Assembly (NCBI RefSeq): GCF_024438035.1
Contig: NZ_JANFQF010000002.1
Coordinates: 186,001-250,000, forward strand
Origin: Rhodococcus tibetensis
GTDB taxonomy: Bacteria > Actinomycetota > Actinomycetes > Mycobacteriales > Mycobacteriaceae
Length of the DNA stretch: 64,000 nt
Direction: 5' to 3'
The notes under the pieces are model-generated. The model ran no database searches, had not been told where the DNA came from, and saw nothing but the letters and a program-made list of their open reading frames with translations. The first letter of the stretch is position 1; each line of letters begins with the position of its first letter. The translations under genes and the position numbers were made by a program. This document shows positions 1-64,000 of the stretch, piece by piece.

Positions 1-124
1 ACTGGTCCTCGCCCTCGGCGTCGGCTCCCTGCTTCTCGCGGTGGTCGGCTCCGGCAAGTTCGGTGTCGACGGCCTGCTCGGTGCGAAGCTGCCCTGGGCG
101 ACGAAGGAAACCGCAAGCGTCTGA
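1..124 (+). CDS. C-terminal end of a membrane protein, DoxX-like (partial)
   Basis: The window opens inside a gene read in the frame that ends with TGA at 122-124. About 40 codons are visible. They encode a hydrophobic segment (LVLALGVGSLLLAVVGSG) followed by KFGVDGLLG and a short polar tail. A last transmembrane helix followed by a G-x-F-x-x-D-x-L-L-G stretch is typical of DoxX-family integral membrane proteins. The family call rests on this short tail only, and the function cannot be deduced. The gene converges on the transporter ATPase gene that ends at 179. Confidence 0.5.
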   Translation, partial: LVLALGVGSLLLAVVGSGKFGVDGLLGAKLPWATKETASV

Positions 125-137
125 CCCCCGGACGTGG

Positions 138-171
138 AGTGGCAAAGTACGCCGCGGCGTACTTTGCCACT
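138..171. terminator. 34-bp perfect palindrome between convergent genes, probable bidirectional terminator
   Basis: Bases 138-154 are the exact reverse complement of 155-171, with no spacer. The palindrome lies between the stop of the DoxX-like gene (124) and the stop of the ABC ATPase gene (179), where a two-way terminator is expected. No long T tract follows on either side, as is usual in high-GC actinobacteria. Confidence 0.7.
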
Positions 172-178
172 ACACGTG

Positions 179-943
179 TCAGAGGACCTTGTTCAGAAAG
201 TCCTGGGTACGGGCCTCGCGGGGGCTCCCGAAGATCTGCTCGGGTGTTCCCTCCTCGACCACGTAGCCGTCCGCCATGAAGATCACCCGGTCCGCGACCT
301 CACGGGCGAAGCCCATCTCGTGCGTCACCACCACCATCGTCATGCCACCCTTCGCGAGGTCGCGAAGCACCTGCAGAACCTCCCCGACCATCTCCGGGTC
401 GAGGGCGCTGGTGGCCTCGTCGAACAGCATGATGTCCGGGTTCATCGCGAGAGCGCGCGCAATCGCGACACGCTGTTTCTGCCCCCCGGACAAGCTCGCA
501 GGCTTGGCGTCCGCCTTCTCGGCGAGTCCGACCTGATCGAGTAGCCGCACCGCCGTGGCCCGTGCTTCCTCCTTGGAGGCCCGCTTGGTCTGGACGGGCC
601 CCAGCATCACGTTCTCGATCGCCGTCATGTGCGGGAACAGATTGAAGTGCTGGAACACCATGCCGATGTGCTGACGCACACGGTCGATGTCGATCTTCTT
701 GTCGCTCACGTCGAAGCTGTCGACGACGACGCTGCCGCCGGTGATGTCCTCGAGTCGGTTGAGGCAGCGCAGGAAGGTGCTCTTGCCGGAGCCGGACGGG
801 CCGATCACGCAGACCACGTCGCCGCTCTGGATCTCGACGTCGATTCCTTTGAGTACCTCGTTGTCGCCGAACGACTTCTTCAGGCCGCACACACGGATCT
901 TCGGCTCGGTCGTGGCCACCGGGGACTGGTTCGATTCGGTCAT
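179..943 (-). CDS. glnQ: Polar amino-acid ABC transporter ATP-binding protein
   Basis: The 254-residue protein is a cytoplasmic ABC ATPase powering amino-acid import. It shows Walker [10 protein letters not shown] (about 48-56), the Q-loop in [11 protein letters not shown], the signature [15 protein letters not shown], Walker [15 protein letters not shown] and the switch histidine in VVTHEMGFA. Length and motifs match the GlnQ/HisP/ArtP subgroup. The start at 943 overlaps the stop of the upstream permease gene as ATGA, so the two are translationally coupled. The amino acid transported cannot be read from the ATPase. The gene ends at a perfect palindrome shared with the convergent neighbour. 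Confidence 0.93.
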
Positions 944-2433
944 CGATTGATCCTCTTCTCGAGGCGGTTCGACAGCTTTGTCAACGCCATGATGATGATG
1001 AAGTACATGACGCCGATGATCAGCCACATGTTGAACGACTGGTAGTTGCGGGCGATGATGATCCGCCCGGTCTGAGTGAGCTCGGCCAGCCCGATCACGG
1101 ACAGGATCGACGTATCTTTCAGCGTGATCACGAATTGGTTGATGTACGACGGGATCATGGTGCGCACGGCCTGCGGCATCACGACCTTCTGCATCGACTT
1201 CAGATAGCTGATGCCGAGGCTTCGCGACGCTTCCATCTGGCCCTTGTCGACCGACAGGATGCCGCCGCGCACGATTTCCGCCATGTAGGCGCCCGCGTTG
1301 AGACTGAGGGTGATGATGCCGGCGGTGAACGCCGACATCTGAAAGTCCAGAGCGGCCGGGATGCCGAAGTAGATGAAGAAGGCTTGCACCAGCAGCGGGG
1401 TTCCGCGGAAGACGTCGACGTAGGTGGTGCCGATTCCGCGGAGCACGATGTTGGTCGACACCCGGAACAGGCCGAAGATCGCACCCAGGACGAGGGCGAT
1501 GGCGATGGAGACGACGGTCAGCAGGACGGTGAGCCACAGTCCTTCGAGGAGAAGTTTCCAGGTGCTTTTGATCAGTCCGAGGATGGAGTTGTCGTCGGTG
1601 CTCGCGTCGGTGTCGAGGTATCGGGCGAGGATGTCTTCGTACTGGCCGTTCGACTTCAGGTTGGCGAGCCCGGCGTTGAACTGCTGCAGGAGCTGCGCGT
1701 TCTGTCCCTTGGCCACGGCGAATCCGTAGCTTGCGCCCGGAACCTTGTCGGTGACGGTCTTGAAACCGTTGCCCTGCTTGATGCCGTAGGCCAGCACCGG
1801 GTAGTCCTCGAACACGGCGGCCGAGTTACCGGTGCGCACCTCGTCGAACATGCTCGACGAGTCGGCGAAGTATTTGGTGGTGAAGCCGTACTGGCTCTTG
1901 ATGGACTCGGCGTACGTCGCGCCTTCGGTGCCGTTCTTGACCGCTACGGACTTGCCGCGCAGATCCTCGTACGAGGCGATCGAGTCGTCGTCCTCGAGCA
2001 CGCCCATCTGGACGCCCGACTCGAAGTACGGGTCGGAGAAGTCGAACGTGGCCTTGCGGGCGTCGGTGATCGACATACCGGCGATCATTCCGTTGGCCTG
2101 CCCGCCGGTGACCGCCTGCAGTGCGGCATCGAATCCGACCGCGTTGACGGTGTAGTCGAATCCCTGGTCTTCGGCGATGGCTGCGAGTAGGTCCATGTCG
2201 ATGCCGACGAGCTTGCCGGATTCGTCCTGGAACTCGAACGGGGCGAACGTGATGTCGGTGGCGACGATGTAGTTGTCGCCCGGGGCGGGCTGCTGCGCGC
2301 CGTTCGGATCGGGCTGTTGCGCGCCTGCGAGGCCTGGCGCGACGAGCGTGACGAGCAGCGTCAGCGCGGCGATCACCGCGGGCACTCTCGGACGTCTGAC
2401 GTGTCTCAGAAGTCGATCGGATCTGCTGTGCAC
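940..2433 (-). CDS. Amino-acid ABC transporter: solute-binding protein fused to permease
   Basis: The protein combines two transporter parts in one chain. It has an N-terminal signal/anchor segment ([17 protein letters not shown]), then a type-3 periplasmic binding domain of about 230 residues ([30 protein letters not shown]). From about residue 290 there is a HisM/GlnP-type permease with several membrane helices and an EAA-type loop ([20 protein letters not shown]). Such binding-protein/permease fusions occur in Gram-positive glutamine and arginine transporters. I chose the GTG at 2433 (497 aa), preceded by a GGGG tract; an in-frame ATG at 2493 would add 20 residues rich in Arg and Pro. The gene overlaps the ATPase gene and together they form a complete importer. 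Confidence 0.88.
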
Positions 2434-2583
2434 GGAACCCCAGCTTTCTATGACAGTGCCCGGTCGCTTCCGGGCTCTTGGTGCATGACGCAAGATACTG
2501 CGTCGGCGCGGGTGGTCCGAACCAGAAGCATTTTTCGCGCCGAGTCGGAAACCGTGTCCGATCTCAATCTATTTGTGATCTAG

Positions 2584-3786
<1,203 letters not shown>

Positions 3787-3805
3787 CCCGCTCGCCTTGA
3801 CGTAA

Positions 3806-4942
<1,137 letters not shown>

Positions 4943-4952
4943 AGTCTCCCTG

Positions 4953-5858
4953 GTGTCCGACGCCGAACTACCCCATGTCGAACGAGGTCAGACCGCCCGA
5001 GGGCAGGCTGCTCTGCTCGGCCCCGCCGAAGTGCGTTCCCTGGCCGAGGAATTCGGTGTGCGCCCCACTAAGCAACTGGGGCAGAACTTCGTTCACGACG
5101 CCAATACCGTCCGTCGTATCGTAGCCACTGCCGGAGTGGGCCGCAGCGACATCGTTCTCGAGGTCGGGCCCGGTCTCGGCTCGCTGACCCTGGCGCTCCT
5201 CGACGTGGTGGACAAGGTGATCGCGGTGGAGATCGATCCCAATCTCGCCGCTCGCCTTCCGGTTACGGTCGCCGACCGGGCTCCGGGGCTGGCGGACCGG
5301 CTGACCGTGGTCGAGGCGGACGCGATGCGCGTCCAGCCGTCCGAGATTCCCGGTGAACCCACTGCGCTCGTCGCCAATCTGCCCTACAACGTGGCCGTGC
5401 CGGTGTTGCTGCACCTGTTCGCGGAACTGCCCAGTCTGCGAACGGCTCTGGTGATGGTGCAGGCTGAGGTGGCGGACCGCCTGGCGGCTTCGCCCGGAAG
5501 CAAGACCTACGGGGTGCCGAGCGTGAAGGCCAACTTCTTCGGTGCCGTCCGGCGTGCGGGGGCCGTGGGTAAGGCGGTGTTCTGGCCGGTTCCCAAGGTG
5601 GAGTCCGGATTGGTGCGCATCGATCGTTACGCCGAACCTCCGTGGCCGATCGACGACGAGCATCGGCGGCGAGTGTTTTCCGTGATCGACGCCGCATTCG
5701 CGCAGCGCCGCAAGACTTTACGTGCTGCACTCAGTGGCTGGGCAGGCTCCCCCGTCGAAGCGGAGCGCAGGCTCGTGGAGGCGGGCATCGAACCGTCTAC
5801 GCGCGGGGAAAGACTCGATGCTGCGGCATTCGTCCGTCTTGCCGCCACCCGTCCGTAA
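4953..5858 (+). CDS. ksgA: 16S rRNA (adenine1518-N6/adenine1519-N6)-dimethyltransferase
   Basis: KsgA dimethylates two adjacent adenines in the 3' hairpin of 16S rRNA during small-subunit assembly, using SAM. The sequence shows [10 protein letters not shown], the SAM motif [15 protein letters not shown], the acidic motif [10 protein letters not shown] and the catalytic [11 protein letters not shown]. About 301 residues is normal for the family. I chose GTG 4953 because mycobacterial KsgA proteins extend upstream of the LLG-x-x-E motif to about here; the ribosome-binding site is weak and the start is 11 bases after rpfB, suggesting coupling. In M. tuberculosis ispE follows directly, but here other genes intervene. 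Confidence 0.95.
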
Positions 5859-6167
5859 CAGCGAAGACGCCGCCATCGCTGCCGAGATGCAGGGAGGTCG
5901 TGTCTCGCTCGACCTCGACACTAGCGCGTCGAATCCCATCAGGTGGGCAGTTGCCCGCATTGATTCGGGGGTGGGGGAGACAACCGGCCACCGATGTGGT
6001 TCACTATTGGAGGTCGTAAGTTTTGTGTTTGTGTTTCCCACGCTCGCAAATCGATGGTTGCGAGCGTTTGGACGTCCTCCACAGGAATTGTCATAAGCGG
6101 TCGTGTCAGATGACCCAGGTAACCGAGCCGGTTACCTGAAGAAGAAACTGTGTTAGAGGAGATTTAC
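5859..6167. other. Intergenic region between ksgA and csp
   Basis: No convincing gene is visible in these 309 bases. The last 60 bases hold an inverted repeat (6116-6138) and a strong ribosome-binding site (AGAGGAGA, 6155-6162), and probably form the leader of the cold-shock mRNA. Confidence 0.5.
6116..6138 (+). promoter_or_regulatory. Inverted repeat in the csp leader
   Basis: CAGGTAACC (6116-6124) and GGTTACCTG (6130-6138) are perfect complements around five bases. The repeat lies 30 bases before the csp start codon. It could fold in the mRNA leader, as cold-shock mRNAs often do, or bind a repressor. The sequence does not distinguish these. Confidence 0.45.
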
Positions 6168-6371
6168 ATGGCAGAGGGCATCGTGAAGTGGTTCAACTCC
6201 GAGAAGGGGTTCGGCTTCATCGCCCCCGAGGATGGCAGCGCTGACGTGTTCGTCCATTACTCGGAGATCCAGAGCGGCGGCTTCCGCACGCTCGAGGAGA
6301 ACCAGCGTGTTTCGTTCGAGATCGGCCAGGGCAACAAGGGCCCGCAGGCCACCGGCGTCACCCTGGTCTGA
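6168..6371 (+). CDS. Cold-shock protein, CspA family
   Basis: This is a 67-residue single-domain nucleic-acid-binding protein that melts RNA structure. RNP1 (KGFGFIAP) and RNP2 (VFVHYSEI) are intact, following the canonical start [18 protein letters not shown]. The ATG at 6168 has an ideal ribosome-binding site (AGAGGAGA) and the length equals the family's. It is a monocistronic gene with a structured leader and a strong terminator at 6415-6444. Confidence 0.97.
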
Positions 6372-6414
6372 GAACGACCATGACTTCCCGGTCCGCCGGG
6401 ACGTGACGTTCGAG

Positions 6415-6444
6415 CAAGGCCCCACTCTTCGGAGTGGGGCCTTG
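6415..6444 (+). terminator. Rho-independent terminator of csp
   Basis: A 13-bp perfect stem (6415-6427 with 6432-6444) encloses a TTCG tetraloop, and the stem is followed by TCTCGTTTCT. It lies 43 bases after the csp stop and just before the end of the convergent membrane-protein gene, which it may also serve. Confidence 0.9.
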
Positions 6445-6456
6445 TCTCGTTTCTGC

Positions 6457-6891
6457 TCACACCGAACGTAGATGCGCTGCTTGATACGCCAGATTGATTG
6501 CACACACCAGCCACAGCTGGAGGGCTGAATTCGGCCCGAAGAGACCGACAACGGCCGCGATTCCGAGGGCGACAGCGACGAAGAACGTTGCGGTGCCCAA
6601 TCCTCGGCGACGTCCCGGACGGAAGATCAGCACACCGGTGACGAGAAGCGCCCACGCCGTCGTGGCGAGGATGGCTGCGCAGACGTACCACGCCGACGAG
6701 TACCGCGCCGGCCAGGTCCACGGATCGTTTCCGTTGTCCAGGGTGCACAGAAATGCCAGCGAGAACACCATGGTGACCACGGTTGCGGCGCCGAGCGCCA
6801 GATGGCCCCCCACAAGCACTTTCAGGCTGCTTCCGGACCCTGACGGTGCGCGGGCGCGCCCCTCCTCGACAATCGTGTGCATCCCCGACAA
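6457..6891 (-). CDS. Small integral membrane protein of unknown function
   Basis: This 144-residue protein has about four predicted membrane helices: LVGGHLALGAATVVTMVFSL, YVCAAILATTAWALLVTGVL, TATFFVAVALGIAAVVGLFG and ALQLWLVCAINLAYQ. I recognise no family or catalytic motif. An internal ATG at 6882 (MHTIVEEG) is an alternative start. It converges on csp and lies downstream of the WYL regulator on the same strand, but the hairpin at 6963-6997 separates the two. Confidence 0.7.
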   Translation of the reverse strand: MSGMHTIVEEGRARAPSGSGSSLKVLVGGHLALGAATVVTMVFSLAFLCTLDNGNDPWTWPARYSSAWYVCAAILATTAWALLVTGVLIFRPGRRRGLGTATFFVAVALGIAAVVGLFGPNSALQLWLVCAINLAYQAAHLRSV

Positions 6892-6962
6892 CCCCGACCC
6901 CTTCTTCTCGTCACTGCTCGGACACCGATGAACGACCGCGTCGCCCCGTCGATATCCGAGAC

Positions 6963-6997
6963 ACGCCTGACCACGGAACGGCGTCGTGGTCAGGCGT
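6963..6997 (-). terminator. Terminator of the WYL regulator gene
   Basis: A perfect 13-bp inverted repeat (6963-6975 with 6985-6997) surrounds nine bases. On the minus strand the first arm overlaps the stop codon of the WYL regulator (6990-6992), so the hairpin forms exactly at the gene end. Confidence 0.8.
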
Positions 6998-7958
6998 TAC
7001 CGTAGCGGTCGGCGAAGAGGCGGTGGCGTTCGCCCACCCGTCGGCACTCTTCTCGCAGCTCAGGTGGATCGAGCACAGTGAAGTCGGTGCCGAAAGCGCT
7101 GAGCCAGTTGGCGATCGACGCCAGGGAGTCGCCGCCGAGCGCCACGGCGCAGCGGCCGTCCGGTAGTTCTTCGAGAGTGCCCCAGTCTTCGTGCACCATG
7201 GGAGCGATCTCGTCGATCGGAGCGTGCAAGAGCACCCGTGCGCGTATCTGCGTGACCGCGCGGTTGATTCCGCGGGAGACGAAGTCGGCGGCGCCGCCGG
7301 GCGGGAGCTCGCGCGGCGCGAAGCGGGGGCCGGTCGGAATCTTCGGTGTCATTCGATCCACCCGGAACGAACGCCAGTCGGCGCGCGTGAGATCCCATGC
7401 CACCAGGTACCAGCGAACCCCGGATCGGACGAGCCGGTAGGGCTCCACTTCGCGGCGACTCTCGGTGCCGTCGTGGGTGCTGTAGTCGAATCGGAGACGC
7501 TCATGGTTGTGGCACACCGAGGCGACGCTGGAGAGCACTTGCGCGTTCACGGCGCTCCGCGCGGGTTCTCGGTGCACCACGTCGACCTGCAACGCCTCGA
7601 GGCGGTGGCGGAGCCGCGACGGCATCACCTGCCTGAGCTTGACGAGGGCGCGCATCGACGCCTCCCCGATGCCCACCACGGAACCGGTGGCTCCCGATTG
7701 GAGTCCGAGAGCGACAGCCATGACCTCTTCGTCGTCGAGTAGGAGAGGCGGCATCTCGGCGCCGGCACCCAGTTGGTAACCGCCGCCGACTCCGACGGTC
7801 GCATCGACCGGGTAGCCGAGGTCGCGGAGTTTTTCGACGTCCCGGCGAACGGTGCGCGGCGTGATTCCGAGTCGATCGGCCAGTTCGGCTCCGGACCAGT
7901 CCTTGCGCGTCTGCAGGAGTGAGAGCAACCGGAGAAGTCGCGCCGAAGTTTCTCGCAT
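6990..7958 (-). CDS. WYL-domain transcriptional regulator (YafY/DeoR-like HTH)
   Basis: This 322-residue cytoplasmic DNA-binding protein has an N-terminal winged helix (LLSLLQTRKDWSGAELADRL, then GITPRTVRRDVEKLRDLGYP, about 8-50). The WYL domain follows at about 140-220 (VEPYRLVRSGVRWYLVAWDL, then WRSFRVDRM), with a C-terminal WCX-like extension. WYL domains sense small ligands or nucleic acid, and many act in stress or DNA-damage responses. The gene is divergent from the secreted DUF218 gene at 8131, with a 172-base shared promoter region, so regulation of that neighbour is plausible but unproven. Confidence 0.92.
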   Translation of the reverse strand: MRETSARLLRLLSLLQTRKDWSGAELADRLGITPRTVRRDVEKLRDLGYPVDATVGVGGGYQLGAGAEMPPLLLDDEEVMAVALGLQSGATGSVVGIGEASMRALVKLRQVMPSRLRHRLEALQVDVVHREPARSAVNAQVLSSVASVCHNHERLRFDYSTHDGTESRREVEPYRLVRSGVRWYLVAWDLTRADWRSFRVDRMTPKIPTGPRFAPRELPPGGAADFVSRGINRAVTQIRARVLLHAPIDEIAPMVHEDWGTLEELPDGRCAVALGGDSLASIANWLSAFGTDFTVLDPPELREECRRVGERHRLFADRYGNA

Positions 7959-8130
7959 GACGATCAGGATGCCACCTATTGCGGACAGATCCTGTCCTGA
8001 TTTTCAAGAAACCGTCTGGTACGAAATCGAGCGGCCCCACCGGTCCCGCCACTACACTGGCCGCCGACGCTCCACGGACCATCGCACCAGTCTTCTCGTG
8101 AAAATCCGACGGAAAGGTCCTTGTTTCAGG

Positions 8131-9024
8131 ATGAATACGCGTATTCGGCTGCTTCCCGCCAGGGCAGCGGCAGCCGCCCTGCTGGCCACCCTCTTCTCGC
8201 TCGTCCTCGCGGTCTCACCCATCGCAACGGCCTCGGCCTCGGCCGCAGATCTCTTCAACAGTGCACAGGGCAGATTCGCCGCCGGTGACGCACGAGGAGC
8301 GCTCGCCGACATCGGGGGAGCCGTCGCCCAGGACCCGGGAGACCCGAATGCGGTGGCTCTGCAGGCCATCTACGCCGATGCAGTCGGAGACCCGATCACC
8401 CGGGAAGCGGCGCTCGCACGACTGGGAGCGATGGATGGGGGAATGCGTGCCGGCGTGCACGGTCTGCTCGACGCCATCAGAATCGCTTCCTTCACGCCGC
8501 CGAACCCGCTTCCCGCCATCCAGGGTCCGTCCACGGCGATCGTCGTCCTCGGTTACGGACTGCTTCCCGACGGCTCCATGCGCCCTGAGTTGATCAACCG
8601 GCTACAGGCCACGGTGATCCAGTCGTGGGTGTCCCCGTTCTCGCCCATCATTGTGACCGGCGGCAACCCGCAGAACGGCATCACCGAGGCAGCTGCCATG
8701 CAGGGGTGGTTACAGGCCAACGGTGTTCCGAGCCACCGGATCCATGCCGAACACCGTGCTGGATCGACGGTGGGCAACGCGCTCAACTCGGTGCCGCTCG
8801 CGCGCTCGCTCGGTGCGGGTGGCGCGATCATCGTGACGTCGGCCAACCACATCCGCAGGGCAACGGTCGATTTCAACGTCGCCGGACTGCCGGTGGTCGG
8901 GGCGATGAGCGCGATCACCAGTGCCGGTCAGCTGATCGCCGAAGTCATGCCCTTGACCAAGGACCAGCAGCTCGGCATGTACCGCGACGCGATCAGAGTG
9001 TTCGGCATCCCCGCCGGCTATTGA
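8131..9024 (+). CDS. Secreted DUF218/YdcF-family protein
   Basis: This 297-residue protein begins with a signal peptide (RAAAAALLATLFSLVLAV, probable cleavage after ASAS-A). A TPR-like helical stretch (AQGRFAAGDARGALADIG) comes next. A DUF218 domain begins near residue 130: AIVVLGYGLLPDGSMRPELI, VTGGNPQNGITEAAAMQGWL, GSTVGNALNSVPLARS. DUF218 proteins include SanA and YdcF and are linked to envelope integrity; the reaction is unknown. The ATG at 8131 is preceded by GGAAAGG. The reading frame is open further upstream but has no signal peptide until this Met. The 3' end overlaps the convergent symporter gene by seven bases. Confidence 0.85.
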   Translation: MNTRIRLLPARAAAAALLATLFSLVLAVSPIATASASAADLFNSAQGRFAAGDARGALADIGGAVAQDPGDPNAVALQAIYADAVGDPITREAALARLGAMDGGMRAGVHGLLDAIRIASFTPPNPLPAIQGPSTAIVVLGYGLLPDGSMRPELINRLQATVIQSWVSPFSPIIVTGGNPQNGITEAAAMQGWLQANGVPSHRIHAEHRAGSTVGNALNSVPLARSLGAGGAIIVTSANHIRRATVDFNVAGLPVVGAMSAITSAGQLIAEVMPLTKDQQLGMYRDAIRVFGIPAGY

Positions 9025-10385
9025 CGCGACTCGTACTGGGCCACGACCGGCGGCGGCTCGAAGGGATCCGCGCTGCCGGGGGTGAGCTTTCCGTCGAGGG
9101 CGTCCAGCATCTGCTGTCGGTCGAGCTGCCCTTCCCAGTTCGAGACGACGAACGTCGCGACACAGTTGCCGAGGAGATTGACGAATACCCGCATCGAATC
9201 CATGATGCGGTCGGCGCCGAGGAGCACGGCGACGGCCGCCGTAGGAAAGATCCCGAGTGCGGTGGCGGTAGCGGACAGGGCAAGGAAGGACGAACCCGGC
9301 ACGCCCGCCATGCCTTTGGAGGTGAGCAACAAGATGAATAGCGCACCGAGTTGATCGCCGAGCGACAGGTCGTGGCCGGTGGCCTGGGCGAGGAACAGCG
9401 TGGAGATGGACAGGTAGATCGCGGCCCCGTCGAGGTTGAACGAGTATCCGGTCGGCACAACGAGACCGGTCGTGGCCTGCGAGTTCCCTGCGCCGACGAG
9501 CTTGGCCATGATGCGGGGAAGCACGGCCTCGGACGAGGCGGTTCCCAGCGCGAGACCGAACTCCTCCTTGGTGTAACGGATGAACGTGAAGATGTTCAGT
9601 CCCGCGGCGAACTTCGCGATCAGCGCGAGGACGAGGACGAACAAGGCTCCGGCGAGGTAGCAGCAGGCGATGAGTTTGGCGAAGCTGCCCAGCGTGGAGA
9701 TTCCGTACTGGCCGATGATGAACGCCATCGCGCCGAACGCGCCGATCGGGGCGAGCCGCATGATCCAGCCGATGATGATGAAGATGATGTGGCTGAGGTG
9801 GTCGACGAATTCGAGAACCAGCGGGGGACCGTGCTCGCCGAACTTGGCCAGGGCGATGCCGAAGAGCACCGCGAAGAAGAGGACCTGAAGAAGTAGGTTG
9901 TCGGCGAAGGCACCGACGACGCTGGACGGCACGATGCCGGTGAGGAATTCCACGGCGCCGGGTAGTTCACCACCGCCGGTCTTCTCCGTGATCTGCTCGG
10001 TGCCGTCGGCGAGAGTGGCTGGGTCGATGTCGAATCCGGCGCCGGGTTTGACGATGTTTCCCATCACCAACCCGAAGAGCAGCGCGAAGCCGGTGACCGC
10101 GGTGAAGTAGATCAGCGCCTTGACGCCGATCCGTCCGACGGCCTTGACGTCGCCGACTTTGGCGATTCCCGTCACTACCACCGTGAAGATCAACGGTGCG
10201 ATCAGCATCTTGATCAGCTTGACGAACGTGTCGCCGATCGGTTTCAGCTCGGATCCCACGGTCGGCCACAACCATCCCAGCGTGATGCCGCCGACGATTC
10301 CGATCAGAAGTTGCACGAACAGATTGGTGTACCAGGGCGATCGGGTAGCCGGGATTGCGACAGGCGGGGGAGGGGATGAGGCCAT
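9018..10385 (-). CDS. Dicarboxylate/amino acid:cation symporter (DAACS family)
   Basis: This 455-residue membrane transporter has eight or so membrane segments plus re-entrant loops. Family motifs are visible: KLIKMLIAPLIFTVVVTGI, the serine-rich loop GTASSEAVLPRIM, NLDGAAIYLSISTLFLAQA (binding-site TM7) and LLLTSKGMAGVPGSSFLAL (HP2). DctA imports C4-dicarboxylates, whereas GltP imports glutamate and aspartate with protons. The N-D-G and S-S-E motifs fit either. The gene is monocistronic and converges on the DUF218 gene; its start lies 138 bases from ureA, which is divergent. Confidence 0.92.
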   Translation of the reverse strand: MASSPPPPVAIPATRSPWYTNLFVQLLIGIVGGITLGWLWPTVGSELKPIGDTFVKLIKMLIAPLIFTVVVTGIAKVGDVKAVGRIGVKALIYFTAVTGFALLFGLVMGNIVKPGAGFDIDPATLADGTEQITEKTGGGELPGAVEFLTGIVPSSVVGAFADNLLLQVLFFAVLFGIALAKFGEHGPPLVLEFVDHLSHIIFIIIGWIMRLAPIGAFGAMAFIIGQYGISTLGSFAKLIACCYLAGALFVLVLALIAKFAAGLNIFTFIRYTKEEFGLALGTASSEAVLPRIMAKLVGAGNSQATTGLVVPTGYSFNLDGAAIYLSISTLFLAQATGHDLSLGDQLGALFILLLTSKGMAGVPGSSFLALSATATALGIFPTAAVAVLLGADRIMDSMRVFVNLLGNCVATFVVSNWEGQLDRQQMLDALDGKLTPGSADPFEPPPVVAQYESRQ

Positions 10386-10523
10386 GCGGGAACGGTAGGA
10401 AGGCGCTGTGTCGAGTGCGTGTCACGAATGTTTCCGTGATGAGAAGCGTGACGGGTCAGGGCCTGGGCGGTGCCACAACGCAGATCGTGGCAGTATTGCG
10501 ACGCACCGACCGCAGGAGGACAC

Positions 10524-10826
10524 ATGCGCTTGTCGCCCCACGAGCAGGAGCGTCTGCTCCTGAGCTACGCCGCAGAACTCGCGCGTAGGCGACAGCAACG
10601 GGGCCTGACGCTCAATCATCCGGAGGCGGTCGCGATCATCACCGACCACATTCTCGAGGGTGCGCGGGACGGACGATCGGTGGCGGAGCTGATGGTCTCC
10701 GGGCGTGAGGTGCTCACTCGGTCCGATGTGATGGAAGGCGTCCCCGAGATGCTGCACGACGTGCAGGTGGAGGCGACCTTCCCCGACGGCACCAAACTCG
10801 TCACCGTCCACGATCCGATTGCATAG
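10524..10826 (+). CDS. ureA: Urease subunit gamma
   Basis: This 100-residue structural subunit is part of the nickel enzyme that hydrolyses urea to ammonia and CO2. It shows the family start [20 protein letters not shown], the [20 protein letters not shown] helix and a C-terminal [18 protein letters not shown]. The ATG at 10524 has a perfect ribosome-binding site (AGGAGGA). It is the first gene of the six-gene urease operon ureABCFGD, and gamma, beta and alpha are separate proteins as in mycobacteria. Confidence 0.97.
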
Positions 10827-10834
10827 GGGGCATC

Positions 10835-11149
10835 GTGATTCCAGGTGAAGTGTTCTGCGCCGACGGTGTGATCGAGCTCAACGAGGGCGCGCCCCGCACG
10901 CGACTCGAGGTCGTGAACACCGGTGATCGGCCCGTGCAGGTCGGCAGCCATGTCCACTTCCCGCAGTCGAACTCCGCTCTCCAGTTCGATCGGGTGGCCG
11001 CGCACGGCCTACGGCTCGATATCCCCGCAGGCACTGCGGTGCGGTTCGAACCGGGAATTGCGCAGACGATTTCGCTCGTACCCCTCGGTGGTGGACGCGA
11101 AGTACACGGACTGAGCCTTACGCCTCCCGGCAGGCTGGACCCGTCATGA
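10835..11149 (+). CDS. ureB: Urease subunit beta
   Basis: This 104-residue subunit bridges the urease alpha and gamma chains. It begins at GTG 10835 with [19 protein letters not shown]. The conserved core [18 protein letters not shown] and [15 protein letters not shown] are present. It starts eight bases after ureA and overlaps the ureC start by four bases (ATGA), so translation of the three subunits is coupled. Confidence 0.97.
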
Positions 11150-12867
11150 CCGACCTCACCCGTGCGCGGTACGCCGAGCTGTTCGGCCCCACCACCGGCG
11201 ACCGCATCCGGCTCGCTGATACCGACTTGTTGATCGAGATCACCGAGGATCGCAGCGGGGGACCGGGACTCGCCGGCGATGAAGCGGTGTTCGGTGGCGG
11301 AAAAGTGCTGCGGGAGTCCATGGGGCAAGGCCGTGCGACCCGGGCGGAGGGCGCCCCCGACACCGTGATCACCGGCGTCGTGATCGTCGATCACTGGGGA
11401 ATCGTCAAGGCGGACGTGGGTATTCGCGACGGCCGCATCGTGGCGCTCGGCAAGGCCGGCAACCCCGATACGATGTCCGGCGTGCACCCCGACCTGGTGG
11501 TGGGTCCCTCCACCGAGATCATTGCCGGTAACGGCAAGATTCTCACAGCCGGTGGTATCGACTGCCACGTGCACTTCATCGCGCCGCAGATCATGGACGA
11601 GGCACTCGGCGGGGGTATCACCACACTCGTCGGTGGCGGAACGGGGCCGGCCGAGGGGAGTAAGGCCACCACGGTAACCCCGGGTACGTGGCATACCGCC
11701 CGGATGCTCGAGGCGCTCGACGGCTGGCCGATGAACATTGCCCTGCTGGGCAAGGGAAACACCGTCAGATCCGAGTCGATGTGGGAACAGTTGCGCGGCG
11801 GTGTATCGGGTTTCAAGCTGCATGAGGACTGGGGGTCGACGCCTGCCGCGATCGACGCGTGTCTGACGGTGGCCGAGGCCGCCGGAGTGCAGGTGGCCCT
11901 GCACTCGGACACGCTCAACGAAGCGGGTTTCGTGGAGGACACCGTCGCAGCCATCGCCGGACGCGCGATCCACGCCTACCACACCGAGGGCGCGGGCGGC
12001 GGGCACGCGCCGGACATCATCACGGTGGCCGCGCACCCGAACGTCCTGCCGAGTTCCACCAATCCGACTCGGCCACATACCGTCAACACTCTCGACGAGC
12101 ACCTCGACATGCTGATGGTGTGTCATCACCTGAGCCCCAAGATCCCCGAAGACCTCGCGTTTGCGGAGAGCCGGATCCGGCCGTCGACCATCGCAGCGGA
12201 GGATCTGCTCCACGATCTGGGAGCGATCTCGATGATCGGCAGTGACTCGCAGGCGATGGGGCGCATCGGGGAGGTGGTGATGCGTACGTGGCAGACGGCC
12301 CACGTGATGAAGCGGCGCCGGGGCTTTCTCTCCGGTGACAACGGGGCGGACAACCACCGGGTCCAGCGCTACGTCGCGAAGTACACGATCTGTCCGGCGG
12401 TCGCGCACGGTCTGGAAGCGGAGATCGGCTCGGTGGAGGTGGGCAAACTGGCCGACCTGGTGCTGTGGGATCCCGCATTCTTCGGAGTACGACCGCACGC
12501 GGTGATCAAGGGCGGCATGATCGCCTGGGCGGCGATGGGTGATGCCAACGCATCCATCCCGACGCCGCAACCGGTGCTTCCGAGGCCCATGTTCGGGGCG
12601 GCGCCGAAGGCCGCGGCGGCGACCTCGGTGCACTTTGTCGCCCCCCACGCCCTCGAGGACGGTCTGGAAGATCGGCTCGCACTCGATCGCCGGCTGGTTC
12701 CGGTTGCGAACGTGCGCACCAGAGGTAAGGCGGACATGCCGCGTAACGATGCACAACCCCGCATCGAGGTCGATCCGGATACGTTCACCGTCCGGATCGA
12801 CGGTGAAGTGTGGGAGGAACGGCCGGCAACGGAATTGCCGATGGCACAACGATATTTCCTGTTCTGA
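11146..12867 (+). CDS. ureC: Urease subunit alpha (catalytic)
   Basis: This is the 573-residue amidohydrolase-fold catalytic subunit. The dinuclear nickel ligands are visible: HVH at 141-143 ([10 protein letters not shown]), the carbamylated Lys at 224 ([10 protein letters not shown]), ALHSDTLNE, the flap [12 protein letters not shown] and [22 protein letters not shown] is the mobile flap that covers the active site; its two adjacent His residues follow a conserved Cys. Length and motifs are complete, so the enzyme should be functional. ureF starts inside its stop codon. Confidence 0.98.
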
Positions 12868-13499
12868 TGCGTCTCGCTCATTTGTTCACGCTGGCCGACT
12901 CGAGGCTGCCGACCGGCGGTCACGTGCACTCCGGCGGCATCGAGGAAGCGGTCACCAGTGGTCTCGTCCGCGATATTCCGACGATGGAGGCGTTCCTCCG
13001 AAGGCGAATCCGGGCCTCCGGGTTGGTCGCGGGGTCCATCGCCGCGGCGGTATGCGACGGCCGGCTCCCCGCCGAGCACGGCGACCTCGAGATGGATGCA
13101 CGGATCCCGTCGCCGGCGGCGCGTGCCTCGTCCCGGGCACAGGGCAGGGGTCTGCTGAGGTTGTCCCGCACCACCTGGCCCGAACATGACTGGTCGCCGC
13201 TCGGAACGCGTCCACACCTCCCGGTGGTGACCGGGGTGGTCGGGCGTCTCACCGGTGTCTCGGCCCGCGAAGCCGCGCTGGTCGTCGTCTACACCACCAT
13301 GACCGGTTCCGCGATTGCCGCGCAGCGGCTGCTCGCGCTCGATCCCGCGCAGGTCGCCGCCTGCACCTTCACATTGGCGGACCTGTGTGACGACGTCGCC
13401 GATCAGTGCGTGACCGGGTTGGCGAGCGTGTCCGATCCGCTCCTCGACGTCGTTGCCCAGCGCCACGTCGAACGAGACCGACCCCTGTTCGTGTCGTGA
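12867..13499 (+). CDS. ureF: Urease accessory protein UreF
   Basis: This 210-residue chaperone joins UreD and UreG in the complex that inserts nickel and CO2 into apo-urease. It shows LFTLADSRLPTGGHVHSGG at the N-terminus, the diagnostic region of the family, followed by an all-helical body. The ATG at 12867 overlaps the ureC stop by one base. The sequence is Ala-rich and somewhat divergent, like other actinobacterial UreF proteins. Confidence 0.94.
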   Translation: MRLAHLFTLADSRLPTGGHVHSGGIEEAVTSGLVRDIPTMEAFLRRRIRASGLVAGSIAAAVCDGRLPAEHGDLEMDARIPSPAARASSRAQGRGLLRLSRTTWPEHDWSPLGTRPHLPVVTGVVGRLTGVSAREAALVVVYTTMTGSAIAAQRLLALDPAQVAACTFTLADLCDDVADQCVTGLASVSDPLLDVVAQRHVERDRPLFVS

Positions 13500-13538
13500 C
13501 GAACAGCACCGATGTACCCCGAAGTGAGGAGAGCAACT

Positions 13539-14228
13539 ATGCCACCGCATGTCATCGACGGTGAACCGCACGAGCATCTGCACGATCGGCCGAAGCGGAC
13601 ACGAGTAGCGGGTGAGCCGGTCCGGATCGGCATCGGCGGCCCGGTGGGCTCCGGAAAAACGGCCCTCGTGGCCGCGCTGTGCAGGCAACTGCGCGACGAG
13701 CTGTCCCTCGCAGTGCTGACCAACGACATCTACACCACCGAGGACGCGGATTTTCTGCGCCGCCACGCCGTACTCCCGGACGAGCGGATTGCCGCCGTGC
13801 AAACCGGTGGCTGCCCGCACACGGCCATCCGCGACGACATCACCGCCAACCTCGACGCCATCGACGACCTGATCGACGCCAACCCGCCGCTCGACCTGAT
13901 CCTCGTCGAGTCGGGCGGCGACAACTTGACGGCCACCTTCTCGTCCGGCCTCATCGACGTGCAGATCTTCGTCGTCGATGTCGCCGGCGGAGACAAGGTT
14001 CCCCGCAAGGGCGGTCCTGGAGTGACGTTCTCGGACCTGTTGGTGATTAACAAGACCGATCTCGCGCCGATGGTCGGCGCGGATCTGTCGGTCATGCGGC
14101 GGGACGCCGAGCGGGTTCGTGAGAGCAGGCCCACCGTGCTGATCTCGTTGACCGAGGACCCGTCGTCCGGGCCGGCCCTGCAGTGGGTGCGCGAGCAGGT
14201 ACGCACGCTCGCCGACGTGCGCGGGTAG
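13539..14228 (+). CDS. ureG: Urease accessory GTPase UreG
   Basis: This SIMIBI-class GTPase of 229 residues delivers nickel to urease. It shows the P-loop [25 protein letters not shown], the metal-binding CPH in [25 protein letters not shown] and NKTD for guanine specificity. The N-terminus is His-rich ([15 protein letters not shown]), which may store nickel given the absence of ureE. ATG 13539 is chosen over an in-frame ATG at 13512 because it has a GAGGAG ribosome-binding site. ureD starts inside its stop codon. Confidence 0.97.
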
Positions 14229-14881
14229 TGCGTACCGAACTGACCATCGTCGCGATCCCGGGCCGGACCCCCCGAATTTCGGCTGTAGGAGGGCTCGCTG
14301 CCCGAATCACTGCGCGCGACACGGTGCACGTGATCGGCACGGCCGCCACCCCGCTCGGCGGCGACCACTGGGACATCACAGTCCGGGTGCGGTCGGGGGC
14401 TCGGCTCTCGCTCCGGAGCGTCGCCGCGTCCCTGGCGCTGCCTGGCAGAGGATGCACAGTGTCGACGGCACACTGGTCGATCGACGTGGAAGACGACGCC
14501 GCCCTCGACTGCGCCTTGGAGCCGACCGTGGTCGCCGGCGGCGCCGAGCATCGGGTGGAGTCCACCGTACTGCTCGCGCCGACGTCGACGCTGGTGTTGC
14601 GCGAGCGGGTACAGATCGGCCGCACCGGGGAACGTGCCGGAACCTGGATCGGAACGACCGACGCCGATCTCGGGGACGGTCCCCTGCTCCGGCACCGGCT
14701 CGAGCTGGGAGCAGGCACCGTCTCCCACGACGTTCTCGATGCCCCCGCGGCACTGACCAGCGAACTGCGCTATCCCGACGATCGTCCCGCGCAGGTGTCG
14801 GGCGACGTGCGTACGGCACGAACACGTCTTCCGCTCGCACGAGGTGGCAGCCTCACGACCCAGCTCGGCCCGCGGTTGTGA
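14228..14881 (+). CDS. ureD: Urease accessory protein UreD
   Basis: This 217-residue scaffold protein (UreD/UreH) binds apo-urease and recruits UreF and UreG. It begins at GTG 14228, overlapping the ureG stop by one base. The body is beta-rich (LSLRSVAASLALPGRGCTVS; VESTVLLAPTSTLVLRERVQ) and ends with a short basic segment. It is shorter than enterobacterial UreD (about 270), as is usual in actinobacteria. It closes the operon; no ureE or nickel permease gene follows. Confidence 0.9.
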   Translation: MRTELTIVAIPGRTPRISAVGGLAARITARDTVHVIGTAATPLGGDHWDITVRVRSGARLSLRSVAASLALPGRGCTVSTAHWSIDVEDDAALDCALEPTVVAGGAEHRVESTVLLAPTSTLVLRERVQIGRTGERAGTWIGTTDADLGDGPLLRHRLELGAGTVSHDVLDAPAALTSELRYPDDRPAQVSGDVRTARTRLPLARGGSLTTQLGPRL

Positions 14882-14947
14882 GCTGAGCAGCAACGTGGCT
14901 GCGACGCATTTTCGCCCCCGTACCGCGAGCGCCTAAGCTCTATCCTT

Positions 14948-15883
14948 GTGCTTTCCGTCGTTCCTCGCCCCGTCGTCGTCCGGGCCCCGTCCAAGGTCAA
15001 TCTCCACCTGGCCGTCGGGGACCTGCGCGTCGACGGCTACCACGAGTTGAACACGGTCTTCCAGGCGCTCTCGCTCAGCGACACCGTGTCGGTAGCACCT
15101 TCCGATGCGCTGGCGGTGAAAGTGCGCGGGGAGGATGCCCGCGTGGTCCCCACCGACAACCGCAATCTCGTCTGGAAAGCTGCCGAGATGCTCGCGATCG
15201 AGGCAGATCGGCGTCCCGACGTCGAGATTTCCATCGACAAGGGCGTCCCCGTCGCCGGTGGCATGGCAGGCGGCAGCGCCGACGCCGCAGCCACGCTGGT
15301 GGCCCTCAACGCGCTGTGGCATCTCGACCTGTCCCGGGAGGACCTCGATTCGTTCGCAGCCAAGCTGGGCAGTGACGTGCCGTTCGCTCTGCACGGAGGT
15401 ACCGCCTTCGGGACCGGGCGTGGAGAGCGTCTCCTGCCGGTTCTCTCGCGCAGCACGTTCCACTGGGTGCTCGCGCTCGCGAAGGGTGGATTGAGCACAC
15501 CCACGGTGTTCCGGGAACTCGACAGACTGCGCGCCGACGGCACACCACCGCGACTCGGCGGCGCGGACGAACTCATGCATGCGCTCACGACGGGCGACGC
15601 CGCGACGCTCGCCCCGTTGCTGGGCAACGATCTGCAGGCCGCTGCACTGTCCCTCGAGCCACGACTGCGGCGGACGTTGCGCGCCGGAGTTGCTGCGGGC
15701 GCGCTCGCCGGCATCGTTTCCGGGTCGGGGCCGACCTGTGCCTTTTTGTGCGCTGACGAGGATGCCGCGGTCCGTGTCAGCGCAGAACTCGCAGGTGCGG
15801 GAGTGTGTCGCACCGTGCGGGTCGCGAGCGGACCGGTGCCGGGCGCCCGAATAATCAATGACGCGGCGGAGGGATCGCACTGA
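14948..15883 (+). CDS. ispE: 4-diphosphocytidyl-2-C-methyl-D-erythritol kinase
   Basis: IspE phosphorylates CDP-methylerythritol at the 2-hydroxyl in the MEP pathway to isoprenoids. The 311-residue GHMP kinase shows [20 protein letters not shown], the ATP motif [20 protein letters not shown] and the C-terminal [14 protein letters not shown]. The start is GTG 14948. Its stop codon overlaps the ATG of the ABC-F gene. In M. tuberculosis ispE lies next to ksgA; here it is 9 kb away. Confidence 0.96.
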
Positions 15884-17667
15884 TGGCGAATCTGATCAAT
15901 CTCGAACAGGTATCGAAGTCGTTCGGCATCAAGCCGTTGCTGGACTCGGTGTCGCTCGGCGTACAGGAAGGCGAGCGCATCGGCGTCGTCGGCCTCAACG
16001 GTGGCGGGAAGACCACGATGCTCGAGGTGCTCGCCGGTGTGGAGGCGCCCGACTCCGGACGCGTCAGCCGGGTCGGTGGCCTGCGGATGGCGGTGGTGAC
16101 GCAGCGCGGTGTCCTTCCGCCCGGCTCCAGTGTCGGCGACGTGGTGCTGGGGCCACTCGGCGTCGCCGCTCACGAATGGGCCGGTGACGCCCGTATCCGC
16201 TCGGTCCTCGCGGGTATCGGAATCGACAATCTCGGCTTGGAAGTCACTGTCGACGGACTGTCCGGTGGTGAGCGACGGCGTGTCGCGCTGGCGGCGGCGC
16301 TGGTGCAGGACCTCGACCTCCTGGTGCTGGACGAGCCCACGAACCACCTCGACGTCGAGGGGGTGCAGTGGCTGGCCGAGCATCTGGTGTCCCGCCGCAG
16401 CGCGCTGGTGGTCGTCACGCACGATCGCTGGTTCCTCGACACCGTGGCCAACCGCACGTGGGAAGTGGTGGGCGGCAAGGTCGAAAGCTACGAGGGTGGC
16501 TACAACGACTGGGTTTTCGCGCGGGCGGAGCGGTCCAGGCAGGCGGACGCGTCCGAGGAGCGGCGGCGTAACCTGGCCCGCAAGGAGTTGGCCTGGCTGC
16601 GACGCGGCGCCCCCGCCCGCACGTCCAAGCCCAAGTACCGGATCGAGGCTGCGGAGGCGTTGATCGCCGATGTGCCGCCGCCCCGCGACAACGTGGCGCT
16701 GGCCACGTTCGCGCAGCGCCGGCTCGGCAAGGTAGTCATCGAACTCGAGGATGCGCGCCTGGAGACGCCGGACGGCCGGGTGCTCGTCGACGACCTCACG
16801 TGGCGGTTGGCGCCGGGGGAGCGTGTCGGTCTGGTCGGGGTCAACGGTTCCGGAAAGACAACGTTGCTGCGCACGCTCGCCGGGGAGATCGAACCGGCGT
16901 CCGGCAAGCGCATCCAGGGGCAGACCGTCCACATCGGATGGTTGCGCCAGGAACTCGACGACCTGCCGATCGGCATGCGGGTCCTCGAGGCTGTCAAAGA
17001 CGTCGCAGAGCGAATAACTTTGGGCGACAAGGAAGTATCGGCAGGACAGCTCGCCGAGCGGCTGGGCTTCACTCCCGCTCGTCAGCGGACACCGGTCGGT
17101 GACCTGTCGGGTGGTGAGCGGCGCCGCCTCCAACTCACGCGGGTGCTGATGGCCGAGCCCAACGTCCTGCTACTCGACGAGCCGACCAATGACCTCGACA
17201 TCGACACTTTGCAGCAGCTCGAGGACATCCTCGACGGCTGGGCGGGCACGATGGTGGTCATCAGCCACGACCGCTACCTGATCGAACGCATCTGTGACAC
17301 CACGTGGGCACTGTTCGGCGATGGAAAGCTGACCAACCTTCCCGGCGGCATCGAGGACTACCTGCGCCGCCGTGCGGCGATGGGTGATGTCGGTGCACCG
17401 TCGGTCGCGTCGACCGCGACGGGTGCATCGGCGCCCAAGCAGGCACGCGATGGTGCAGCAGAACGGGTTGCGCGGAAAGAACTTTCTCGTCTCGAGCGTG
17501 CGGTCGCGAAGCTGGACGAACGCGAGCGGAAGCTGCACGAGAAGCTGGCCGCAGCGGCGACGGATCCGGATGAGCTGCAGAAGCTCGACGCCGAACTCAA
17601 GCAGGTGGTGGCCGAGAAGGAAGCGGCCGAGGAGCAATGGATGGAGCTGGCCGCCGATCTGGACTAG
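15883..17667 (+). CDS. ABC-F family ATPase
   Basis: This soluble 594-residue protein has two ABC domains and no membrane part. Domain 1 has GLNGGGKTTMLEVLAG, LSGGERRRVALAAAL and LVLDEPTNHLDVEG. Domain 2 has GVNGSGKTTLLRTLAG, LSGGERRRLQLTRVL and LLLDEPTNDLDIDT. A charged linker joins them, and a C-terminal coiled coil (about 530-594, KELSRLERAVAKLDERERKL) resembles Uup. ABC-F proteins act on ribosomes to rescue or regulate translation, and some confer antibiotic resistance. The Uup-type C-terminal domain suggests a housekeeping member. It is coupled to ispE. Confidence 0.92.
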   Translation: MANLINLEQVSKSFGIKPLLDSVSLGVQEGERIGVVGLNGGGKTTMLEVLAGVEAPDSGRVSRVGGLRMAVVTQRGVLPPGSSVGDVVLGPLGVAAHEWAGDARIRSVLAGIGIDNLGLEVTVDGLSGGERRRVALAAALVQDLDLLVLDEPTNHLDVEGVQWLAEHLVSRRSALVVVTHDRWFLDTVANRTWEVVGGKVESYEGGYNDWVFARAERSRQADASEERRRNLARKELAWLRRGAPARTSKPKYRIEAAEALIADVPPPRDNVALATFAQRRLGKVVIELEDARLETPDGRVLVDDLTWRLAPGERVGLVGVNGSGKTTLLRTLAGEIEPASGKRIQGQTVHIGWLRQELDDLPIGMRVLEAVKDVAERITLGDKEVSAGQLAERLGFTPARQRTPVGDLSGGERRRLQLTRVLMAEPNVLLLDEPTNDLDIDTLQQLEDILDGWAGTMVVISHDRYLIERICDTTWALFGDGKLTNLPGGIEDYLRRRAAMGDVGAPSVASTATGASAPKQARDGAAERVARKELSRLERAVAKLDERERKLHEKLAAAATDPDELQKLDAELKQVVAEKEAAEEQWMELAADLD

Positions 17668-17670
17668 CCG

Positions 17671-17888
17671 TCAGAGCTGAACGGTCAACACACCGTCTCG
17701 GTCGGTGACATGGACCGACTGGCCGACCACCGACCGCGGGGGTGTGTGGGTGAACACCGACAGGGCTGCTGCTTGCTGGGGCCCGGTGTACCCGGCGAGT
17801 TCGGGCGCGTCCGAGTCGAGCTGTACCGGCTCGGTACCGATGTAGCCATGCGGGTGCGGCGTGTTCGCGAGCAGGACGACGTGCTGCT
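17671..17888 (-). pseudogene. 3' remnant of an unidentified protein gene
   Basis: On the minus strand an open frame runs from an in-frame TAG (17889-17891) to TGA (17671-17673). It encodes about 70 residues with natural codon usage, including VVLLANTPHPHGYIGTEPVQ and the end SVVGQSVHVTDRDGVLTVQL. There is no credible start codon inside, and the upstream DNA reads like coding sequence in another frame (GAGPALVHGNGG). This looks like the decayed end of a larger gene. I cannot name the family with confidence; the upstream G-N-G-G stretch is faintly thiolase-like. Confidence 0.4.
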
Positions 17889-18083
17889 ACGTCGGTTATC
17901 CGCCGTTGCCGTGGACGAGGGCCGGGCCGGCGCCTTCGCTTAACTGTTGGTGCAGGGTCACATTCACCCTGTCGAAAACCCGCGAACGAGTGTGGCCAAA
18001 ATGGCTCCGGTTCCGCCCACGGTCGTTAAGTTACCGGTGATTAACATCGCCATTCTTGTCGGTTTCTACAACTGGAGCCCTAC

Positions 18084-18758
18084 ATGCCTCGTGTTCTCCT
18101 CTCGCGTCTACTCGCCGCCGTCGGCCTTGCCGCGGCGGCGTTGCTGCTCGTGCCCTCGGCGCCCGCCAACGCGGCCGGGCACGATCCCATCCTGTTCGTC
18201 CATGGATGGCAGGGCAGCTCGTCGCAGTGGAACACCATGATCGCCAGATTGAAGGCAGACGGATGGGCCGATGCCGAGCTCTACAACTGGTCGTACAACT
18301 CCGGTCAGTCCAATGTCACCACCGCCGCACAGGTGGAGGCGAAGATCGACGACATTCTCCGCATCACCGGTGCCGCCAAGGTGGATGTCGTCACGCACTC
18401 GATGGGCGGACTGTCCACCCGCTACTACGCCAAGAACCTCGGCGGCGCCGCCAGGATCGATGACTGGGTCTCCCTGGCAGGTCCCAATCACGGCACCGAC
18501 ACCGCGAACAGTTGCTTCACCGCCTCCTGCACTGAAATGCGGATCGGCTCGGCCTATCTGACGGGTCTCAATTCCGGAGACGAGACGCCGGGCACCCCGG
18601 CCTACGGAACCTGGTGGTCACCCTGCGACACGGTGATCAATCCCGACGCGAGCGTGTCACTGGCCGGTGCTGCCAACAAGCAGACAGGGTGCCTTACACA
18701 CAACGGAATACTCGAGGATGTCACCGTCTACGGTCAGGTCCGCGACTTCGTCCGGTAG
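18084..18758 (+). CDS. Secreted lipase/esterase, alpha/beta hydrolase fold
   Basis: This 224-residue exported enzyme has a signal peptide (LLAAVGLAAAALLLVPSAPA) with probable cleavage after ANA. The oxyanion motif HGWQGSS and the nucleophile elbow THSMGG are present. The candidate acid is in PCDTVINPDAS and the candidate His in GCLTHNGIL. Size and motifs match the short class-2 lipases (LipA/EstA type) that lack a lid and cleave acyl esters outside the cell. A cysteine pair (NSCFTASC) could form a disulphide. It is monocistronic and followed by a hairpin at 18769-18807. Confidence 0.9.
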   Translation: MPRVLLSRLLAAVGLAAAALLLVPSAPANAAGHDPILFVHGWQGSSSQWNTMIARLKADGWADAELYNWSYNSGQSNVTTAAQVEAKIDDILRITGAAKVDVVTHSMGGLSTRYYAKNLGGAARIDDWVSLAGPNHGTDTANSCFTASCTEMRIGSAYLTGLNSGDETPGTPAYGTWWSPCDTVINPDASVSLAGAANKQTGCLTHNGILEDVTVYGQVRDFVR

Positions 18759-18768
18759 CCCGGGACAG

Positions 18769-18807
18769 GTACGGACCGGAATCGCGCACCTCGGTTTCGG
18801 TCCGTAC
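18769..18807 (+). terminator. Inverted repeat after the lipase gene, probable terminator
   Basis: GTACGGACCG (18769-18778) pairs with CGGTCCGTAC (18798-18807) around a 19-base loop, ten bases after the lipase stop. No T tract is present. Confidence 0.6.
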
Positions 18808-18993
18808 GTCCGGGGTTCGTCATCGCTCGTACGGTATGCGCGCCCGGAGTCGATTCGTGACCTTTTCGTGTCCCGAATCACGGCGCAAATATGCATGATC
18901 CGAGCAAAAGGGGGGAATCCAAGGCGAGCCCGCAGATGTTCGGACTAATCTGCAGTCCAGGGCTTGCATGTCGCTGCACAGGAGGCGGGGGTC

Positions 18994-19470
18994 ATGGATC
19001 TCGAAGCAATCAAACAGATCGAGCAGCTCAAGCACCGTTACTCTCGTGCACTCGATACCAAGTCGTGGGTGGAATTCGCCGACACCATGGTTCCAGAAGT
19101 CAAGGCGACGTACAGCGAATATCTCACTTTCGACTCCCGTGACTCGTTCGTGTCCTTCCTGGAGAACACGTTAGGGACTCACGTGATCACCGAGCACCAG
19201 TGCGGTCAGCCCGAGATCACGGTCACCGGTGACACCGCGGTCGGCGTGTGGTTCCTCGCAGACACCACGCTGATTCCCGAGGACGGCATGCTGCTACGGG
19301 GGTCGGCCTACTATCACGACAGTTACATGCGGTGCCCCGACGGTGCATGGCGGATCACGTCTACCGGATACGAGCGGACGTGGGAATCGGTGGCGGCACT
19401 GTCCGACTTCCCGAGTTTCCGGCTGACTTCCAACAAATGGGCGATGTTGCAACCCCCTGCCTCGGCGTGA
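18994..19470 (+). CDS. SnoaL-like (NTF2-fold) protein
   Basis: This 158-residue protein has the start IKQIEQLKHRYSRALDTKSW, followed by alternating strands and the C-terminal pattern GAWRITSTGYERTWE that mark the SnoaL_4/NTF2-like superfamily. Members include polyketide cyclases, dehydratases and steroid isomerases, and many have unknown substrates. ATG 18994 follows AGGAGGCGGG. It is adjacent to a VOC protein and a PNPOx-family protein on the same strand with gaps of about 40 and 27 bases, so they may be co-transcribed. Confidence 0.8.
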   Translation: MDLEAIKQIEQLKHRYSRALDTKSWVEFADTMVPEVKATYSEYLTFDSRDSFVSFLENTLGTHVITEHQCGQPEITVTGDTAVGVWFLADTTLIPEDGMLLRGSAYYHDSYMRCPDGAWRITSTGYERTWESVAALSDFPSFRLTSNKWAMLQPPASA

Positions 19471-19510
19471 CCGGCCACGGGGAGTTTCCACGAGAAAACG
19501 GGAGGTGAGG

Positions 19511-19903
19511 ATGTCGTCCGGAGTGCCCGTCCCCGGTGCGGTGCCGTACCTCACGGTGCGCCGAGGCGCCGAAGCCGTCGAGTGGTATTCGACGGTGTTC
19601 GGTGCCGAGGTGGTCGGTGAACCGATCGTCTTGGACGACGGCAGGATCGGCCACGTGGAATTGCGGCTCCCGACCGGGATGATCTATCTCGCCGAAGAGT
19701 TCCCCGAGATGGGTCTGACTGCGCCGGAAGCCGGTTCGACATCGGTGAGCTTGATGCTGGGCGTCGACGATCCCGACGCCGTCCTGCTGAGTGCACGAGA
19801 TGCCGGAGGAACCGTGGAACGGTGGATCTCCGAGGGACATGGGCATCGCAACGCCACACTCATCGATCCGTTCGGGCACCGCTGGATGCTGGTCGGGCCG
19901 TAG
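19511..19903 (+). CDS. VOC (glyoxalase/bleomycin-resistance fold) protein
   Basis: This 130-residue protein has paired beta-alpha-beta modules: PYLTVRRGAEAVEWYSTVFG, then VELRLPTGMIYLAEEFPEM, SVSLMLGVDDPDAVLLSARD and a C-terminal IDPFGHRWMLVGP. The form is like PhnB/YdeI-type VOC proteins, which may bind a metal and a small substrate, and the activity is unknown. ATG 19511 sits just after GGGAGGTG; a GTG at 19505 is also in frame. Confidence 0.85.
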   Translation: MSSGVPVPGAVPYLTVRRGAEAVEWYSTVFGAEVVGEPIVLDDGRIGHVELRLPTGMIYLAEEFPEMGLTAPEAGSTSVSLMLGVDDPDAVLLSARDAGGTVERWISEGHGHRNATLIDPFGHRWMLVGP

Positions 19904-19930
19904 GACGCATCATCCCGCTAGTGTCGGCAC

Positions 19931-20632
19931 ATGCCGATCGCACCGGACCCTTCGTCGTTCCCGGACACTCGGGCGTGGATACGGGCATTGCCCGCACTCG
20001 GTGTCGTCGACCCGCCGCCCCCCGGCCTCCCAACCGTCGAGGCGTTGCCGGAGGCTCCGCAGACGCTCTTCCTCGCATGGCTCGCGGAGGCTGCGGCGGC
20101 CGGTGTTTCGGAACCGCACGCAGCCGCGTTGTCGACGGTGGACCCGGGCGGTCGCCCCGACGCGCGAATCCTGTTACTCAAGGACGTCACGAAGGAAGGC
20201 TTCTGGTTCTCCGGCGATACGCGCTCACCGAAGGGGTGCCATCTGGCGTCGAATGCCGTTGCTGCGATGACGTTCTACTGGCGGGAACGGGGTCGTCAGA
20301 TCCGGGTGCGCGGAACTGTGGCCGAGGGCGATCCGGATGTGGCGGCCCGCGATTTCCGGGAACGTTCTGTCACCGCTCGCGCCGTCGCGTCGGCGAGCCG
20401 CCAGAGCGAGGTACTCACCGATCCGGTGGAGTACGAGCGTGCGGTCACGGCGGCGTCCGCGAGCATCGAGGCCGACCCCGACTTCGTGTCAGGCACGTGG
20501 CGGGCTTGGTGTGTGGTGCCCGACAGCGTCGAATTCTGGCAGGCCGATCCCGGGCGCCGACACCAGCGCGTGCGCTATCGCAGGGAACCTTCGGGCGAGA
20601 AGAGGTGGACACGCGCGGTCCTGTGGCCGTAG
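19931..20632 (+). CDS. Pyridoxamine 5'-phosphate oxidase family protein (PdxH-like)
   Basis: This 233-residue FMN-binding split-barrel protein has PHAAALSTVDPGGRPDARIL near the N-terminus and FWFSGDTRSPKGCHLASNAV. AVAAMTFYWRERGRQIRVRG follows, then a C-terminal VEFWQADPGRRHQRVRYRRE typical of PNPOx_C. PdxH oxidises PNP or PMP to pyridoxal phosphate. The C-terminal substrate motif is present, but I cannot exclude a related FMN oxidoreductase. Its end is 25 bases from the convergent hypothetical gene. Confidence 0.85.
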   Translation: MPIAPDPSSFPDTRAWIRALPALGVVDPPPPGLPTVEALPEAPQTLFLAWLAEAAAAGVSEPHAAALSTVDPGGRPDARILLLKDVTKEGFWFSGDTRSPKGCHLASNAVAAMTFYWRERGRQIRVRGTVAEGDPDVAARDFRERSVTARAVASASRQSEVLTDPVEYERAVTAASASIEADPDFVSGTWRAWCVVPDSVEFWQADPGRRHQRVRYRREPSGEKRWTRAVLWP

Positions 20633-20657
20633 AGCGCGTCTCCTGGACGCCGGACGA

Positions 20658-21155
20658 TCAGCGAAGGGTCGCGGAGGGGGAGCGCAGGTCCAGGACGATC
20701 GACTGGCCGTTCAACTCGGCATGAATCTCGGGCCGCTCGAATCCGGCTGCCACGAGGTATTCGCCGAGGAGCTCGAGCAGTTCGTCGGCGTCCACTGTGG
20801 GGTCGGCGGAATGGCTACTCGCGGACGCGAGGTGATCCTCGAGGAGCTCGGTGTGTGCAAGACGGCCCGCGACCCGCACGGCTGCCACTCCCATCGCGTT
20901 GCGTCGCTTCACGGTGCGTCCACGGGACTCGAGGGACGAGGTGGTGTCAGCCGGCTCGGCTGCCTCCTCTGTACTGTGCGAGCCCGTACTGCGCGTCGGC
21001 AGCGGGAAGGTGAACGTTTCGGCGGAGCTGGAAGTCGAGGTGCCGTTGCCGGTCAGTGCCCCGCTGCTCGGTTCCGCGAAAGGGGAGTCGGCGGTCGAGC
21101 CGTTGCCCCTGGAGCCGTTGCCGCCCGATCCATTGGTAGAAATGCCGTTCTCCAT
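20658..21155 (-). CDS. Hypothetical protein with Ser/Gly/Asn-rich N-terminus
   Basis: This 165-residue protein has a low-complexity N-terminal half (MENGISTNGSGGNGSRGNGS). A better-ordered C-terminal part follows, containing RNAMGVAAVRVAGRLAHTEL and DELLELLGEYLVAAGFERPE. No signal peptide or membrane segment is seen. I do not recognise the family. It lies downstream of prfC on the same strand. Confidence 0.6.
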   Translation of the reverse strand: MENGISTNGSGGNGSRGNGSTADSPFAEPSSGALTGNGTSTSSSAETFTFPLPTRSTGSHSTEEAAEPADTTSSLESRGRTVKRRNAMGVAAVRVAGRLAHTELLEDHLASASSHSADPTVDADELLELLGEYLVAAGFERPEIHAELNGQSIVLDLRSPSATLR

Positions 21156-21271
21156 CGTGTCGCTTCCTGCTCGTAGACAAACGGGTTTCGCACAAGCCCG
21201 CCAGTTTGCTCGATACGAAGGTGAAAGCTACCAGCACCCGGAGAACCACGCCGGAACCGGACGACGTCCAC

Positions 21272-22975
21272 CTAGTCGGCGGCGGCCACAAGCGGCTCGA
21301 GCGTCAGGTCGGGCAACTCCTTCTGGATGTACTGCAGTCGCCACTTGTCGCTCACGAGCGCCAGCAACACTCCGTCGGAGCGGGTGAACACCTCGACACC
21401 GCGCTGACGGTTCAGCTCGTCGACCGACTGCGGATCGGTGCGTCGAGCCAAGGCGTACCCGAGGGGTTCCATCCGGGCCTCCACGTTGAACTCGGCCTTC
21501 ATCCGCGCCGCAACCACTTCGAACTGCATGGGACCGACGGCCGCCATGACGGGGGACGCGTCACCGCGGAGATCGTTGCGGAGAATCTGCACAACACCTT
21601 CGGAGTCGAGCTGATCCACTGCGCGCCGGAACTGCTTGTATTTGCCGGCGCTCTCGGCCCGCAGGATGGAGAAATGCTCGGGAGCGAACGACGGGATCGG
21701 CGGGAACTCCACCTTCTTCTCGAAGTAGAGAGTGTGCCCGGGGGCGAGGGCCGTGGCATTGACAAGTCCGACCACGTCGCCCGGGTACGCGGATTCGACG
21801 GTGGACCGCTCACGGCCGAACACCGTCTGCGCATACTTGGTGGTGAAGGGCTTGCCCGTCTGGGCGTGGGTCACCACCATGCCGCGCTCGAAGACGCCCG
21901 AAACGATCCGCATGAACGCGAGGCGGTCGCGGTGGGCGGTGTCCATCCCGGCCTGCACCTTGAACACGACGGCGCTGAACGGGTCGGTGACCTCGCGGGG
22001 AGCGCCTGTGACGTCCTCACGGGCGCGGGGCGGCGGCGCCAGCTCCACCAGAGTGTCGAGGATCTGCCGCACGCCGAAGTTGAGCATCGCCGACGCGAAG
22101 ATCACCGGCGAGGTCTGACCGCCGAGGAACAGTTCCTGATCGTGGTCCTGGCCGGTGGCCGAGAGCAGCTCGCTCTCCTCCGCGGCGGTTTCCCACTCAC
22201 TGCCCTCTTTCGCGAGGGCGGCATCCGCGTCCATGACCTCTTCCGGGGCGATCTTGGCGCCGCCCGCGGTGCGGGTGAACCGGATGTACTCGCGGGGGGC
22301 ACCGTCCTCGCCGCGGCGCAACAGTCCTCGGAAGTCGCCGGCGATGCCCACCGGCCAGTACAGGGGAGTGGGGGTCAGGCCGATCCGCTCATGAATTTCG
22401 TCGAGAAGTTCCAGTGGCGTCTGACCCGGGCGGTCCCATTTGTTGATGACCGTGATCACGGGAATCCCGCGGTGACGACACACCTGGAACAGCTTCAGCG
22501 TCTGCGGTTCGAGACCCTTCGCGGCGTCGATGAGCATGACGGCGGCGTCGACAGCGGTGAGGACGCGGTAGGTGTCTTCCGAGAAGTCCGAGTGACCGGG
22601 GGTGTCGACCAGGTTGATGACGTTGTCGGTGGGGTCGTCGGGCGACGCCTCGGTGGAACGATAATTGAACTGCAGAGCCGTCGAACTGACCGAGATACCG
22701 CGGGCCTTCTCCATCTCCATCCAGTCGGACACCGTCGACTTGCGCCCTGCCTTGCCGTGCACTGCGCCCGCCTCGGAAATCACCTTCGCGTGCAGGGCGA
22801 GAGCCTCGGTCAACGTCGACTTACCGGCGTCCGGATGGGAGATCACAGCGAAGGTCCGGCGGCGCTGCGCCTCGGTGCGGACGCCCTTGTCGAGTTTTCC
22901 CTGCGAGGAGGCATTGGCGGCGACAGACGCCTCCTCGGCTGGGATGGTGTCGGCCGAGTCGGACGGGGTAGTCAA
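21272..22975 (-). CDS. prfC: Peptide chain release factor 3
   Basis: RF3 is a ribosomal GTPase that recycles RF1 and RF2 after termination. G1 SHPDAGKSTLTEALALHA, the switch region GRKSTVSDWMEMEKARGISV, G3 DTPGHSDFSEDTYR and G4 NKWDR are intact, followed by the RF3 C-terminal domain. I prefer TTG 22975 (567 aa), which has GAGAGG seven bases upstream; an in-frame GTG at 23023 lacks such a site. M. tuberculosis lacks a clear prfC, so this is a Rhodococcus-type addition between ispE and the FAAL gene. Confidence 0.93.
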   Translation of the reverse strand: MTTPSDSADTIPAEEASVAANASSQGKLDKGVRTEAQRRRTFAVISHPDAGKSTLTEALALHAKVISEAGAVHGKAGRKSTVSDWMEMEKARGISVSSTALQFNYRSTEASPDDPTDNVINLVDTPGHSDFSEDTYRVLTAVDAAVMLIDAAKGLEPQTLKLFQVCRHRGIPVITVINKWDRPGQTPLELLDEIHERIGLTPTPLYWPVGIAGDFRGLLRRGEDGAPREYIRFTRTAGGAKIAPEEVMDADAALAKEGSEWETAAEESELLSATGQDHDQELFLGGQTSPVIFASAMLNFGVRQILDTLVELAPPPRAREDVTGAPREVTDPFSAVVFKVQAGMDTAHRDRLAFMRIVSGVFERGMVVTHAQTGKPFTTKYAQTVFGRERSTVESAYPGDVVGLVNATALAPGHTLYFEKKVEFPPIPSFAPEHFSILRAESAGKYKQFRRAVDQLDSEGVVQILRNDLRGDASPVMAAVGPMQFEVVAARMKAEFNVEARMEPLGYALARRTDPQSVDELNRQRGVEVFTRSDGVLLALVSDKWRLQYIQKELPDLTLEPLVAAAD

Positions 22976-23184
22976 CGAAGAACCTCTCGGGGGACTGGAT
23001 GCGGAAAGGCCAGGTGGCCGCACACCAGGTTACTCGGGTGCCGAGGAGGGATTGACAGCACATTCACATCCGCCGCGACGTAACACTGAGCTCGGGTTCG
23101 CGTATTAATCATGGTGAGTGGTCGGGGCGCTCCGGAGCTACCTCTACCTGCGTTCGGACATCCGTATCTGCAAGAGGAGAGATC

Positions 23185-24819
23185 TTGAGCAAGTTCACCG
23201 AGGAGATGTATTCCACCGCTATCACCAGCGACCGCGGTTTGATCACCGGTGAGCCGGATGCGCCGCTGCGTCAGCAGTGGGGTGAGATCCATCGGGCGGC
23301 GCGGCGGATGGCGGGTGCGCTCGCGGCGGCGGGCATCGGCCACGGTGACGCCATCGGAATTCTGGCCGGTCAGCCCGTCGATATCGCCCCGGCCTGTCAG
23401 GGCATCTGGATGCGCGGTGGGTCCGTCACGATGCTGCATCAGCCCACCCCGCGGACCGATCTGGCAGTGTGGGCGAAGGACACCGAGACCGTGATCACCA
23501 TGATCGAGGCGAAGGCCGTCATCCTGGGGGCGCCGTTCGATGTGGCCAAGCCGCTACTCGAGGAGCGCGGCATCACGGTCCTGACCGTGGCGGAGTTGAA
23601 CGAAGGCCCGGAGATCGAACCGGTCGAAACCTTCGAGGATGACATCGCGCTGCAGCAGCTGACCTCGGGCTCCACCGGGTCGCCGAAAGCCGTGCAGATC
23701 ACGCACGAGAACTTCTACACAAACGCCTACTCGATGATCGATCGCATCAAGTTCTCCCTCGACGACGACGTGATGGTCAGCTGGTTGCCGTTGTTCCACG
23801 ACATGGGGATGGTCGGTTTCCTCAGCGTGCCGATGCAGGTCGGTGCCGAGGTCGTCAGCATCACCCCGATGGACTTCCTCCGCACCCCGCTGTTGTGGGC
23901 GGAGTTGATGGGCAAGTACAAGGGCACGGTCACGGCAGCGCCGAACTTCGCCTACTCGCTGCTGGCCCGGCGTCTGCGGCAGGCCGAGGACGGTGCCGTC
24001 GATCTCTCCAGCGTGCGGTACATGTGGAACGGCGCCGAACCGGTCGACCCCGACACCATGACGGCGCTCGCCGAGGCCGGCGCCCGGTTCGGGCTGAATC
24101 CGTCCGCGCTCGCCCCCGTATACGGGATGGCCGAGACCACGCTCGCGGTGTCGATTCCCGACCCGGATCAGGGTCAAGTCCTCGACTTCGTCGATCCGGA
24201 CATCCTCGAGGCGCTGTCGCGGGCGGTCCCGTCGAGCAAGCCGAATGCGCGGCCCCTCGCCACCCTCGGCAAGATGGTTCCGAACCTCGAGGGCCGGGTC
24301 GTCGACAGCGACGGGGAACTGCTTCCCACCCGCGGCGTCGGGATCATCGAGGTGCGCGGCAAGGCTGTGACCCCCGGGTACGTCACTCTCGATGGGCACA
24401 AACCTGCTCAGGACTCGAACGGCTGGCTCGACACCGGTGACGTCGGCTACTTCACCGAGGAGGGTCTCGTCGTGGTCTGCGGCCGCGTCAAGGACGTGAT
24501 CATCATGGGTGGCCGCAACATCTACCCCACCGACATCGAGCGGGCGGCGGGCACCGTGTCCGGGGTTCGGCCGGGCAACGCGGTCGCAGTGCGACTCGAC
24601 GCGGGCCAGAAGCGGGAAAGCTTCGCGGTAGCGGTCGAAACAAACAACTATCAGGACCACGACGAGGTCAAGCGGATCGAGCACGAGGTCGTGCACGCGG
24701 TGTTCTCCGAGGTCGGTGTGCGTCCGCGCACCGTCGCGGTCCTCGGACCCGGCAGCATCCCCAAGACCTCGTCCGGCAAATTGCGCCGCGCTACCTCGGC
24801 GTCGCTGGTCCGCGACTGA
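23185..24819 (+). CDS. Fatty-acyl-AMP ligase / acyl-CoA synthetase, Pks16-like
   Basis: This adenylating enzyme of 544 residues activates fatty acids as acyl-adenylates. It shows the P-loop [18 protein letters not shown], motif [41 protein letters not shown] and a C-terminal lysine in [19 protein letters not shown] and the overall form fit the FAAL branch of FadD proteins. Position next to pth and rplY and equal length suggest orthology to M. tuberculosis pks16 (Rv1013). The start is TTG 23185 behind AGAGGAGA. Transfer partner (ACP, PKS or CoA) is unknown. Confidence 0.88.
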
Positions 24820-24890
24820 GGCGCCTTCGGCGCCCGTGCGTGGTTGGAGAGTCCAGAGACTCGTTAACCACTCACGGGCGCGGAGCGCCT
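24819..24890. terminator. Long imperfect hairpin between convergent FAAL and pth genes
   Basis: The 5' arm (AGGCGC...GGCGCCCGTG...GTGGTT) pairs with the 3' arm (AACCACT-CACGGGCGC...GCGCCT) with small bulges around about 20 bases. It exactly fills the gap between the two stop codons, as a bidirectional terminator should. Confidence 0.75.
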
Positions 24891-25461
24891 AGTGCAGGCG
24901 GTTCTGCGCGGCTTCGAGGCCGACCTTCAGGAGAAGTTCGACGGCGTCTGCTGCTTCCTCGCAGACAAGGTCGAGTTCCTTGCGTTCCGCCGAGGAGAAG
25001 GGCCTCAGCACGTAGGATGCCGGATCCATCCGTCCGGGCGGGCGTCCTATCCCGATTCGGGTACGAAGGTAGTCCTTGGTGCCCAGCGAACTGGAGATGG
25101 ACCGCAGGCCGTTGTGCCCGCCCTCGCCGCCGCCCTGTTTGAGACGGACGGTCCCGAAGTCGAGGTCGAGTTCGTCGTGGATCACCACGATGTTGCCGGG
25201 GTCGACGGAGAAGAACCGTGCCAGTCCGGCTACGGCGCCACCGGACAGGTTCATGAACGAGCGGGGTTTCGCCAGGATCGTCGGGCGTCCTTCCAGACGC
25301 CCTTGAACGATTTCGGCGCCACTCTTCTTGTGTGCGCTGAACTTTGCACCTATGCGACCGGCCAGCACACCGGCCACCATGAACCCGACGTTGTGCCGGG
25401 TCTTCTCGTACTGTGGTCCCGGATTTCCCAGGCCGACCACCAAGGCGGTGTCTTCACTCAC
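24889..25461 (-). CDS. pth: Peptidyl-tRNA hydrolase
   Basis: Pth frees tRNA from stalled peptidyl-tRNA. The 190-residue protein shows [20 protein letters not shown] with the catalytic His, [20 protein letters not shown] and [20 protein letters not shown], and GHNGLRSI. All active-site residues are present. It lies downstream of rplY on the same strand, as in mycobacteria, separated by 104 bases with a hairpin. Confidence 0.97.
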
Positions 25462-25501
25462 CGGCAGGTCCTTCCCTATGGCAGGTTCTCGTCACACGAC
25501 A

Positions 25502-25540
25502 GCGGCGCGTCACCCCGGAACATCCGGGACGACGCGCCGC
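25502..25540 (-). terminator. Hairpin between rplY and pth
   Basis: GCGGCGCGTC (25502-25511) pairs with GACGCGCCGC (25531-25540), and a second inner stem (CCCGGA with TCCGGG) extends the hairpin. It lies just after the rplY stop and probably terminates or attenuates transcription into pth. Confidence 0.75.
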
Positions 25541-25565
25541 CGATTTCAGTGCGGTTTGGAGAGGA

Positions 25566-26180
25566 TCAGCTCTCGGCGCCCTCTTCGGCAGGAGTCTCGG
25601 CGGCTGCGCCGGTCTCTTCTTCGAGGTCGGCAGCGGTGGGGGCTGCGACGACGTTGACGATGAGCACCTCGGGGTCGGCCTGAAGGGTGGAACCCTTCGG
25701 CAGCTCGAGCTGGCTGGCGAGGATCTGGGTGCCGGCCTCGAGACCCTCGACCGAAACCTCGATCTGCTCGGGGATGTGCAGGGCGTCGGCCTCGAGGGCG
25801 ATGGTAGCGGCGTCCTGGGCGACCAGGGTGCCGGACGCTGCCTCACCGGTGACGACGACGGGGACCTCGACCGTGACCTTCTCGCCCTTCTTGATGACGA
25901 GGAGGTCGGCGTGCTCGATGTAGTTACGGATCGGGTGGATCACGACCGACTTGGTGAGCGCGACCTGGGGGGTGCCGTCGATGTCGAGGTTGAGGATCGC
26001 GTTGGTGCCGTGTGCACGCAGGATCGCGGCGAAGTCGCGCGACGGCAGGTTCAGGTGCCGGGGATCCTCACCGTGGCCGTACAGAACAGCGGGAACCTGA
26101 CCATCGCGGCGGGCGCGGCGGGCGGCGCCCTTGCCGAACTCGGTGCGAACGGCGGCTACGAGGGTGTTTTCGTCAGACAT
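25566..26180 (-). CDS. rplY: 50S ribosomal protein L25/general stress protein Ctc
   Basis: This 204-residue long-form L25 binds 5S rRNA. The N-terminal L25 domain has [20 protein letters not shown] and [21 protein letters not shown]-terminal TL5/CTC domain ([20 protein letters not shown]) is followed by an acidic tail rich in Glu and Ala. ATG 26180 is chosen; an upstream extension in frame is unlike L25. The gene order with pth and the FAAL matches M. tuberculosis Rv1013-Rv1015c. Confidence 0.96.
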
Positions 26181-26423
26181 GGTGAAACGGCTCCTACAAC
26201 TCACGGTGGTTACTGGCTGGCGTCTTGTCGTCGGTGAGGGACGAACGCGCACACGGGCCAGGAGCGAAACGCTCGAGCTGAGCCGTAGCCGCGTCGATCA
26301 CGGTAATCCAGCGCATCGAACATGCCGGTTCACCCTCGCCGAGACAACTTACGAAACTCTACCGGACGGCCGCCGGGCCTGCTAATCGGGTCGTCGTTTC
26401 GCTGACGGATGAAGGATAGTGGT

Positions 26424-27659
26424 GTGGCTCACAGCGTCGGGGGTAGCCTCGGCGCTGTGAGCACAGAACGTCAGAGCGCCGACCGGTTGACCGCGGTCGT
26501 CAGCGGCGTGGATCTGTCGCGGCATGCCAGATTACTCAGCCGGGTGCACGACGCGGTGCTGTCCGGGCAGCAGCCGCCCGTGATGCCGCGGGACGTGGTG
26601 GCACGTTCGTGGTCCCGACTGCAGGCAGGCGGCGTGAGCCCCGATCATTGCGCCGACGTGGAACCGGCAGATTTCGCGGAGATCGAGGCGCGCCGCACGC
26701 GCACCGCGCTGAGGTCCGTACTTCCCGAGCTGCGCAGCACGCTGACGCAGGTGGCCGACGACGCCAACTTCATCGTGGTCATCGCCGATGCCGACGGCGT
26801 GCTGTTGTGGCGCGAGGGATCGCCCCGGGTGCGCAAAGCGGCTGATGCACTCGGTTTTACGGAGGGCGCCCGCTGGGCGGAACAGGCGGTGGGCACCAAC
26901 GCCATCGGTACGGCTCTTGTCGAAGACGCCTCGGTGCAACTCTTTTCGGCGGAACACTATGCGCCATCGCATCACGGATGGTCGTGCACAGGATCCCCGG
27001 TCCACGATCCGCGCACCGGGGAGATACTCGGTGTGGTGGACATCAGTGGTTCGGCAATGTCGGTTCACCCGACAACGGTCGCACTCGTGCGCACCGCGGT
27101 TCGCCTTGCCGAGGCCACTCTGTGGCGTGAGCACGCCGCGCAACTCGAGAAGTTACGCGGACGGGCGGCGCCGCTGCTGGCGTCGGCGGGCGGTCCCGCT
27201 CTGGTGGTCGATCGGCACGGCTGGGTGGCGGGCGCGACCGGGATTGCGGCACCCGAGCGGCTGGCCGCGCCGAGTCTCGACAAGCCGCTGCTCGTCCCCG
27301 GACTCGGGATCTGTGTGCCCGAACCGCTGGGCGACGGGTGGCTGGTGCGTCGCCGCGTCGACGGCGCGGGACTGGAGGTCGAGCTCGACCTCGGCGCCGC
27401 ACCGCGAGTGACGGTCTGCGGAGACGCGAACTGGACGCAGGCGCTCTCGCCGCGGCACGCGCAGATTCTCCGGGTGTTGACGGCGGCGGGAAGGGCGGGG
27501 GTCGATGCCGCTTCCCTCAGTGAGGCACTGTTCGGCGATCGGGACCACGTGGTCGCCGTCCGCGCCGAGGTCTCGCGTCTGCGCAAGACTCTCGGCGCGG
27601 TGCTGAGCACGCAGCCCTACCGCTTCGCGGACGGCGTGAACGTGCGGGTGCTCGACTAA
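26424..27659 (+). CDS. GAF-domain transcriptional regulator with C-terminal winged helix
   Basis: This 411-residue regulator has an N-terminal AcoR-like region (VMPRDVVARSWSRLQAGGVS). A GAF domain follows at about 95-230 (DANFIVVIADADGVLLWREG; WAEQAVGTNAIGTALVEDAS; SEHYAPSHHGWSCTGSPVHD-like segment). The C-terminal helices SEALFGDRDHVVAVRAEVSR and LRKTLGAV form an OmpR-like DNA-binding domain instead of a sigma-54 ATPase module. I chose GTG 26424, which has GAAGGA seven bases upstream; ATG 26409 and GTG 26457 are alternatives. It converges on the FAD dehydrogenase gene with a four-base overlap. Confidence 0.82.
   Translation: MAHSVGGSLGAVSTERQSADRLTAVVSGVDLSRHARLLSRVHDAVLSGQQPPVMPRDVVARSWSRLQAGGVSPDHCADVEPADFAEIEARRTRTALRSVLPELRSTLTQVADDANFIVVIADADGVLLWREGSPRVRKAADALGFTEGARWAEQAVGTNAIGTALVEDASVQLFSAEHYAPSHHGWSCTGSPVHDPRTGEILGVVDISGSAMSVHPTTVALVRTAVRLAEATLWREHAAQLEKLRGRAAPLLASAGGPALVVDRHGWVAGATGIAAPERLAAPSLDKPLLVPGLGICVPEPLGDGWLVRRRVDGAGLEVELDLGAAPRVTVCGDANWTQALSPRHAQILRVLTAAGRAGVDAASLSEALFGDRDHVVAVRAEVSRLRKTLGAVLSTQPYRFADGVNVRVLD
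26427..26462 (+). promoter_or_regulatory. Inverted repeat at the start of the GAF regulator gene
   Basis: GCTCACAGCG (26427-26436) and CGCTGTGAGC (26453-26462) are perfect complements 16 bases apart, lying over the first codons of the GAF regulator. It could be an autoregulatory operator or an mRNA hairpin masking the second possible start at 26457. Confidence 0.4.
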
Positions 27660-29128
27660 GTCTGTTTCGCGGCGGCGATACCGGCTCGGCGCCCGTAGAA
27701 GCTGCCGTCGCCGAGCGACGTTCCGCTGGCATATCCGCCCGCGCAGACTCCCGACGTGCAGCGGCCCGCAGCGAAGAGTCCGGGGATCGGCTCACCGGAG
27801 ACGTGCAGCACCTCGGAGTCGAGGGTGGTCCGCAGCCCACCGAGGGTGAAGCCCAGCGTGAACCCGCGCAGGTCGAGGGCGGCGACGGGGGAGCCGATCG
27901 GCTTCACCCATTCGGACTTCTTGTGCAGCAGGGGATCTACGCCGTCGGCGGCGTGCTTGTTGTAGACCTCGACGGTTGACTGGAGCGCACCGGCGGGTAG
28001 TCCCATGTCCGACTCGAGTTCCTCGACGGTCTCGGCGACCCACTTCGGTTGCACGCGCAGGAAAGGCGTGGCGGTGGTGGCGGCCGCGCCCTCGTCATAG
28101 GCGGCTTCGTCGATGATGAGGAAGGCCTGATTGTCCTGATGGAACAGCGTCATCTGACCGATCCGCCCCGAGTAGGTGTCCTCGGGGACGTACCGTTGTC
28201 CGCGACCATTGACCAGAATGCCCCGCACCATCAACTGGGGATCGCACACGAACGCCACTTCGGTGGCGTCCATGTGGGCGAGGTCGGCGCCGAGCGCTTG
28301 GGCCATCAGGATCGACCGGCCGTCGTGCTCCTCGATGGCGGCACCGGGCCGGCCGATGAGGCGTGGGGCGTAGGCCTGGATCATCTTGTCGTTGTACGCG
28401 AAGCTCCCGGTGGCGAGGACGACGCCGCGACGAGCCCGGACGGCAACTTCCTTGCCGTATTGCTTCGCGATGATTCCGACGACCCTGCCCGTGTCGTCCG
28501 TGATCAACGTCTGCACGCGCATGTCGTATTCGGCTCGCACACCCAGCTTTTCGGCGGCCTCGACCAGCGGCTTCATCAGCATGTAGCCACCACCCTTCTC
28601 GCCGGTGCGCTTGCCGTCCATTTGCGGAACGTGTCCGCGCGGTGCTGGTGTGGCGATCTCGTTGAACGGTGCTGCGTTCTCACCACCCGAGTACATGAGC
28701 CCGTCGTCGAACGGCGGTTCCCAGCCTGGTTCGCTCCAGAAGCTCGCCTTGAACGGAACGCCGCACTCGACGAGCCAGTTGTAGTGCTCGACGCTGCCGT
28801 GGCAGTAGTCGGTGATCTTCTCCTCGTCGGCGCCGGGGCCGAGGGCTGCCATCATGAATTTCTTCATGTTCTCCGGTGAGTCCTCGAAACCGCAGGCCTT
28901 CTGGAGGGGTGTACCGCCGCCGAGGTAGATGAATCCACCTGCCAGCGAGGCAGCGCCACCCCACCCGCTGGTGCGCTCGAGGACCAGCACTTCGGCGCCC
29001 GCCCGTGCCGCCTCGACCGACGCGGACACGCCGGCGATCCCGTAGCCCGCGACGACGACGTCGGCCTCGTAGTCCCACGTGGCGACCTCGGAAGCGGGCC
29101 GGGGGCGGATCGGAGTCGGTTCGGCCAT
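27656..29128 (-). CDS. FAD-dependent oxidoreductase (flavocytochrome c/KstD-like)
   Basis: This 490-residue flavoprotein has an N-terminal dinucleotide fold: ADVVVAGYGIAGVSASVEAA, GAEVLVLERTSGWGGAASLA. RRGVVLATGSFAYND follows, and a C-terminal FAD motif GLFAAGRCTSGVCAGGYASG. The arrangement is that of the fumarate reductase/3-ketosteroid dehydrogenase superfamily, which introduces or reduces C=C bonds. The substrate is unknown; a steroid or other cyclic ketone is possible. ATG 29128 follows AGAGGA; the upstream extension to 29305 is not FAD-fold-like and is rejected. Confidence 0.85.
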   Translation of the reverse strand: MAEPTPIRPRPASEVATWDYEADVVVAGYGIAGVSASVEAARAGAEVLVLERTSGWGGAASLAGGFIYLGGGTPLQKACGFEDSPENMKKFMMAALGPGADEEKITDYCHGSVEHYNWLVECGVPFKASFWSEPGWEPPFDDGLMYSGGENAAPFNEIATPAPRGHVPQMDGKRTGEKGGGYMLMKPLVEAAEKLGVRAEYDMRVQTLITDDTGRVVGIIAKQYGKEVAVRARRGVVLATGSFAYNDKMIQAYAPRLIGRPGAAIEEHDGRSILMAQALGADLAHMDATEVAFVCDPQLMVRGILVNGRGQRYVPEDTYSGRIGQMTLFHQDNQAFLIIDEAAYDEGAAATTATPFLRVQPKWVAETVEELESDMGLPAGALQSTVEVYNKHAADGVDPLLHKKSEWVKPIGSPVAALDLRGFTLGFTLGGLRTTLDSEVLHVSGEPIPGLFAAGRCTSGVCAGGYASGTSLGDGSFYGRRAGIAAAKQT

Positions 29129-29491
29129 GGGTGGTCCTCTCGGGCGCTCGGGTGTGAAGTGTGCACAGCTACCCGAACTGTAACCTGTTATAGATCCGAG
29201 CAGGCTTACCATCTCGGTAAGTGGGAGCATTTGTCCGCGCCGTGGTCGTTTCTCCAGCTCAAAGACATCGGTCAGTGTGTAGTGGAGCGTCTGCCTCCGC
29301 ATCACCCGATGGGCCAGATGGACGGAAACTCGTTGCAGGATCGGGACCGCCTGTCGATCAGCGTGCCGGCGACGCGAGCCTCCTCGCCGCCGAGCAGGCG
29401 GGCCGTGGCCTCCCGAGTGCGGATTCGTCAGTTTCGTTCGCGTGCTGCTTGTGGGTGCTCCCAGACTATTTCCGTGCGCCGGCGAGAACCA
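29129..29491. other. Intergenic region upstream of the FAD oxidoreductase
   Basis: These 363 bases lie between the start of the FAD oxidoreductase gene (minus strand) and the end of the egtE-like gene (minus strand). I see no convincing gene. The first 100 bases are locally AT-richer and probably hold the oxidoreductase promoter. Confidence 0.5.
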
Positions 29492-30667
29492 CTACTTCGC
29501 CAGCGCCGCCACCTCGGCGAGAACCCGGTCGAGATCGTCCGGGGAACAGAAATAGTGCGGAGACGCACGCACGACGGCGTCGAGACCGCGGGCGCTCATG
29601 TCGAGCAGAGTCGATCCGCGCAGGCTGGCCGTGACGGTCACCTGTCGAGTCGCCAGTTGTGCACGCACATCCCGCGGGTCGAGACCGTCGACCGTGAACG
29701 ACACGATTCCGCACCGGCGGGTCCCGAGGTCGCGCACCGTGACGCCGGCGATTCCCGCCAACCCCGTACGGAGGTGCTCGGCGCGGTCGGCCACGGCGGC
29801 CTCGACATGGCTTGCGCCGAGGTCGAGGAGATAGTCGACTGCCGCGCCGAGGCCCAGCCGGGCCGCGATGTCGCATTCCCAGAACTCGAACCGACTCGCG
29901 TCCGCGGCCATCCGGTAGTCCTCGGCCCCGGTCCATTCGGCACTGTGCAGGTCGAGCGCCGCCGGCTCGAGTGTCGTGGTCAGTTCGTCCCTGATGTATA
30001 AGAACCCCGTGCCCCGGGGGCCGCGCAACCACTTGCGGCCGGTGGCCGACAACGCGTCGACGCCGAGCTCGGCCACGTCGAGCGCGATCTGACCGACCGA
30101 CTGGCACGCGTCCAGAAGCACCAGAGCTCCCTGGGCGTGTGCCAGGTCGACCACTTCGCGGACCGGGTTGACCAACCCGCCGTTGGTCGGCACGTGCACC
30201 ACAGAAACGAGACGGACCCGGTCGTCGAGAAGCTGCTCGAGAGCGGTGAGGTCGATCTGGCCGGTCGGGTCACTCGGAATCACTTCGACGGTGGCGCCCG
30301 TCGACCGAGCCCGTTGCAGGACGGCGATCGCGTTGCTGGCGTACTCGACTTCGGAGAGAAGGATCTTCTCGCCCGGCTTCAAGGGGACGGCCTGGAAGAA
30401 GTCGTTCCACGCCGTGGTGGCACTGTCGACGAGTGCGATGGTGTCGGCGCTCGCGCCGATCAACCGGCCGATCGAGGTCTTCACTGCGGCAAGGTCCCCA
30501 GCGCGTTCCGCGGCCGCGACGTATCCGCCCACGTCGGCCTCGCGGCGCAGGTGAGCGAACACCGCATCGAGCACCGGAGTGGGCGGAAGTGAAGACCCTG
30601 CGCTGTCCAGAAACACCTTGTCGAGGCAGCCGGGGGTGTCCCTTCGTGCGCGCTCGAGGTCGAGCAT
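29492..30667 (-). CDS. egtE: Class-V PLP-dependent enzyme, probable ergothioneine synthase EgtE
   Basis: This 391-residue PLP enzyme of the aminotransferase class-V/cysteine desulfurase fold shows FLDSAGSSLPPTPVLDAV and READVGGYVAAAERAGDL. VLLDACQSVGQIALDV holds the PLP-contacting Asp, and the Schiff-base lysine is in ATGRKWLRGPRGTGFLY. EgtE cleaves the C-S bond of hercynylcysteine sulfoxide, the last step to ergothioneine. The call rests on the fold, the R-H-E/A-D-V-G-G-Y-V-A-A motif shared with EgtE and its position divergent from egtABCD. A selenocysteine lyase-like paralogue is the alternative. Confidence 0.72.
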   Translation of the reverse strand: MLDLERARRDTPGCLDKVFLDSAGSSLPPTPVLDAVFAHLRREADVGGYVAAAERAGDLAAVKTSIGRLIGASADTIALVDSATTAWNDFFQAVPLKPGEKILLSEVEYASNAIAVLQRARSTGATVEVIPSDPTGQIDLTALEQLLDDRVRLVSVVHVPTNGGLVNPVREVVDLAHAQGALVLLDACQSVGQIALDVAELGVDALSATGRKWLRGPRGTGFLYIRDELTTTLEPAALDLHSAEWTGAEDYRMAADASRFEFWECDIAARLGLGAAVDYLLDLGASHVEAAVADRAEHLRTGLAGIAGVTVRDLGTRRCGIVSFTVDGLDPRDVRAQLATRQVTVTASLRGSTLLDMSARGLDAVVRASPHYFCSPDDLDRVLAEVAALAK

Positions 30668-30813
30668 GTCGGATACCTCCTGTTCAATATCGAATGGTGT
30701 CGAACGTACCGCGACGCAGTATCGAAAAGTATCGCCGTTCGCGCGTGCATAGGCGGGCTCTGCGCTCTATCGTCGATAACGACGTTCAGGCGGCGCCCGA
30801 GAGGGAGGGTGGA

Positions 30814-32031
30814 ATGGCTACTGCGATCCAGTCCGTCGAGGGAGTCGGTGTCACGTCTCGACCTGCCGCGGAGGCCTACCTGGGCGGCGTCTGCTTCAAA
30901 TTGGGTCCCCCGCAGCTGATCGGCGCGGAGTTGGAGTGGCTCACCGCGCAGGTGCCCGAATTCGTGCGCCCCGATCTGGCCGCGCTTGCCTACGCGCTCG
31001 GGCCGCACACTCCCCGATCCATCGATCCCTCCTCACCAGCTCAGCCCCTCCCCGGCGGCAGCGCCGTCAGCGTCGAACCGGGTGGACAGATCGAACTGTC
31101 CAGTGCTCCTTGTCGCTCCGCACGCGAACTGTGTGACTACCTGTCCGCCGACCATGCAGTTCTCACCGACCTGCTGTCGTCTCGGGCCATACTCATGTCC
31201 TCCGAGGCTGCAGACACGCGCCGTCCCCCCCAGCGGCTCCTGCAATCGCCGCGATACCGCGCGATGGAGTCGCGATTCAGTGGAATCGGCCCCTACGGGA
31301 AGCTCATGATGTGCAATACCGCGGCGACGCAGATCAGCGTCGACGCAGGCGCAGACGCAGCGGCCGTGGAGCAGCGCTGGCACCTGCTGCACGCAGTGGG
31401 CCCTGCGCTGATCGCCGCCTTCGCGTGTTCCCCTCGGTTGTACGGAGTGCCCGATGGGCATTGGGCGTCGCAGCGGATGCGGACGTGGCTCGAACTCGAT
31501 TCACCCCGGACCACCGGAACGCGGAGGAGCGGCGACTACGCCCGCTGGGTACTGGATGTGCCGTTGCTGTGTGTCCGGGGCGACGGCAGCGACTGGACGG
31601 CGCCGCCCGATGCGACTTTCGGAGACTGGGTGGTCGGGTCCTTGGACGACGTCATCGGACGATCCCCGACTTTCGCGGATCTCGACTATCACCTGACGAC
31701 ATTGTTCCCCCCCGTCCGGGCTGCGGGCTACCTCGAGGTCCGATACCTCGACGCGCAGCCGGGAAATCTGTGGAGGGTGCCCGTGGCGGCAATCGACGCG
31801 TTACTCTCGGGCCCGGGTGCGATGGCCGAGGCGCTGGCCGCCGCTCTCCCCACCGCGGACCGCTGGCGAGATGCTGCCGAGTTCGGGCTCGCCGACCTCG
31901 AATTGCGGGCAGCTGCAACGGCTCTGCTGTCGCTCGCGGCGTCGTACTCACCGGACCCGGAGTTCGTCCGACTGCTCGACGCCGCCGCCGAAAGATGTTG
32001 CCGGGGGCACGCTCCGGGCGAGGAGGGCTGA
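30814..32031 (+). CDS. egtA: Ergothioneine pathway glutamate-cysteine ligase EgtA
   Basis: EgtA joins glutamate to cysteine with ATP to give gamma-glutamylcysteine, the sulfur donor for EgtB. The 405-residue protein belongs to the GCS2 family: GAELEWLTAQ, SVEPGGQIELSSAPCRSARE, MESRFSGIGPYGKLMMCNTA and YLEVRYLDAQPGNLWRVPVA. ATG 30814 follows GAGGGAGGGTGG; the long upstream frame reads through the divergent promoter region and is rejected. egtB starts inside its stop codon. Confidence 0.93.
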   Translation: MATAIQSVEGVGVTSRPAAEAYLGGVCFKLGPPQLIGAELEWLTAQVPEFVRPDLAALAYALGPHTPRSIDPSSPAQPLPGGSAVSVEPGGQIELSSAPCRSARELCDYLSADHAVLTDLLSSRAILMSSEAADTRRPPQRLLQSPRYRAMESRFSGIGPYGKLMMCNTAATQISVDAGADAAAVEQRWHLLHAVGPALIAAFACSPRLYGVPDGHWASQRMRTWLELDSPRTTGTRRSGDYARWVLDVPLLCVRGDGSDWTAPPDATFGDWVVGSLDDVIGRSPTFADLDYHLTTLFPPVRAAGYLEVRYLDAQPGNLWRVPVAAIDALLSGPGAMAEALAAALPTADRWRDAAEFGLADLELRAAATALLSLAASYSPDPEFVRLLDAAAERCCRGHAPGEEG

Positions 32032-33335
32032 TGGGGACCCGCGAGAAGGTCGAGGCAGTGCTTACCCGGGCGCGCCGGCGAACCGCCGGACTGACGGACT
32101 GCCTGGACGACTCCGACCTCGTCGCTCAGCATTCGCCGTTGATGAGCCCACTGGTCTGGGATCTCGCCCACATCGGTAATCAGGAGGAGTTGTGGCTCGT
32201 TCGCGATGTCGGGGGCCGTGAACCGGTCCGTAGCGACATCGACGAGTTGTACGACGCGTTCAAGCATTCCCGGCGCTCCCGGCCGTCGCTGCCACTGCTG
32301 AATCCGGTCGAAGCTCGGGAATACGTACGTACTGTTCGGGACAAGGCGTGGGACGTCCTGGGCAGCAGTACCCTCCGCGGCGGCCCGCTCGAGGAACATG
32401 GATTCGCCTTCGGCATGATCGCCCAGCACGAGCAGCAACACGCGGAGACGATGCTCGCCACCCATCAATTGCGTTCCGGTGCACCGGTGCTGACCGCGGA
32501 CACCGCGCCGCGCGTAGGGGTGTCGGTGGCCGAGAACGAAGTCGTCATTCCGGCCGGAACATTCACGATGGGTGCGTCGGATGATCCCTGGGCGCTGGAC
32601 AACGAACGCCCAGCGCACACGGTGCACGTGCCGGCATTCGTGATCGACGCGGTGCCCGTCACCAACGGGCGTTACCTCGAGTTCGTGGCGGACGGCGGAT
32701 ATCGCCGCCCCGAATTGTGGAGCGAGCGTGGGTGGGCTCACCGCTGTGAGGCGGAACTCGAAGCGCCGCAGTTCTGGGCGAGCGACGGAGGGGGCACGTG
32801 GTGGCGCCGCATGTTCGGGGTGCCCGAACCGCTCCACCCGCAGGAACCGGTGGTCCACGTCTGCTTCTTCGAGGCCGAGGCATTCGCGCGGTGGGCCGAC
32901 AAGCGACTGCCCACCGAGGCCGAATGGGAGAAGGCTGCTCGATGGGATCCCACCACCGGGTGTTCCCGCCGGTTCCCCTGGGGCGACAATGACCCGGACC
33001 ACTCGCTCGCCAACCTCGGGCAACGATTCCTCGGACCAGCCGTGGTAGGCGCATATCCGGCGGGCGCGTCACCACTCGGCGTCCACCAACTCGTCGGTGA
33101 CGTTTGGGAATGGACGTCCTCGCCGTTCGAGCCCTACCCCGGATTTACAGCGTTCCCGTATCGCGAATATTCGGAAGTGTTCTACGGCGGCGATTACCGG
33201 GTGCTGCGTGGTGGTTCGTTCGGTACCGATCCGGTGGCCTGCCGCGGAACTTTCCGGAACTGGGACCATCCGATCCGCCGGCAGATCTTCTCAGGATTCC
33301 GTTGTGCACGAGACCTTTCGGGAGAAGAACGCTGA
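32031..33335 (+). CDS. egtB: Ergothioneine biosynthesis sulfoxide synthase EgtB
   Basis: EgtB is a non-haem iron enzyme that couples gamma-glutamylcysteine and O2 to hercynine. The 434-residue protein has an N-terminal DinB-like helical domain with the iron ligands HIGNQEE and HEQQHAETM. A C-terminal formylglycine-generating-enzyme/C-type lectin domain follows (IPAGTFTMGASDDPWALDNE; RLPTEAEWEKAARWDP; LVGDVWEWTSSPFEPYPGF; VLRGGSFGT). All three iron-binding histidines are present. The ATG at 32031 overlaps the egtA stop by one base. Confidence 0.96.
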   Translation: MGTREKVEAVLTRARRRTAGLTDCLDDSDLVAQHSPLMSPLVWDLAHIGNQEELWLVRDVGGREPVRSDIDELYDAFKHSRRSRPSLPLLNPVEAREYVRTVRDKAWDVLGSSTLRGGPLEEHGFAFGMIAQHEQQHAETMLATHQLRSGAPVLTADTAPRVGVSVAENEVVIPAGTFTMGASDDPWALDNERPAHTVHVPAFVIDAVPVTNGRYLEFVADGGYRRPELWSERGWAHRCEAELEAPQFWASDGGGTWWRRMFGVPEPLHPQEPVVHVCFFEAEAFARWADKRLPTEAEWEKAARWDPTTGCSRRFPWGDNDPDHSLANLGQRFLGPAVVGAYPAGASPLGVHQLVGDVWEWTSSPFEPYPGFTAFPYREYSEVFYGGDYRVLRGGSFGTDPVACRGTFRNWDHPIRRQIFSGFRCARDLSGEER

Positions 33336-33336
33336 G

Positions 33337-34080
33337 ATGTGCCGTCACCTGGGGTACCTGGGACCGGACGTATCCGTCGGCGAGCTCATCACTTGGGGTG
33401 AGAACTCGCTCCTGCGCCAGTCGTGGGCACCGCAAGACATGCGCCACGGCGGAACCATCAACGCGGACGGTTTCGGTGTCGGGTGGTGGCGGGAGGCAGA
33501 GTTCTCGCGCTACCGCAGCGAGCAGCCGTTGTGGTCCGATCCGGTACTACGCGAGACGCTGCCCCACATCCGGTCCAGCGCCGTGGTGGCCGCAACCCGT
33601 TCGGCCACCGTGGGAATGCCCGTGCAGGCCACTGCCTGCGCGCCGTTCACCGATCGGACGTGGGCGTTCAGCCACAACGGGTTGGTAAAGGGGTGGCCCG
33701 AGACACTCGGCCCGCTCGCCGCGCAACTGCCGGTGACAGACCTCCTGCAACTCGAGGCACCGACCGATTCGGCCGCGCTGTGGTTACTGCTGAAACGAGC
33801 GCTCGAGGAGCAGGGGCCGGAGAAGGCACTCGCCACGTTGATCCGTGCCGCCGACGCGGCCGCACCGAAGTCGCGCCTGAATTTTCTGCTCGGCGACGGC
33901 CGCGAACTGTGGGCCACCACCTGGGACCACTCGCTGTCGGTGCTCGTCGACGACGACAGGGCAATCGTGATGTCCGAACCCTTCGACGATGACCCCGGGT
34001 GGCAGCAGGTACCGGACCGGCACTTCGTTTCTGCTCGCCCAGGACATTTGATGATCACGCCGCTCGAGATGGGAGCCTGA
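33337..34080 (+). CDS. egtC: Ergothioneine biosynthesis glutamine amidotransferase-like EgtC
   Basis: EgtC removes the glutamyl group from gamma-glutamyl-hercynylcysteine sulfoxide. The 247-residue class-II amidotransferase begins MCRHLGYLGP, so Cys2 becomes the N-terminal nucleophile after Met removal. Further motifs are RHGGTINADGFGVGWW, AATRSATVGMPVQATACAPF and WAFSHNGLVKGW. The ATG at 33337 is one base after the egtB stop. Its stop overlaps the egtD start. Confidence 0.95.
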   Translation: MCRHLGYLGPDVSVGELITWGENSLLRQSWAPQDMRHGGTINADGFGVGWWREAEFSRYRSEQPLWSDPVLRETLPHIRSSAVVAATRSATVGMPVQATACAPFTDRTWAFSHNGLVKGWPETLGPLAAQLPVTDLLQLEAPTDSAALWLLLKRALEEQGPEKALATLIRAADAAAPKSRLNFLLGDGRELWATTWDHSLSVLVDDDRAIVMSEPFDDDPGWQQVPDRHFVSARPGHLMITPLEMGA

Positions 34081-35054
34081 TGACCACCGCACCGACACTC
34101 GAGGTGTATCTGGAACCGGACCAACTGAAGGACGCACTCCGCAAGGATGCGACCGTGGGGCTGACGTCGAATCCGAAGTGGCTGCCGCCCAAGTGGTTCT
34201 ACGACGCCCGGGGGAGCGAGCTGTTCGAGCGGATCACCGCGTTGCCCGAGTACTTCCCGACGCGCACCGAACGGGAACTGCTCCGGCAATGGTCGGGGGA
34301 GATCGCCGAGGTGGCGGCACCGGAGATTCTGGTAGAGCTCGGTTCCGGCTCCTCCGAGAAGACTCGGCTGCTACTCGAAGCGGGAACACGTCACGGAACC
34401 CTCCATACGTATGTACCGCAGGATGTCTCGGTGTCGGCGCTGCAGGGCGCCGCCGAGCAGATCGGAGCCGAGTTCCCCAGCCTCACCGTGCGCGGCGTGG
34501 TCAGCGACTTCACCGAGTCGCTGCATCACCTTCCGCGGGGTGGTCGCCGCATGATCGCTTTCCTCGGAGGCACACTCGGCAATATGGTCCCGGCCGAGCG
34601 AGCCGAATTCCTCGCCGGAATCGCCGACGTGCTCGAACCCGGTGAGCACCTGCTCCTCGGAGTCGGACTCGTCACCGACCCGGCTGTGCTGGTCCCCGCG
34701 TACGACGACGCCGCCGGTGTGACGGCGCAGTTCAACCTCAATGTGCTGCGAGTGCTGAACGGTCAACTCGATGCAGATTTTCCGTTGGACGCCTTTCGGC
34801 ACGTCGCCCTGTGGGACGCCGATAACGAGTGGATCGAGATGAGGCTCGAGGCCGAGCGTGCGCTGTCCGTTCGGGTTGCGGCCCTCGACCTGGACGTCGA
34901 GTTCGCTCGCGGTGAGCAGATGCGCACGGAAATTTCGGCAAAGTTCACGCTCGCGGGAATCACGGGTGAGCTGGGTGCGGCCGGTTTCGAGGTAGATCGC
35001 ACGTGGAGCGACCCGGATGACCGCTTCGCCCTGGTGTGCGCAACCCGATCGTGA
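34080..35054 (+). CDS. egtD: L-histidine N-alpha-methyltransferase EgtD
   Basis: EgtD trimethylates histidine to hercynine using SAM, the first step of ergothioneine synthesis. The 324-residue protein shows LPPKWFYDARGSELFERITA, the SAM motif LVELGSGSSEKTRLLLEA and MIAFLGGTLGNMVPAERAEF, plus the C-terminal substrate-binding region (DDRFALVCATRS). The start at 34080 overlaps egtC by one base, so egtABCD is a tightly coupled operon. It ends at a bidirectional terminator. Confidence 0.96.
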   Translation: MTTAPTLEVYLEPDQLKDALRKDATVGLTSNPKWLPPKWFYDARGSELFERITALPEYFPTRTERELLRQWSGEIAEVAAPEILVELGSGSSEKTRLLLEAGTRHGTLHTYVPQDVSVSALQGAAEQIGAEFPSLTVRGVVSDFTESLHHLPRGGRRMIAFLGGTLGNMVPAERAEFLAGIADVLEPGEHLLLGVGLVTDPAVLVPAYDDAAGVTAQFNLNVLRVLNGQLDADFPLDAFRHVALWDADNEWIEMRLEAERALSVRVAALDLDVEFARGEQMRTEISAKFTLAGITGELGAAGFEVDRTWSDPDDRFALVCATRS

Positions 35055-35101
35055 CCGACAAGATCAACTTCGGGTCACTGCCTTCACCCCATCCGACCGT
35101 G

Positions 35102-35146
35102 CGAACGGGACGTTCGTTGCGTCAGATCGAACGAACGTCCCGTTCG
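35102..35146. terminator. Bidirectional terminator between egtD and a TetR gene
   Basis: A perfect 17-bp inverted repeat (35102-35118 with 35130-35146) encloses 11 bases. It lies 47 bases after the egtD stop, and its loop and right arm overlap the end of the convergent TetR gene (35122). Confidence 0.88.
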
Positions 35147-35712
35147 TGCGGGCCGGTGGTGATGACCGGTGCGACGAACTGCTCGATCATGGCGCGCTCG
35201 TCGTCGTCGTCGATTCCGGGAACGGTGAGCAGCGAGACGATGACGCGGACGAGCCACCGCGCCCGGCGTGACGTCTCCTCGCCGCCGACTCCGGCCTGCC
35301 CGAGGAAGGCGGCGCCCAGCGACTCGATGACCTCCGACGAGTGCGCTATCTGCGCGGCGAGTCCGGAGTCGCCCAACTGGAACCAGGCGGCCAAGGTGGG
35401 GTCGCGGCGGACGAGCCGGATCGCCGCGAGCATCGCGTCGACGATCACGTCCCGCGGGTCGGCGGTACCGGAGACTTCCTGCGCGATCAGCGCGCCGATG
35501 CGGCGGGCCTCGCGATGAACGAAGGCGAGTTGTAGAGCCTGGCGACTGTCGAAGTAGCGGTAGAGGGTTGCGCGCGAACACCCTACTGCGCGGGCCACCT
35601 CGGCCATCCCGACGGTGTTGATTCCGTTGTCGACGTACAACTGAGCCGCGACATCGAGGATTCGTTCCGCAGCGACGCGGGATCGCTCGTCGCGCATCCA
35701 GCCTCCGGTCAC
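35122..35712 (-). CDS. TetR-family regulator coupled to a P450 gene
   Basis: This 196-residue protein has an N-terminal HTH (RILDVAAQLYVDNGINTVGM, AEVARAVGCSRATLYRYFDS, about 16-60) and a helical ligand-binding C-terminal domain. Its GTG start at 35712 overlaps the P450 stop as GTGA, so it is co-translated with that gene. An internal ATG at 35697 is an alternative start. It probably regulates the P450 operon; the palindrome in the P450 promoter (36947-36962) is a candidate site. The ligand is unknown. Confidence 0.9.
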   Translation of the reverse strand: MTGGWMRDERSRVAAERILDVAAQLYVDNGINTVGMAEVARAVGCSRATLYRYFDSRQALQLAFVHREARRIGALIAQEVSGTADPRDVIVDAMLAAIRLVRRDPTLAAWFQLGDSGLAAQIAHSSEVIESLGAAFLGQAGVGGEETSRRARWLVRVIVSLLTVPGIDDDDERAMIEQFVAPVITTGPHERDVRSI

Positions 35713-36884
35713 GATCCGCGCACCGTGAACGGGATGCTCGTCGGGCGCCGCACGTAATTGCCCTCCGCGTAGACGACGGCATCGATGTCGACCGTGAAGT
35801 CTGGGCAGCGGCCGAGCAGTTCCTCCAGTGCGATGCGTGCCTGCATCCGGGCAGCGGCCGCGCCGAGGCAGTGGTGGGCTCCGTGACTGAAGGTCAGGAT
35901 CTGCTTGGGCCGTCGTTGCACGTCCACTTCTTCGGCGTCGGAGCCGAACTGGCGGGGGTCGCGGTTCGCTGCCCCGTACAGCAGCAACGTCTTTCGTCCC
36001 TTCGGGATAACTGTGCCCTCGATCTCGACGTCCCGCATGGTGGTCCGGGCTAGGCCTTGCACCGGCGACGTCAACCGGAGAAGTTCTTCGACTGCATCGC
36101 CGATGAGTTCGGGATGGTCGATGAGCAGTTGCCGTTGGTCGCGGCGCTCCGTCAGCAATTGCGCTGCACCGCCCAGCATTCCGGTGCTGGTGTCGTTGCC
36201 ACCCGTCACCATCGTGAATGCGAAACCGAGGATCGACAGCAGGCCTGTCACGTCGGCGTCGGCGCCCATCCCACCGGCGACGAGATGGGAGATCGTGTCG
36301 TCTTCAGGGTCGGTGCGGCGACGCTCGATCAGGGTAGCGAAGTAGGCCATCAATTCGGTGATCGCGTCAGTCGCAATCCGAGGATCGCCTTGGGCATTGG
36401 CCGCCACGATCGCCTCGGTCCAGCCGTCGAACCGGTCTCGGTCCTCGTCGGGCACCCCGAGATAGTGGGCAACGACCATGCTGGGCAAGGGTTTGAACAA
36501 CTCCTTCACCACGTCACCCTCACCGCTTTCGCGGAGCCGCTCGATCCGCTGCACAGCGAATTTTCGGACGGCGGGCTCCACGGCGATGACCTGGCGTGGC
36601 GTGAAACCTTTCGACACCAGCCGCCGGAACGCGGTGTGCTCCGGCGGGTCGAGCATCACCAGTGGAGGGTTGTCCTGCAGCCCGATCTTCTCCAGCTCGC
36701 CGTACGTGGTGGTGAGTCCGGAAGCGGAAGAGAACGTGTCCGCGTCCCTGGCAGCAGCGTAGACATCCGCGTACCGGGACAGCACCCAGTAGTCGTGCCG
36801 GGGGTCCTCCTCGGGAATGACATGGTGCACAGGGTCGCGGTCGCGCAGGTGTGCGTACATCTGCGCGACCGCGCCACGAGTCAC
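35709..36884 (-). CDS. Cytochrome P450
   Basis: This haem monooxygenase of about 391 residues has the I-helix threonine in MVTGGNDTSTGM, the E-x-x-R motif in EELLRLTS, and the haem-binding loop FSHGAHHCLGAAAARMQARI with Cys ligand. It resembles bacterial class-I P450s that oxidise terpenes, steroids or fatty acids and need a ferredoxin partner; none is adjacent. I chose GTG 36884 because the promoter at 36937-36965 lies upstream of it, which rules out the longer frame from 36968. The N-terminus is then short for the family, so the true start or a frameshift needs checking. Confidence 0.85.
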   Translation of the reverse strand: MTRGAVAQMYAHLRDRDPVHHVIPEEDPRHDYWVLSRYADVYAAARDADTFSSASGLTTTYGELEKIGLQDNPPLVMLDPPEHTAFRRLVSKGFTPRQVIAVEPAVRKFAVQRIERLRESGEGDVVKELFKPLPSMVVAHYLGVPDEDRDRFDGWTEAIVAANAQGDPRIATDAITELMAYFATLIERRRTDPEDDTISHLVAGGMGADADVTGLLSILGFAFTMVTGGNDTSTGMLGGAAQLLTERRDQRQLLIDHPELIGDAVEELLRLTSPVQGLARTTMRDVEIEGTVIPKGRKTLLLYGAANRDPRQFGSDAEEVDVQRRPKQILTFSHGAHHCLGAAAARMQARIALEELLGRCPDFTVDIDAVVYAEGNYVRRPTSIPFTVRGS

Positions 36885-36936
36885 CCGACCTCGGCACGAA
36901 GGACACGCTGCTCGACACTTCGGCGGACACGTATCG

Positions 36937-36965
36937 ATAATGAGACACACTGGGCGCAGTGTCAA
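36937..36965 (-). promoter_or_regulatory. Promoter with operator-like palindrome upstream of the P450 gene
   Basis: Minus-strand TTGACA (36965-36960), a 17-base spacer and CATTAT (36942-36937) form a consensus sigma-70-type promoter. The palindrome ACACTG-GGCG-CAGTGT (36947-36962) covers the spacer and the -35 end, where a TetR-type repressor would block RNA polymerase. Confidence 0.7.
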
Positions 36966-37214
36966 CAAATGGAGCGACTACGGTCGAGGAATGGTTGGTT
37001 CGACACGTACCGACAGGAAGATTGAGCACACATGGACTGAGGCAGACGCAACAGCAGCCCTTCAGTGCGGTTGCCCCGTCGGCAATGTTCCGTAGGTCAT
37101 CGACGAAAACCGCCACCGACTTCGCCGACGGCTACGGTGATCAGAATGGGATCGCGCCCTGGCATCAATTCTCCGCTGTCCGGTGGGGCTTGCGAGGCCT
37201 GCTGCCCGGAGGCG

Positions 37215-38030
37215 TCAGTTGGCCAGGCGGTTGTACTTGCGGATCTGGGTATAGAAGATTCGGGAGGGAGCGATGCGGCGCAGGATGCTGATGCGCCCGG
37301 CCATCGGGCCGGTGGTGTACCGCGACTTCGGCTTCGAATCCGTCGCTGCCGCCACGATTACGCTGGCAACGGTGGCGGGCGCGTCGCCGTCCCTGACAGC
37401 TGTCGCGAGTACCTGATCGGCGATGCGCCGCTGCGATTCGTACACCGGCAAGGGTGAATCGGGCCGCGGGCTGTTCGCCTCGAACCCGGTGTTGGTCCCC
37501 CCGGGCTCGATGAGAAGGACCCGCACGCCGTATTCGCGGACCTCGTGGTCCAAGGACTCGGAGTACCCCTCGACCGCGTGCTTGGATGCCGCGTAGGCCG
37601 CCAGATAGGGCGCCGGGATGAGTCCGAAGATCGACGAGAGGTTGATGATGCGTCCGCTTCGCTGAGCTCGCATGTGCGGCAAAACCGCGTTTGTCATGCG
37701 CATGACGCCGAATACGTTGATATCGAAAACGCCTTGGGCCTGCGCGATGGAGTTCTCCTCTGCCGCGCCCGTCAAGCCGATCCCGGCATTGTTGACCAAG
37801 ACGTCGATCCGTCCGAACCGTTCGACGCCCTGCTGAACTGCGGCAGCGACCGAAGCGTCACTGGCTACGTCGAGGTCAACCATCGTCACACCGTCGAGTG
37901 GGGTAGCGCGTGAGGTGTCCCGGGTCGACCCGACCACTGTGAAACCTGCTTCGGACAGCGCGAGGGCGGAGGCCTTTCCGATGCCGGAGGACGCACCCGT
38001 CACTAGTGCCACCGGCCGAGTTGTGCTCAT
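37215..38030 (-). CDS. Short-chain dehydrogenase/reductase
   Basis: This 271-residue NAD(P)-dependent oxidoreductase has the nucleotide motif VTGASSGIGKASALALSEAG, DVLVNNAGIGLTGAAEEN and catalytic Ser-Tyr-Lys (NLSSIFGLIPAPYLAAYAAS, with YAASKHA). A C-terminal extension (PMAGRISILRRIAPSRIFYT) resembles the SDRs that act on lipid-like or ring substrates. ATG 38030 has CGGGAG six bases upstream; ATGs at 38033 and 38051 are alternatives. It lies between the P450 and TetR genes, all on the minus strand. The 330 bases from its end to the P450 start hold no convincing gene, only the P450 promoter. Confidence 0.9.
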   Translation of the reverse strand: MSTTRPVALVTGASSGIGKASALALSEAGFTVVGSTRDTSRATPLDGVTMVDLDVASDASVAAAVQQGVERFGRIDVLVNNAGIGLTGAAEENSIAQAQGVFDINVFGVMRMTNAVLPHMRAQRSGRIINLSSIFGLIPAPYLAAYAASKHAVEGYSESLDHEVREYGVRVLLIEPGGTNTGFEANSPRPDSPLPVYESQRRIADQVLATAVRDGDAPATVASVIVAAATDSKPKSRYTTGPMAGRISILRRIAPSRIFYTQIRKYNRLAN

Positions 38031-38199
38031 CATGAACTCCCGAGCTCTCATTGTTGGGAAACCGATCGGCCTGCTTCAATCGCAAGCCTTCGGTTTTACG
38101 TGTGCGATCTCCGGCGTGACACGCCACCGGCTGGTTTCCTGCCGACTCGCTGTCCGAGGGGCGGCTTTCGGCGGCCGCTTACACAGCCGATCGATGCAC

Positions 38200-38835
38200 T
38201 CACGTGAGGATGACCGGGATGGTCGCGCAAACGGACCGTAGCGACTCGGCATTGCGCGTCGACAACGCGACCACGAATGCCCCCTGAATCAGGGCGAGAA
38301 GCGCGTCGGCCAGTTCGTGGGGAGCCCGATCGATCCGAACCTCGCCCGCGGCCTGGCCTTCGGAGAGGATCTCGCACAAGCTGGAGTGCCAGATGCGAAG
38401 GTCCTCGTCGAGGTGGTGTCGAAAGGCCTCGGAGGTGGCGGCTACTTCGGTGGAGAATTTGCCGACCAAGCACGCCCGTTGAAACCCGGAGTCGATGAAA
38501 CCGTCGGCTATCGCGTCGAAATAGCCGGTCAGCTTATCCACAGTGCCGAGTTCGGGTCTGGCTGCCCAGGAGGCGAGTAGGTCCATCTGGAAGTGACAAT
38601 ATCGCTCCAGCACAGCTCGGCCGAACGCCTCTTTGGAGCCGAAATGGTGGTAGAACGAACCCTTCGGCACGCCGGTCGAATGGAGTAGGGCATCAACGGT
38701 GGTGCCACTGAAACCGTGGGCATAGAACTGGCTCATACCCTGTCGGAGCAATCGTTCTTTATGCGAAAGATCTTTCCGACGGGGCCGCTCGTCCTCATGT
38801 TTCCCACTGTCGCGCGTTTTCGCCGACTCCAGCAT
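38200..38835 (-). CDS. TetR-family regulator (AcuR/NemR-like)
   Basis: This 211-residue protein has an HTH at about 28-70 (KERLLRQGMSQFYAHGFSGT, TVDALLHSTGVPKGSFYHHF) and a C-terminal TetR_C domain (LVGKFSTEVAATSEAFRHHL). V-P-K-G-S-F-Y-H-H-F is typical of the NemR/AcuR subgroup, which often senses electrophiles or acrylate-type compounds. A 26-bp palindrome with core GTCTAGAC lies just upstream of its start and is probably its own operator. The same core occurs upstream of the second enoyl-CoA hydratase. Confidence 0.9.
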   Translation of the reverse strand: MLESAKTRDSGKHEDERPRRKDLSHKERLLRQGMSQFYAHGFSGTTVDALLHSTGVPKGSFYHHFGSKEAFGRAVLERYCHFQMDLLASWAARPELGTVDKLTGYFDAIADGFIDSGFQRACLVGKFSTEVAATSEAFRHHLDEDLRIWHSSLCEILSEGQAAGEVRIDRAPHELADALLALIQGAFVVALSTRNAESLRSVCATIPVILT

Positions 38836-38869
38836 GATGGCACCCGCCTGTCCTGATCGAAAAGACCTA

Positions 38870-38895
38870 GACCATCTAGTCTAGACAAGATGGTC
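38870..38895. promoter_or_regulatory. Palindrome upstream of the TetR gene, probable operator
   Basis: GACCATCT (38870-38877) and AGATGGTC (38888-38895) are perfect complements, and the centre contains GTCTAGAC. The palindrome lies 35 bases before the TetR start, a usual place for autoregulation. CTAG is rare in this GC-rich DNA, which makes a chance occurrence less likely. Confidence 0.65.
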
Positions 38896-39091
38896 CAGGC
38901 CCCCGCGGTCTGTGGGAAACCACGGTTCCCGACCTTCCCGTCCTGCGAGCAGCACGGGACTTGGGTTCGCGGCCATCCGGCGAGTCGACAGCCGGATCGC
39001 CGCGAGACTCAGTGCGGCCAGTCGGCCGCGTTCGACGTCCGACGGGCCGCGTGCGGTATCCCACCGCGCAGTGACACAGAGGCTGTGCCGC

Positions 39092-40276
39092 TTACAGGGC
39101 AACCTCGAACAGACCGGCACCACCCAGGCCGGTCGCAGCGCACATCGTCACGACGACGTACTTCGCACCGCGCCGCTTGCCCTCGATCAAGGCGTGTCCC
39201 GCCATGCGGGCTCCGCTCATGCCGTAGGGGTGGCCGATCGAGATGGCGCCACCATTCACGTTGAGAAGTTCGTCGGGGATGCCCAGCTTGTCACGGCAGT
39301 AGACCGCCTGAACCGCGAAGGCCTCGTTGAGCTCCCACAGGCCGATATCGGAGACGCTCAGGCCGAATCGATCCAACAACGCCGGTACTGCGTACACGGG
39401 CGCGATACCCATCTCGTCGGGTTCGACGCCGACACTCGTGTAGCCCCGGAAGTATCCGAGCGGCTCGATACCTTCCTTTTCCGCGGTGTCGCGATTCATC
39501 ACGATGACCGCCGACGCACCATCGGAGAGCTGGCTGGCGTTACCCGCTGTGACACATCCATCGGCACGCATCACCGGCTTCAGTGCCTGCAGGCCTTCCA
39601 ACGTGGTGCTGGGCCGGTTGCCTTCATCGTGTGTGAGGGTGACGGTACTGAACGATTCCTCGCCAGTTTCCTTGTTCACGACTCGCTTGACCGATTCCAT
39701 CGGAACGATCTCGTCGTCCAGCAGACCTGCCGCCTGCGCGGCGGCCGTGCGCTGCTGGCTCTGAAAAGAGAACTCGTCCTGAGACTCCCGGCTCACGCCG
39801 TAGCGGTCGTAGACCACCTCGGCCGTTTCGATCATGTGCATGTAGTAGTCGGGCTTGTTCTGCCTGATCCACGGCTCTTCGATCATGAAGTCGTAGCCCG
39901 GGACCTGAATCATGCTGATCGACTCGACGCCGCCGGCGGCGACCACATCGAGCCCCCCCTGGAGCACACGATAGGAACCCGCGACAATCGCTTCCAACCC
40001 CGACGTACAGAACTTGCTGACGGTGATTGCCGGTGTAGTGACAGGGATTCCGGCGCGGATCGCGACCTGACGCGCGATATCACCGCTTTGCACTCCGGTC
40101 GTGAGGGCGGCTCCCATCACGACGTCCTGGACGCGAGAGGGCTCGAGTCCGGCCTTCTTCAGCGCGTGCTCGACGGCGTGCCCTCCCAAGGTCGCACTGT
40201 GGCTATTGTTGAACGCCCCGCGATACGCCTTTCCGATGGGGGTACGCGCCGTCGAGACGATTGCCGCTTCTCTCAT
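39092..40276 (-). CDS. Acetyl-CoA acetyltransferase (thiolase)
   Basis: This 394-residue thiolase cleaves 3-ketoacyl-CoA or condenses acetyl-CoA units. The nucleophile is Cys90 in [33 protein letters not shown] holds the general base His, and [16 protein letters not shown] the second catalytic Cys. [14 protein letters not shown] is also present. It starts 48 bases after the upstream enoyl-CoA hydratase on the same strand, so the two form a beta-oxidation pair under the promoter at 41247-41275. The 255 bases between its end and the TetR start hold no clear gene. Confidence 0.95.
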
Positions 40277-40324
40277 GATTCTTCTGTCCTTCGATGTTGA
40301 TGTTGTCGGCCGGTGCGTTCCGAC

Positions 40325-41134
40325 TCAGTTACCGGTGTATACGCCGGCGCGGCGCTGGAGGAACGACGCGACGCCTTCGGCGGCGTCGCTGCTTCCGACG
40401 ACCTCGGACCGCAGCTCAGGAACTACCTTGAAGGCGGCCGGAGTTCCCTCAGCGGCAGCAAGGCGGGACACGGCCAGCGAGTGACGCACTGCCATCGGCG
40501 CCGCTGCCGCGATCTCATTGGCCAACTCGAGGGCCCGATCGAAGAGCTCATCCGCCGGAACGACTTCTTGTACCAGACCGATCCGGTGCGCTTCCGTCGC
40601 ATTCAAGTGATTGCCGGTGAGCAGGTACCGTTGCGCATTGGCATAGCCGACACGCTCGGCCCATCGCGCCGCCCCACCGCCGAACGCAAAGACACCGCGC
40701 AGAACCTCCGGCTGGCCGAACAGCGTGCCCTCGGCGGCGACGATAAATTCACCAGCGAGCGCGAGCTCGAGTCCGCCAGCGAAGCACATGCCATGAACAG
40801 CGGAAATCACCGGCTTCGACAACCGAGAGCCCTCCATTCCGAAGGGGTCGTACTCTCCTTCGCTGTAGACCAGCGCACCGCTTTCGACGAGGTCCTTCAG
40901 TTGCGTCATATCCGCTCCAGCGCAGAACACCCCTCCCTCGCCGTACAGCACGGCACAGCGCAGATCGTCATCGCTGTCGTAACGCTTGTATGCCTCGGCC
41001 AGGGCCGAGAACATCTCTCCAGTCAACGCATTCTTCTTGTCGGGCCGATTCAGGCCGATCAACAGCACGTTTCCGCGTACCTCGGTGGTGACAGTGCTGG
41101 ACTTCACGCCGGCTTCGATCGTCGATTCAGGCAT
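40325..41134 (-). CDS. Enoyl-CoA hydratase/isomerase, crotonase family (first)
   Basis: This 269-residue crotonase-fold protein hydrates or isomerises enoyl-CoA. It shows LLIGLNRPDKKNALTGEMFS, the oxyanion-hole GGVFCAGADMTQLKDL, and VHGMCFAGGLELALAGEFIV followed by GQPEVLRGVFAFGGGAARW. The acidic residue typical of hydratases at the second position is replaced in part (G-V-F-A-F-G-G), so the exact reaction is uncertain. It is the first gene of the hydratase-thiolase operon. Confidence 0.9.
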   Translation of the reverse strand: MPESTIEAGVKSSTVTTEVRGNVLLIGLNRPDKKNALTGEMFSALAEAYKRYDSDDDLRCAVLYGEGGVFCAGADMTQLKDLVESGALVYSEGEYDPFGMEGSRLSKPVISAVHGMCFAGGLELALAGEFIVAAEGTLFGQPEVLRGVFAFGGGAARWAERVGYANAQRYLLTGNHLNATEAHRIGLVQEVVPADELFDRALELANEIAAAAPMAVRHSLAVSRLAAAEGTPAAFKVVPELRSEVVGSSDAAEGVASFLQRRAGVYTGN

Positions 41135-41549
41135 TCTCTACGTTCCTTCTGTTGGACGAATTGCGGCCCACACGAAGGCGAGCGCTTGTTGGCGGGACGA
41201 ACGTCGCCGGTTCGGTTCTGCCGATACCGGCAACGCGGCTAACTTGACGATAGAGAACAGTCTCTCTCATGTCAACGGTGGGTTTCCTGTAGATGCGGTA
41301 GATATCGAAGCGGTCGTCGGGATAGAGACGAGCACACTCAGGCTGGCCGATCCTGACAGTAGAAAACTGAAACAACATAGCCCGCAAGGTGTCTCACGTT
41401 GGCTGTGGATTATCTCGTCCACATGCCTCCGACTCGTCGGCCTCTGTGCTGCAGAGTGCTGGTGTCAGCAGGCCTGTGTTGATCACCGCCGGGGGAGTCG
41501 CCCAAGGATCAAATTGTCGAACATCATTCGCTTTGTCGTGGCTCCGGGA
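41135..41549. other. Intergenic region upstream of the hydratase-thiolase operon
   Basis: These 415 bases hold the promoter and operator at 41244-41275 and no convincing gene. The part between 41280 and 41540 is AT-richer than its surroundings, with no long conserved frame. Confidence 0.5.
41244..41275 (-). promoter_or_regulatory. Promoter with embedded operator TAGAGAACAGTCTCTC
   Basis: Minus-strand TTGACA (41275-41270), 17 bases, then TATCGT (41252-41247) is a strong promoter driving the hydratase-thiolase operon. The spacer contains the palindromic TAGAGAACAGTCTCTC (41251-41266). The same element occupies the same place in the promoter of the helical-protein array at 44564-44592. A plus-strand TTGACG at 41244 mirrors the -35, making the whole site roughly symmetric. 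Confidence 0.75.
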
Positions 41550-42275
41550 TCACTCGAGAAAACGCGCAATTGCGGCCTTGGCTTCTACTGAATGGCAACG
41601 TTTCCTGAACAGTTCGGCTTCCTCGTCGATTACCTGTAGAACGTCGAGTCGGTCGCGATGGAGGAGACGTTTGGTGATCCGCACCGATTCGGCGGGTAGT
41701 TCCTGGAGGGAGGTTGCCGCCTCGAGTGCTGTAGAGAGTGCAGTCCCGTCGGCGACTACGCGGTTGATGAGGCCAGCCTCTTCGGCGCGGCCCGAGGTGA
41801 ATTTTTTCCCCAGCATCAACAACTCGGTGGCCAATTTGACACCGGCGATACGGGGCAACAAGAGCGTTGTGGCGCCTTCAGGGGTCAGGCCTAAGGTTAC
41901 AAACGGCAGCGAGAAGACGGTCGAGCTGCCCGCGAAAGCCAAGTCGCAATGCAGGAGCATGCTCGCGCCGATGCCGACTGCGAATCCCTCGACCGCTGCG
42001 ACAATCGGTTTTTCTGTCGCGACCAAGGTTCGTAGAAGATCGAACGCAGCCATCGAATCGGGATGATCCCGGAAATCGATCAGATCATTGCCGGCGGTGA
42101 AGACGCCACCACTTCCCGTAATTACGATGACTCGAACTTCGTGGTCGCGGTCGGCCTCCACAATTCCCTCGGCCAGTGCAACATAGGTTTCAATATCGAA
42201 GGCGTTGCGTTTGGATGGTCTATTTATTGTCAACACGCGAATTCCGGGATCAACCGTATCGGTAATGAGGGACAT
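41550..42275 (-). CDS. Enoyl-CoA hydratase/isomerase, crotonase family (second)
   Basis: This 241-residue crotonase-fold protein shows VLTINRPSKRNAFDIETYVA, the oxyanion-hole GGVFTAGNDLIDF and VAAVEGFAVGIGASMLLHCD. FSLPFVTLGLTPEGATTLLL places Pro-Glu at the second catalytic loop, as in isomerase-type members (ECI/PaaB-like). ATG 42275 follows GAAGGA; the upstream extension to 42470 is not conserved in the family. Its promoter is the TTGACG-N17-TAGTCT at 42545-42573, giving a leader of about 265 bases. Confidence 0.9.
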   Translation of the reverse strand: MSLITDTVDPGIRVLTINRPSKRNAFDIETYVALAEGIVEADRDHEVRVIVITGSGGVFTAGNDLIDFRDHPDSMAAFDLLRTLVATEKPIVAAVEGFAVGIGASMLLHCDLAFAGSSTVFSLPFVTLGLTPEGATTLLLPRIAGVKLATELLMLGKKFTSGRAEEAGLINRVVADGTALSTALEAATSLQELPAESVRITKRLLHRDRLDVLQVIDEEAELFRKRCHSVEAKAAIARFLE

Positions 42276-42676
42276 CTGATTCCTTCGAGGGTTGGTGCGC
42301 AAATGTGGTGTGGGACCTGCGGTAAACATGGCACATTTGCCGAATGGTGCGGCCGCGCGGCCGATGGTGTGCACCGACTCCTCCTGCCGCACCTTCAGGT
42401 TTTCGTACGTCATGGATGGCTTCTGCGTGAGTGCCTCGACGTGCCTGCAAGGCCTTGTGCCGATGGCCATGCGTTCGGCGTTCGAAGCGCGCCGCAGCGG
42501 TCGGGTGGGTGCGCGTTGTACGCCGACCGGCCCCGATCCGCGTTAGACTAATCCGTCTAGACCGGATCGTCAAGATTTGAGGGTGGAAAGGGCGTCGCTT
42601 GTCTCGGGGTATCGAACCGATGACCAAACCGATTACAGTCATGTCGGTGGAACCAAATTCCGGAGAAGGCTTGGCC
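42276..42676. other. Divergent intergenic region, hydratase 2 and CGNR regulator
   Basis: These 401 bases between divergent genes hold the minus-strand promoter and GTCTAGAC element at 42545-42573, but no convincing gene. The leader of the hydratase transcript is unusually long. Confidence 0.45.
42545..42573 (-). promoter_or_regulatory. Promoter with GTCTAGAC operator-like element
   Basis: Minus-strand TTGACG (42573-42568), 17 bases, then TAGTCT (42550-42545). The spacer reads ATCCGGTCTAGACGGAT, a near-palindrome around GTCTAGAC. The core matches the palindrome upstream of the TetR gene at 38835, so that TetR protein may control this promoter. Confidence 0.55.
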
Positions 42677-43273
42677 ATGGAGTGGTCCGCCTCCGCGCGG
42701 TACGAAATTGCGCCTGCGCCGTACGGGTTGGCGTTGGTGCACGACTTTGTCAACACGATTTCGGCCGGTCGTCCGCGGGCCATCGACCTACTCGGCGGCC
42801 TTCCTGACGCACAGGCTTGGCTCGATAAGGCGCTGGCGAACTGGGCAGCGCAATCAGGGCAGTCGGCCGCGCCGGTACATCTCTCCGCGCATGACCTGCA
42901 GGAACTCATCGGGCTGCGCGCCGAATTGCGGCGGCTGCTTGCGCCGCCCGTGGGCGGCGACAGCCACGCGGCGCCGGCAGTTAATGTCGCGGCAGCGGCT
43001 CTACGGTTGGATCGCGGTGGACGGGCGGTCCTGGAGCCGCGCGGACAAGGGTGGCGGTACATCGCCGCTGTGATCTTGCTCGAGGTTTTCCAGGCCCAGC
43101 AGGCGGGCGCGTGGCGCCGACTGAAGATTTGCCGCAATGTGCGCTGCGGGGCGGCGTTCTACGATTCCTCGCGCAATAACAGCGGGGTGTGGCATTCCGC
43201 CAAGCTGTGCGGAAACCCGGAGAACCTGCGTGCTCACAGGGCCCGTCAGCGGGTCCGGACCCCCGGAACGTAG
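42677..43273 (+). CDS. CGNR zinc-finger regulator (ABATE domain)
   Basis: This 198-residue protein has an N-terminal ABATE domain (GLALVHDFVNTISAGRPRAI, then DLLGGLPDAQAWLDKA) and a C-terminal CGNR zinc finger. The finger is visible as CRNVRCGAAFYDSSRNNSGV, then the C-G-N pair and the helix ENLRAHRARQR. Such proteins are presumed stress-induced transcription factors. ATG 42677 has GGAGAAGG seven bases upstream; ATGs at 42599, 42620 and 42641 are in frame but have no such site. It lies 134 bases before the Old Yellow Enzyme gene and may regulate it. Confidence 0.88.
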   Translation: MEWSASARYEIAPAPYGLALVHDFVNTISAGRPRAIDLLGGLPDAQAWLDKALANWAAQSGQSAAPVHLSAHDLQELIGLRAELRRLLAPPVGGDSHAAPAVNVAAAALRLDRGGRAVLEPRGQGWRYIAAVILLEVFQAQQAGAWRRLKICRNVRCGAAFYDSSRNNSGVWHSAKLCGNPENLRAHRARQRVRTPGT

Positions 43274-43335
43274 AGCGCCGAGGCGGCGAGCACGAAAAGT
43301 CGCTGGTGAGGTGTCGCGATGAGGTCGTGCCGTGG

Positions 43336-43370
43336 TATGAAATGACCAAAAGGTGTACGGTCATTTCATA
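43336..43370 (+). promoter_or_regulatory. 12-bp inverted repeat in the Old Yellow Enzyme promoter
   Basis: TATGAAATGACC (43336-43347) and GGTCATTTCATA (43359-43370) are perfect complements 11 bases apart. The site overlaps a plausible promoter (TGACCA 43343, N17, TCATAT 43366) and lies 38 bases before the start codon. It is the most AT-rich stretch in the neighbourhood and a clear repressor-site candidate. Confidence 0.72.
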
Positions 43371-43407
43371 TCCCATCCGGCATCACGGAACCCTCAGGAG
43401 GAAATAC

Positions 43408-44532
43408 GTGACCACTACCCCAGGTGTCGTGCGGACCGCGCAGGTTCTCGGGCGCCCCTTCAGCGTTGGTGACCTGGTAGTCCCCAACCGCATTGTCATG
43501 GCGCCACTGACGCGGTACTTTTCGCCGGGCGGAGTTCCCGGTGCTGACGTGGCGCAGTATTACGCTCGTCGCGCTGCCGCGGACGTCGGCCTGATCATCA
43601 CCGAGGGGACCTTGGTGCATCACCCCTCATCAGGCACCAGCGAGCGGGTCCCGCGCTTCTGGGGCGGAGAAGCCCTCGCCGGTTGGCGCAATGTGGTGTC
43701 GGCTGTGCATCAGGCCGGAGGAAAGATCATCCCCCAACTTTGGCACGTGGGCTCTACTCGCACCGAAGGGGCTGGACCCATCCGTACAGCGCCGCCCGTG
43801 GGCCCCTCCGGTTTGGCACTCGATGGATTGCCCCACGGAATTGCCCTCAGTGCCGCTGATATCGATGACGTTATCGGTACCTTCGCCACCGCGGCCGCGG
43901 CCGCGCAAGACTTGGGATTCGATGGTCTGGAATTGCACGGTGCCCACGGCTACCTTGTTGATCAATTCCTCTGGGAACGAACCAATCGGCGTACCGATGC
44001 CTATGGCGGTGACCTCGCATCCCGGGTTCGCTTCGCCGCTGAGGTCGTCGAGGCGGTCCGGGCGGCAGTCACGCCCGGCTTCCCCATCTTCTTCCGGCTG
44101 TCGCAGTGGAAGTCGGGACAGTTCGACGCGCGCATCGCCCACACGCCCACGGAACTGGAGGCGATCCTGGCGCCGCTGGCCGACGCCGGCGTCGATGTCT
44201 TCCATGCTTCTACTCGGCGCTACTGGCTTCCGGAGTTCGAAGGCAGCGACCTGAACCTTGCCGGTTGGGCCAGGAAAGTCACTGGTAAGGCATCGGTTAC
44301 GGTCGGATCCGTGGGTCTGGACAAGGAGTTCGCCGGCCCAGATGGCAGGCCGACCCATACTGCGGTTGCGGACATCACTGGGCTGCTCGACCGTGCTGAA
44401 CGCGATGAATTCGACCTCGTTGCAGTCGGCCGCGCGCTGATCGCCGACCCCGAATGGGCTCGCAAAGCGCTCGCCGGTCGCCTGAACGATGCCGATCCTT
44501 ACGATGCAGCGCTCCTCGAGTCTCTCTACTGA
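43408..44532 (+). CDS. Old Yellow Enzyme family NADH:flavin oxidoreductase
   Basis: This 374-residue FMN TIM-barrel enzyme reduces activated C=C bonds. It shows VPNRIVMAPLTRYFSPGGVP, QLWHVGSTRT, the diagnostic LELHGAHGYLVDQFLWERTN followed by RRTDAYGG, and VAVGRALIADPEWARKALAG. GTG 43408 has a perfect AGGAGG site. OYEs act on enones, nitro compounds and some 2,4-dienoyl-CoA esters; the neighbours suggest a catabolic role. It lies directly before the promoter of the helical-protein array. Confidence 0.94.
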   Translation: MTTTPGVVRTAQVLGRPFSVGDLVVPNRIVMAPLTRYFSPGGVPGADVAQYYARRAAADVGLIITEGTLVHHPSSGTSERVPRFWGGEALAGWRNVVSAVHQAGGKIIPQLWHVGSTRTEGAGPIRTAPPVGPSGLALDGLPHGIALSAADIDDVIGTFATAAAAAQDLGFDGLELHGAHGYLVDQFLWERTNRRTDAYGGDLASRVRFAAEVVEAVRAAVTPGFPIFFRLSQWKSGQFDARIAHTPTELEAILAPLADAGVDVFHASTRRYWLPEFEGSDLNLAGWARKVTGKASVTVGSVGLDKEFAGPDGRPTHTAVADITGLLDRAERDEFDLVAVGRALIADPEWARKALAGRLNDADPYDAALLESLY

Positions 44533-44563
44533 CCTTCGTTGTAAACGCGGCGACAGCAACCTC

Positions 44564-44592
44564 TTGACGGTGTAGAGAACGGTCTCTACCAT
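44564..44592 (+). promoter_or_regulatory. Promoter of the helical-protein array with operator GTAGAGA-N4-TCTCTAC
   Basis: TTGACG (44564-44569), 17 bases, TACCAT (44587-44592). The spacer and -10 edge hold a perfect palindrome GTAGAGA-ACGG-TCTCTAC (44572-44589). The core TAGAGAACNGTCTCT is shared with the hydratase-thiolase promoter at 41244-41275, in the same position relative to the -35. The expected transcript start is near 44599. Confidence 0.78.
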
Positions 44593-44653
44593 TCTGTGAT
44601 GCGTCCCACAGCCAACCGGCGAGCGGGACCTCGGTCACAGTCCAGGAGCACCA

Positions 44654-44737
44654 ATGACAGCCGTCGTCACCCCGGACCTTCTCGTCACGCTGTACGACAG
44701 CGACGACCTAGCTGCGCCTGTGCCGGTGGTGTCATGA
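44654..44737 (+). CDS. 27-residue leader ORF of the helical-protein array
   Basis: A short frame with an AGGAG ribosome-binding site (44643-44648) starts at ATG 44654 and ends with TGA at 44735-44737. The stop overlaps the start of the next gene (ATGATG at 44734-44739). The product starts MTAVVTPDLLVTLYDSDDLA and codon use is like the neighbours'. It may couple translation, be a true small protein, or be the remnant of a longer gene. I recognise no family. Confidence 0.45.
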   Translation: MTAVVTPDLLVTLYDSDDLAAPVPVVS

Positions 44738-45384
44738 TGGAGGGCTTCCCGCACAGGCTCGGCGCCGTCGCGCGCAACGGCGCCGAGCCCGAGGCCGAGG
44801 TCGAGGTCGACACCACTGTGCTTCGATCGGTGTCATCCAGACGTGAAGTCTCACGCGGTACCCGGATCGGTCGTGGAGTGGTGGTGCTGGCATTGATCCC
44901 ACTCGGCGTTTTCTATCTCGGTCCGAGAATTTACGATCTCACCGCGACGCCGGGGCGCCTGCAGCAGTCTGTCGAGGCGGCAGATCACTACAACCCCGCG
45001 CTGGCTCGGCTTGTCGAGCACGAGCGGGTGACGGTGAGTGCTTTTGCGGCACTGGACAAGGTGCGTCAGTGCCTGACCGATGTTCTCGGCATGGGCGAAG
45101 CGGTGTCGGCAGAACTCGGCACCCTCATCGGAACGATATCGGTAGATCTACAGGAGATTCTCGACCATACGGGCGTCGACATCGACGGCCTGGTCGGGTC
45201 TCTCGATACCCTCAGCGCTCGCGTTGGCGCACTGCGAGCGCCGGCGAACAGTGCGGCCACCGCATTGTCGGATAACCGCGCGACGATGGCCGCCATCCTC
45301 GACGACGTGCGTGTGACGGCCGCTCGAGTACACGACACACGTCTTTCCGTGGAATCCGCAGCCACCGATCTGTCCGGAAGGTAA
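44734..45384 (+). CDS. Membrane-anchored helical protein, array member 1
   Basis: This 216-residue protein has a charged N-terminal cytoplasmic part and one membrane helix at about 52-68 (VVVLALIPLGVFYLGPRIY). An Ala/Leu/Val-rich helical outer domain of about 140 residues follows, with heptad-like spacing (LVEHERVTVSAFAALDKVRQ; DIDGLVGSLDTLSARVGALR; SVESAATDLSGR at the end). The domain has one Cys, no catalytic motif and no MCE domain. The start overlaps the 27-codon ORF. The frame is open upstream to ATG 44599, close to the expected transcript start, so a leaderless longer form is possible. No family recognised. Confidence 0.75.
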   Translation: MMEGFPHRLGAVARNGAEPEAEVEVDTTVLRSVSSRREVSRGTRIGRGVVVLALIPLGVFYLGPRIYDLTATPGRLQQSVEAADHYNPALARLVEHERVTVSAFAALDKVRQCLTDVLGMGEAVSAELGTLIGTISVDLQEILDHTGVDIDGLVGSLDTLSARVGALRAPANSAATALSDNRATMAAILDDVRVTAARVHDTRLSVESAATDLSGR

Positions 45385-45391
45385 GCAACTC

Positions 45392-45925
45392 ATGGTGTTT
45401 TTCGGACGACCGGGTGGGCCGGCCAGAACCGTTCTCGCCCTGGTAGCCGTTGGCGTACTCGGCCTGCTGTCAGTCGTGATCTTCAACCTGAACAGGAGCC
45501 TGGAGAACCAGCAACGAGTCAACGCCACCAGTGTCGGTGTTTCCGAGAGCTTCCTCGACGTCAACGATCAACTGACCGCGGAGCTCGGGGAACTGACCCA
45601 GCTGACCGGTACTGCGGAGTCGGCGCTCGACTCCATCAGGGCGTTGGGGCCACTCCTGGCGCGACTGGATCACGCCATCACGCCGGTCGCTGCGTCTCTG
45701 TCGAGCACCGCCCAAGGAGCCCAGATCACCAATGAGCAACTTGCCGCGATCGCGCAGATTCTCGGTGAGGTGCATAACGTCATCCTTCCGCTGGTGGACT
45801 CCGCCCAGGCGTTCGGTCAGCAGGGGGAAGACCTGTTGGCGGTGATCGAGGGATTGATCGCCGACTTACAGACTGCTGTCGAATCCGCGGCGACAATCAA
45901 CCAGATGCTTCCACTGCCGGGCTGA
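45392..45925 (+). CDS. Membrane-anchored helical protein, array member 2
   Basis: This 177-residue protein has a short basic N-terminus, one membrane helix (TVLALVAVGVLGLLSVVIFN, about 13-32) and a helical outer domain. Recurrent pieces are VNDQLTAELGELTQLTGTAE, LGPLLARLDHAITPVAASLS and AQILGEVHNVILPLVDSAQA. It ends with INQMLPLPG. It starts seven bases after member 1, behind GGAAGG. The plan matches its neighbours but sequence identity by eye is low. Function unknown; a structural or lipid-contacting coiled coil is possible. Confidence 0.78.
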   Translation: MVFFGRPGGPARTVLALVAVGVLGLLSVVIFNLNRSLENQQRVNATSVGVSESFLDVNDQLTAELGELTQLTGTAESALDSIRALGPLLARLDHAITPVAASLSSTAQGAQITNEQLAAIAQILGEVHNVILPLVDSAQAFGQQGEDLLAVIEGLIADLQTAVESAATINQMLPLPG

Positions 45926-45968
45926 ATACCGACCCGCCACTTATGCCTCTCGACCGACTGGACGTGAA

Positions 45969-46637
45969 ATGCGACGTAAAGACCGAAGCCTGAGAAGTCG
46001 TTCCGACATGGCTGGACCTCAAACTGCCATGTTGCCCTCGGCTACTCCACAATCAGACAGGTCCGCGGTCACTCACCCTGTCACCAAGTTTTCAGTTGCC
46101 ACCGAATGGCTGGGCAGACTAGCGGCGGTCATGTCTGCCGTGCTACTCGTGCTCGTGTTGATCGCGATTCAGGAGGGGCTGGCGGTTCGGCAAAGTACCC
46201 GCGCCATCGTGGACAACTTCAGGCAAGCCAACCAGTATTTCGACGAGCGTGCCGATCTGGCCGCACCGGCTCGTGTCCGAAAAGAGCTTTCAGACTTGAA
46301 AATCGTGCTGGCGGAATTGAATGCGGCGACCGCCGCGGACGTTGATCAGCTGGCCGCAATGCTGCCGGACATGCGGACGTTGGTTACTGCCGGTCATAAC
46401 GACGTCGATATCGCCCACCAGCTCCATGGCGTTTCCTCGTCGCTGCAGGGCGCGGCGGGATCGCTACACGCCATCTCCGCCGACGCGGACGCGGCGGTGG
46501 TCAAGGTGAACGATCGGCTTCTGGCCGCGCTGCAACTGGCCGATCAGCTCAACGCCGAACTCGAGCGTACGACGGTCAAACTCGCGCCGCTTCCAGCGCA
46601 GGGCAATGTGATCCCGGCGCCGACGGGAGGGAAGTAA
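45969..46637 (+). CDS. Membrane-anchored helical protein, array member 3
   Basis: This 222-residue protein has a longer, Ser/Thr-rich N-terminal tail, one membrane helix at about 50-67 (LAAVMSAVLLVLVLIAIQEG) and a helical domain: NFRQANQYFDERADLAAPAR, LNAATAADVDQLAAMLPDMR, LQGAAGSLHAISADADAAVV. The Pro-rich end reads APLPAQGNVIPAPTGGK. A second in-frame Met lies at residue 14. Its stop overlaps the start of member 4. No family recognised. Confidence 0.78.
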   Translation: MRRKDRSLRSRSDMAGPQTAMLPSATPQSDRSAVTHPVTKFSVATEWLGRLAAVMSAVLLVLVLIAIQEGLAVRQSTRAIVDNFRQANQYFDERADLAAPARVRKELSDLKIVLAELNAATAADVDQLAAMLPDMRTLVTAGHNDVDIAHQLHGVSSSLQGAAGSLHAISADADAAVVKVNDRLLAALQLADQLNAELERTTVKLAPLPAQGNVIPAPTGGK

Positions 46638-47299
46638 TGGTAGGCAGTCGAACTTTTGCCTCGGTTGTGCTGGCATTCGGCGTGGCGCCCGCCATCGGCT
46701 TGTGCGTGATCAATGGCTTTTTTCCCACGTTCCGCGATATCAGCGACCCTCTCGGTCGACCATCGGCCTTGAGCGTGCAGGTGATCGATTCGGCCGAAAG
46801 ACTCGACGAGCTCACCGCCGAACTGGAGCCGAAGCACGCGCGGCTCGCGGCGGATATCCAAGTTCTCGGACCCATGTCGAACGACCTAGCCGTGTTGGCC
46901 GGTCGGAGCGTCGAATTATCCCCACTGTCAGCGGCATTGACCGGCAATGCATCGCAGGTCGCGGGTATCGCGGCACCTTTGCCGGACGTTGTGACAGGCG
47001 TTACCGCGCGTTCCGGCGAGGCCGGCGCCACCGTCGATGGGTTGGCGACGGCGGTTGGTTCCGTCGCCACCGAACTGCAGGGTATCCACGACGGTTTGAC
47101 CACAATGCAGCTCACTCTTCTCGCTCTCGGCCCGAAGATGTCGGGTATCGCCTCGACGCTGGCGACGATCCAGGAAGAGGCTGCCCATGTTCGGGAGTTC
47201 GGTCCGCTCCTCGCGGTGGTCGGCCCTACCTTCAACAGTCTCGGTATCCCGCCGTTGGGTTTCGAGGCACCACCATTACCGCCGCTGCCTCATCCTTGA
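46637..47299 (+). CDS. Membrane-anchored helical protein, array member 4
   Basis: This 220-residue protein begins almost directly with a hydrophobic segment (TFASVVLAFGVAPAIGLCVI), which may be an anchor or a signal peptide. The helical domain repeats small-residue/Leu patterns: DSAERLDELTAELEPKHARL, LAVLAGRSVELSPLSAALTG, GLATAVGSVATELQGIHDGL. It ends Pro-rich (PPLGFEAPPLPPLPHP). The start overlaps the stop of member 3 by one base. No family recognised. Confidence 0.78.
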   Translation: MVGSRTFASVVLAFGVAPAIGLCVINGFFPTFRDISDPLGRPSALSVQVIDSAERLDELTAELEPKHARLAADIQVLGPMSNDLAVLAGRSVELSPLSAALTGNASQVAGIAAPLPDVVTGVTARSGEAGATVDGLATAVGSVATELQGIHDGLTTMQLTLLALGPKMSGIASTLATIQEEAAHVREFGPLLAVVGPTFNSLGIPPLGFEAPPLPPLPHP

Positions 47300-47338
47300 G
47301 CATCCGGACAGTCGATTTTGTCGTTCGACGGAGTGAAC

Positions 47339-47878
47339 ATGCACATTCAGAAAAAGTTTCGGTTGTCCTGGGCGATCACCCTGGCATTCACCATTGCGGT
47401 GTTGAGCGGCTTGTTGATTCTCACGAGAGATCTGGGCGTCACCAATGACACGTTGAATGACGTTGTCGTGCAGGTGAACACGCTCGACAAGACGACCGAT
47501 GAGGCGCTCGACGGGGCGCATCAATTGCCACCTGCAGCCGAGGCGGCACGACAGGGGCTGCCGGAGGTGATCGGCGTCATCGATTCCCTCACCCGTGCGA
47601 ATCAGGTGCTGGGCACCCTCGGTGACCAACTCGATACCCTCGGTGCCACGCTGACCGAGGCTGACGCTCCCTTAGCGGGAACCATTTCGGCCGGTCAGGG
47701 CGCAGGCGAACAGGCCGGTGCGGCCGTTGTGCCGCTCGGCGGGATCGCGGCGACCCTGGGCGATGCCAACGTCAACGCGCAGGCACTCGGCCAGAAGCTG
47801 GATGAGACGCTTACTCTGTCGCAGACGATCGACCAGAAACTACGCATCGCGTTGCTGCTGCCAAAAATCGGCAACTGA
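47339..47878 (+). CDS. Membrane-anchored helical protein, array member 5
   Basis: This 179-residue protein has one membrane helix (WAITLAFTIAVLSGLLILTR, about 10-29) and a helical domain: LNDVVVQVNTLDKTTDEALD, SLTRANQVLGTLGDQLDTLG, NAQALGQKLDETLTLSQTID. It ends LRIALLLPKIGN. ATG 47339 has GACGGAG six bases upstream; TTG 47318 is an alternative. It closes the array. The 330 bases to pknK hold no other convincing gene. Confidence 0.78.
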   Translation: MHIQKKFRLSWAITLAFTIAVLSGLLILTRDLGVTNDTLNDVVVQVNTLDKTTDEALDGAHQLPPAAEAARQGLPEVIGVIDSLTRANQVLGTLGDQLDTLGATLTEADAPLAGTISAGQGAGEQAGAAVVPLGGIAATLGDANVNAQALGQKLDETLTLSQTIDQKLRIALLLPKIGN

Positions 47879-48210
47879 CAAATAATCAAGTTAAGTGCCG
47901 GCGGCAGTCCGCACGCGAGAGCGCCGCTATGGGGGCGGCTCGGGTAGATCAGGCCGTTCCCCGAGCACCCTCGCCCTCGGCGCTGACGGGATCAACGTGT
48001 GGACATGCCGTGAGCAGCGGCGACCTCGACGACGGCCCAGCGTCGTCGAAGCCCGTTTGTTGCCCCGATGCTGAATCGCAGTCCCATTTGCCTGTCAGGC
48101 GGCGATATCCTGAAGGCACATTCTTCTCGAGGTGAGGCAGGTTGCCTTATCGAGGATCGGATCGTCCAGGTCTCGTTCTCGCTCTTCGGGTAGACGGTGA
48201 GGACACTCCG

Positions 48211-51200
48211 ATGGCCGCAGGTGATCCGTTCGAAACCCAGCGCGGCGTGGCCCACACGGTCACGGCGGAGTTGAGCGCTGCGGGGTTCGAGGACGCCCAC
48301 GAAATCGGCCGGGGCGGGTTCGGTGTCGTCTACCGCTGCGTGCAACCGGCGCTGGACCGCATTGTGGCGGTGAAGGTCCTTGCTGCGGACCTCGACGAGG
48401 AGAACCGGGTTCGGTTCTTCCGGGAGCAGCGGGCGATGGGCCGTCTCACAGGACATCCGCACATTGTGAGCGCACTGCATGTCGGTGCCACCGACAGCGG
48501 TCGCCCCTACATCGTGATGCCCTACCACTCGCAGGATTCGCTCGACGTCCGGATCCGCCACGACGGCCCACTGCCGTTGGAGGTAGCACTCAGGTTCGGG
48601 GTGAAGATGGCCGGTGCGCTCGAGACCGCACACCGTCTCGGCGTCTTGCACAGGGACCTCAAACCCGGAAACATCCTGCTCACCGACTACGGGGAGCCGG
48701 CGCTGACCGATTTCGGCATCGCCCATATCACCGGCGGATTCGAGACCGCCACCGGCACCGTGACCGGGTCGCCGGCCTACACCGCACCCGAGGTGCTCAG
48801 CGGCGAACCTCCGACTGAGGCCTCCGATATCTACGGTCTCGGTGCGACGGTGTTCTGCGCCATCACCGGTCACGCCGCGTTCGAGCGCCACAGCGGTGAG
48901 CATGTGGTTGCTCACTTCCTACGGATCACCACCCAGCCGGTCCCGGATCTGCGCGAGCACGGCGTTCCCGACGACGTATCCGAGATAGTCGACCGGGCCA
49001 TGGCCACCGATCCGCGGCAGCGTCCTGCCACCGCCGCCGACTTCGGCGATGAACTGCGGCGGATCCAGCTCCACCACGGCTTCCCCGTCGACGAGATGGC
49101 CCTGTCCGGCGAACCGGGCGCGCACCGACGCGATCCGGATCCGGCGCGCGCCCGCCCGAGATCCACGGCAGCCCCGCCACCTATACCGTCGACGGCACCC
49201 GCCGTGAGGACTCCGTTGAGTAACCTGCCGCTCGAGCTCACCAGCTTCGTCGGGCGCCGCCATGAGTCGACCGAGGCGAAGCAGCTGCTGTCGGCCTCTC
49301 GTCTGGTGACGTTGACCGGGATCGGTGGTGTCGGGAAAACGCGTCTGGCGCTTCGGCTGGCCGCCGATGTCCGGCGGGGATTCGGTGACGGAGTCTGGTT
49401 GGTCGAACTGGGCGAGTTGCGGGACGGGTCATTGCTGATGGACACGGTGGCCGCAACCCTGGGGCTGCGGGATCAGCCTGCGCGACAGCTCGACGACGTG
49501 GTGGCGGAGTTTCTCACCTCCAAGCACCTTTTGCTTGTACTGGACAACTGCGAACAGGTGGTGGAGGCGGTCGCGGCATTGGCCGAGATGCTGCTGCGCA
49601 CCTGTCCGCAGCTGCGGATCCTGGCCACGAGCCGCGAACCCCTGAGTATCGGCGGGGAGGCGGTGCTGCGCGTGCCCCCGCTGAGGGTCCCCGCCCCAGA
49701 CCGCGAGCCGTCGCTGCGGGCGCTGCCCGGGTACGACGCGGTGACGTTGTTCGCACAGCGCGCCGCAGCCGCCGTGCCCGGATTCGAACTTACCGAGGAC
49801 AACCGGGTGACGGTGGTCCGAATCTGCCACCAACTCGACGGCCTACCGTTGCCGATCGAGTTGGCGGCGGCACGGTTGCGGGCGATGTCGCCCGAGCAGA
49901 TTCTGGAGCGGCTGACCGACCGATACACGCTGCTGACCCTCGGCAATCGCGGTGCACCGACACGCCAGCAGACTCTGCGGCTGTCCATAGACTGGAGTCA
50001 CGAGCTCTGTACGTCTCGGGAACAGCAGCTGTGGGCCAGGCTGTCGGTGTTCGCGGGAAGTTTCGAACTGGATGCTGCCGAGGCGGTCTGCGGGGAGGAC
50101 CTGACTCCGGAGGAGTTGCTCGACACAGTGACGGCATTGGTCGACAAGTCGATCCTGATCCGGGAAGACGCCGGCTCGGCGGTGCGGTTCCGGATGCTCG
50201 AGACCCTGCGCGACTACGGCAAGGAGAAGGCTGAGCAGACCGGTATCCATCCGGTATTGCGACGACGGCACCGGGATTGGTATCAGCGTTTGGTGTTGCA
50301 GGTCGAAGCCGAATGGATCGGTCCGCAGCAATTGGAGTGGATTGCGCGGCTCGAGAGGGAACAGTCGAACCTGCGTGAGGCGATGGAATTTTGCCTGTCG
50401 GAGGCGCCCGAAACCGGCGCCGAGGCCGGTCTCCGGATAGCGGCGGCCCTGTTCCCGTTCTGGCTGTCCCGCGGCATGTTCCGAGAGGGGCGGCACTGGC
50501 TCGACCGGGCCCTGGTCCATAATCCCGAGCAGCCGACCGCTTCACGAGTGGGGGCGCTGTACGCTGCCAGCGTGTTCGCCGGCGTGCAGGGTGACCTGCC
50601 GGCCTCGAGGGCCCTGGTGGAAGAAGCGCAGGCGCTGACCCCGCAGATAACCGACCCGCTGGCCCGCGCACGCATCACCCATGCAGACGGCCTCCTGGGC
50701 CTCGTCAGCGGCGACCTTCCCCACGCCTGCACCCGCATGGAAGAGGCACTGGGGGTGTTCGGCGCCCGCGGCGACCTGTCATCGCGGGTGTGGATGCTGA
50801 TGATGCTCGGGCTGGTGTACGAATTGCAGGGAGATGTTCCGCGGGCCGTCGGCTGCCATCAGCAGGTTCTGGACATCACAGAATCACACGGTGAATCGGT
50901 ATACCGGTCGTATTCACTGTGGGCGCTGGGAGTGGCGGTCTTGCAGCAGGGCGATCGCGGTCAGGCGGAGGAACTGCTGGAACAGTGCTTGCGGCTGACC
51001 CGGTTGGTGGACGATCCGTTCACTGCCGCGATGACCCTGGAGGCTCTGGCGTGGATCGCCGGCACCGAGGACGGCGCACGACGCGCCGCCATCCTGATGG
51101 GGGCCGCGGAGGCGCTGGGGCGTGCCCTGGGAAGCTCCTCGGTGCTGTTCCCCACCCTGCTTGTCCGCCACGAGGACTGCGAGCGGCTCACTCGCACTGC

Positions 51201-51525
51201 CCTGGGTGAGCGTGCGTTCGAGGCGGCCCGAAGGGAGGGTGCGCTCCTGGGATTCGAGGAAGCCGTCGCCTACGCCCTCGGCGAGGGCCCCCAGACCGCG
51301 ACACCGCTCGCCGGTAGCAGTGCGACGGGCCTGACCAAGCGTGAGCGGGAGGTCGCAGACCTGGTAGCGCAGGGCCTCACCAACAAAGCCATCGCCGCCA
51401 GACTGGTGATATCGCCGCGCACCGCGCAGGGTCACGTGGAACACATCCTGACCAAACTTGGGTTCACCTCACGAACACAGATCGCGGGCTGGGTCGTGGA
51501 GCACGCGCAGGACGAGCGCGGCTGA
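48211..51525 (+). CDS. pknK: Serine/threonine kinase with AAA-type and LuxR domains, PknK-like
   Basis: This 1104-residue signalling protein has a kinase domain (about 35-290): GRGGFGVVYRCVQP, the VAVKVL lysine, HRDLKPGNILLTDYG, TDFGIAHITGGFE and the activation loop TVTGSPAYTAPEVL. An STAND/NB-ARC-like ATPase follows with Walker A LTGIGGVGKTRLALRLA and LLLVLDNCEQVVEA, then TPR-like helices. A C-terminal LuxR HTH is visible as LTKREREVADLVAQGLTNKA and RTAQGHVEHILTKLGF. Order, length and motifs match M. tuberculosis PknK (1110 aa). ATG 48211 aligns with the PknK N-terminus; TTG 48142 would add 23 unrelated residues. It lies just downstream of the helical array, on the same strand. Confidence 0.93.
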   Translation: MAAGDPFETQRGVAHTVTAELSAAGFEDAHEIGRGGFGVVYRCVQPALDRIVAVKVLAADLDEENRVRFFREQRAMGRLTGHPHIVSALHVGATDSGRPYIVMPYHSQDSLDVRIRHDGPLPLEVALRFGVKMAGALETAHRLGVLHRDLKPGNILLTDYGEPALTDFGIAHITGGFETATGTVTGSPAYTAPEVLSGEPPTEASDIYGLGATVFCAITGHAAFERHSGEHVVAHFLRITTQPVPDLREHGVPDDVSEIVDRAMATDPRQRPATAADFGDELRRIQLHHGFPVDEMALSGEPGAHRRDPDPARARPRSTAAPPPIPSTAPAVRTPLSNLPLELTSFVGRRHESTEAKQLLSASRLVTLTGIGGVGKTRLALRLAADVRRGFGDGVWLVELGELRDGSLLMDTVAATLGLRDQPARQLDDVVAEFLTSKHLLLVLDNCEQVVEAVAALAEMLLRTCPQLRILATSREPLSIGGEAVLRVPPLRVPAPDREPSLRALPGYDAVTLFAQRAAAAVPGFELTEDNRVTVVRICHQLDGLPLPIELAAARLRAMSPEQILERLTDRYTLLTLGNRGAPTRQQTLRLSIDWSHELCTSREQQLWARLSVFAGSFELDAAEAVCGEDLTPEELLDTVTALVDKSILIREDAGSAVRFRMLETLRDYGKEKAEQTGIHPVLRRRHRDWYQRLVLQVEAEWIGPQQLEWIARLEREQSNLREAMEFCLSEAPETGAEAGLRIAAALFPFWLSRGMFREGRHWLDRALVHNPEQPTASRVGALYAASVFAGVQGDLPASRALVEEAQALTPQITDPLARARITHADGLLGLVSGDLPHACTRMEEALGVFGARGDLSSRVWMLMMLGLVYELQGDVPRAVGCHQQVLDITESHGESVYRSYSLWALGVAVLQQGDRGQAEELLEQCLRLTRLVDDPFTAAMTLEALAWIAGTEDGARRAAILMGAAEALGRALGSSSVLFPTLLVRHEDCERLTRTALGERAFEAARREGALLGFEEAVAYALGEGPQTATPLAGSSATGLTKREREVADLVAQGLTNKAIAARLVISPRTAQGHVEHILTKLGFTSRTQIAGWVVEHAQDERG

Positions 51526-51559
51526 CCAGTACCACCTGAACACCGAAGGAGGCGACGAA

Positions 51560-52171
51560 CTACGAAGCGGCCTTCTTCGTCGCTTCCGCGGCAAGCGCGG
51601 CATCGAGAAGAACCTCAGCAGCCAGGCGGGCCTGAGAAGCCGCTTCCCGGAAGTTCGAATGCATTTGGGCGCTGACGAAAACACCGTTCATCAAAATCAG
51701 AAGTTGGGTGGCCAGCGGCTCGGTCTGTTCGATGCCGGCTTCGGTGAGGTACCGCGCGAAGATTTCTCGAACGAAGTTCTTGTGAGCCACCGCGATATCC
51801 ACGAAGTTGTGTTCCTGGTCGGCCATTTCCACTGCGACGTTGATGAATGTGCACCCTCGGTACTCCGGGTCCTCGATCAATCGTCCGAGGAAGTCGAACG
51901 CCGCCAGCACGCGCTCCCGGCCGGTATCCCCGGCCTGTTCGACCTCACGTTCGAACTTGGCACGTACACGACGGTCCTTGTCGAGGAGGAACGCCTCGAC
52001 GAGGCCCTCCTTCGAACCGAAATGCCGATAGAGAGTCATGATCGGGGTATGCGCCTCTTCGAGCAGCCGGTTGACCCCGACGGCCCGGACGCCTTCGGTG
52101 TAAAACAGCTGCGCCGCGGCCATGAGGCGGTCCCGAGGCGCCAGGGCGGAGGTGTTTGCCGTTTTTGCCAT
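51560..52171 (-). CDS. TetR-family regulator
   Basis: This 203-residue protein has an HTH at about 12-55 (RLMAAAQLFYTEGVRAVGVN, RLLEEAHTPIMTLYRHFGSK) and a C-terminal domain with CTFINVAVEMADQEHNF, typical of TetR_C_33/AcrR-type members. It converges on pknK and is divergent from the second TetR gene at 52345. The ligand is unknown. Confidence 0.9.
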   Translation of the reverse strand: MAKTANTSALAPRDRLMAAAQLFYTEGVRAVGVNRLLEEAHTPIMTLYRHFGSKEGLVEAFLLDKDRRVRAKFEREVEQAGDTGRERVLAAFDFLGRLIEDPEYRGCTFINVAVEMADQEHNFVDIAVAHKNFVREIFARYLTEAGIEQTEPLATQLLILMNGVFVSAQMHSNFREAASQARLAAEVLLDAALAAEATKKAAS

Positions 52172-52344
52172 CAGTCGAGTATAGCGAATGTTCTTTCACG
52201 TTGTATCCGCGAAATCGAACCGTCATGGCTTCTCGGACGCCGCGGCGACGCTGTTCTGGGTCAGCGCGACGCGTGCAGCGTCTTGTAACCTCGTTCCAAG
52301 GCCCTTTCATACGGGGCGATGCGAACTGGGGGAGGTGGACGCGG

Positions 52345-53076
52345 ATGCCGAGCCCCGACAAGGAGGCCACTGTTCGATTGACGTCCGAACAGATCATCGA
52401 GCGGCTGGTCGACGCGGCGACGACTCTGCTCGCAGAGGCGGGCCCATCGGAGATCAAAGCGCGCTCGGTCGCTGAAGCGGCGCAGGTGTCCACGATGTCC
52501 GTTTATTATCATCTCGGTGGACTGCCTGAGCTGCTTCAGGCCGTGGTCGACAGAGGCTTCCAAAATCTCGCCCTTGCCTTCGAGGCGGTACCCGCCAGTG
52601 ACGATCCTGCCGCGGATCTCTTCGGTATTGCGTTGGCATGCCGACAGCTGGCCCAGGCTAATCCGCATCTCTATGACCTGATGTTCGGCCTCGCGACGCG
52701 CCGTGGATACCGGCAGCTCAGGCCAGCCCGCTCGGGTTCCGCTGCCCAGTCCGAGGCGTTTCAGACTGCCTATTCGATTCTGGTCAGCCAATGTGCCCGA
52801 TTCGTAGGAAGTGGCCGCATCCGCGGCGGCGAGAATCCGGAAGTGATCGCCACGCAGCTCTGGAGCTGCGTACACGGATTCGTCACTCTGGAGTTGGGCG
52901 GTCACTTCGCCCAGTTCCCCGATCCGGTCGACCAGGTCCTGCAACCGACGATGGTGAACTTGCTTGTGGGACTGGGCGATACCGTGGAGTCAGCACAGTC
53001 TTCGCTTGTAAATGCATTGCGCGCGCATTCGCGGGAGTCGGACCGCAGCGCCGCTGATCCACCGGCGCGAGGGTAA
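52345..53076 (+). CDS. TetR-family regulator, intact copy of a duplicated gene
   Basis: This 243-residue protein has an HTH at about 15-60 (IIERLVDAATTLLAEAGPSE; SVAEAAQVSTMSVYYHLGGL) and a TetR_C_13/WHG-type C-terminal domain (LFGIALACRQLAQANPHLYD, then LMFGLATRRGYRQL). ATG 52345 follows GGGGGAGG. A frameshifted, truncated copy of this gene lies at about 56090-56395, where EAAQ-ST-M and GGLP-LLQA-VD-GF can still be recognised. It faces the AraC gene at 53148. Confidence 0.88.
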   Translation: MPSPDKEATVRLTSEQIIERLVDAATTLLAEAGPSEIKARSVAEAAQVSTMSVYYHLGGLPELLQAVVDRGFQNLALAFEAVPASDDPAADLFGIALACRQLAQANPHLYDLMFGLATRRGYRQLRPARSGSAAQSEAFQTAYSILVSQCARFVGSGRIRGGENPEVIATQLWSCVHGFVTLELGGHFAQFPDPVDQVLQPTMVNLLVGLGDTVESAQSSLVNALRAHSRESDRSAADPPARG

Positions 53077-53147
53077 TCAGCCGGAGAACCCTGATCGGGT
53101 GCATGGTCGGGCCCGAATGGAACAATGCGTGCCGCTTCGGAGCCGAT

Positions 53148-54182
53148 TCAGCTGGCCAGATCATTCATTGTCGACGCATAGTGCGGGTTCAGGGTGTCCG
53201 TTTCCGCCTGCATCTCGACACCGGTGATGCTGAAGCAATCCCGGTAGTCGCTGGGCGACATCGATAGGAACTTCCTGAACTCGCGACCGAAATGGCTTGC
53301 GTCGTAGTAACCCCAGCGGTGGGCAATGGACCCGATCGGAATGTCAGTGGCGACCACGTCGCGGCGTGCGCTAGCGAGTCGTTGCATGCGCACAACCGAC
53401 CCGACGGTATCGCCCGTGAGAGAGAAGGCGCGATGTACCGTACGGCTCGAGACGTTGAACGCCTTGGCGATATCGGTGACGCGGATCGGGCCGCTACGAA
53501 GGTGCTGTGTGATCCATTTTTCGAGCTGTGATCGAAGGGCGGGAAGCAGCGTTGGTCCGTCACATGCCGCCCGGCTACTGCTCCGGATCACCCCGGCCAC
53601 CAGCGTGAGCAACGCCTCTCGCGCCGCCTCTGCGTCTGCGGCGTCCATGGACGATACGTGCGAACCCATGCTTTCTACGAAACTGATCAGGACGCGCGCC
53701 AGCGGACGGGATTGATCCAGCATCAAACAATCGGGGATCGAACCGCCGGTGTCGTATGACGCCAGCGCGGAGAAGGGGATGACCACACTACGTTTCCGGA
53801 GCCCCGACGATACGGTGGAGTTGTACGCCACTCGACCCGTCGAGATGAGGCCGGTTCCAGGTTCGATGCGAGCGGTACCCGATTGCAGTTCGAAGTGTTG
53901 AGTACCGGAGGATGCTGTGAGCAGCATCAGCACCTCGGTGTTCGACGTTTCGATCAATCGCTTCGTGCGATTCACTTTCAGTGCGGGGCAATCCCACTCA
54001 GTGACTTTGATGTCGCTGAGATCGAGGGATCGTAGTAGTCCGTGGCCTTCGCCCTCTGCATCGGCCGAAATATCGATTCCCATCGGCACGAGCCGCCCCG
54101 CCATCGCGTTCTCCCAAGCCGACCGGCGGTCCCGACGCTCGACTTGGCGGAGGTCGAGCGTGGGGACCGAGTCGTCTTTCAT
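53148..54182 (-). CDS. AraC-family regulator, intact copy (module 1)
   Basis: This 344-residue protein has an N-terminal AraC-binding-like region (LRSLDLSDIKVTEWDCPALK) and a C-terminal double HTH: VTDIAKAFNVSSRTVHRAFS and IPIGSIAHRWGYYDASHFGR. This is the form of AraC/XylS and FeaR-like activators. The start is ATG 54182; a CTG start slightly upstream would match the paralogue. A 39-base hairpin lies in its first codons (54129-54167). It follows a broken SCP2-like gene, as its paralogues follow intact ones. It is the only complete AraC gene of the three copies. Confidence 0.9.
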   Translation of the reverse strand: MKDDSVPTLDLRQVERRDRRSAWENAMAGRLVPMGIDISADAEGEGHGLLRSLDLSDIKVTEWDCPALKVNRTKRLIETSNTEVLMLLTASSGTQHFELQSGTARIEPGTGLISTGRVAYNSTVSSGLRKRSVVIPFSALASYDTGGSIPDCLMLDQSRPLARVLISFVESMGSHVSSMDAADAEAAREALLTLVAGVIRSSSRAACDGPTLLPALRSQLEKWITQHLRSGPIRVTDIAKAFNVSSRTVHRAFSLTGDTVGSVVRMQRLASARRDVVATDIPIGSIAHRWGYYDASHFGREFRKFLSMSPSDYRDCFSITGVEMQAETDTLNPHYASTMNDLAS

Positions 54183-54193
54183 GACGCTGTGCT

Positions 54194-54370
54194 TCAGCGG
54201 CCGCGAACGAGGAGGTCGGTCCGTCCAGCGTTCTTCAGCAGCATGACGTACTTCGGAAACAGCTGTATGGCCGCCGGAATGACTCTGGGCGAGGTCGTCA
54301 TACTCCGGTCGATCATTGCGCCTGTGGTCACAGGACCGAGAAGATCCGGCGCTGCGGGAAGTAGACATGT
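54194..54370 (-). pseudogene. SCP2-like gene remnant (module 1)
   Basis: The minus strand keeps the SCP2-like C-terminus (VIPAAIQLFPKYVMLLKNAG, then RTDLLV), matching the intact paralogues that end LFPTYIKLL-AG-RADLLV and LFPTYIELLKKDGRTDLLV. The start region ATCACATG at 54366-54373 resembles the paralogues' start, but about 270 bases of the middle are missing and the halves are out of frame. It is therefore non-functional. Confidence 0.75.
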
Positions 54371-54719
54371 GATCGATTCCAATCCTGATGGCCGTGGCGC
54401 GACCGAACGGCAACGAGGTTGCTCGCAGTCCATAATGAAAGTTGTAACGAAGTTAGGGATACGCTACGCGGTGTACTTTCCTGTGGCAAGGGTCACATTG
54501 GTGTGCCTGTTTTGCGAGTCTCCTGGCACGGATTCGATGGTTGCAGTCAGGATGCGGACGGTCCGCGCCGGGGAGGCCGAGGTTTCTCGCCGGATGTCCG
54601 GCCTGTGTTTCGCGCGACGCGAAGCAGAACACCGCAACGTCCGTCGCCGTCGTCACCCGCGCCGGCTGTGCGGGGATGCGACAGCGTAGGTCGAAGTCTC
54701 GGCCGCTACTGCGGCCAGT

Positions 54720-55031
54720 TCAGCCGAAGTGACAGACGTAGTGCAGCGTGGTCAGGACCTCGATCTCGAATGAGCTGTTGCCGGGGACGTTGAAGGATTC
54801 GCCGCCGCGGTAGGTGAGGGTGTCGGTCTGGCCGGCGCGCGTGACCTTGCATTCGCCGTCGATCAGTTCCATGATTTCCGGCGCGGCAGTGTTGAACGTC
54901 AGGGTCGAGGGCTGGATTACACCGACCGACTTGGAGGTGCCGTCGGCCAGCTCAATGTTGTAGCTCACGCATTTGCCGTCGAAGTACACATTGGCCTTCT
55001 TGGTCACGCTGACGTTCTCGAACCGCGCCAT
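54720..55031 (-). CDS. ppnP: Pyrimidine/purine nucleoside phosphorylase, PpnP family
   Basis: This 103-residue single cupin matches PpnP (YaiE, DUF1255), which cleaves nucleosides with phosphate to a base and ribose 1-phosphate. Motifs visible are KANVYFDGKCVSYNIELADG, GVIQPSTLTFNTAAPEIMEL and YRGGESFNVPGNSSFEIEV, with the tail Y-V-C-H-F. Length fits the family exactly. It interrupts the duplicated SCP2-AraC region and does not look like part of the repeated module. Start ATG 55031. Confidence 0.88.
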   Translation of the reverse strand: MARFENVSVTKKANVYFDGKCVSYNIELADGTSKSVGVIQPSTLTFNTAAPEIMELIDGECKVTRAGQTDTLTYRGGESFNVPGNSSFEIEVLTTLHYVCHFG

Positions 55032-55254
55032 GATCTCTTTCCCGAGGTGGTGGAGGTGGAGCCGTCAGCGTACGCGAGCCTGGTCGCCGGCTCGGACGGC
55101 CGGGCGCGGAGTGCGTTAGCGTCGCTGGCATGCGGCTTCACGTGGGATATGCCATGTGGACGCACGCGGCAGAGTTCGGCCCCTCGGGTACCCCCGCCAA
55201 CCTCGAATTCCTGCACGACGGATCTTCGCGACCCGAATCGCTGGTGGCGCCTGT

Positions 55255-55390
55255 CCTTAATGGTGGGAAAGGGAGGTCCGTGGCGACCACATCGCGGCGT
55301 GCACGGCTTGTCGGTCTCGACGCTCGACCTGGCGGAGGTCGAGCGTCGAGACCCAGTCGTCTTTCACGATGTTGCGTTCCATCGTTCAGG
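55255..55390 (-). pseudogene. AraC gene remnant with internal deletion (module 2)
   Basis: About 135 bases resemble two separate parts of the AraC paralogues. One part is the segment encoding RRDVVAT near their C-terminus (CGACCACATCGCGGCGTGC, 55283-55301). The other is the segment encoding STLDLRQVERRD in their first codons, including the perfect hairpin 55314-55352. The 800 or so bases between them are absent. The remnant lies just downstream of the intact SCP2 gene of module 2. Confidence 0.65.
55314..55352. repeat. Perfect 17-bp inverted repeat, module 2 copy
   Basis: GTCTCGACGCTCGACCT (55314-55330) and its exact complement (55336-55352) flank GGCGG. The same hairpin occurs in module 3 (57853-57891) and in degenerate form in module 1 (54129-54167), within the first codons of the AraC genes. 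Confidence 0.85.
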
Positions 55391-55395
55391 CGGCG

Positions 55396-55803
55396 TCACT
55401 TAACGAGCAGGTCCGTCCGTCCATCTTTCTTCAGCAGCTCGATGTAAGTCGGGAAAAGCTTCGTTTGCGCGTTAATGGCTTTCGCCACGATTTTCATGTT
55501 CCCTGCCATGCCGATGTCGCCCCTCATCACAGCCATGGTCAGATTGAGGTCGCCCTGCCAGAAGCGGTTCGCATATTCGCCGGTCATCCGGAAGGTGCAA
55601 TCTGCCTTGCCGTCCGCTGCGCCGGGAACGGCGGTCAGGTTCGGCATGTCGATGATCATGGAGCCGTCGGGTTCGGTGGTGAGGATTTCGAAGACACCCG
55701 GGATGTTCGAGAGCTTCTCGAGGAGGATCGGGTCGCTCTTAGCCTGTTCGAAAGCCAAGCCGATGTACTTGTACAGTTCCTCGGCGGTCGGTGTTGCGGA
55801 CAT
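55396..55803 (-). CDS. SCP2-like (sterol-carrier fold) protein (module 2)
   Basis: This 135-residue protein has TAEELYKYIGLAFEQAKSDP, TTEPDGSMIIDMPNLTAV, CTFRMTGEYANRFWQGDLNL and the C-terminus LFPTYIELLKKDGRTDLLVK. The W-Q-G-D-L-N-x-x-x-A pattern is characteristic of SCP2-domain proteins, which bind sterols or acyl chains in a hydrophobic tunnel. ATG 55803 follows a purine-rich site; upstream residues are not conserved in the paralogue. The AraC gene expected downstream is only a remnant. Confidence 0.85.
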   Translation of the reverse strand: MSATPTAEELYKYIGLAFEQAKSDPILLEKLSNIPGVFEILTTEPDGSMIIDMPNLTAVPGAADGKADCTFRMTGEYANRFWQGDLNLTMAVMRGDIGMAGNMKIVAKAINAQTKLFPTYIELLKKDGRTDLLVK

Positions 55804-56089
55804 CTGTTGGTTGTTCCTCTCGTGACGGCCGTGGCACGACCGGGGCGGCAACAAAGTTGCCCTCCTTTGAAGCGGGCACTGTGACGAACCAAAGTATGTG
55901 GTCTGTGTCGCAACTTAGGTTAGGAGCGGAACGTGGTGCTCACTAGGACGAGGACGCCCGGTGGCGGTATTCCCACGCCACGCCAGCCAGTTGCTTCGGC
56001 GACAAATATTTTCCGGAAACGATCTCCTGTCGGCAGGAACATCGCATTTTGAGTCGAACCACAAAAGGCAGTTGTTCGATCGTGTTTCA

Positions 56090-56395
56090 CGCGCTGTCCC
56101 AGCGCCTTGCAACCCGTGTTTCATTGCCCTCTCAGGGCGAGTCGGCGACCACGTCGGCTCGCCGAGGCGAGGCCGTCGCAGATCGAGGCTTGTTCGGCCG
56201 CTGAGGCAGCGCAGGAATCCACGATGGACGTCCGTTGCCACGTCGGTGGACTTCCGTACTTACTGCAAGCCGCAGTCGACCAAGGATTCCTGGCGCTCGA
56301 TCCAGCTTCCTCGAGCGGTACGCCGGAGCGGGATTCAGCCCCTTCGGGATTGCGTTGGCGTGCGCGTGCACTCGGAGCAATCGGACCCGAACACA
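56090..56395 (+). pseudogene. Truncated TetR gene copy
   Basis: This stretch keeps recognisable pieces of the TetR gene at 52345. SAAEAAQESTMDVRCHVGGL and LQAAVDQGF correspond to SVAEAAQVSTMSVYYHLGGL and LQAVVDRGF. After a frame change, SPFGIALACAC corresponds to LFGIALACRQ. The N-terminal part and everything after about residue 100 are missing. The upstream flank also resembles that of the intact gene. Confidence 0.72.
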
Positions 56396-56396
56396 C

Positions 56397-56849
56397 TTAC
56401 GCGGTCGACATCAGCGCGATGAACCGAAGAACCGTAATCGGGTGTGTGATAAGCCCCTTGACGATGAGCTCCTTGCGGAGGATTGCGCGGATCACAGCCA
56501 TGCCCTGCCTGCTGAAGAAGCCTGTCGGGATCAGCCCGCCCGCCCGCATCCTCAGTTGCGACACGGCCATCAGCTGATCGCCCGTCGTGTCGATCACAGT
56601 GACACTGGGTCGCCCGGCTATATCGTTCAGAACCAAGGCCTTGTCAGATCCGAAGAGAATTGTGCATTCCGTTCCGGATCCGCCTTCGCGCAATGCAATC
56701 GGCCGTGTCATTCGAGCGGCTGTCTTGCGTCGTCCCGGAAAACTGTCAAAATTTTCTTGGAGCAGTAGTCCAGTCAACGATGCCATGCCATTGGGATCAG
56801 CATCAGCGTAAAATGTGCACTTGTACAGGTCTTCGGTTGCTTGTGTCAT
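56397..56849 (-). CDS. SCP2-like protein, divergent type
   Basis: This 150-residue protein shows LTGLLLQENFDSFPGRRKTA, ECTILFGSDKALVLNDIAGR and a C-terminus KELIVKGLITHPITVLRFIA. It is clearly different from the two 135-residue SCP2 proteins nearby. The K-G-L-x-x-H-P end resembles SCP2 sterol-binding domains, which transfer or sense lipids, but the assignment is moderate. It lies 24 bases after the frameshifted AraC gene on the same strand and overlaps the remnant TetR region by few bases. Confidence 0.6.
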   Translation of the reverse strand: MTQATEDLYKCTFYADADPNGMASLTGLLLQENFDSFPGRRKTAARMTRPIALREGGSGTECTILFGSDKALVLNDIAGRPSVTVIDTTGDQLMAVSQLRMRAGGLIPTGFFSRQGMAVIRAILRKELIVKGLITHPITVLRFIALMSTA

Positions 56850-56873
56850 GCTGGGAGCCTTTGCGGAGTTGAA

Positions 56874-57921
56874 TTAGCTGGCCAAGTCGTTCATGGTCGA
56901 TGCGAATCGCGGGTTCAGCATTTCCATATCGGAATGCTCGCCGACATGGGAAACTTCGAAACTATCCCGATAGTCGCTCGGCGACATGGACAAGAAAGTT
57001 TTGAACTCGCGACCGAAATGGCTGGCGTCGTAGTATCCCCAACGGTGGGCAATGGACCCGATCGGGAGACTGGTGGCAACCACATCGCGGCGTGCGCCGG
57101 CGAGTCTCTGCATACGAACGACCGATCCGACGGTGTCTCCCGTCAGGGAGAAGGCGCGATGCACCGTTCGGCTCGAGACATTGAACGCCTTGGCCATGTC
57201 GACCACGCGGATCGGGCCACCGCGCAGGTGTTCCTTAATCCACCCTTCGAGCTGTGACCGCAGGGCCGGCAGCAGGGCCGGTCCGTCGTACGCCGCGCGG
57301 GTGTTGCTGCGGATCACCCCCGCCACGAGCGTGAGCAGCGCGTCGCGCGCGGCGTCGACCTCGGCGGGGTCCATGGACGTGATATTTGTGCCCATGCTGT
57401 CCACGAAGCTGATCAGCAGGCGCGCCAGCGGACGAGATTTGTCGAGCATCAGGCAGTCGGGAATCGCGCCGCCGGTGTCATAAGGGGCGAGGGCGGCGAA
57501 CGGGATGACTACGCTCCGCTTCCGGAGCCCGCTCGACACGGTGGAGGAGTACGCCACTCCAGTCGTCGAAATGAGGGCGGACCCGGCTTCCATACGTGCG
57601 GTGCCTGAATCCCATTCGAAACTGACTCCCCGCCGATGCGGTGAGGAGAATCAGCGCCTCAGTGTCCGTCGTCTCAACCATTCGTTTCGTGCGAAGGAGT
57701 TTGAGCTCAGGGCACTCCCATTGGGTGACTTTGATATCGCTGAGGTCGAGGGATCGGAACATCCCGTGGTTGTGTTCGTCCGAGTCGGCCGAGAGGTCGA
57801 CGCCCATCGGCACCAGCCGGCCCGCCATCGCCCGCTCCCACGCTGTCCGGCGGTCTCGACGCTCGACCTGGCGGAGGTCGAGCGTCGAGACCGAATCGTC
57901 CGTCACGACGCGGTGTTCCAT
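56874..57921 (-). pseudogene. AraC-family gene with a frameshift (module 3)
   Basis: The protein starts at ATG 57921 with MEHRVVTDDSVSTLDLRQVE, collinear with the intact paralogue. After LILLTASAGSQF (near 57625) the frame is lost; the correct continuation (SGTARMEAGSALISTTG) is in another frame and runs to the proper C-terminus (FASTMNDLAS) at 56874. One extra base or two missing bases explain it. The C-terminal HTH region is intact (VVDMAKAFNVSSRTVHRAFS), so the lesion is recent or a sequencing error. Confidence 0.8.
57853..57891. repeat. Perfect 17-bp inverted repeat in the AraC 5' coding region (module 3)
   Basis: GTCTCGACGCTCGACCT (57853-57869) and its exact complement (57875-57891) flank GGCGG, about 30 bases after the AraC start codon. 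It encodes part of STLDLRQVERRDR. Its retention in three copies suggests selection at DNA or RNA level. Confidence 0.85.
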
Positions 57922-57937
57922 CGTTCGAACGGCACGA

Positions 57938-58342
57938 TCAAACGAGTAGGTCCGCCCGGCCGGCGTCCGTCAGCAGCTTGATGTATGTCGGGAAGAGTTC
58001 CTTGGCTGCCGGAATGGCCTTGGCCAGGGTGGCCATCTTCCCTTCGATGCCGATCGCACCCGACGTCACGGACAAGAGGAGATTCAGGTCGCCCTGCCAG
58101 AAGCGGTTCGCGAATTCACCGGTCATGCGGAGTGTGCAGTCCGACTCGGCGTCGGCGCTGCCCTGGACGGCGGTCATGCGCGGGATGTCGATGATCACGA
58201 CGCCGTTGGGCTCGGTGGTGACCACCTTGAGTACCCCCTCGGTGCTCGAGAGCTTCTCGACGAGCTTCGGGTCGCTCTTGGCCTGTTCGAACGTCAGTCC
58301 GATGAACTTGTACAGGTCCTCGGCGCTGGGCGATGGGGACAT
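57938..58342 (-). CDS. SCP2-like (sterol-carrier fold) protein (module 3)
   Basis: This 134-residue paralogue of the module-2 protein has SAEDLYKFIGLTFEQAKSDP, CTLRMTGEFANRFWQGDLNL, LLSVTSGAIGIEGKMATLAK and the C-terminus LFPTYIKLLTDAGRADLLV. SCP2 domains bind lipids such as acyl-CoA or sterols. ATG 58342 follows GAGGAA. The AraC gene starts 16 bases after its stop, so the two were an operon. Upstream DNA (58400-58480) resembles that of module 1. Confidence 0.87.
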   Translation of the reverse strand: MSPSPSAEDLYKFIGLTFEQAKSDPKLVEKLSSTEGVLKVVTTEPNGVVIIDIPRMTAVQGSADAESDCTLRMTGEFANRFWQGDLNLLLSVTSGAIGIEGKMATLAKAIPAAKELFPTYIKLLTDAGRADLLV

Positions 58343-58600
58343 TCTTTTGATTCCTCTCGTGACGGCCGTGGGACGACCGGGCGGCAACGACGTTGCCGTG
58401 GACTCATAATGAAAGTTGTAACGAGGCTACGAAAAGCTGTGTGGGTTGCTCTGACCGTGGCAAGGTCACATCGGCGTGCGCGCTGGACGAGTGTGTCTGT
58501 ATGGCTCGTGCGGGCAGGTGCGAATGTGTTGACGCGGTCGGGTAGTCGAAATGTCCGGCGGTATCTGCGCAGACGCCCACCCTCGACGCGGCTCGAGCCG

Positions 58601-59038
58601 CTAGACCATCTCCCACTCGACGGCGGCGTTCAGGCGCGCCCATTCCCGCTCCGCGTCCGAATCTCCGGGCGGCGGCTTGATCCCATTGGTCCGCCACAGT
58701 TGGATCGGGGTTTCGTCGATATGGATCTCCCAGCGGAAACCGCGGTCCTTGACGTGGGGCGCGATTGCGTCCTCGAAAGCGGCCATGGTCATATCCCGGA
58801 AATCGTCCGACTCCGGCATACGGCGGGCAATGTGATCGATCGTGATGCGGACGAAATCGTTCGCCGGTTCCCCGCCGATCCAGATGGAGTCAACCGGCTG
58901 GTCATGGAAGACGACCACGACGTAGAACCGCGGCAGCCCCGCGAAGTCCACGTAGGTGTCGGTGATCGCGTCCGTGAACGCCTTCTTCTGTTCCTTGCTG
59001 TACGCACCTTCCGGCACGTAAATCTTCCACATCGGCAT
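58601..59038 (-). CDS. Tautomerase-superfamily protein (Tautomerase_3, CaaD/MSAD-like)
   Basis: This 145-residue protein begins MPMWKIYVPEGAYSKEQKKA, so Pro2 becomes the N-terminal catalytic proline after Met removal. Further pieces are FAGLPRFYVVVVFHDQPVDS, IWIGGEPANDFVRITIDHIA and ETPIQLWRTNGIKPPPGDS. It matches the fungal/bacterial oxalocrotonate tautomerase-like group whose members include cis-3-chloroacrylate dehalogenase. The ATG at 59038 follows AAGGAG. The substrate is unknown; it heads the SCP2-AraC run on the minus strand. Confidence 0.85.
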   Translation of the reverse strand: MPMWKIYVPEGAYSKEQKKAFTDAITDTYVDFAGLPRFYVVVVFHDQPVDSIWIGGEPANDFVRITIDHIARRMPESDDFRDMTMAAFEDAIAPHVKDRGFRWEIHIDETPIQLWRTNGIKPPPGDSDAEREWARLNAAVEWEMV

Positions 59039-59652
59039 GTCGTTCTCCTTGTCCTTCGAAGCTGGCAACCCGACCATCGGTGTGGTCTAAGCCACAACCA
59101 ACATTACGAATGTCACGTCCCCGTCAATAGGACCAGGGCGACGGGTGACGGTATTTCTACGCCCGAGAACTGCGCCGGCGGGGCATGGCAATAACGCGCA
59201 CAACGGCCGGTCCAGGCGATCTTGCCCGGATCCGGCCGTCGAAGAACCGTTACTATTTCTATGTAAGTACCTCGGCTATTTGGCCGGCGTCTGGTTGGAT
59301 CATGTTGCGCGAGAGAGTGATGCCGCAAACTCGATAATGCAAACCTTGCTGTGTTGAGGGGGCGTGCGGTGGCGGCGTGGATCGAGAGTGTGGGAGACCC
59401 GGGCCGGGTTGGATCGCCTCCTCGACGTTGCAGTCCAGTGTCGATGTACGGTCATTCGTGTGGTGGGGGTGGAACCTGCAGTGCAGCAATAGACTTCGGG
59501 TATCTGCGAGACGTTCATCCCGCGCTGATGCCACGGGTTGTGGTACCAAGTATCAGATCTATGTAGACGCTGCGTTCGATCATCGATGGCACCCCCACCG
59601 CAACTCGTCTGCGGCTTCTTCGCCGACCCCTCACCACATCCGTCCCGCCGCG
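59039..59652. other. Intergenic region before the IS element
   Basis: No convincing gene is seen in these 614 bases. The first 150 bases hold the tautomerase promoter region and resemble the DNA upstream of the module-2 SCP2 gene near 55920-55980 (shared pattern TAGGAC-AGG-CG-CGG-TG-CGGTATT). Confidence 0.45.
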
Positions 59653-60175
59653 GGACTGTAAGAACAACGGTGTAACTCTGAAAGGAGATGCACCATTATG
59701 ACTGATGTGATTGATCGTGAGGCCGAGTCGAACTCGGCACGTGTGGGTGTCAGCGACGCGCGGCTGCAGGAGCTGGTGGATCAGGCGCGGGCCGAGGGTT
59801 TGCAGCTCACCGGAGACGGTGGGTTGCTGGCGAGGTTGACCAAGCTGGTGGCCGAGTCCGCGCTCGAGGGCGAGATGGACGACCACCTCGGCTACGGCAA
59901 GAATGGCTCGGTCGGCCGGGGCAGCGGCAACTCCCGTGGGCGGCAGACGCGCCAAAACCGTGTTGACCGAGGCCGGACCGGTCGAGCTGGAAGTTCCACG
60001 CGATCGCGAGTCGAGTTTCGAGCCGAAGATCGTGGCCAAGCGGCAGCGGCGGCTCACCGGGGTGGAAGACATGGTGATCTCGCTGTCTGCCAAGGGATTG
60101 ACCACCGGTGAGATTTCTGCGCACATGGCCGAGGTCTATGACGCCGAGGTGTCCAAGCAGATGATCTCAACGATT

Positions 60176-60215
60176 CCCCCAAGCACTGCGTGCAGGGAGG
60201 TACCTAGGTACCCCC
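60176..60215. repeat. Short palindromic insertion in the transposase, copy 1
   Basis: About 40 bases (CCCCCAAGCACTGCGTGCAG then GGAGGTACCTAGGTACCCCC) separate codons for ISTI from TERVMDGM-type codons that are otherwise contiguous in IS256 transposases. It shares CCCCCAAGCACT-C-TGCA-GGAGGTACCT with copy 4. Confidence 0.8.
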
Positions 60216-60299
60216 ACCGAACGGGTGATGGACGGTATGCGCGAGTGGCAGAACCGGCCGCTCGATCCGGTGTATCCGGTGCTGTTCATCGACTGCATC

Positions 60300-60328
60300 C
60301 TCCTCCGCAAGCGGGAGGGACCCCGGTC
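60300..60328. repeat. Short palindromic insertion in the transposase, copy 2
   Basis: CTCCTCCGCAAGCGGGAGGGACCCC replaces about 45 bases of the transposase gene (codons after FIDCI). The core CTCC-CCGCAAGCGGGAGG is self-complementary. Confidence 0.7.
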
Positions 60329-60364
60329 GTGATGGGCGTGACCGTGGACCGCACCCGAGACATC

Positions 60365-60391
60365 CGCCCCCGCGAGCGGGAGGTACCTCCA
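60365..60391. repeat. Short palindromic insertion in the transposase, copy 3
   Basis: GCCCCCGCGAGCGGGAGGTACCTCC is inserted inside codons for DILGLWAG. The core CCCCCGCGAGCGGGAGG is nearly self-complementary and resembles copy 2. Confidence 0.75.
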
Positions 60392-60644
60392 GGGTTATGG
60401 GCCGGCGAGCACGGCGACGGGGAGGGGCGAAGCACTGGCTTCGGGTGTTGTCGGAGCTGAAAAACCGCGGTGTGCAGGATGTTCTGATAGTCGTGTGCGA
60501 CGGTCTGAAGTATCTTCCCGACTCGATCGGACAAGTGGCCGCAGGCTATCGTGCAAACCTGTGTGGTGCACCTCCTCCGCAACACCTACGCCTACGCCTC
60601 TCGCAAGGACCGGGCCGAGATCGCCAAGGACCTCAAACGGGTCT

Positions 60645-60678
60645 CTCCCCCAAGCACTACATGCAAGGAGGTACCTCC
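60645..60678. repeat. Short palindromic insertion in the transposase, copy 4
   Basis: CTCCCCCAAGCACTACATGC then AAGGAGGTACCTCC interrupts codons for KRVYTAPSE. It is almost identical to copy 1 except for compensating changes (GCGTGC against ACATGC). Confidence 0.8.
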
Positions 60679-61254
60679 ACCGCGCCGTCGGAGCAGGCCG
60701 CGCTGGACCGGTTCGCCGAGTTCAGTAAGAAATGGGAGAAACGCTATCCCGCGAGCATCCGGCTCTGGACCAACTCCTGGGCCGAGTTCGTGCCGTTCTT
60801 GCAGTTCGACCACGCGGTAAGGCAGATCATCTACACGACCAACGCGATCGAGTCGGTCGACGCCCGAATTCGCGGGGCCGTGAAAGCCCGCGGCCATTTC
60901 CCGACTGAGGCCGCGGCCCTGAAGTGCGTGTACCTGGCCATCATGAGCCGCGACCCCACGGGCACCGCTCGCCAACGGTGGTCCAACCGATGGAAGGCAG
61001 CGCACTGAATGCCTGCGAGATCACCTTTGACGGACGCCTGTCCACCGGACGAAAGTAGCTACAAATCAACCAGTTACACCGTTGTCTGGACAGACCCCTT
61101 CGGGCATTCGCGCTGATTGTGGTCACACCGCGTATGAATCACGAAAGGTGCTCTGACCCGGCCGCGCTGCCGATGCTCGCGTATACCAGCGGAGGGGTTG
61201 TGGCGCCGGGGCCGGTGGGTGTGGTTGGCCGGGTCGGGGTGTGGTGTTTTTGTG

Positions 61255-62154
61255 TTATTGCGCGCCGTCGCGGGCGGCGATCGCGTTGATTGCGGAGAAT
61301 TGCAGGGTCCAGAGATTGGCGTGGTTGGGGTATTTGGCGGACATGGTGGCGATGAGGTCGTCGGCGTCCTTCGCGGCTGGGAAGGCGGCGATGAAGTCCT
61401 GGATGTAGGAACGGGTTTGGGCGATCATGGTGTCGACGGCGTAGTCGTCGCCGTCGGGTCTGCGGTGTCCGCACACGATCATCTTCGGTTGGAGTTTTTC
61501 CACGATATCGATGGTGTCGAGCCAGTCCTGCCATTCGGCGGGAGTCGACAGGCCGAGCATCGGGTAGATCTCGTTGTAGATGGAATCACCGGCGATGACG
61601 GTGTCGATGTCGGGGATGTGCACGATGGTGGTGGGGTGGACGTCGGCTTGTTTCACCTCGATGATGTTGAGCGGGGAGCCGTCGACGTAGAGGGTGTGGC
61701 CGTCGAGGGGTTCGGGGAGCGGGCCGGCTGGGATGACGGCGTCGCCGAAGAGCAGGTTCCACTGCATGGTCTGCATGTCCATGGTTTCTTTCATGGACTC
61801 GATCACGTGCGGCAATGCCACGCATTTGACGTCCGGGAACCGTTCCTTGAGGGGTCCGATGCCCAGGTAGTGGTCCTGGTGGTCGTGGGTGATGTAGATG
61901 GTGGTGAGTTTCTTGCCGGTGCGTTCGATCAGGTCGCCGAGGTCCTGGACGTCGTCTTTGAGGTAGAGCGCGTCGATCAGGACTACTTCGGTTTCGCCGC
62001 TGATCAGGATGGCGGTGGTGGGGGAGAAGGTGCCGTCCGGAATGCCGGGAAATTCGACGGCGGGGACGTTGGGCCAGCGGCTGACGAAGACCGTGGCGCG
62101 GATGGGGACCGCGGGGGCGTGGGTGGGGACCGTGGAAGTGGTGTCGGTAGTCAT
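61255..62154 (-). CDS. Metallo-beta-lactamase-fold hydrolase
   Basis: This 299-residue protein has the zinc motif THDHQDHYLG at about 89-98, with TTAILISGETEVVLIDALYL before it. VHIPDIDTVIAGDSIYNEIY and MIVCGHRRPDG are the later metal-binding segments. The family includes thioesterases, lactonases and phosphodiesterases; the substrate is unknown. Asp-His (D-H-Q-D-H) suggests a two-metal hydrolase. It lies downstream of the alpha/beta hydrolase gene on the same strand, but a hairpin at 62336-62365 separates them. Start ATG 62154. Confidence 0.88.
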   Translation of the reverse strand: MTTDTTSTVPTHAPAVPIRATVFVSRWPNVPAVEFPGIPDGTFSPTTAILISGETEVVLIDALYLKDDVQDLGDLIERTGKKLTTIYITHDHQDHYLGIGPLKERFPDVKCVALPHVIESMKETMDMQTMQWNLLFGDAVIPAGPLPEPLDGHTLYVDGSPLNIIEVKQADVHPTTIVHIPDIDTVIAGDSIYNEIYPMLGLSTPAEWQDWLDTIDIVEKLQPKMIVCGHRRPDGDDYAVDTMIAQTRSYIQDFIAAFPAAKDADDLIATMSAKYPNHANLWTLQFSAINAIAARDGAQ

Positions 62155-62335
62155 GGGGAAACCTCCGGTTGCAGTGGTCGGTCAGTGGCGGCGGCTGCGG
62201 GCGCTGACGACAATTCACGGTAGAAAGGCGCGCTTGCTGGTTGATAGAACCAACGCGCCCGGTGGTGGTACGGAAGTGACACGTCCTTTGCCGGCCCCTG
62301 ATCGGACAGGTCCTCCCCGGCCCCGGGACGCGGGT

Positions 62336-62365
62336 GTGGCTTCCAGGCTCTCGCCTGGAAGCCAC
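62336..62365 (-). terminator. Terminator of the alpha/beta hydrolase gene
   Basis: A perfect 13-bp stem (62336-62348 with 62353-62365) encloses TCTC, starting eight bases after the alpha/beta hydrolase stop on the minus strand. Confidence 0.85.
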
Positions 62366-62372
62366 GGATCGA

Positions 62373-63278
62373 TCAGGCGCGTAGGTGTTTGACGAAGTGC
62401 TCGCGTGCGGCGCCGGAGACCTCGTCGAAGCCGGGACCTTCGTAGAAGTCGAAGTGTCCGCCATGGGTGACGACGAGCTGCTTGGGCTCGCGGGCCCGCT
62501 CGTAGGCGTCGAACGCGAGAGCGTAAGGCGTACACGCGTCCTCGTCGGCGATGATCATCAGCAGCGGCGTGGGCGAGATCTGGCTGATGAAGCTGCCGGG
62601 GTCGAATTCGCCGGCCATCTCCAGACTGCGCGCCGTCATCTCGTTCTTCCAGTTCGGAGCCCGGTCCGCCGATACCTTGGTGAACCACTCGTAGGCATCG
62701 GGCTGGGGCATCGCGGCCTGCCCCATCGGGTCGGCTGAGACGGCCGGGAGCGTCGCGGGCTCACCACCGGCGAACCGGTTGAGACGGTCGGCGTCGAAGT
62801 TCCCACGGACGTGGGGCAGGAAGTCCGGCCGGATCAGCCGGTCCAACGTGGCCGGACCCGAGATCATGGGCACCTGGGCGACGACCGCCTTGACTCTTTT
62901 GTCGATCGCCGCGACCATCAGACCGATTCCACCGGAGAAGCTCGAGCCCCAGACGCCGACCTTGGACTCATCGACCTCGGGGCGGGTGGTGGCGTAGGTG
63001 ATCGCGTTCCGATAGTCCCGGTACTGGAGTACCGGGTCGAGCTCTTGACGAGGAGTTCCGTCGCTGTCACCGAAGTTGCGGTGGTCGTAGACGAGCGCGT
63101 TGAGGCCGGCTTCGGCGAAGACGCTGGCGTAGTCGTCCAGGTACATTTCCTTGACGGCGGACATGCCGTGCGTCAGGACGATGACCGGTGCCGGGGTGGT
63201 GGTGTTCTGCGCCGGGTAGAACCAGCCGCGGAGGGTGACGTCGCCTTCACCCTTGAATTCGATGTCTTCGCGATTCAT
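62373..63278 (-). CDS. Alpha/beta hydrolase (dienelactone hydrolase/peptidase-like)
   Basis: This 301-residue enzyme has the oxyanion motif VIVLTHGMSAVKEMYLDDYA and the nucleophile elbow GSSFSGGIGLMVAA. The acid is in LLMIIADEDACTPYALAFDA and the His in VVTHGGHFDFYEG, completing the Ser-Asp-His triad. The N-terminus (IEFKGEGDVTLRGWFYPAQN) is of the S9-peptidase/XynC-like DUF1749 type. Substrate unknown. It is divergent from nothing and follows the PadR gene by 152 bases on the same strand, so PadR control is plausible. Confidence 0.9.
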   Translation of the reverse strand: MNREDIEFKGEGDVTLRGWFYPAQNTTTPAPVIVLTHGMSAVKEMYLDDYASVFAEAGLNALVYDHRNFGDSDGTPRQELDPVLQYRDYRNAITYATTRPEVDESKVGVWGSSFSGGIGLMVAAIDKRVKAVVAQVPMISGPATLDRLIRPDFLPHVRGNFDADRLNRFAGGEPATLPAVSADPMGQAAMPQPDAYEWFTKVSADRAPNWKNEMTARSLEMAGEFDPGSFISQISPTPLLMIIADEDACTPYALAFDAYERAREPKQLVVTHGGHFDFYEGPGFDEVSGAAREHFVKHLRA

Positions 63279-63430
63279 GTGCTTTTCCTCTTCACGCCGG
63301 GTTGTGTGTCGGACACTGTCAACCTAGGAATGCACGAGCGGGCTCTGATAGAACGAGTGCGCCCTCTACTGGTACCGGTGCGCCAACAATCACGCCGAAA
63401 CGGTCAATCGATCCGCGGCGTCGGTCAGGA

Positions 63431-63985
63431 TCAGCGACGATGCCGGTCGGCCCGCTCGGTCGCCAGTTGCTCTGCCGCTTTCGCGCACCATTCGGTCCAG
63501 GACAGTTCGATATCGATGCCTGCCTGCAGGATCAGGTGCTGGAGGCGTTGTCGGCGCGTCGTGAGGGGGCCGTTGAAGTCTCGATCCTCGATGTCGCGGT
63601 ACGTCTGGAGAAGGGACCGGTGATAGTCCAAATGCTGGTGAATGTCGTCCGTCAGGTCGACGTCGCCCAGAACGGCGGCGGCGCGCATGCGCACGAGGAG
63701 CGGATCCCTGAGGGGCACCGGCTCTTGCCCGGTGCCAACCCATTCTCGTAGATACCGCACGCCTGTTTCGGTGATCTCGTATGTGCGAGGTGCGCCCCTG
63801 CCTTTCACCTGGCTGGCATGCGGCTGGATGAGACCGTCGTCGGTCATGTTCCCGAGTTCACGATAGATCTGCTGGTGGGTGGCATGCCAGAAGTAGCCGA
63901 TGGACGAGTCGAAGCGTCGCGTGAGCTCCTTGCCCGTGGAGGGGCGCTCCACGAGCGCCGTCAGGATCGCGCACCTCAGCGACAT
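63431..63985 (-). CDS. PadR-family transcriptional regulator
   Basis: This 184-residue protein has an N-terminal winged helix (LRCAILTALVERPSTGKELT; FWHATHQQIYRELGNMTDDG, about 1-75) and a C-terminal Vir_act_alpha_C dimerisation helix (DIHQHLDYHRSLLQTYRDIE). PadR proteins repress genes for detoxification or efflux and release DNA on binding small aromatics. Start ATG 63985, 15 bases from the window end. The neighbouring alpha/beta hydrolase is a likely target. Confidence 0.92.
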   Translation of the reverse strand: MSLRCAILTALVERPSTGKELTRRFDSSIGYFWHATHQQIYRELGNMTDDGLIQPHASQVKGRGAPRTYEITETGVRYLREWVGTGQEPVPLRDPLLVRMRAAAVLGDVDLTDDIHQHLDYHRSLLQTYRDIEDRDFNGPLTTRRQRLQHLILQAGIDIELSWTEWCAKAAEQLATERADRHRR

Positions 63986-64000
63986 CGATTGCTGACCTCC

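Follow-up and report, generated by a model that had tools for sequence, protein, structure and literature searches.

Little is known about how hydrophobic pollutants get through the mycolic-acid envelope. Gram-negative degraders take up hydrocarbons through channels of the FadL/TodX type, and no dedicated hydrocarbon channel is known to have been established in Rhodococcus, Gordonia and their relatives. In the Mce1 system of Mycobacterium smegmatis, according to the available text of its description, six MCE-domain subunits are combined with YrbE permeases and the ATPase MceG (PMC9882608). A recent report describes seven hypothetical genes that are induced by styrene in R. opacus 1CP and G. 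rubripertincta CWB2 (PMC13101518, 2026); its available text calls the set hypothetical, deals with styrene only, and gives it no function, fold or SCP2 assignment. In the annotated records of 1CP, seven hypothetical genes lie consecutively after the sty genes and five of them code for predicted membrane proteins, while in CWB2 the same families follow styAB. By position and count, this set appears to correspond to the five genes analyzed here (A to E) plus their partners, and we have now found it beside other kinds of oxygenase and in a chromosomal form as well. We propose that A-E constitute a coiled-coil conduit in the envelope that passes hydrophobic substrates on to SCP2-type carriers, a reading to which we give about an even chance.

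In the window (the whole stretch of 64,000 nucleotides of Rhodococcus tibetensis DNA analyzed), A-E are arranged with operon-like spacing (gaps of 7, 43, -1 and 39 bases for A/B, B/C, C/D and D/E; Table 1), in line with the original prediction of a single operon of five adjacent genes built on one plan. In this plan, a single membrane helix follows a short N-terminus and is itself followed by a heptad-periodic helical domain of 134-155 residues. The first gene had been placed at 44654, but the ATG at this position opens a separate short ORF, and A starts further downstream. A hydropathy scan gave one main hydrophobic window close to the N-terminus in each protein, plus a marginal one in B within the helical domain (residue 117, KD 1.63). 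The C-terminal ends are Pro/Leu-rich in B, C, D and E and not in A, which agrees with the earlier description of most of them. As the N-termini of A-E are basic, the sequences suggest that the helical domains lie outside the inner membrane.

Table 1. Features of the A-E locus and its surroundings, numbered from the first letter of the window.
Feature	Position	Strand	Remarks
A, single-pass coiled-coil membrane protein	44734-45384	+	216 aa
B, single-pass coiled-coil membrane protein	45392-45925	+	177 aa; best conserved among A-E
C, single-pass coiled-coil membrane protein	45969-46637	+	222 aa
D, single-pass coiled-coil membrane protein	46637-47299	+	220 aa; weak excess of Mce matches
E, single-pass coiled-coil membrane protein	47339-47878	+	179 aa from ATG; 186 from alternative TTG 47318
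27-codon ORF	44654-44737	+	stop overlaps ATG of A; out of frame with A
Palindrome TAGAGAACGGTCTCTA	44573-44588		upstream of A-E, preceded by TTGAC
Second palindrome copy, 14/16	41251-41266		upstream of enoyl-CoA hydratase-thiolase genes
Enoyl-CoA hydratase	40325-41134	-	behind second palindrome
Thiolase	39092-40276	-	behind second palindrome
TetR-type regulator	51560-52171	-	also near A-E in L057 and L081
SCP2 sterol-carrier-like protein	55396-55854	-	PF02036, E 2.3e-8, 34.7 bits, cut-off 21.3
Intact 150-aa partner family member	56397-56849	-	48% identity to pDK2 protein
Second SCP2 sterol-carrier-like protein	57938-58387	-	PF02036, E 2.9e-5, 24.8 bits, cut-off 21.3

In each of the five family alignments, hydropathy beyond the membrane helix repeats every 3.46-3.52 residues, and the observed power was matched by 3, 0, 27, 0 and 0 of 2000 shuffles for A to E, respectively; heptad periodicity is present in every subunit, C being the weakest. 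Charged residues make up 14% of e and 18% of g positions in the helical domains, versus 17% overall, a pattern that differs from that of two-stranded coils. By arithmetic, an unbroken helix of 134-155 residues would be ~200-230 Å long, and the available text of a preprint puts the periplasm at ~200 Å across (PMC9882608). Against a conduit of this reach, a low-confidence AlphaFold2 model of D shows two helices; were these to fold back on each other as a hairpin, the reach would be halved. All five genes are under purifying selection, with dN of 0.14-0.24 and dS of 0.65-1.22 against Nocardia L057 and G075 (N-terminal parts of A and C excluded).

Profile searches of A-E against Pfam and NCBIfam returned no model at cut-off, upholding the claim that they belong to no recognisable family. 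Neither PF02470 (MlaD/MCE) nor the MCE-associated (NTF2-like) families of Pfam and NCBIfam matched any of the five up to an E-value of 1. TIGR00996 reached a maximum of 16.9 bits (cut-off 140.5), and the strongest sub-threshold NCBIfam match was that of A to NF033766 (20 bits, cut-off 45). Alignment with Mce tails by hhalign gave forward/reversed probabilities of 25.7/15.2 for A, 4.2/9.7 for B, 21.6/10.8 for C, 70.6/68.4 for D, and 14.1/6.2 for E, i.e. no more than roughly double the reversed Mce control and low except for D, where forward equals reversed. Because these scores lie near the reversed controls, we do not claim that A-E are Mce proteins. They might nevertheless be derived from Mce proteins whose MCE domain was lost, and act alongside the chromosomal Mce complexes or in their place. 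The gene plan is similar, and the weak matches of D are MCE-domain proteins in 27 of 28 cases examined, versus 8 of 14 for reversed D (matches from related genomes not being independent), an excess over the decoy that we take as a weak lead. However, the closeness to the reversed control holds for all five proteins, and Mce proteins account for just 2 of 4 and 4 of 14 weak matches of A and E (the decoy comparison concerning D only), and we regard such a descent as hardly likely. The likeness seems mostly compositional, which also counts against the conduit.

Periodicity does not discriminate A-E from Mce, since a period of 3.4-3.6 is also found in 69 of 69 Mce tails. No YrbE permease gene lies between A and E, and the gene tables for the 16 annotated plasmid blocks list none. 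The number of subunits is five in all 30 blocks surveyed, versus a set of six paralogous subunits in Mce. Mutual paralogy among A-E was also considered and rejected, since none of the pairs convincingly exceeded its reversed control (highest for C-D, 17.7 versus 8.3 percent). A sequence search of the PDB with D retrieved mainly designed coiled coils, tropomyosin, chemoreceptors and viral spike helices, which we read as generic coiled-coil matches.

The order of A-E is retained in 30 of 30 blocks larger than 9 kb, from Rhodococcus, Gordonia, Nocardia, one further genome and the window. The five genes thus stay together as had been anticipated, but the complete set is larger: a 150-aa protein family lies within 13 kb of the block in 29 of 30 cases, and an SCP2 protein is close by in 26 (full-length), with a fragment in two more. 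The SCP2 partners match the sterol carrier family PF02036, at an E-value of 0.1 or below in 13 of 21 members, and they look cytoplasmic because those tested have no hydrophobic window ≥1.6. No clear assignment of the 150-aa family itself to SCP2 came from profile comparison (probability 0.3), Pfam (1 of 21 members, E 0.03) or fold search, where a model of pLDDT 54 retrieved its first SCP2-type chain at rank 9 (E 1.2). The short ORF overlapping the start of A is probably, from its sequence, the remnant of a decayed gene of this 150-aa family, as it aligns with the family's N-terminus with a BLOSUM62 score of 57 that 0 of 1000 shuffles reach, versus 21-38 for six other families. No gene annotated as a permease, an ATPase or an outer-membrane channel accompanies the blocks consistently, a further point against the conduit.

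By annotation, a hydrocarbon-type oxygenase is present nearby in 13 of the 16 annotated plasmid blocks (stretches of 17-37 kb), versus 2 of 8 control stretches, each 24.5 kb long and taken from four of these plasmids, the controls being arbitrarily chosen and the stretch lengths different. These blocks are not independent, several being nar-type near copies and both L080 blocks sharing one monooxygenase. An FMN monooxygenase in one control, luciferase-like genes near L073, and the window's own P450, 9 kb upstream of A, were not counted. The 14 unannotated blocks were covered with seven oxygenase queries by tblastn and eight neighbour ORFs by Pfam. The neighbours are mutually unrelated oxygenases of at least five classes: styAB, toluene monooxygenase, Rieske dioxygenase with rubredoxin, alkane monooxygenase and P450, the substrate types, P450 apart, being styrene, toluene, naphthalene-type and alkane; a di-iron monooxygenase lies near the Gordonia OPL2 block. 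This context is mostly plasmid-borne. The constant gene order, the SCP2 and 150-aa partners, the catabolic neighbours, the reported styrene induction, the helical period and length, and the palindrome described below lend support to the conduit, against which stand 13 of 30 blocks with no counted oxygenase in the examined stretch, one of them adjoining arsenic genes.

Co-location with oxygenases of several classes, together with partners that look cytoplasmic, would also fit a membrane scaffold, made of A-E, by which oxygenases and SCP2 carriers are tethered or clustered at the inner membrane, where membrane-dissolved substrate would be oxidised at once with no periplasmic transfer. However, the conserved bulk of A-E is C-terminal to the membrane helix, probably outside judging from the basic N-termini, and only A and C have N-terminal tails of more than 40 residues; we consider a scaffold unlikely. 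A-E could also serve efflux, as the periplasmic section of a path by which hydrocarbons or toxic intermediates leave the cell; ABC transporter genes adjoin the block in 1CP and lie ~9 kb away in P23. Yet a pump is never a constant partner across the 16 annotated plasmid blocks, leaving export a very slim chance.

In the window, A-E and the enoyl-CoA hydratase-thiolase operon share a palindrome. The copy at 41251 is the only site of at least 14/16 in the 64 kb besides that at 44573, and such a site arose in 4 of 500 shuffles. The region around 44573 is conserved in L057 and L081, and L057 has a 14/16 site at the position equivalent to the 41251 copy. We infer that the 44573 palindrome is a candidate repressor operator and the TetR-type regulator its candidate binder; in L057, a 12/16 site, a score also obtained by chance, lies just upstream of the TetR gene. 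The shared palindrome bears on a further alternative, that A-E strengthen or mend an envelope exposed to membrane-fluidising hydrocarbons and are co-induced with the pathway for that reason. Such a solvent-stress device is consistent with the toxic-solvent pathways that A-E accompany and with the styrene induction reported in the available text of PMC13101518, but it leaves unexplained both the palindrome common to the two operons and the SCP2 and 150-aa partners, and we find it quite improbable.

Under the conduit reading, A-E would be subunits of one heteromeric complex, each anchored in the inner membrane by its N-terminal helix, with long coiled coils that extend outward and together build a bundle or tube in the direction of the mycolic-acid outer membrane. 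Styrene, alkylbenzenes, naphthalene and alkanes would move inward along it, passively because cytoplasmic oxygenases consume the substrate, and SCP2-type proteins would pick it up inside the cell and deliver it to the first enzyme. For the window, the cargo may be a compound degraded through CoA esters. A more specific version, which we hold as an unlikely elaboration, is a heteropentameric alpha-helical barrel with one copy of each subunit and a hydrophobic bore across the periplasm. This would be a passive, ATP-independent hydrocarbon pipe feeding a cytoplasmic SCP2 shuttle, a plasmid-portable uptake cassette for any hydrocarbon oxygenase with a role of the FadL/TodX type. Small hydrocarbons may however need no conduit: according to the available text of the AD45 isoprene paper, isoprene highly induces no further gene beyond the iso cluster, and no A-E-like set is named there.

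A-E are a direct and deletable candidate for the route across the envelope, being a mobile set found beside at least five oxygenase classes and reported as styrene-induced in two strains. If the conduit is real, it would be relevant to bioremediation strains and to engineered uptake of aromatics. A precedent for hydrocarbons within a five-helix barrel is the pentameric coiled coil of COMP, which binds fatty acids, vitamin D3, retinol, benzene and cyclohexane in its hydrophobic bore. We claim no homology, and from the available text COMP is a short homopentamer, an extracellular animal protein with no membrane anchor, and not a transporter (PMC3487892). Mce1, as available in PMC9882608, is like A-E in having several different subunits, each with a membrane helix at the N-terminus and a long helical stretch, and we count its hydrophobic cargo and mycolate envelope as further likenesses, whereas A-E have no MCE domain and no constant permease or ATPase partner. 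The A-E conduit would resemble an Mce needle without MCE ring, permease and ATPase and, if confirmed, would represent, next to Mce, a second way of building a hydrophobic conduit, one that works without a pump.

The window lies on contig 2 of a 5.8-Mb genome and carries five consecutive plus-strand genes, A to E, each coding for a protein with a single main hydrophobic segment near the N-terminus followed by a helical domain. As originally predicted, they belong to no recognisable family, since all Pfam and NCBIfam matches were below threshold: the best overall was NF033766 with A (20 bits, cut-off 45), while the Mce model TIGR00996 gave 16.9 bits with A and 13.6 with D (cut-off 140.5), and PF11887 gave 13.3 and 11.5 bits (cut-off 32.6). 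Of 27 D sequences, at least 90% keep a cysteine (Cys23) at the outer end of the membrane helix; it does not fit a standard lipobox.

By tblastn against 72,556 plasmids, B and D were each found in 18 records, 17 from Rhodococcus and one from Gordonia, and a single scan across genome contigs yielded 11 loci. Among named organisms, the nearest relative of B that we found is in Nocardia rhizosphaerihabitans (77% identical), followed by Rhodococcus (60-63%). In the genus, 8 of 28 genomes have a strong match to B (E <1e-60) and one more has a match at E 0.006; in the family, 2 of 151 genomes have a strong match to D; the B profile at 1e-10 recovered 1 of 397 genomes of the order, the window's own. 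Between the window and two relatives, Nocardia L057 and genome G075, A-E show dN of 0.14-0.24 and dS of 0.65-1.22.

Thirty occurrences of the set (blocks) were counted in loci longer than 9 kb, including the window and some copies in sister plasmids. The order A-E is kept in all 30 (tblastn), which bears out the idea that the five genes stay together across genomes. They are accompanied by a gene for a 150-aa protein within 13 kb in 29 blocks, the exception, L057, ending before the expected place, and by a full SCP2-type gene in 26, with a fragment in two and none in two. The SCP2 assignment rests on PF02036 matches of both window genes, on matches at E up to 0.1 in 13 of 21 aligned members, and on a profile that matches solved SCP2 chains (E 1e-5). 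Not every block is intact, as the 150-aa and E matches of L064 are each split in two pieces. Five blocks have, upstream and close by, a membrane protein of four helices whose two halves resemble each other, perhaps an additional component that the system sometimes includes; two members tested had no Pfam family above cut-off.

Concerning their neighbours, blocks lie near styAB on plasmids of G. rubripertincta CWB2 and R. opacus 1CP, toluene monooxygenase genes (WAY2, S2-17), a Rieske dioxygenase with rubredoxin (B4, S8, 3D, S2-17), an alkane monooxygenase (R79) and P450 systems (P23, TG-1, VOC-14), and local tblastn placed StyA at L061, TmoA at L062 and P450 at L064. The block of Gordonia OPL2 is preceded by a di-iron monooxygenase (PF02332) and a glutathione synthetase, on the contig used for the isoprene cluster according to excerpts of PMC12917321. 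An oxygenase of these kinds is present in the stretch examined for 17 of the 30 blocks. The other 13 comprise three of chromosomal type (window, L057, G075), RHA1 pRHL2 and DK17, which have lower meta-pathway genes, an arsenic locus, and seven unannotated loci (L058, L059, L060, L063, L068, L073, L079). Among annotated plasmid blocks, 13 of 16 have an oxygenase nearby, against 2 of 8 control stretches (Fisher p 0.02, the blocks not being independent).

The excerpts of PMC13101518 (2026) describe seven hypothetical genes inserted in the 1CP styrene cluster, similar to CWB2 and styrene-induced in both strains, five of them probably with a transmembrane section, and leave their function open. By position in the annotated records of 1CP and CWB2, these match the set described here. 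Searching titles and abstracts, with most subscription journals outside the search, we found no paper assigning it a function. The set is a real, conserved and mobile module, styrene-induced according to that report but unexplained.

Coordinates of A-E and other features (window positions unless a locus is named)
Feature	Position	Strand	Remark
Gene A	44734-45384	+	
Gene B	45392-45925	+	
Gene C	45969-46637	+	
Gene D	46637-47299	+	
Cys23 codon of D	46703-46705		
Gene E	47339-47878	+	
Palindrome TAGAGAACGGTCTCTA	44573		ahead of A-E
Second palindrome site, at least 14/16	41251		ahead of enoyl-CoA hydratase-thiolase
Kinase-LuxR regulator	48142-51525		directly downstream of E
Partial duplication	53148-58387		
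SCP2-like fragment match	54206-54346		
Further 150-aa family copy	56397-56849	opposite to A-E	~11 kb downstream
Second AraC copy, two frames	56874-57593; 57478-57921	-	overlapping
Presumed transposase remains	59515-61008		
Metallo-beta-lactamase-fold/hydrolase pair	61255-63278		
Same pair	L082 8113-10136		
Presumed ergothioneine-like group	29492-35054		
Four-helix protein	L050 11004-12047		
Four-helix protein	L051 12290-13333		
Four-helix protein	L052 12120-13349		
Four-helix protein	L073 9601-10065		shorter match
Four-helix protein	L080 9159-9623		shorter match

The chromosomal blocks have a TetR-TetR-AraC neighbourhood in common, and the window and L057 also a thiolase, two enoyl-CoA hydratases, an old-yellow-enzyme homologue and a PknK-like sequence. 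The palindrome ahead of A-E has only one other site of at least 14/16 in the 64 kb (next best 12/16), and a second site that good arose in 4 of 500 shuffles. In L057, both units again have a site ahead of them (14/16 and 12/16), as does its TetR gene (12/16), and in L081 one precedes A (12/16), 12/16 sites alone being within chance (mean 2.05 per shuffle). The region upstream of A is alignable across the window, L057 and L081. The palindrome common to A-E and enoyl-CoA hydratase-thiolase, as judged from sequence, links A-E with a catabolic operon that is CoA-dependent. Downstream of the window lie one luciferase-like gene and one of old-yellow-enzyme type; a terpenoid substrate for the chromosomal type would be our guess.

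The first gene had been placed at 44654. This is instead the ATG of a separate 27-codon frame, whose stop overlaps the start of A. Its peptide aligns ungapped from residue 1 with the N-terminus of the 150-aa family (score 57, equalled in 0 of 1000 shuffles; six other families, 21-38). Given this likeness, and since A is immediately preceded by a family member in the same orientation in 27 of 30 blocks, the 150-aa gene at that place has probably been lost in the window. A further copy lies downstream, and G075 likewise has one elsewhere, at 5 kb.

The window also encodes a protein kinase-LuxR regulator of 1127 aa, with a partial match in L057 (57%) and only a short one in G075. Beyond it, an AraC-type regulator and an SCP2 gene are present twice, the second AraC copy in two overlapping frames, together with an SCP2-like fragment. 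Genes for a metallo-beta-lactamase-fold protein and an alpha/beta hydrolase occur twice in the same genome region with 100% protein identity; nearby ORFs are presumably remains of an IS256/mutator-type transposase. Elsewhere, genes for an aminotransferase class V, an FGE-sulfatase and a histidine-specific methyltransferase form a group that we take to resemble an ergothioneine cluster.

All five proteins have a hydropathy period of 3.46-3.52, with I/L/V/M/F at 57 and 62% of heptad a and d positions. Two-stranded coiled coils usually show charge enrichment at e and g; such enrichment is absent in A-E (14 and 18% charged, versus 17% overall). The AlphaFold2 model of D (pLDDT 60, pTM 0.22) predicts, in addition to a membrane helix, two long helices (42-112 and 115-195), which could form either a kinked rod or a hairpin. 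The best account of the set is that it serves hydrophobic substrates as an envelope conduit or delivery device, working with an SCP2 carrier.

Concerning Mce, weak matches of D fell at 39 places in 151 genomes, and 27 of the 28 read were Mce, against only 8 of 14 for a reversed-D decoy, all read; D matched 34 of the 149 genomes without an orthologue, versus 14 of 151 for reversed D. The test also covered A and E, whose weak matches were Mce in 2 of 4 and 4 of 14. With these proportions, and profile comparisons of A-E near the level of reversed controls, we would say that A-E perhaps work like Mce, not that they are an Mce. An unbroken helix of 134-155 residues measures about 200-230 A; if continuous, the A-E helices would be close in length to the periplasm, put at roughly 200 A in the excerpts of PMC9882608, and the five-stranded coil of the COMP pentamer is described, in those of PMC3487892, as able to hold benzene or cyclohexane.
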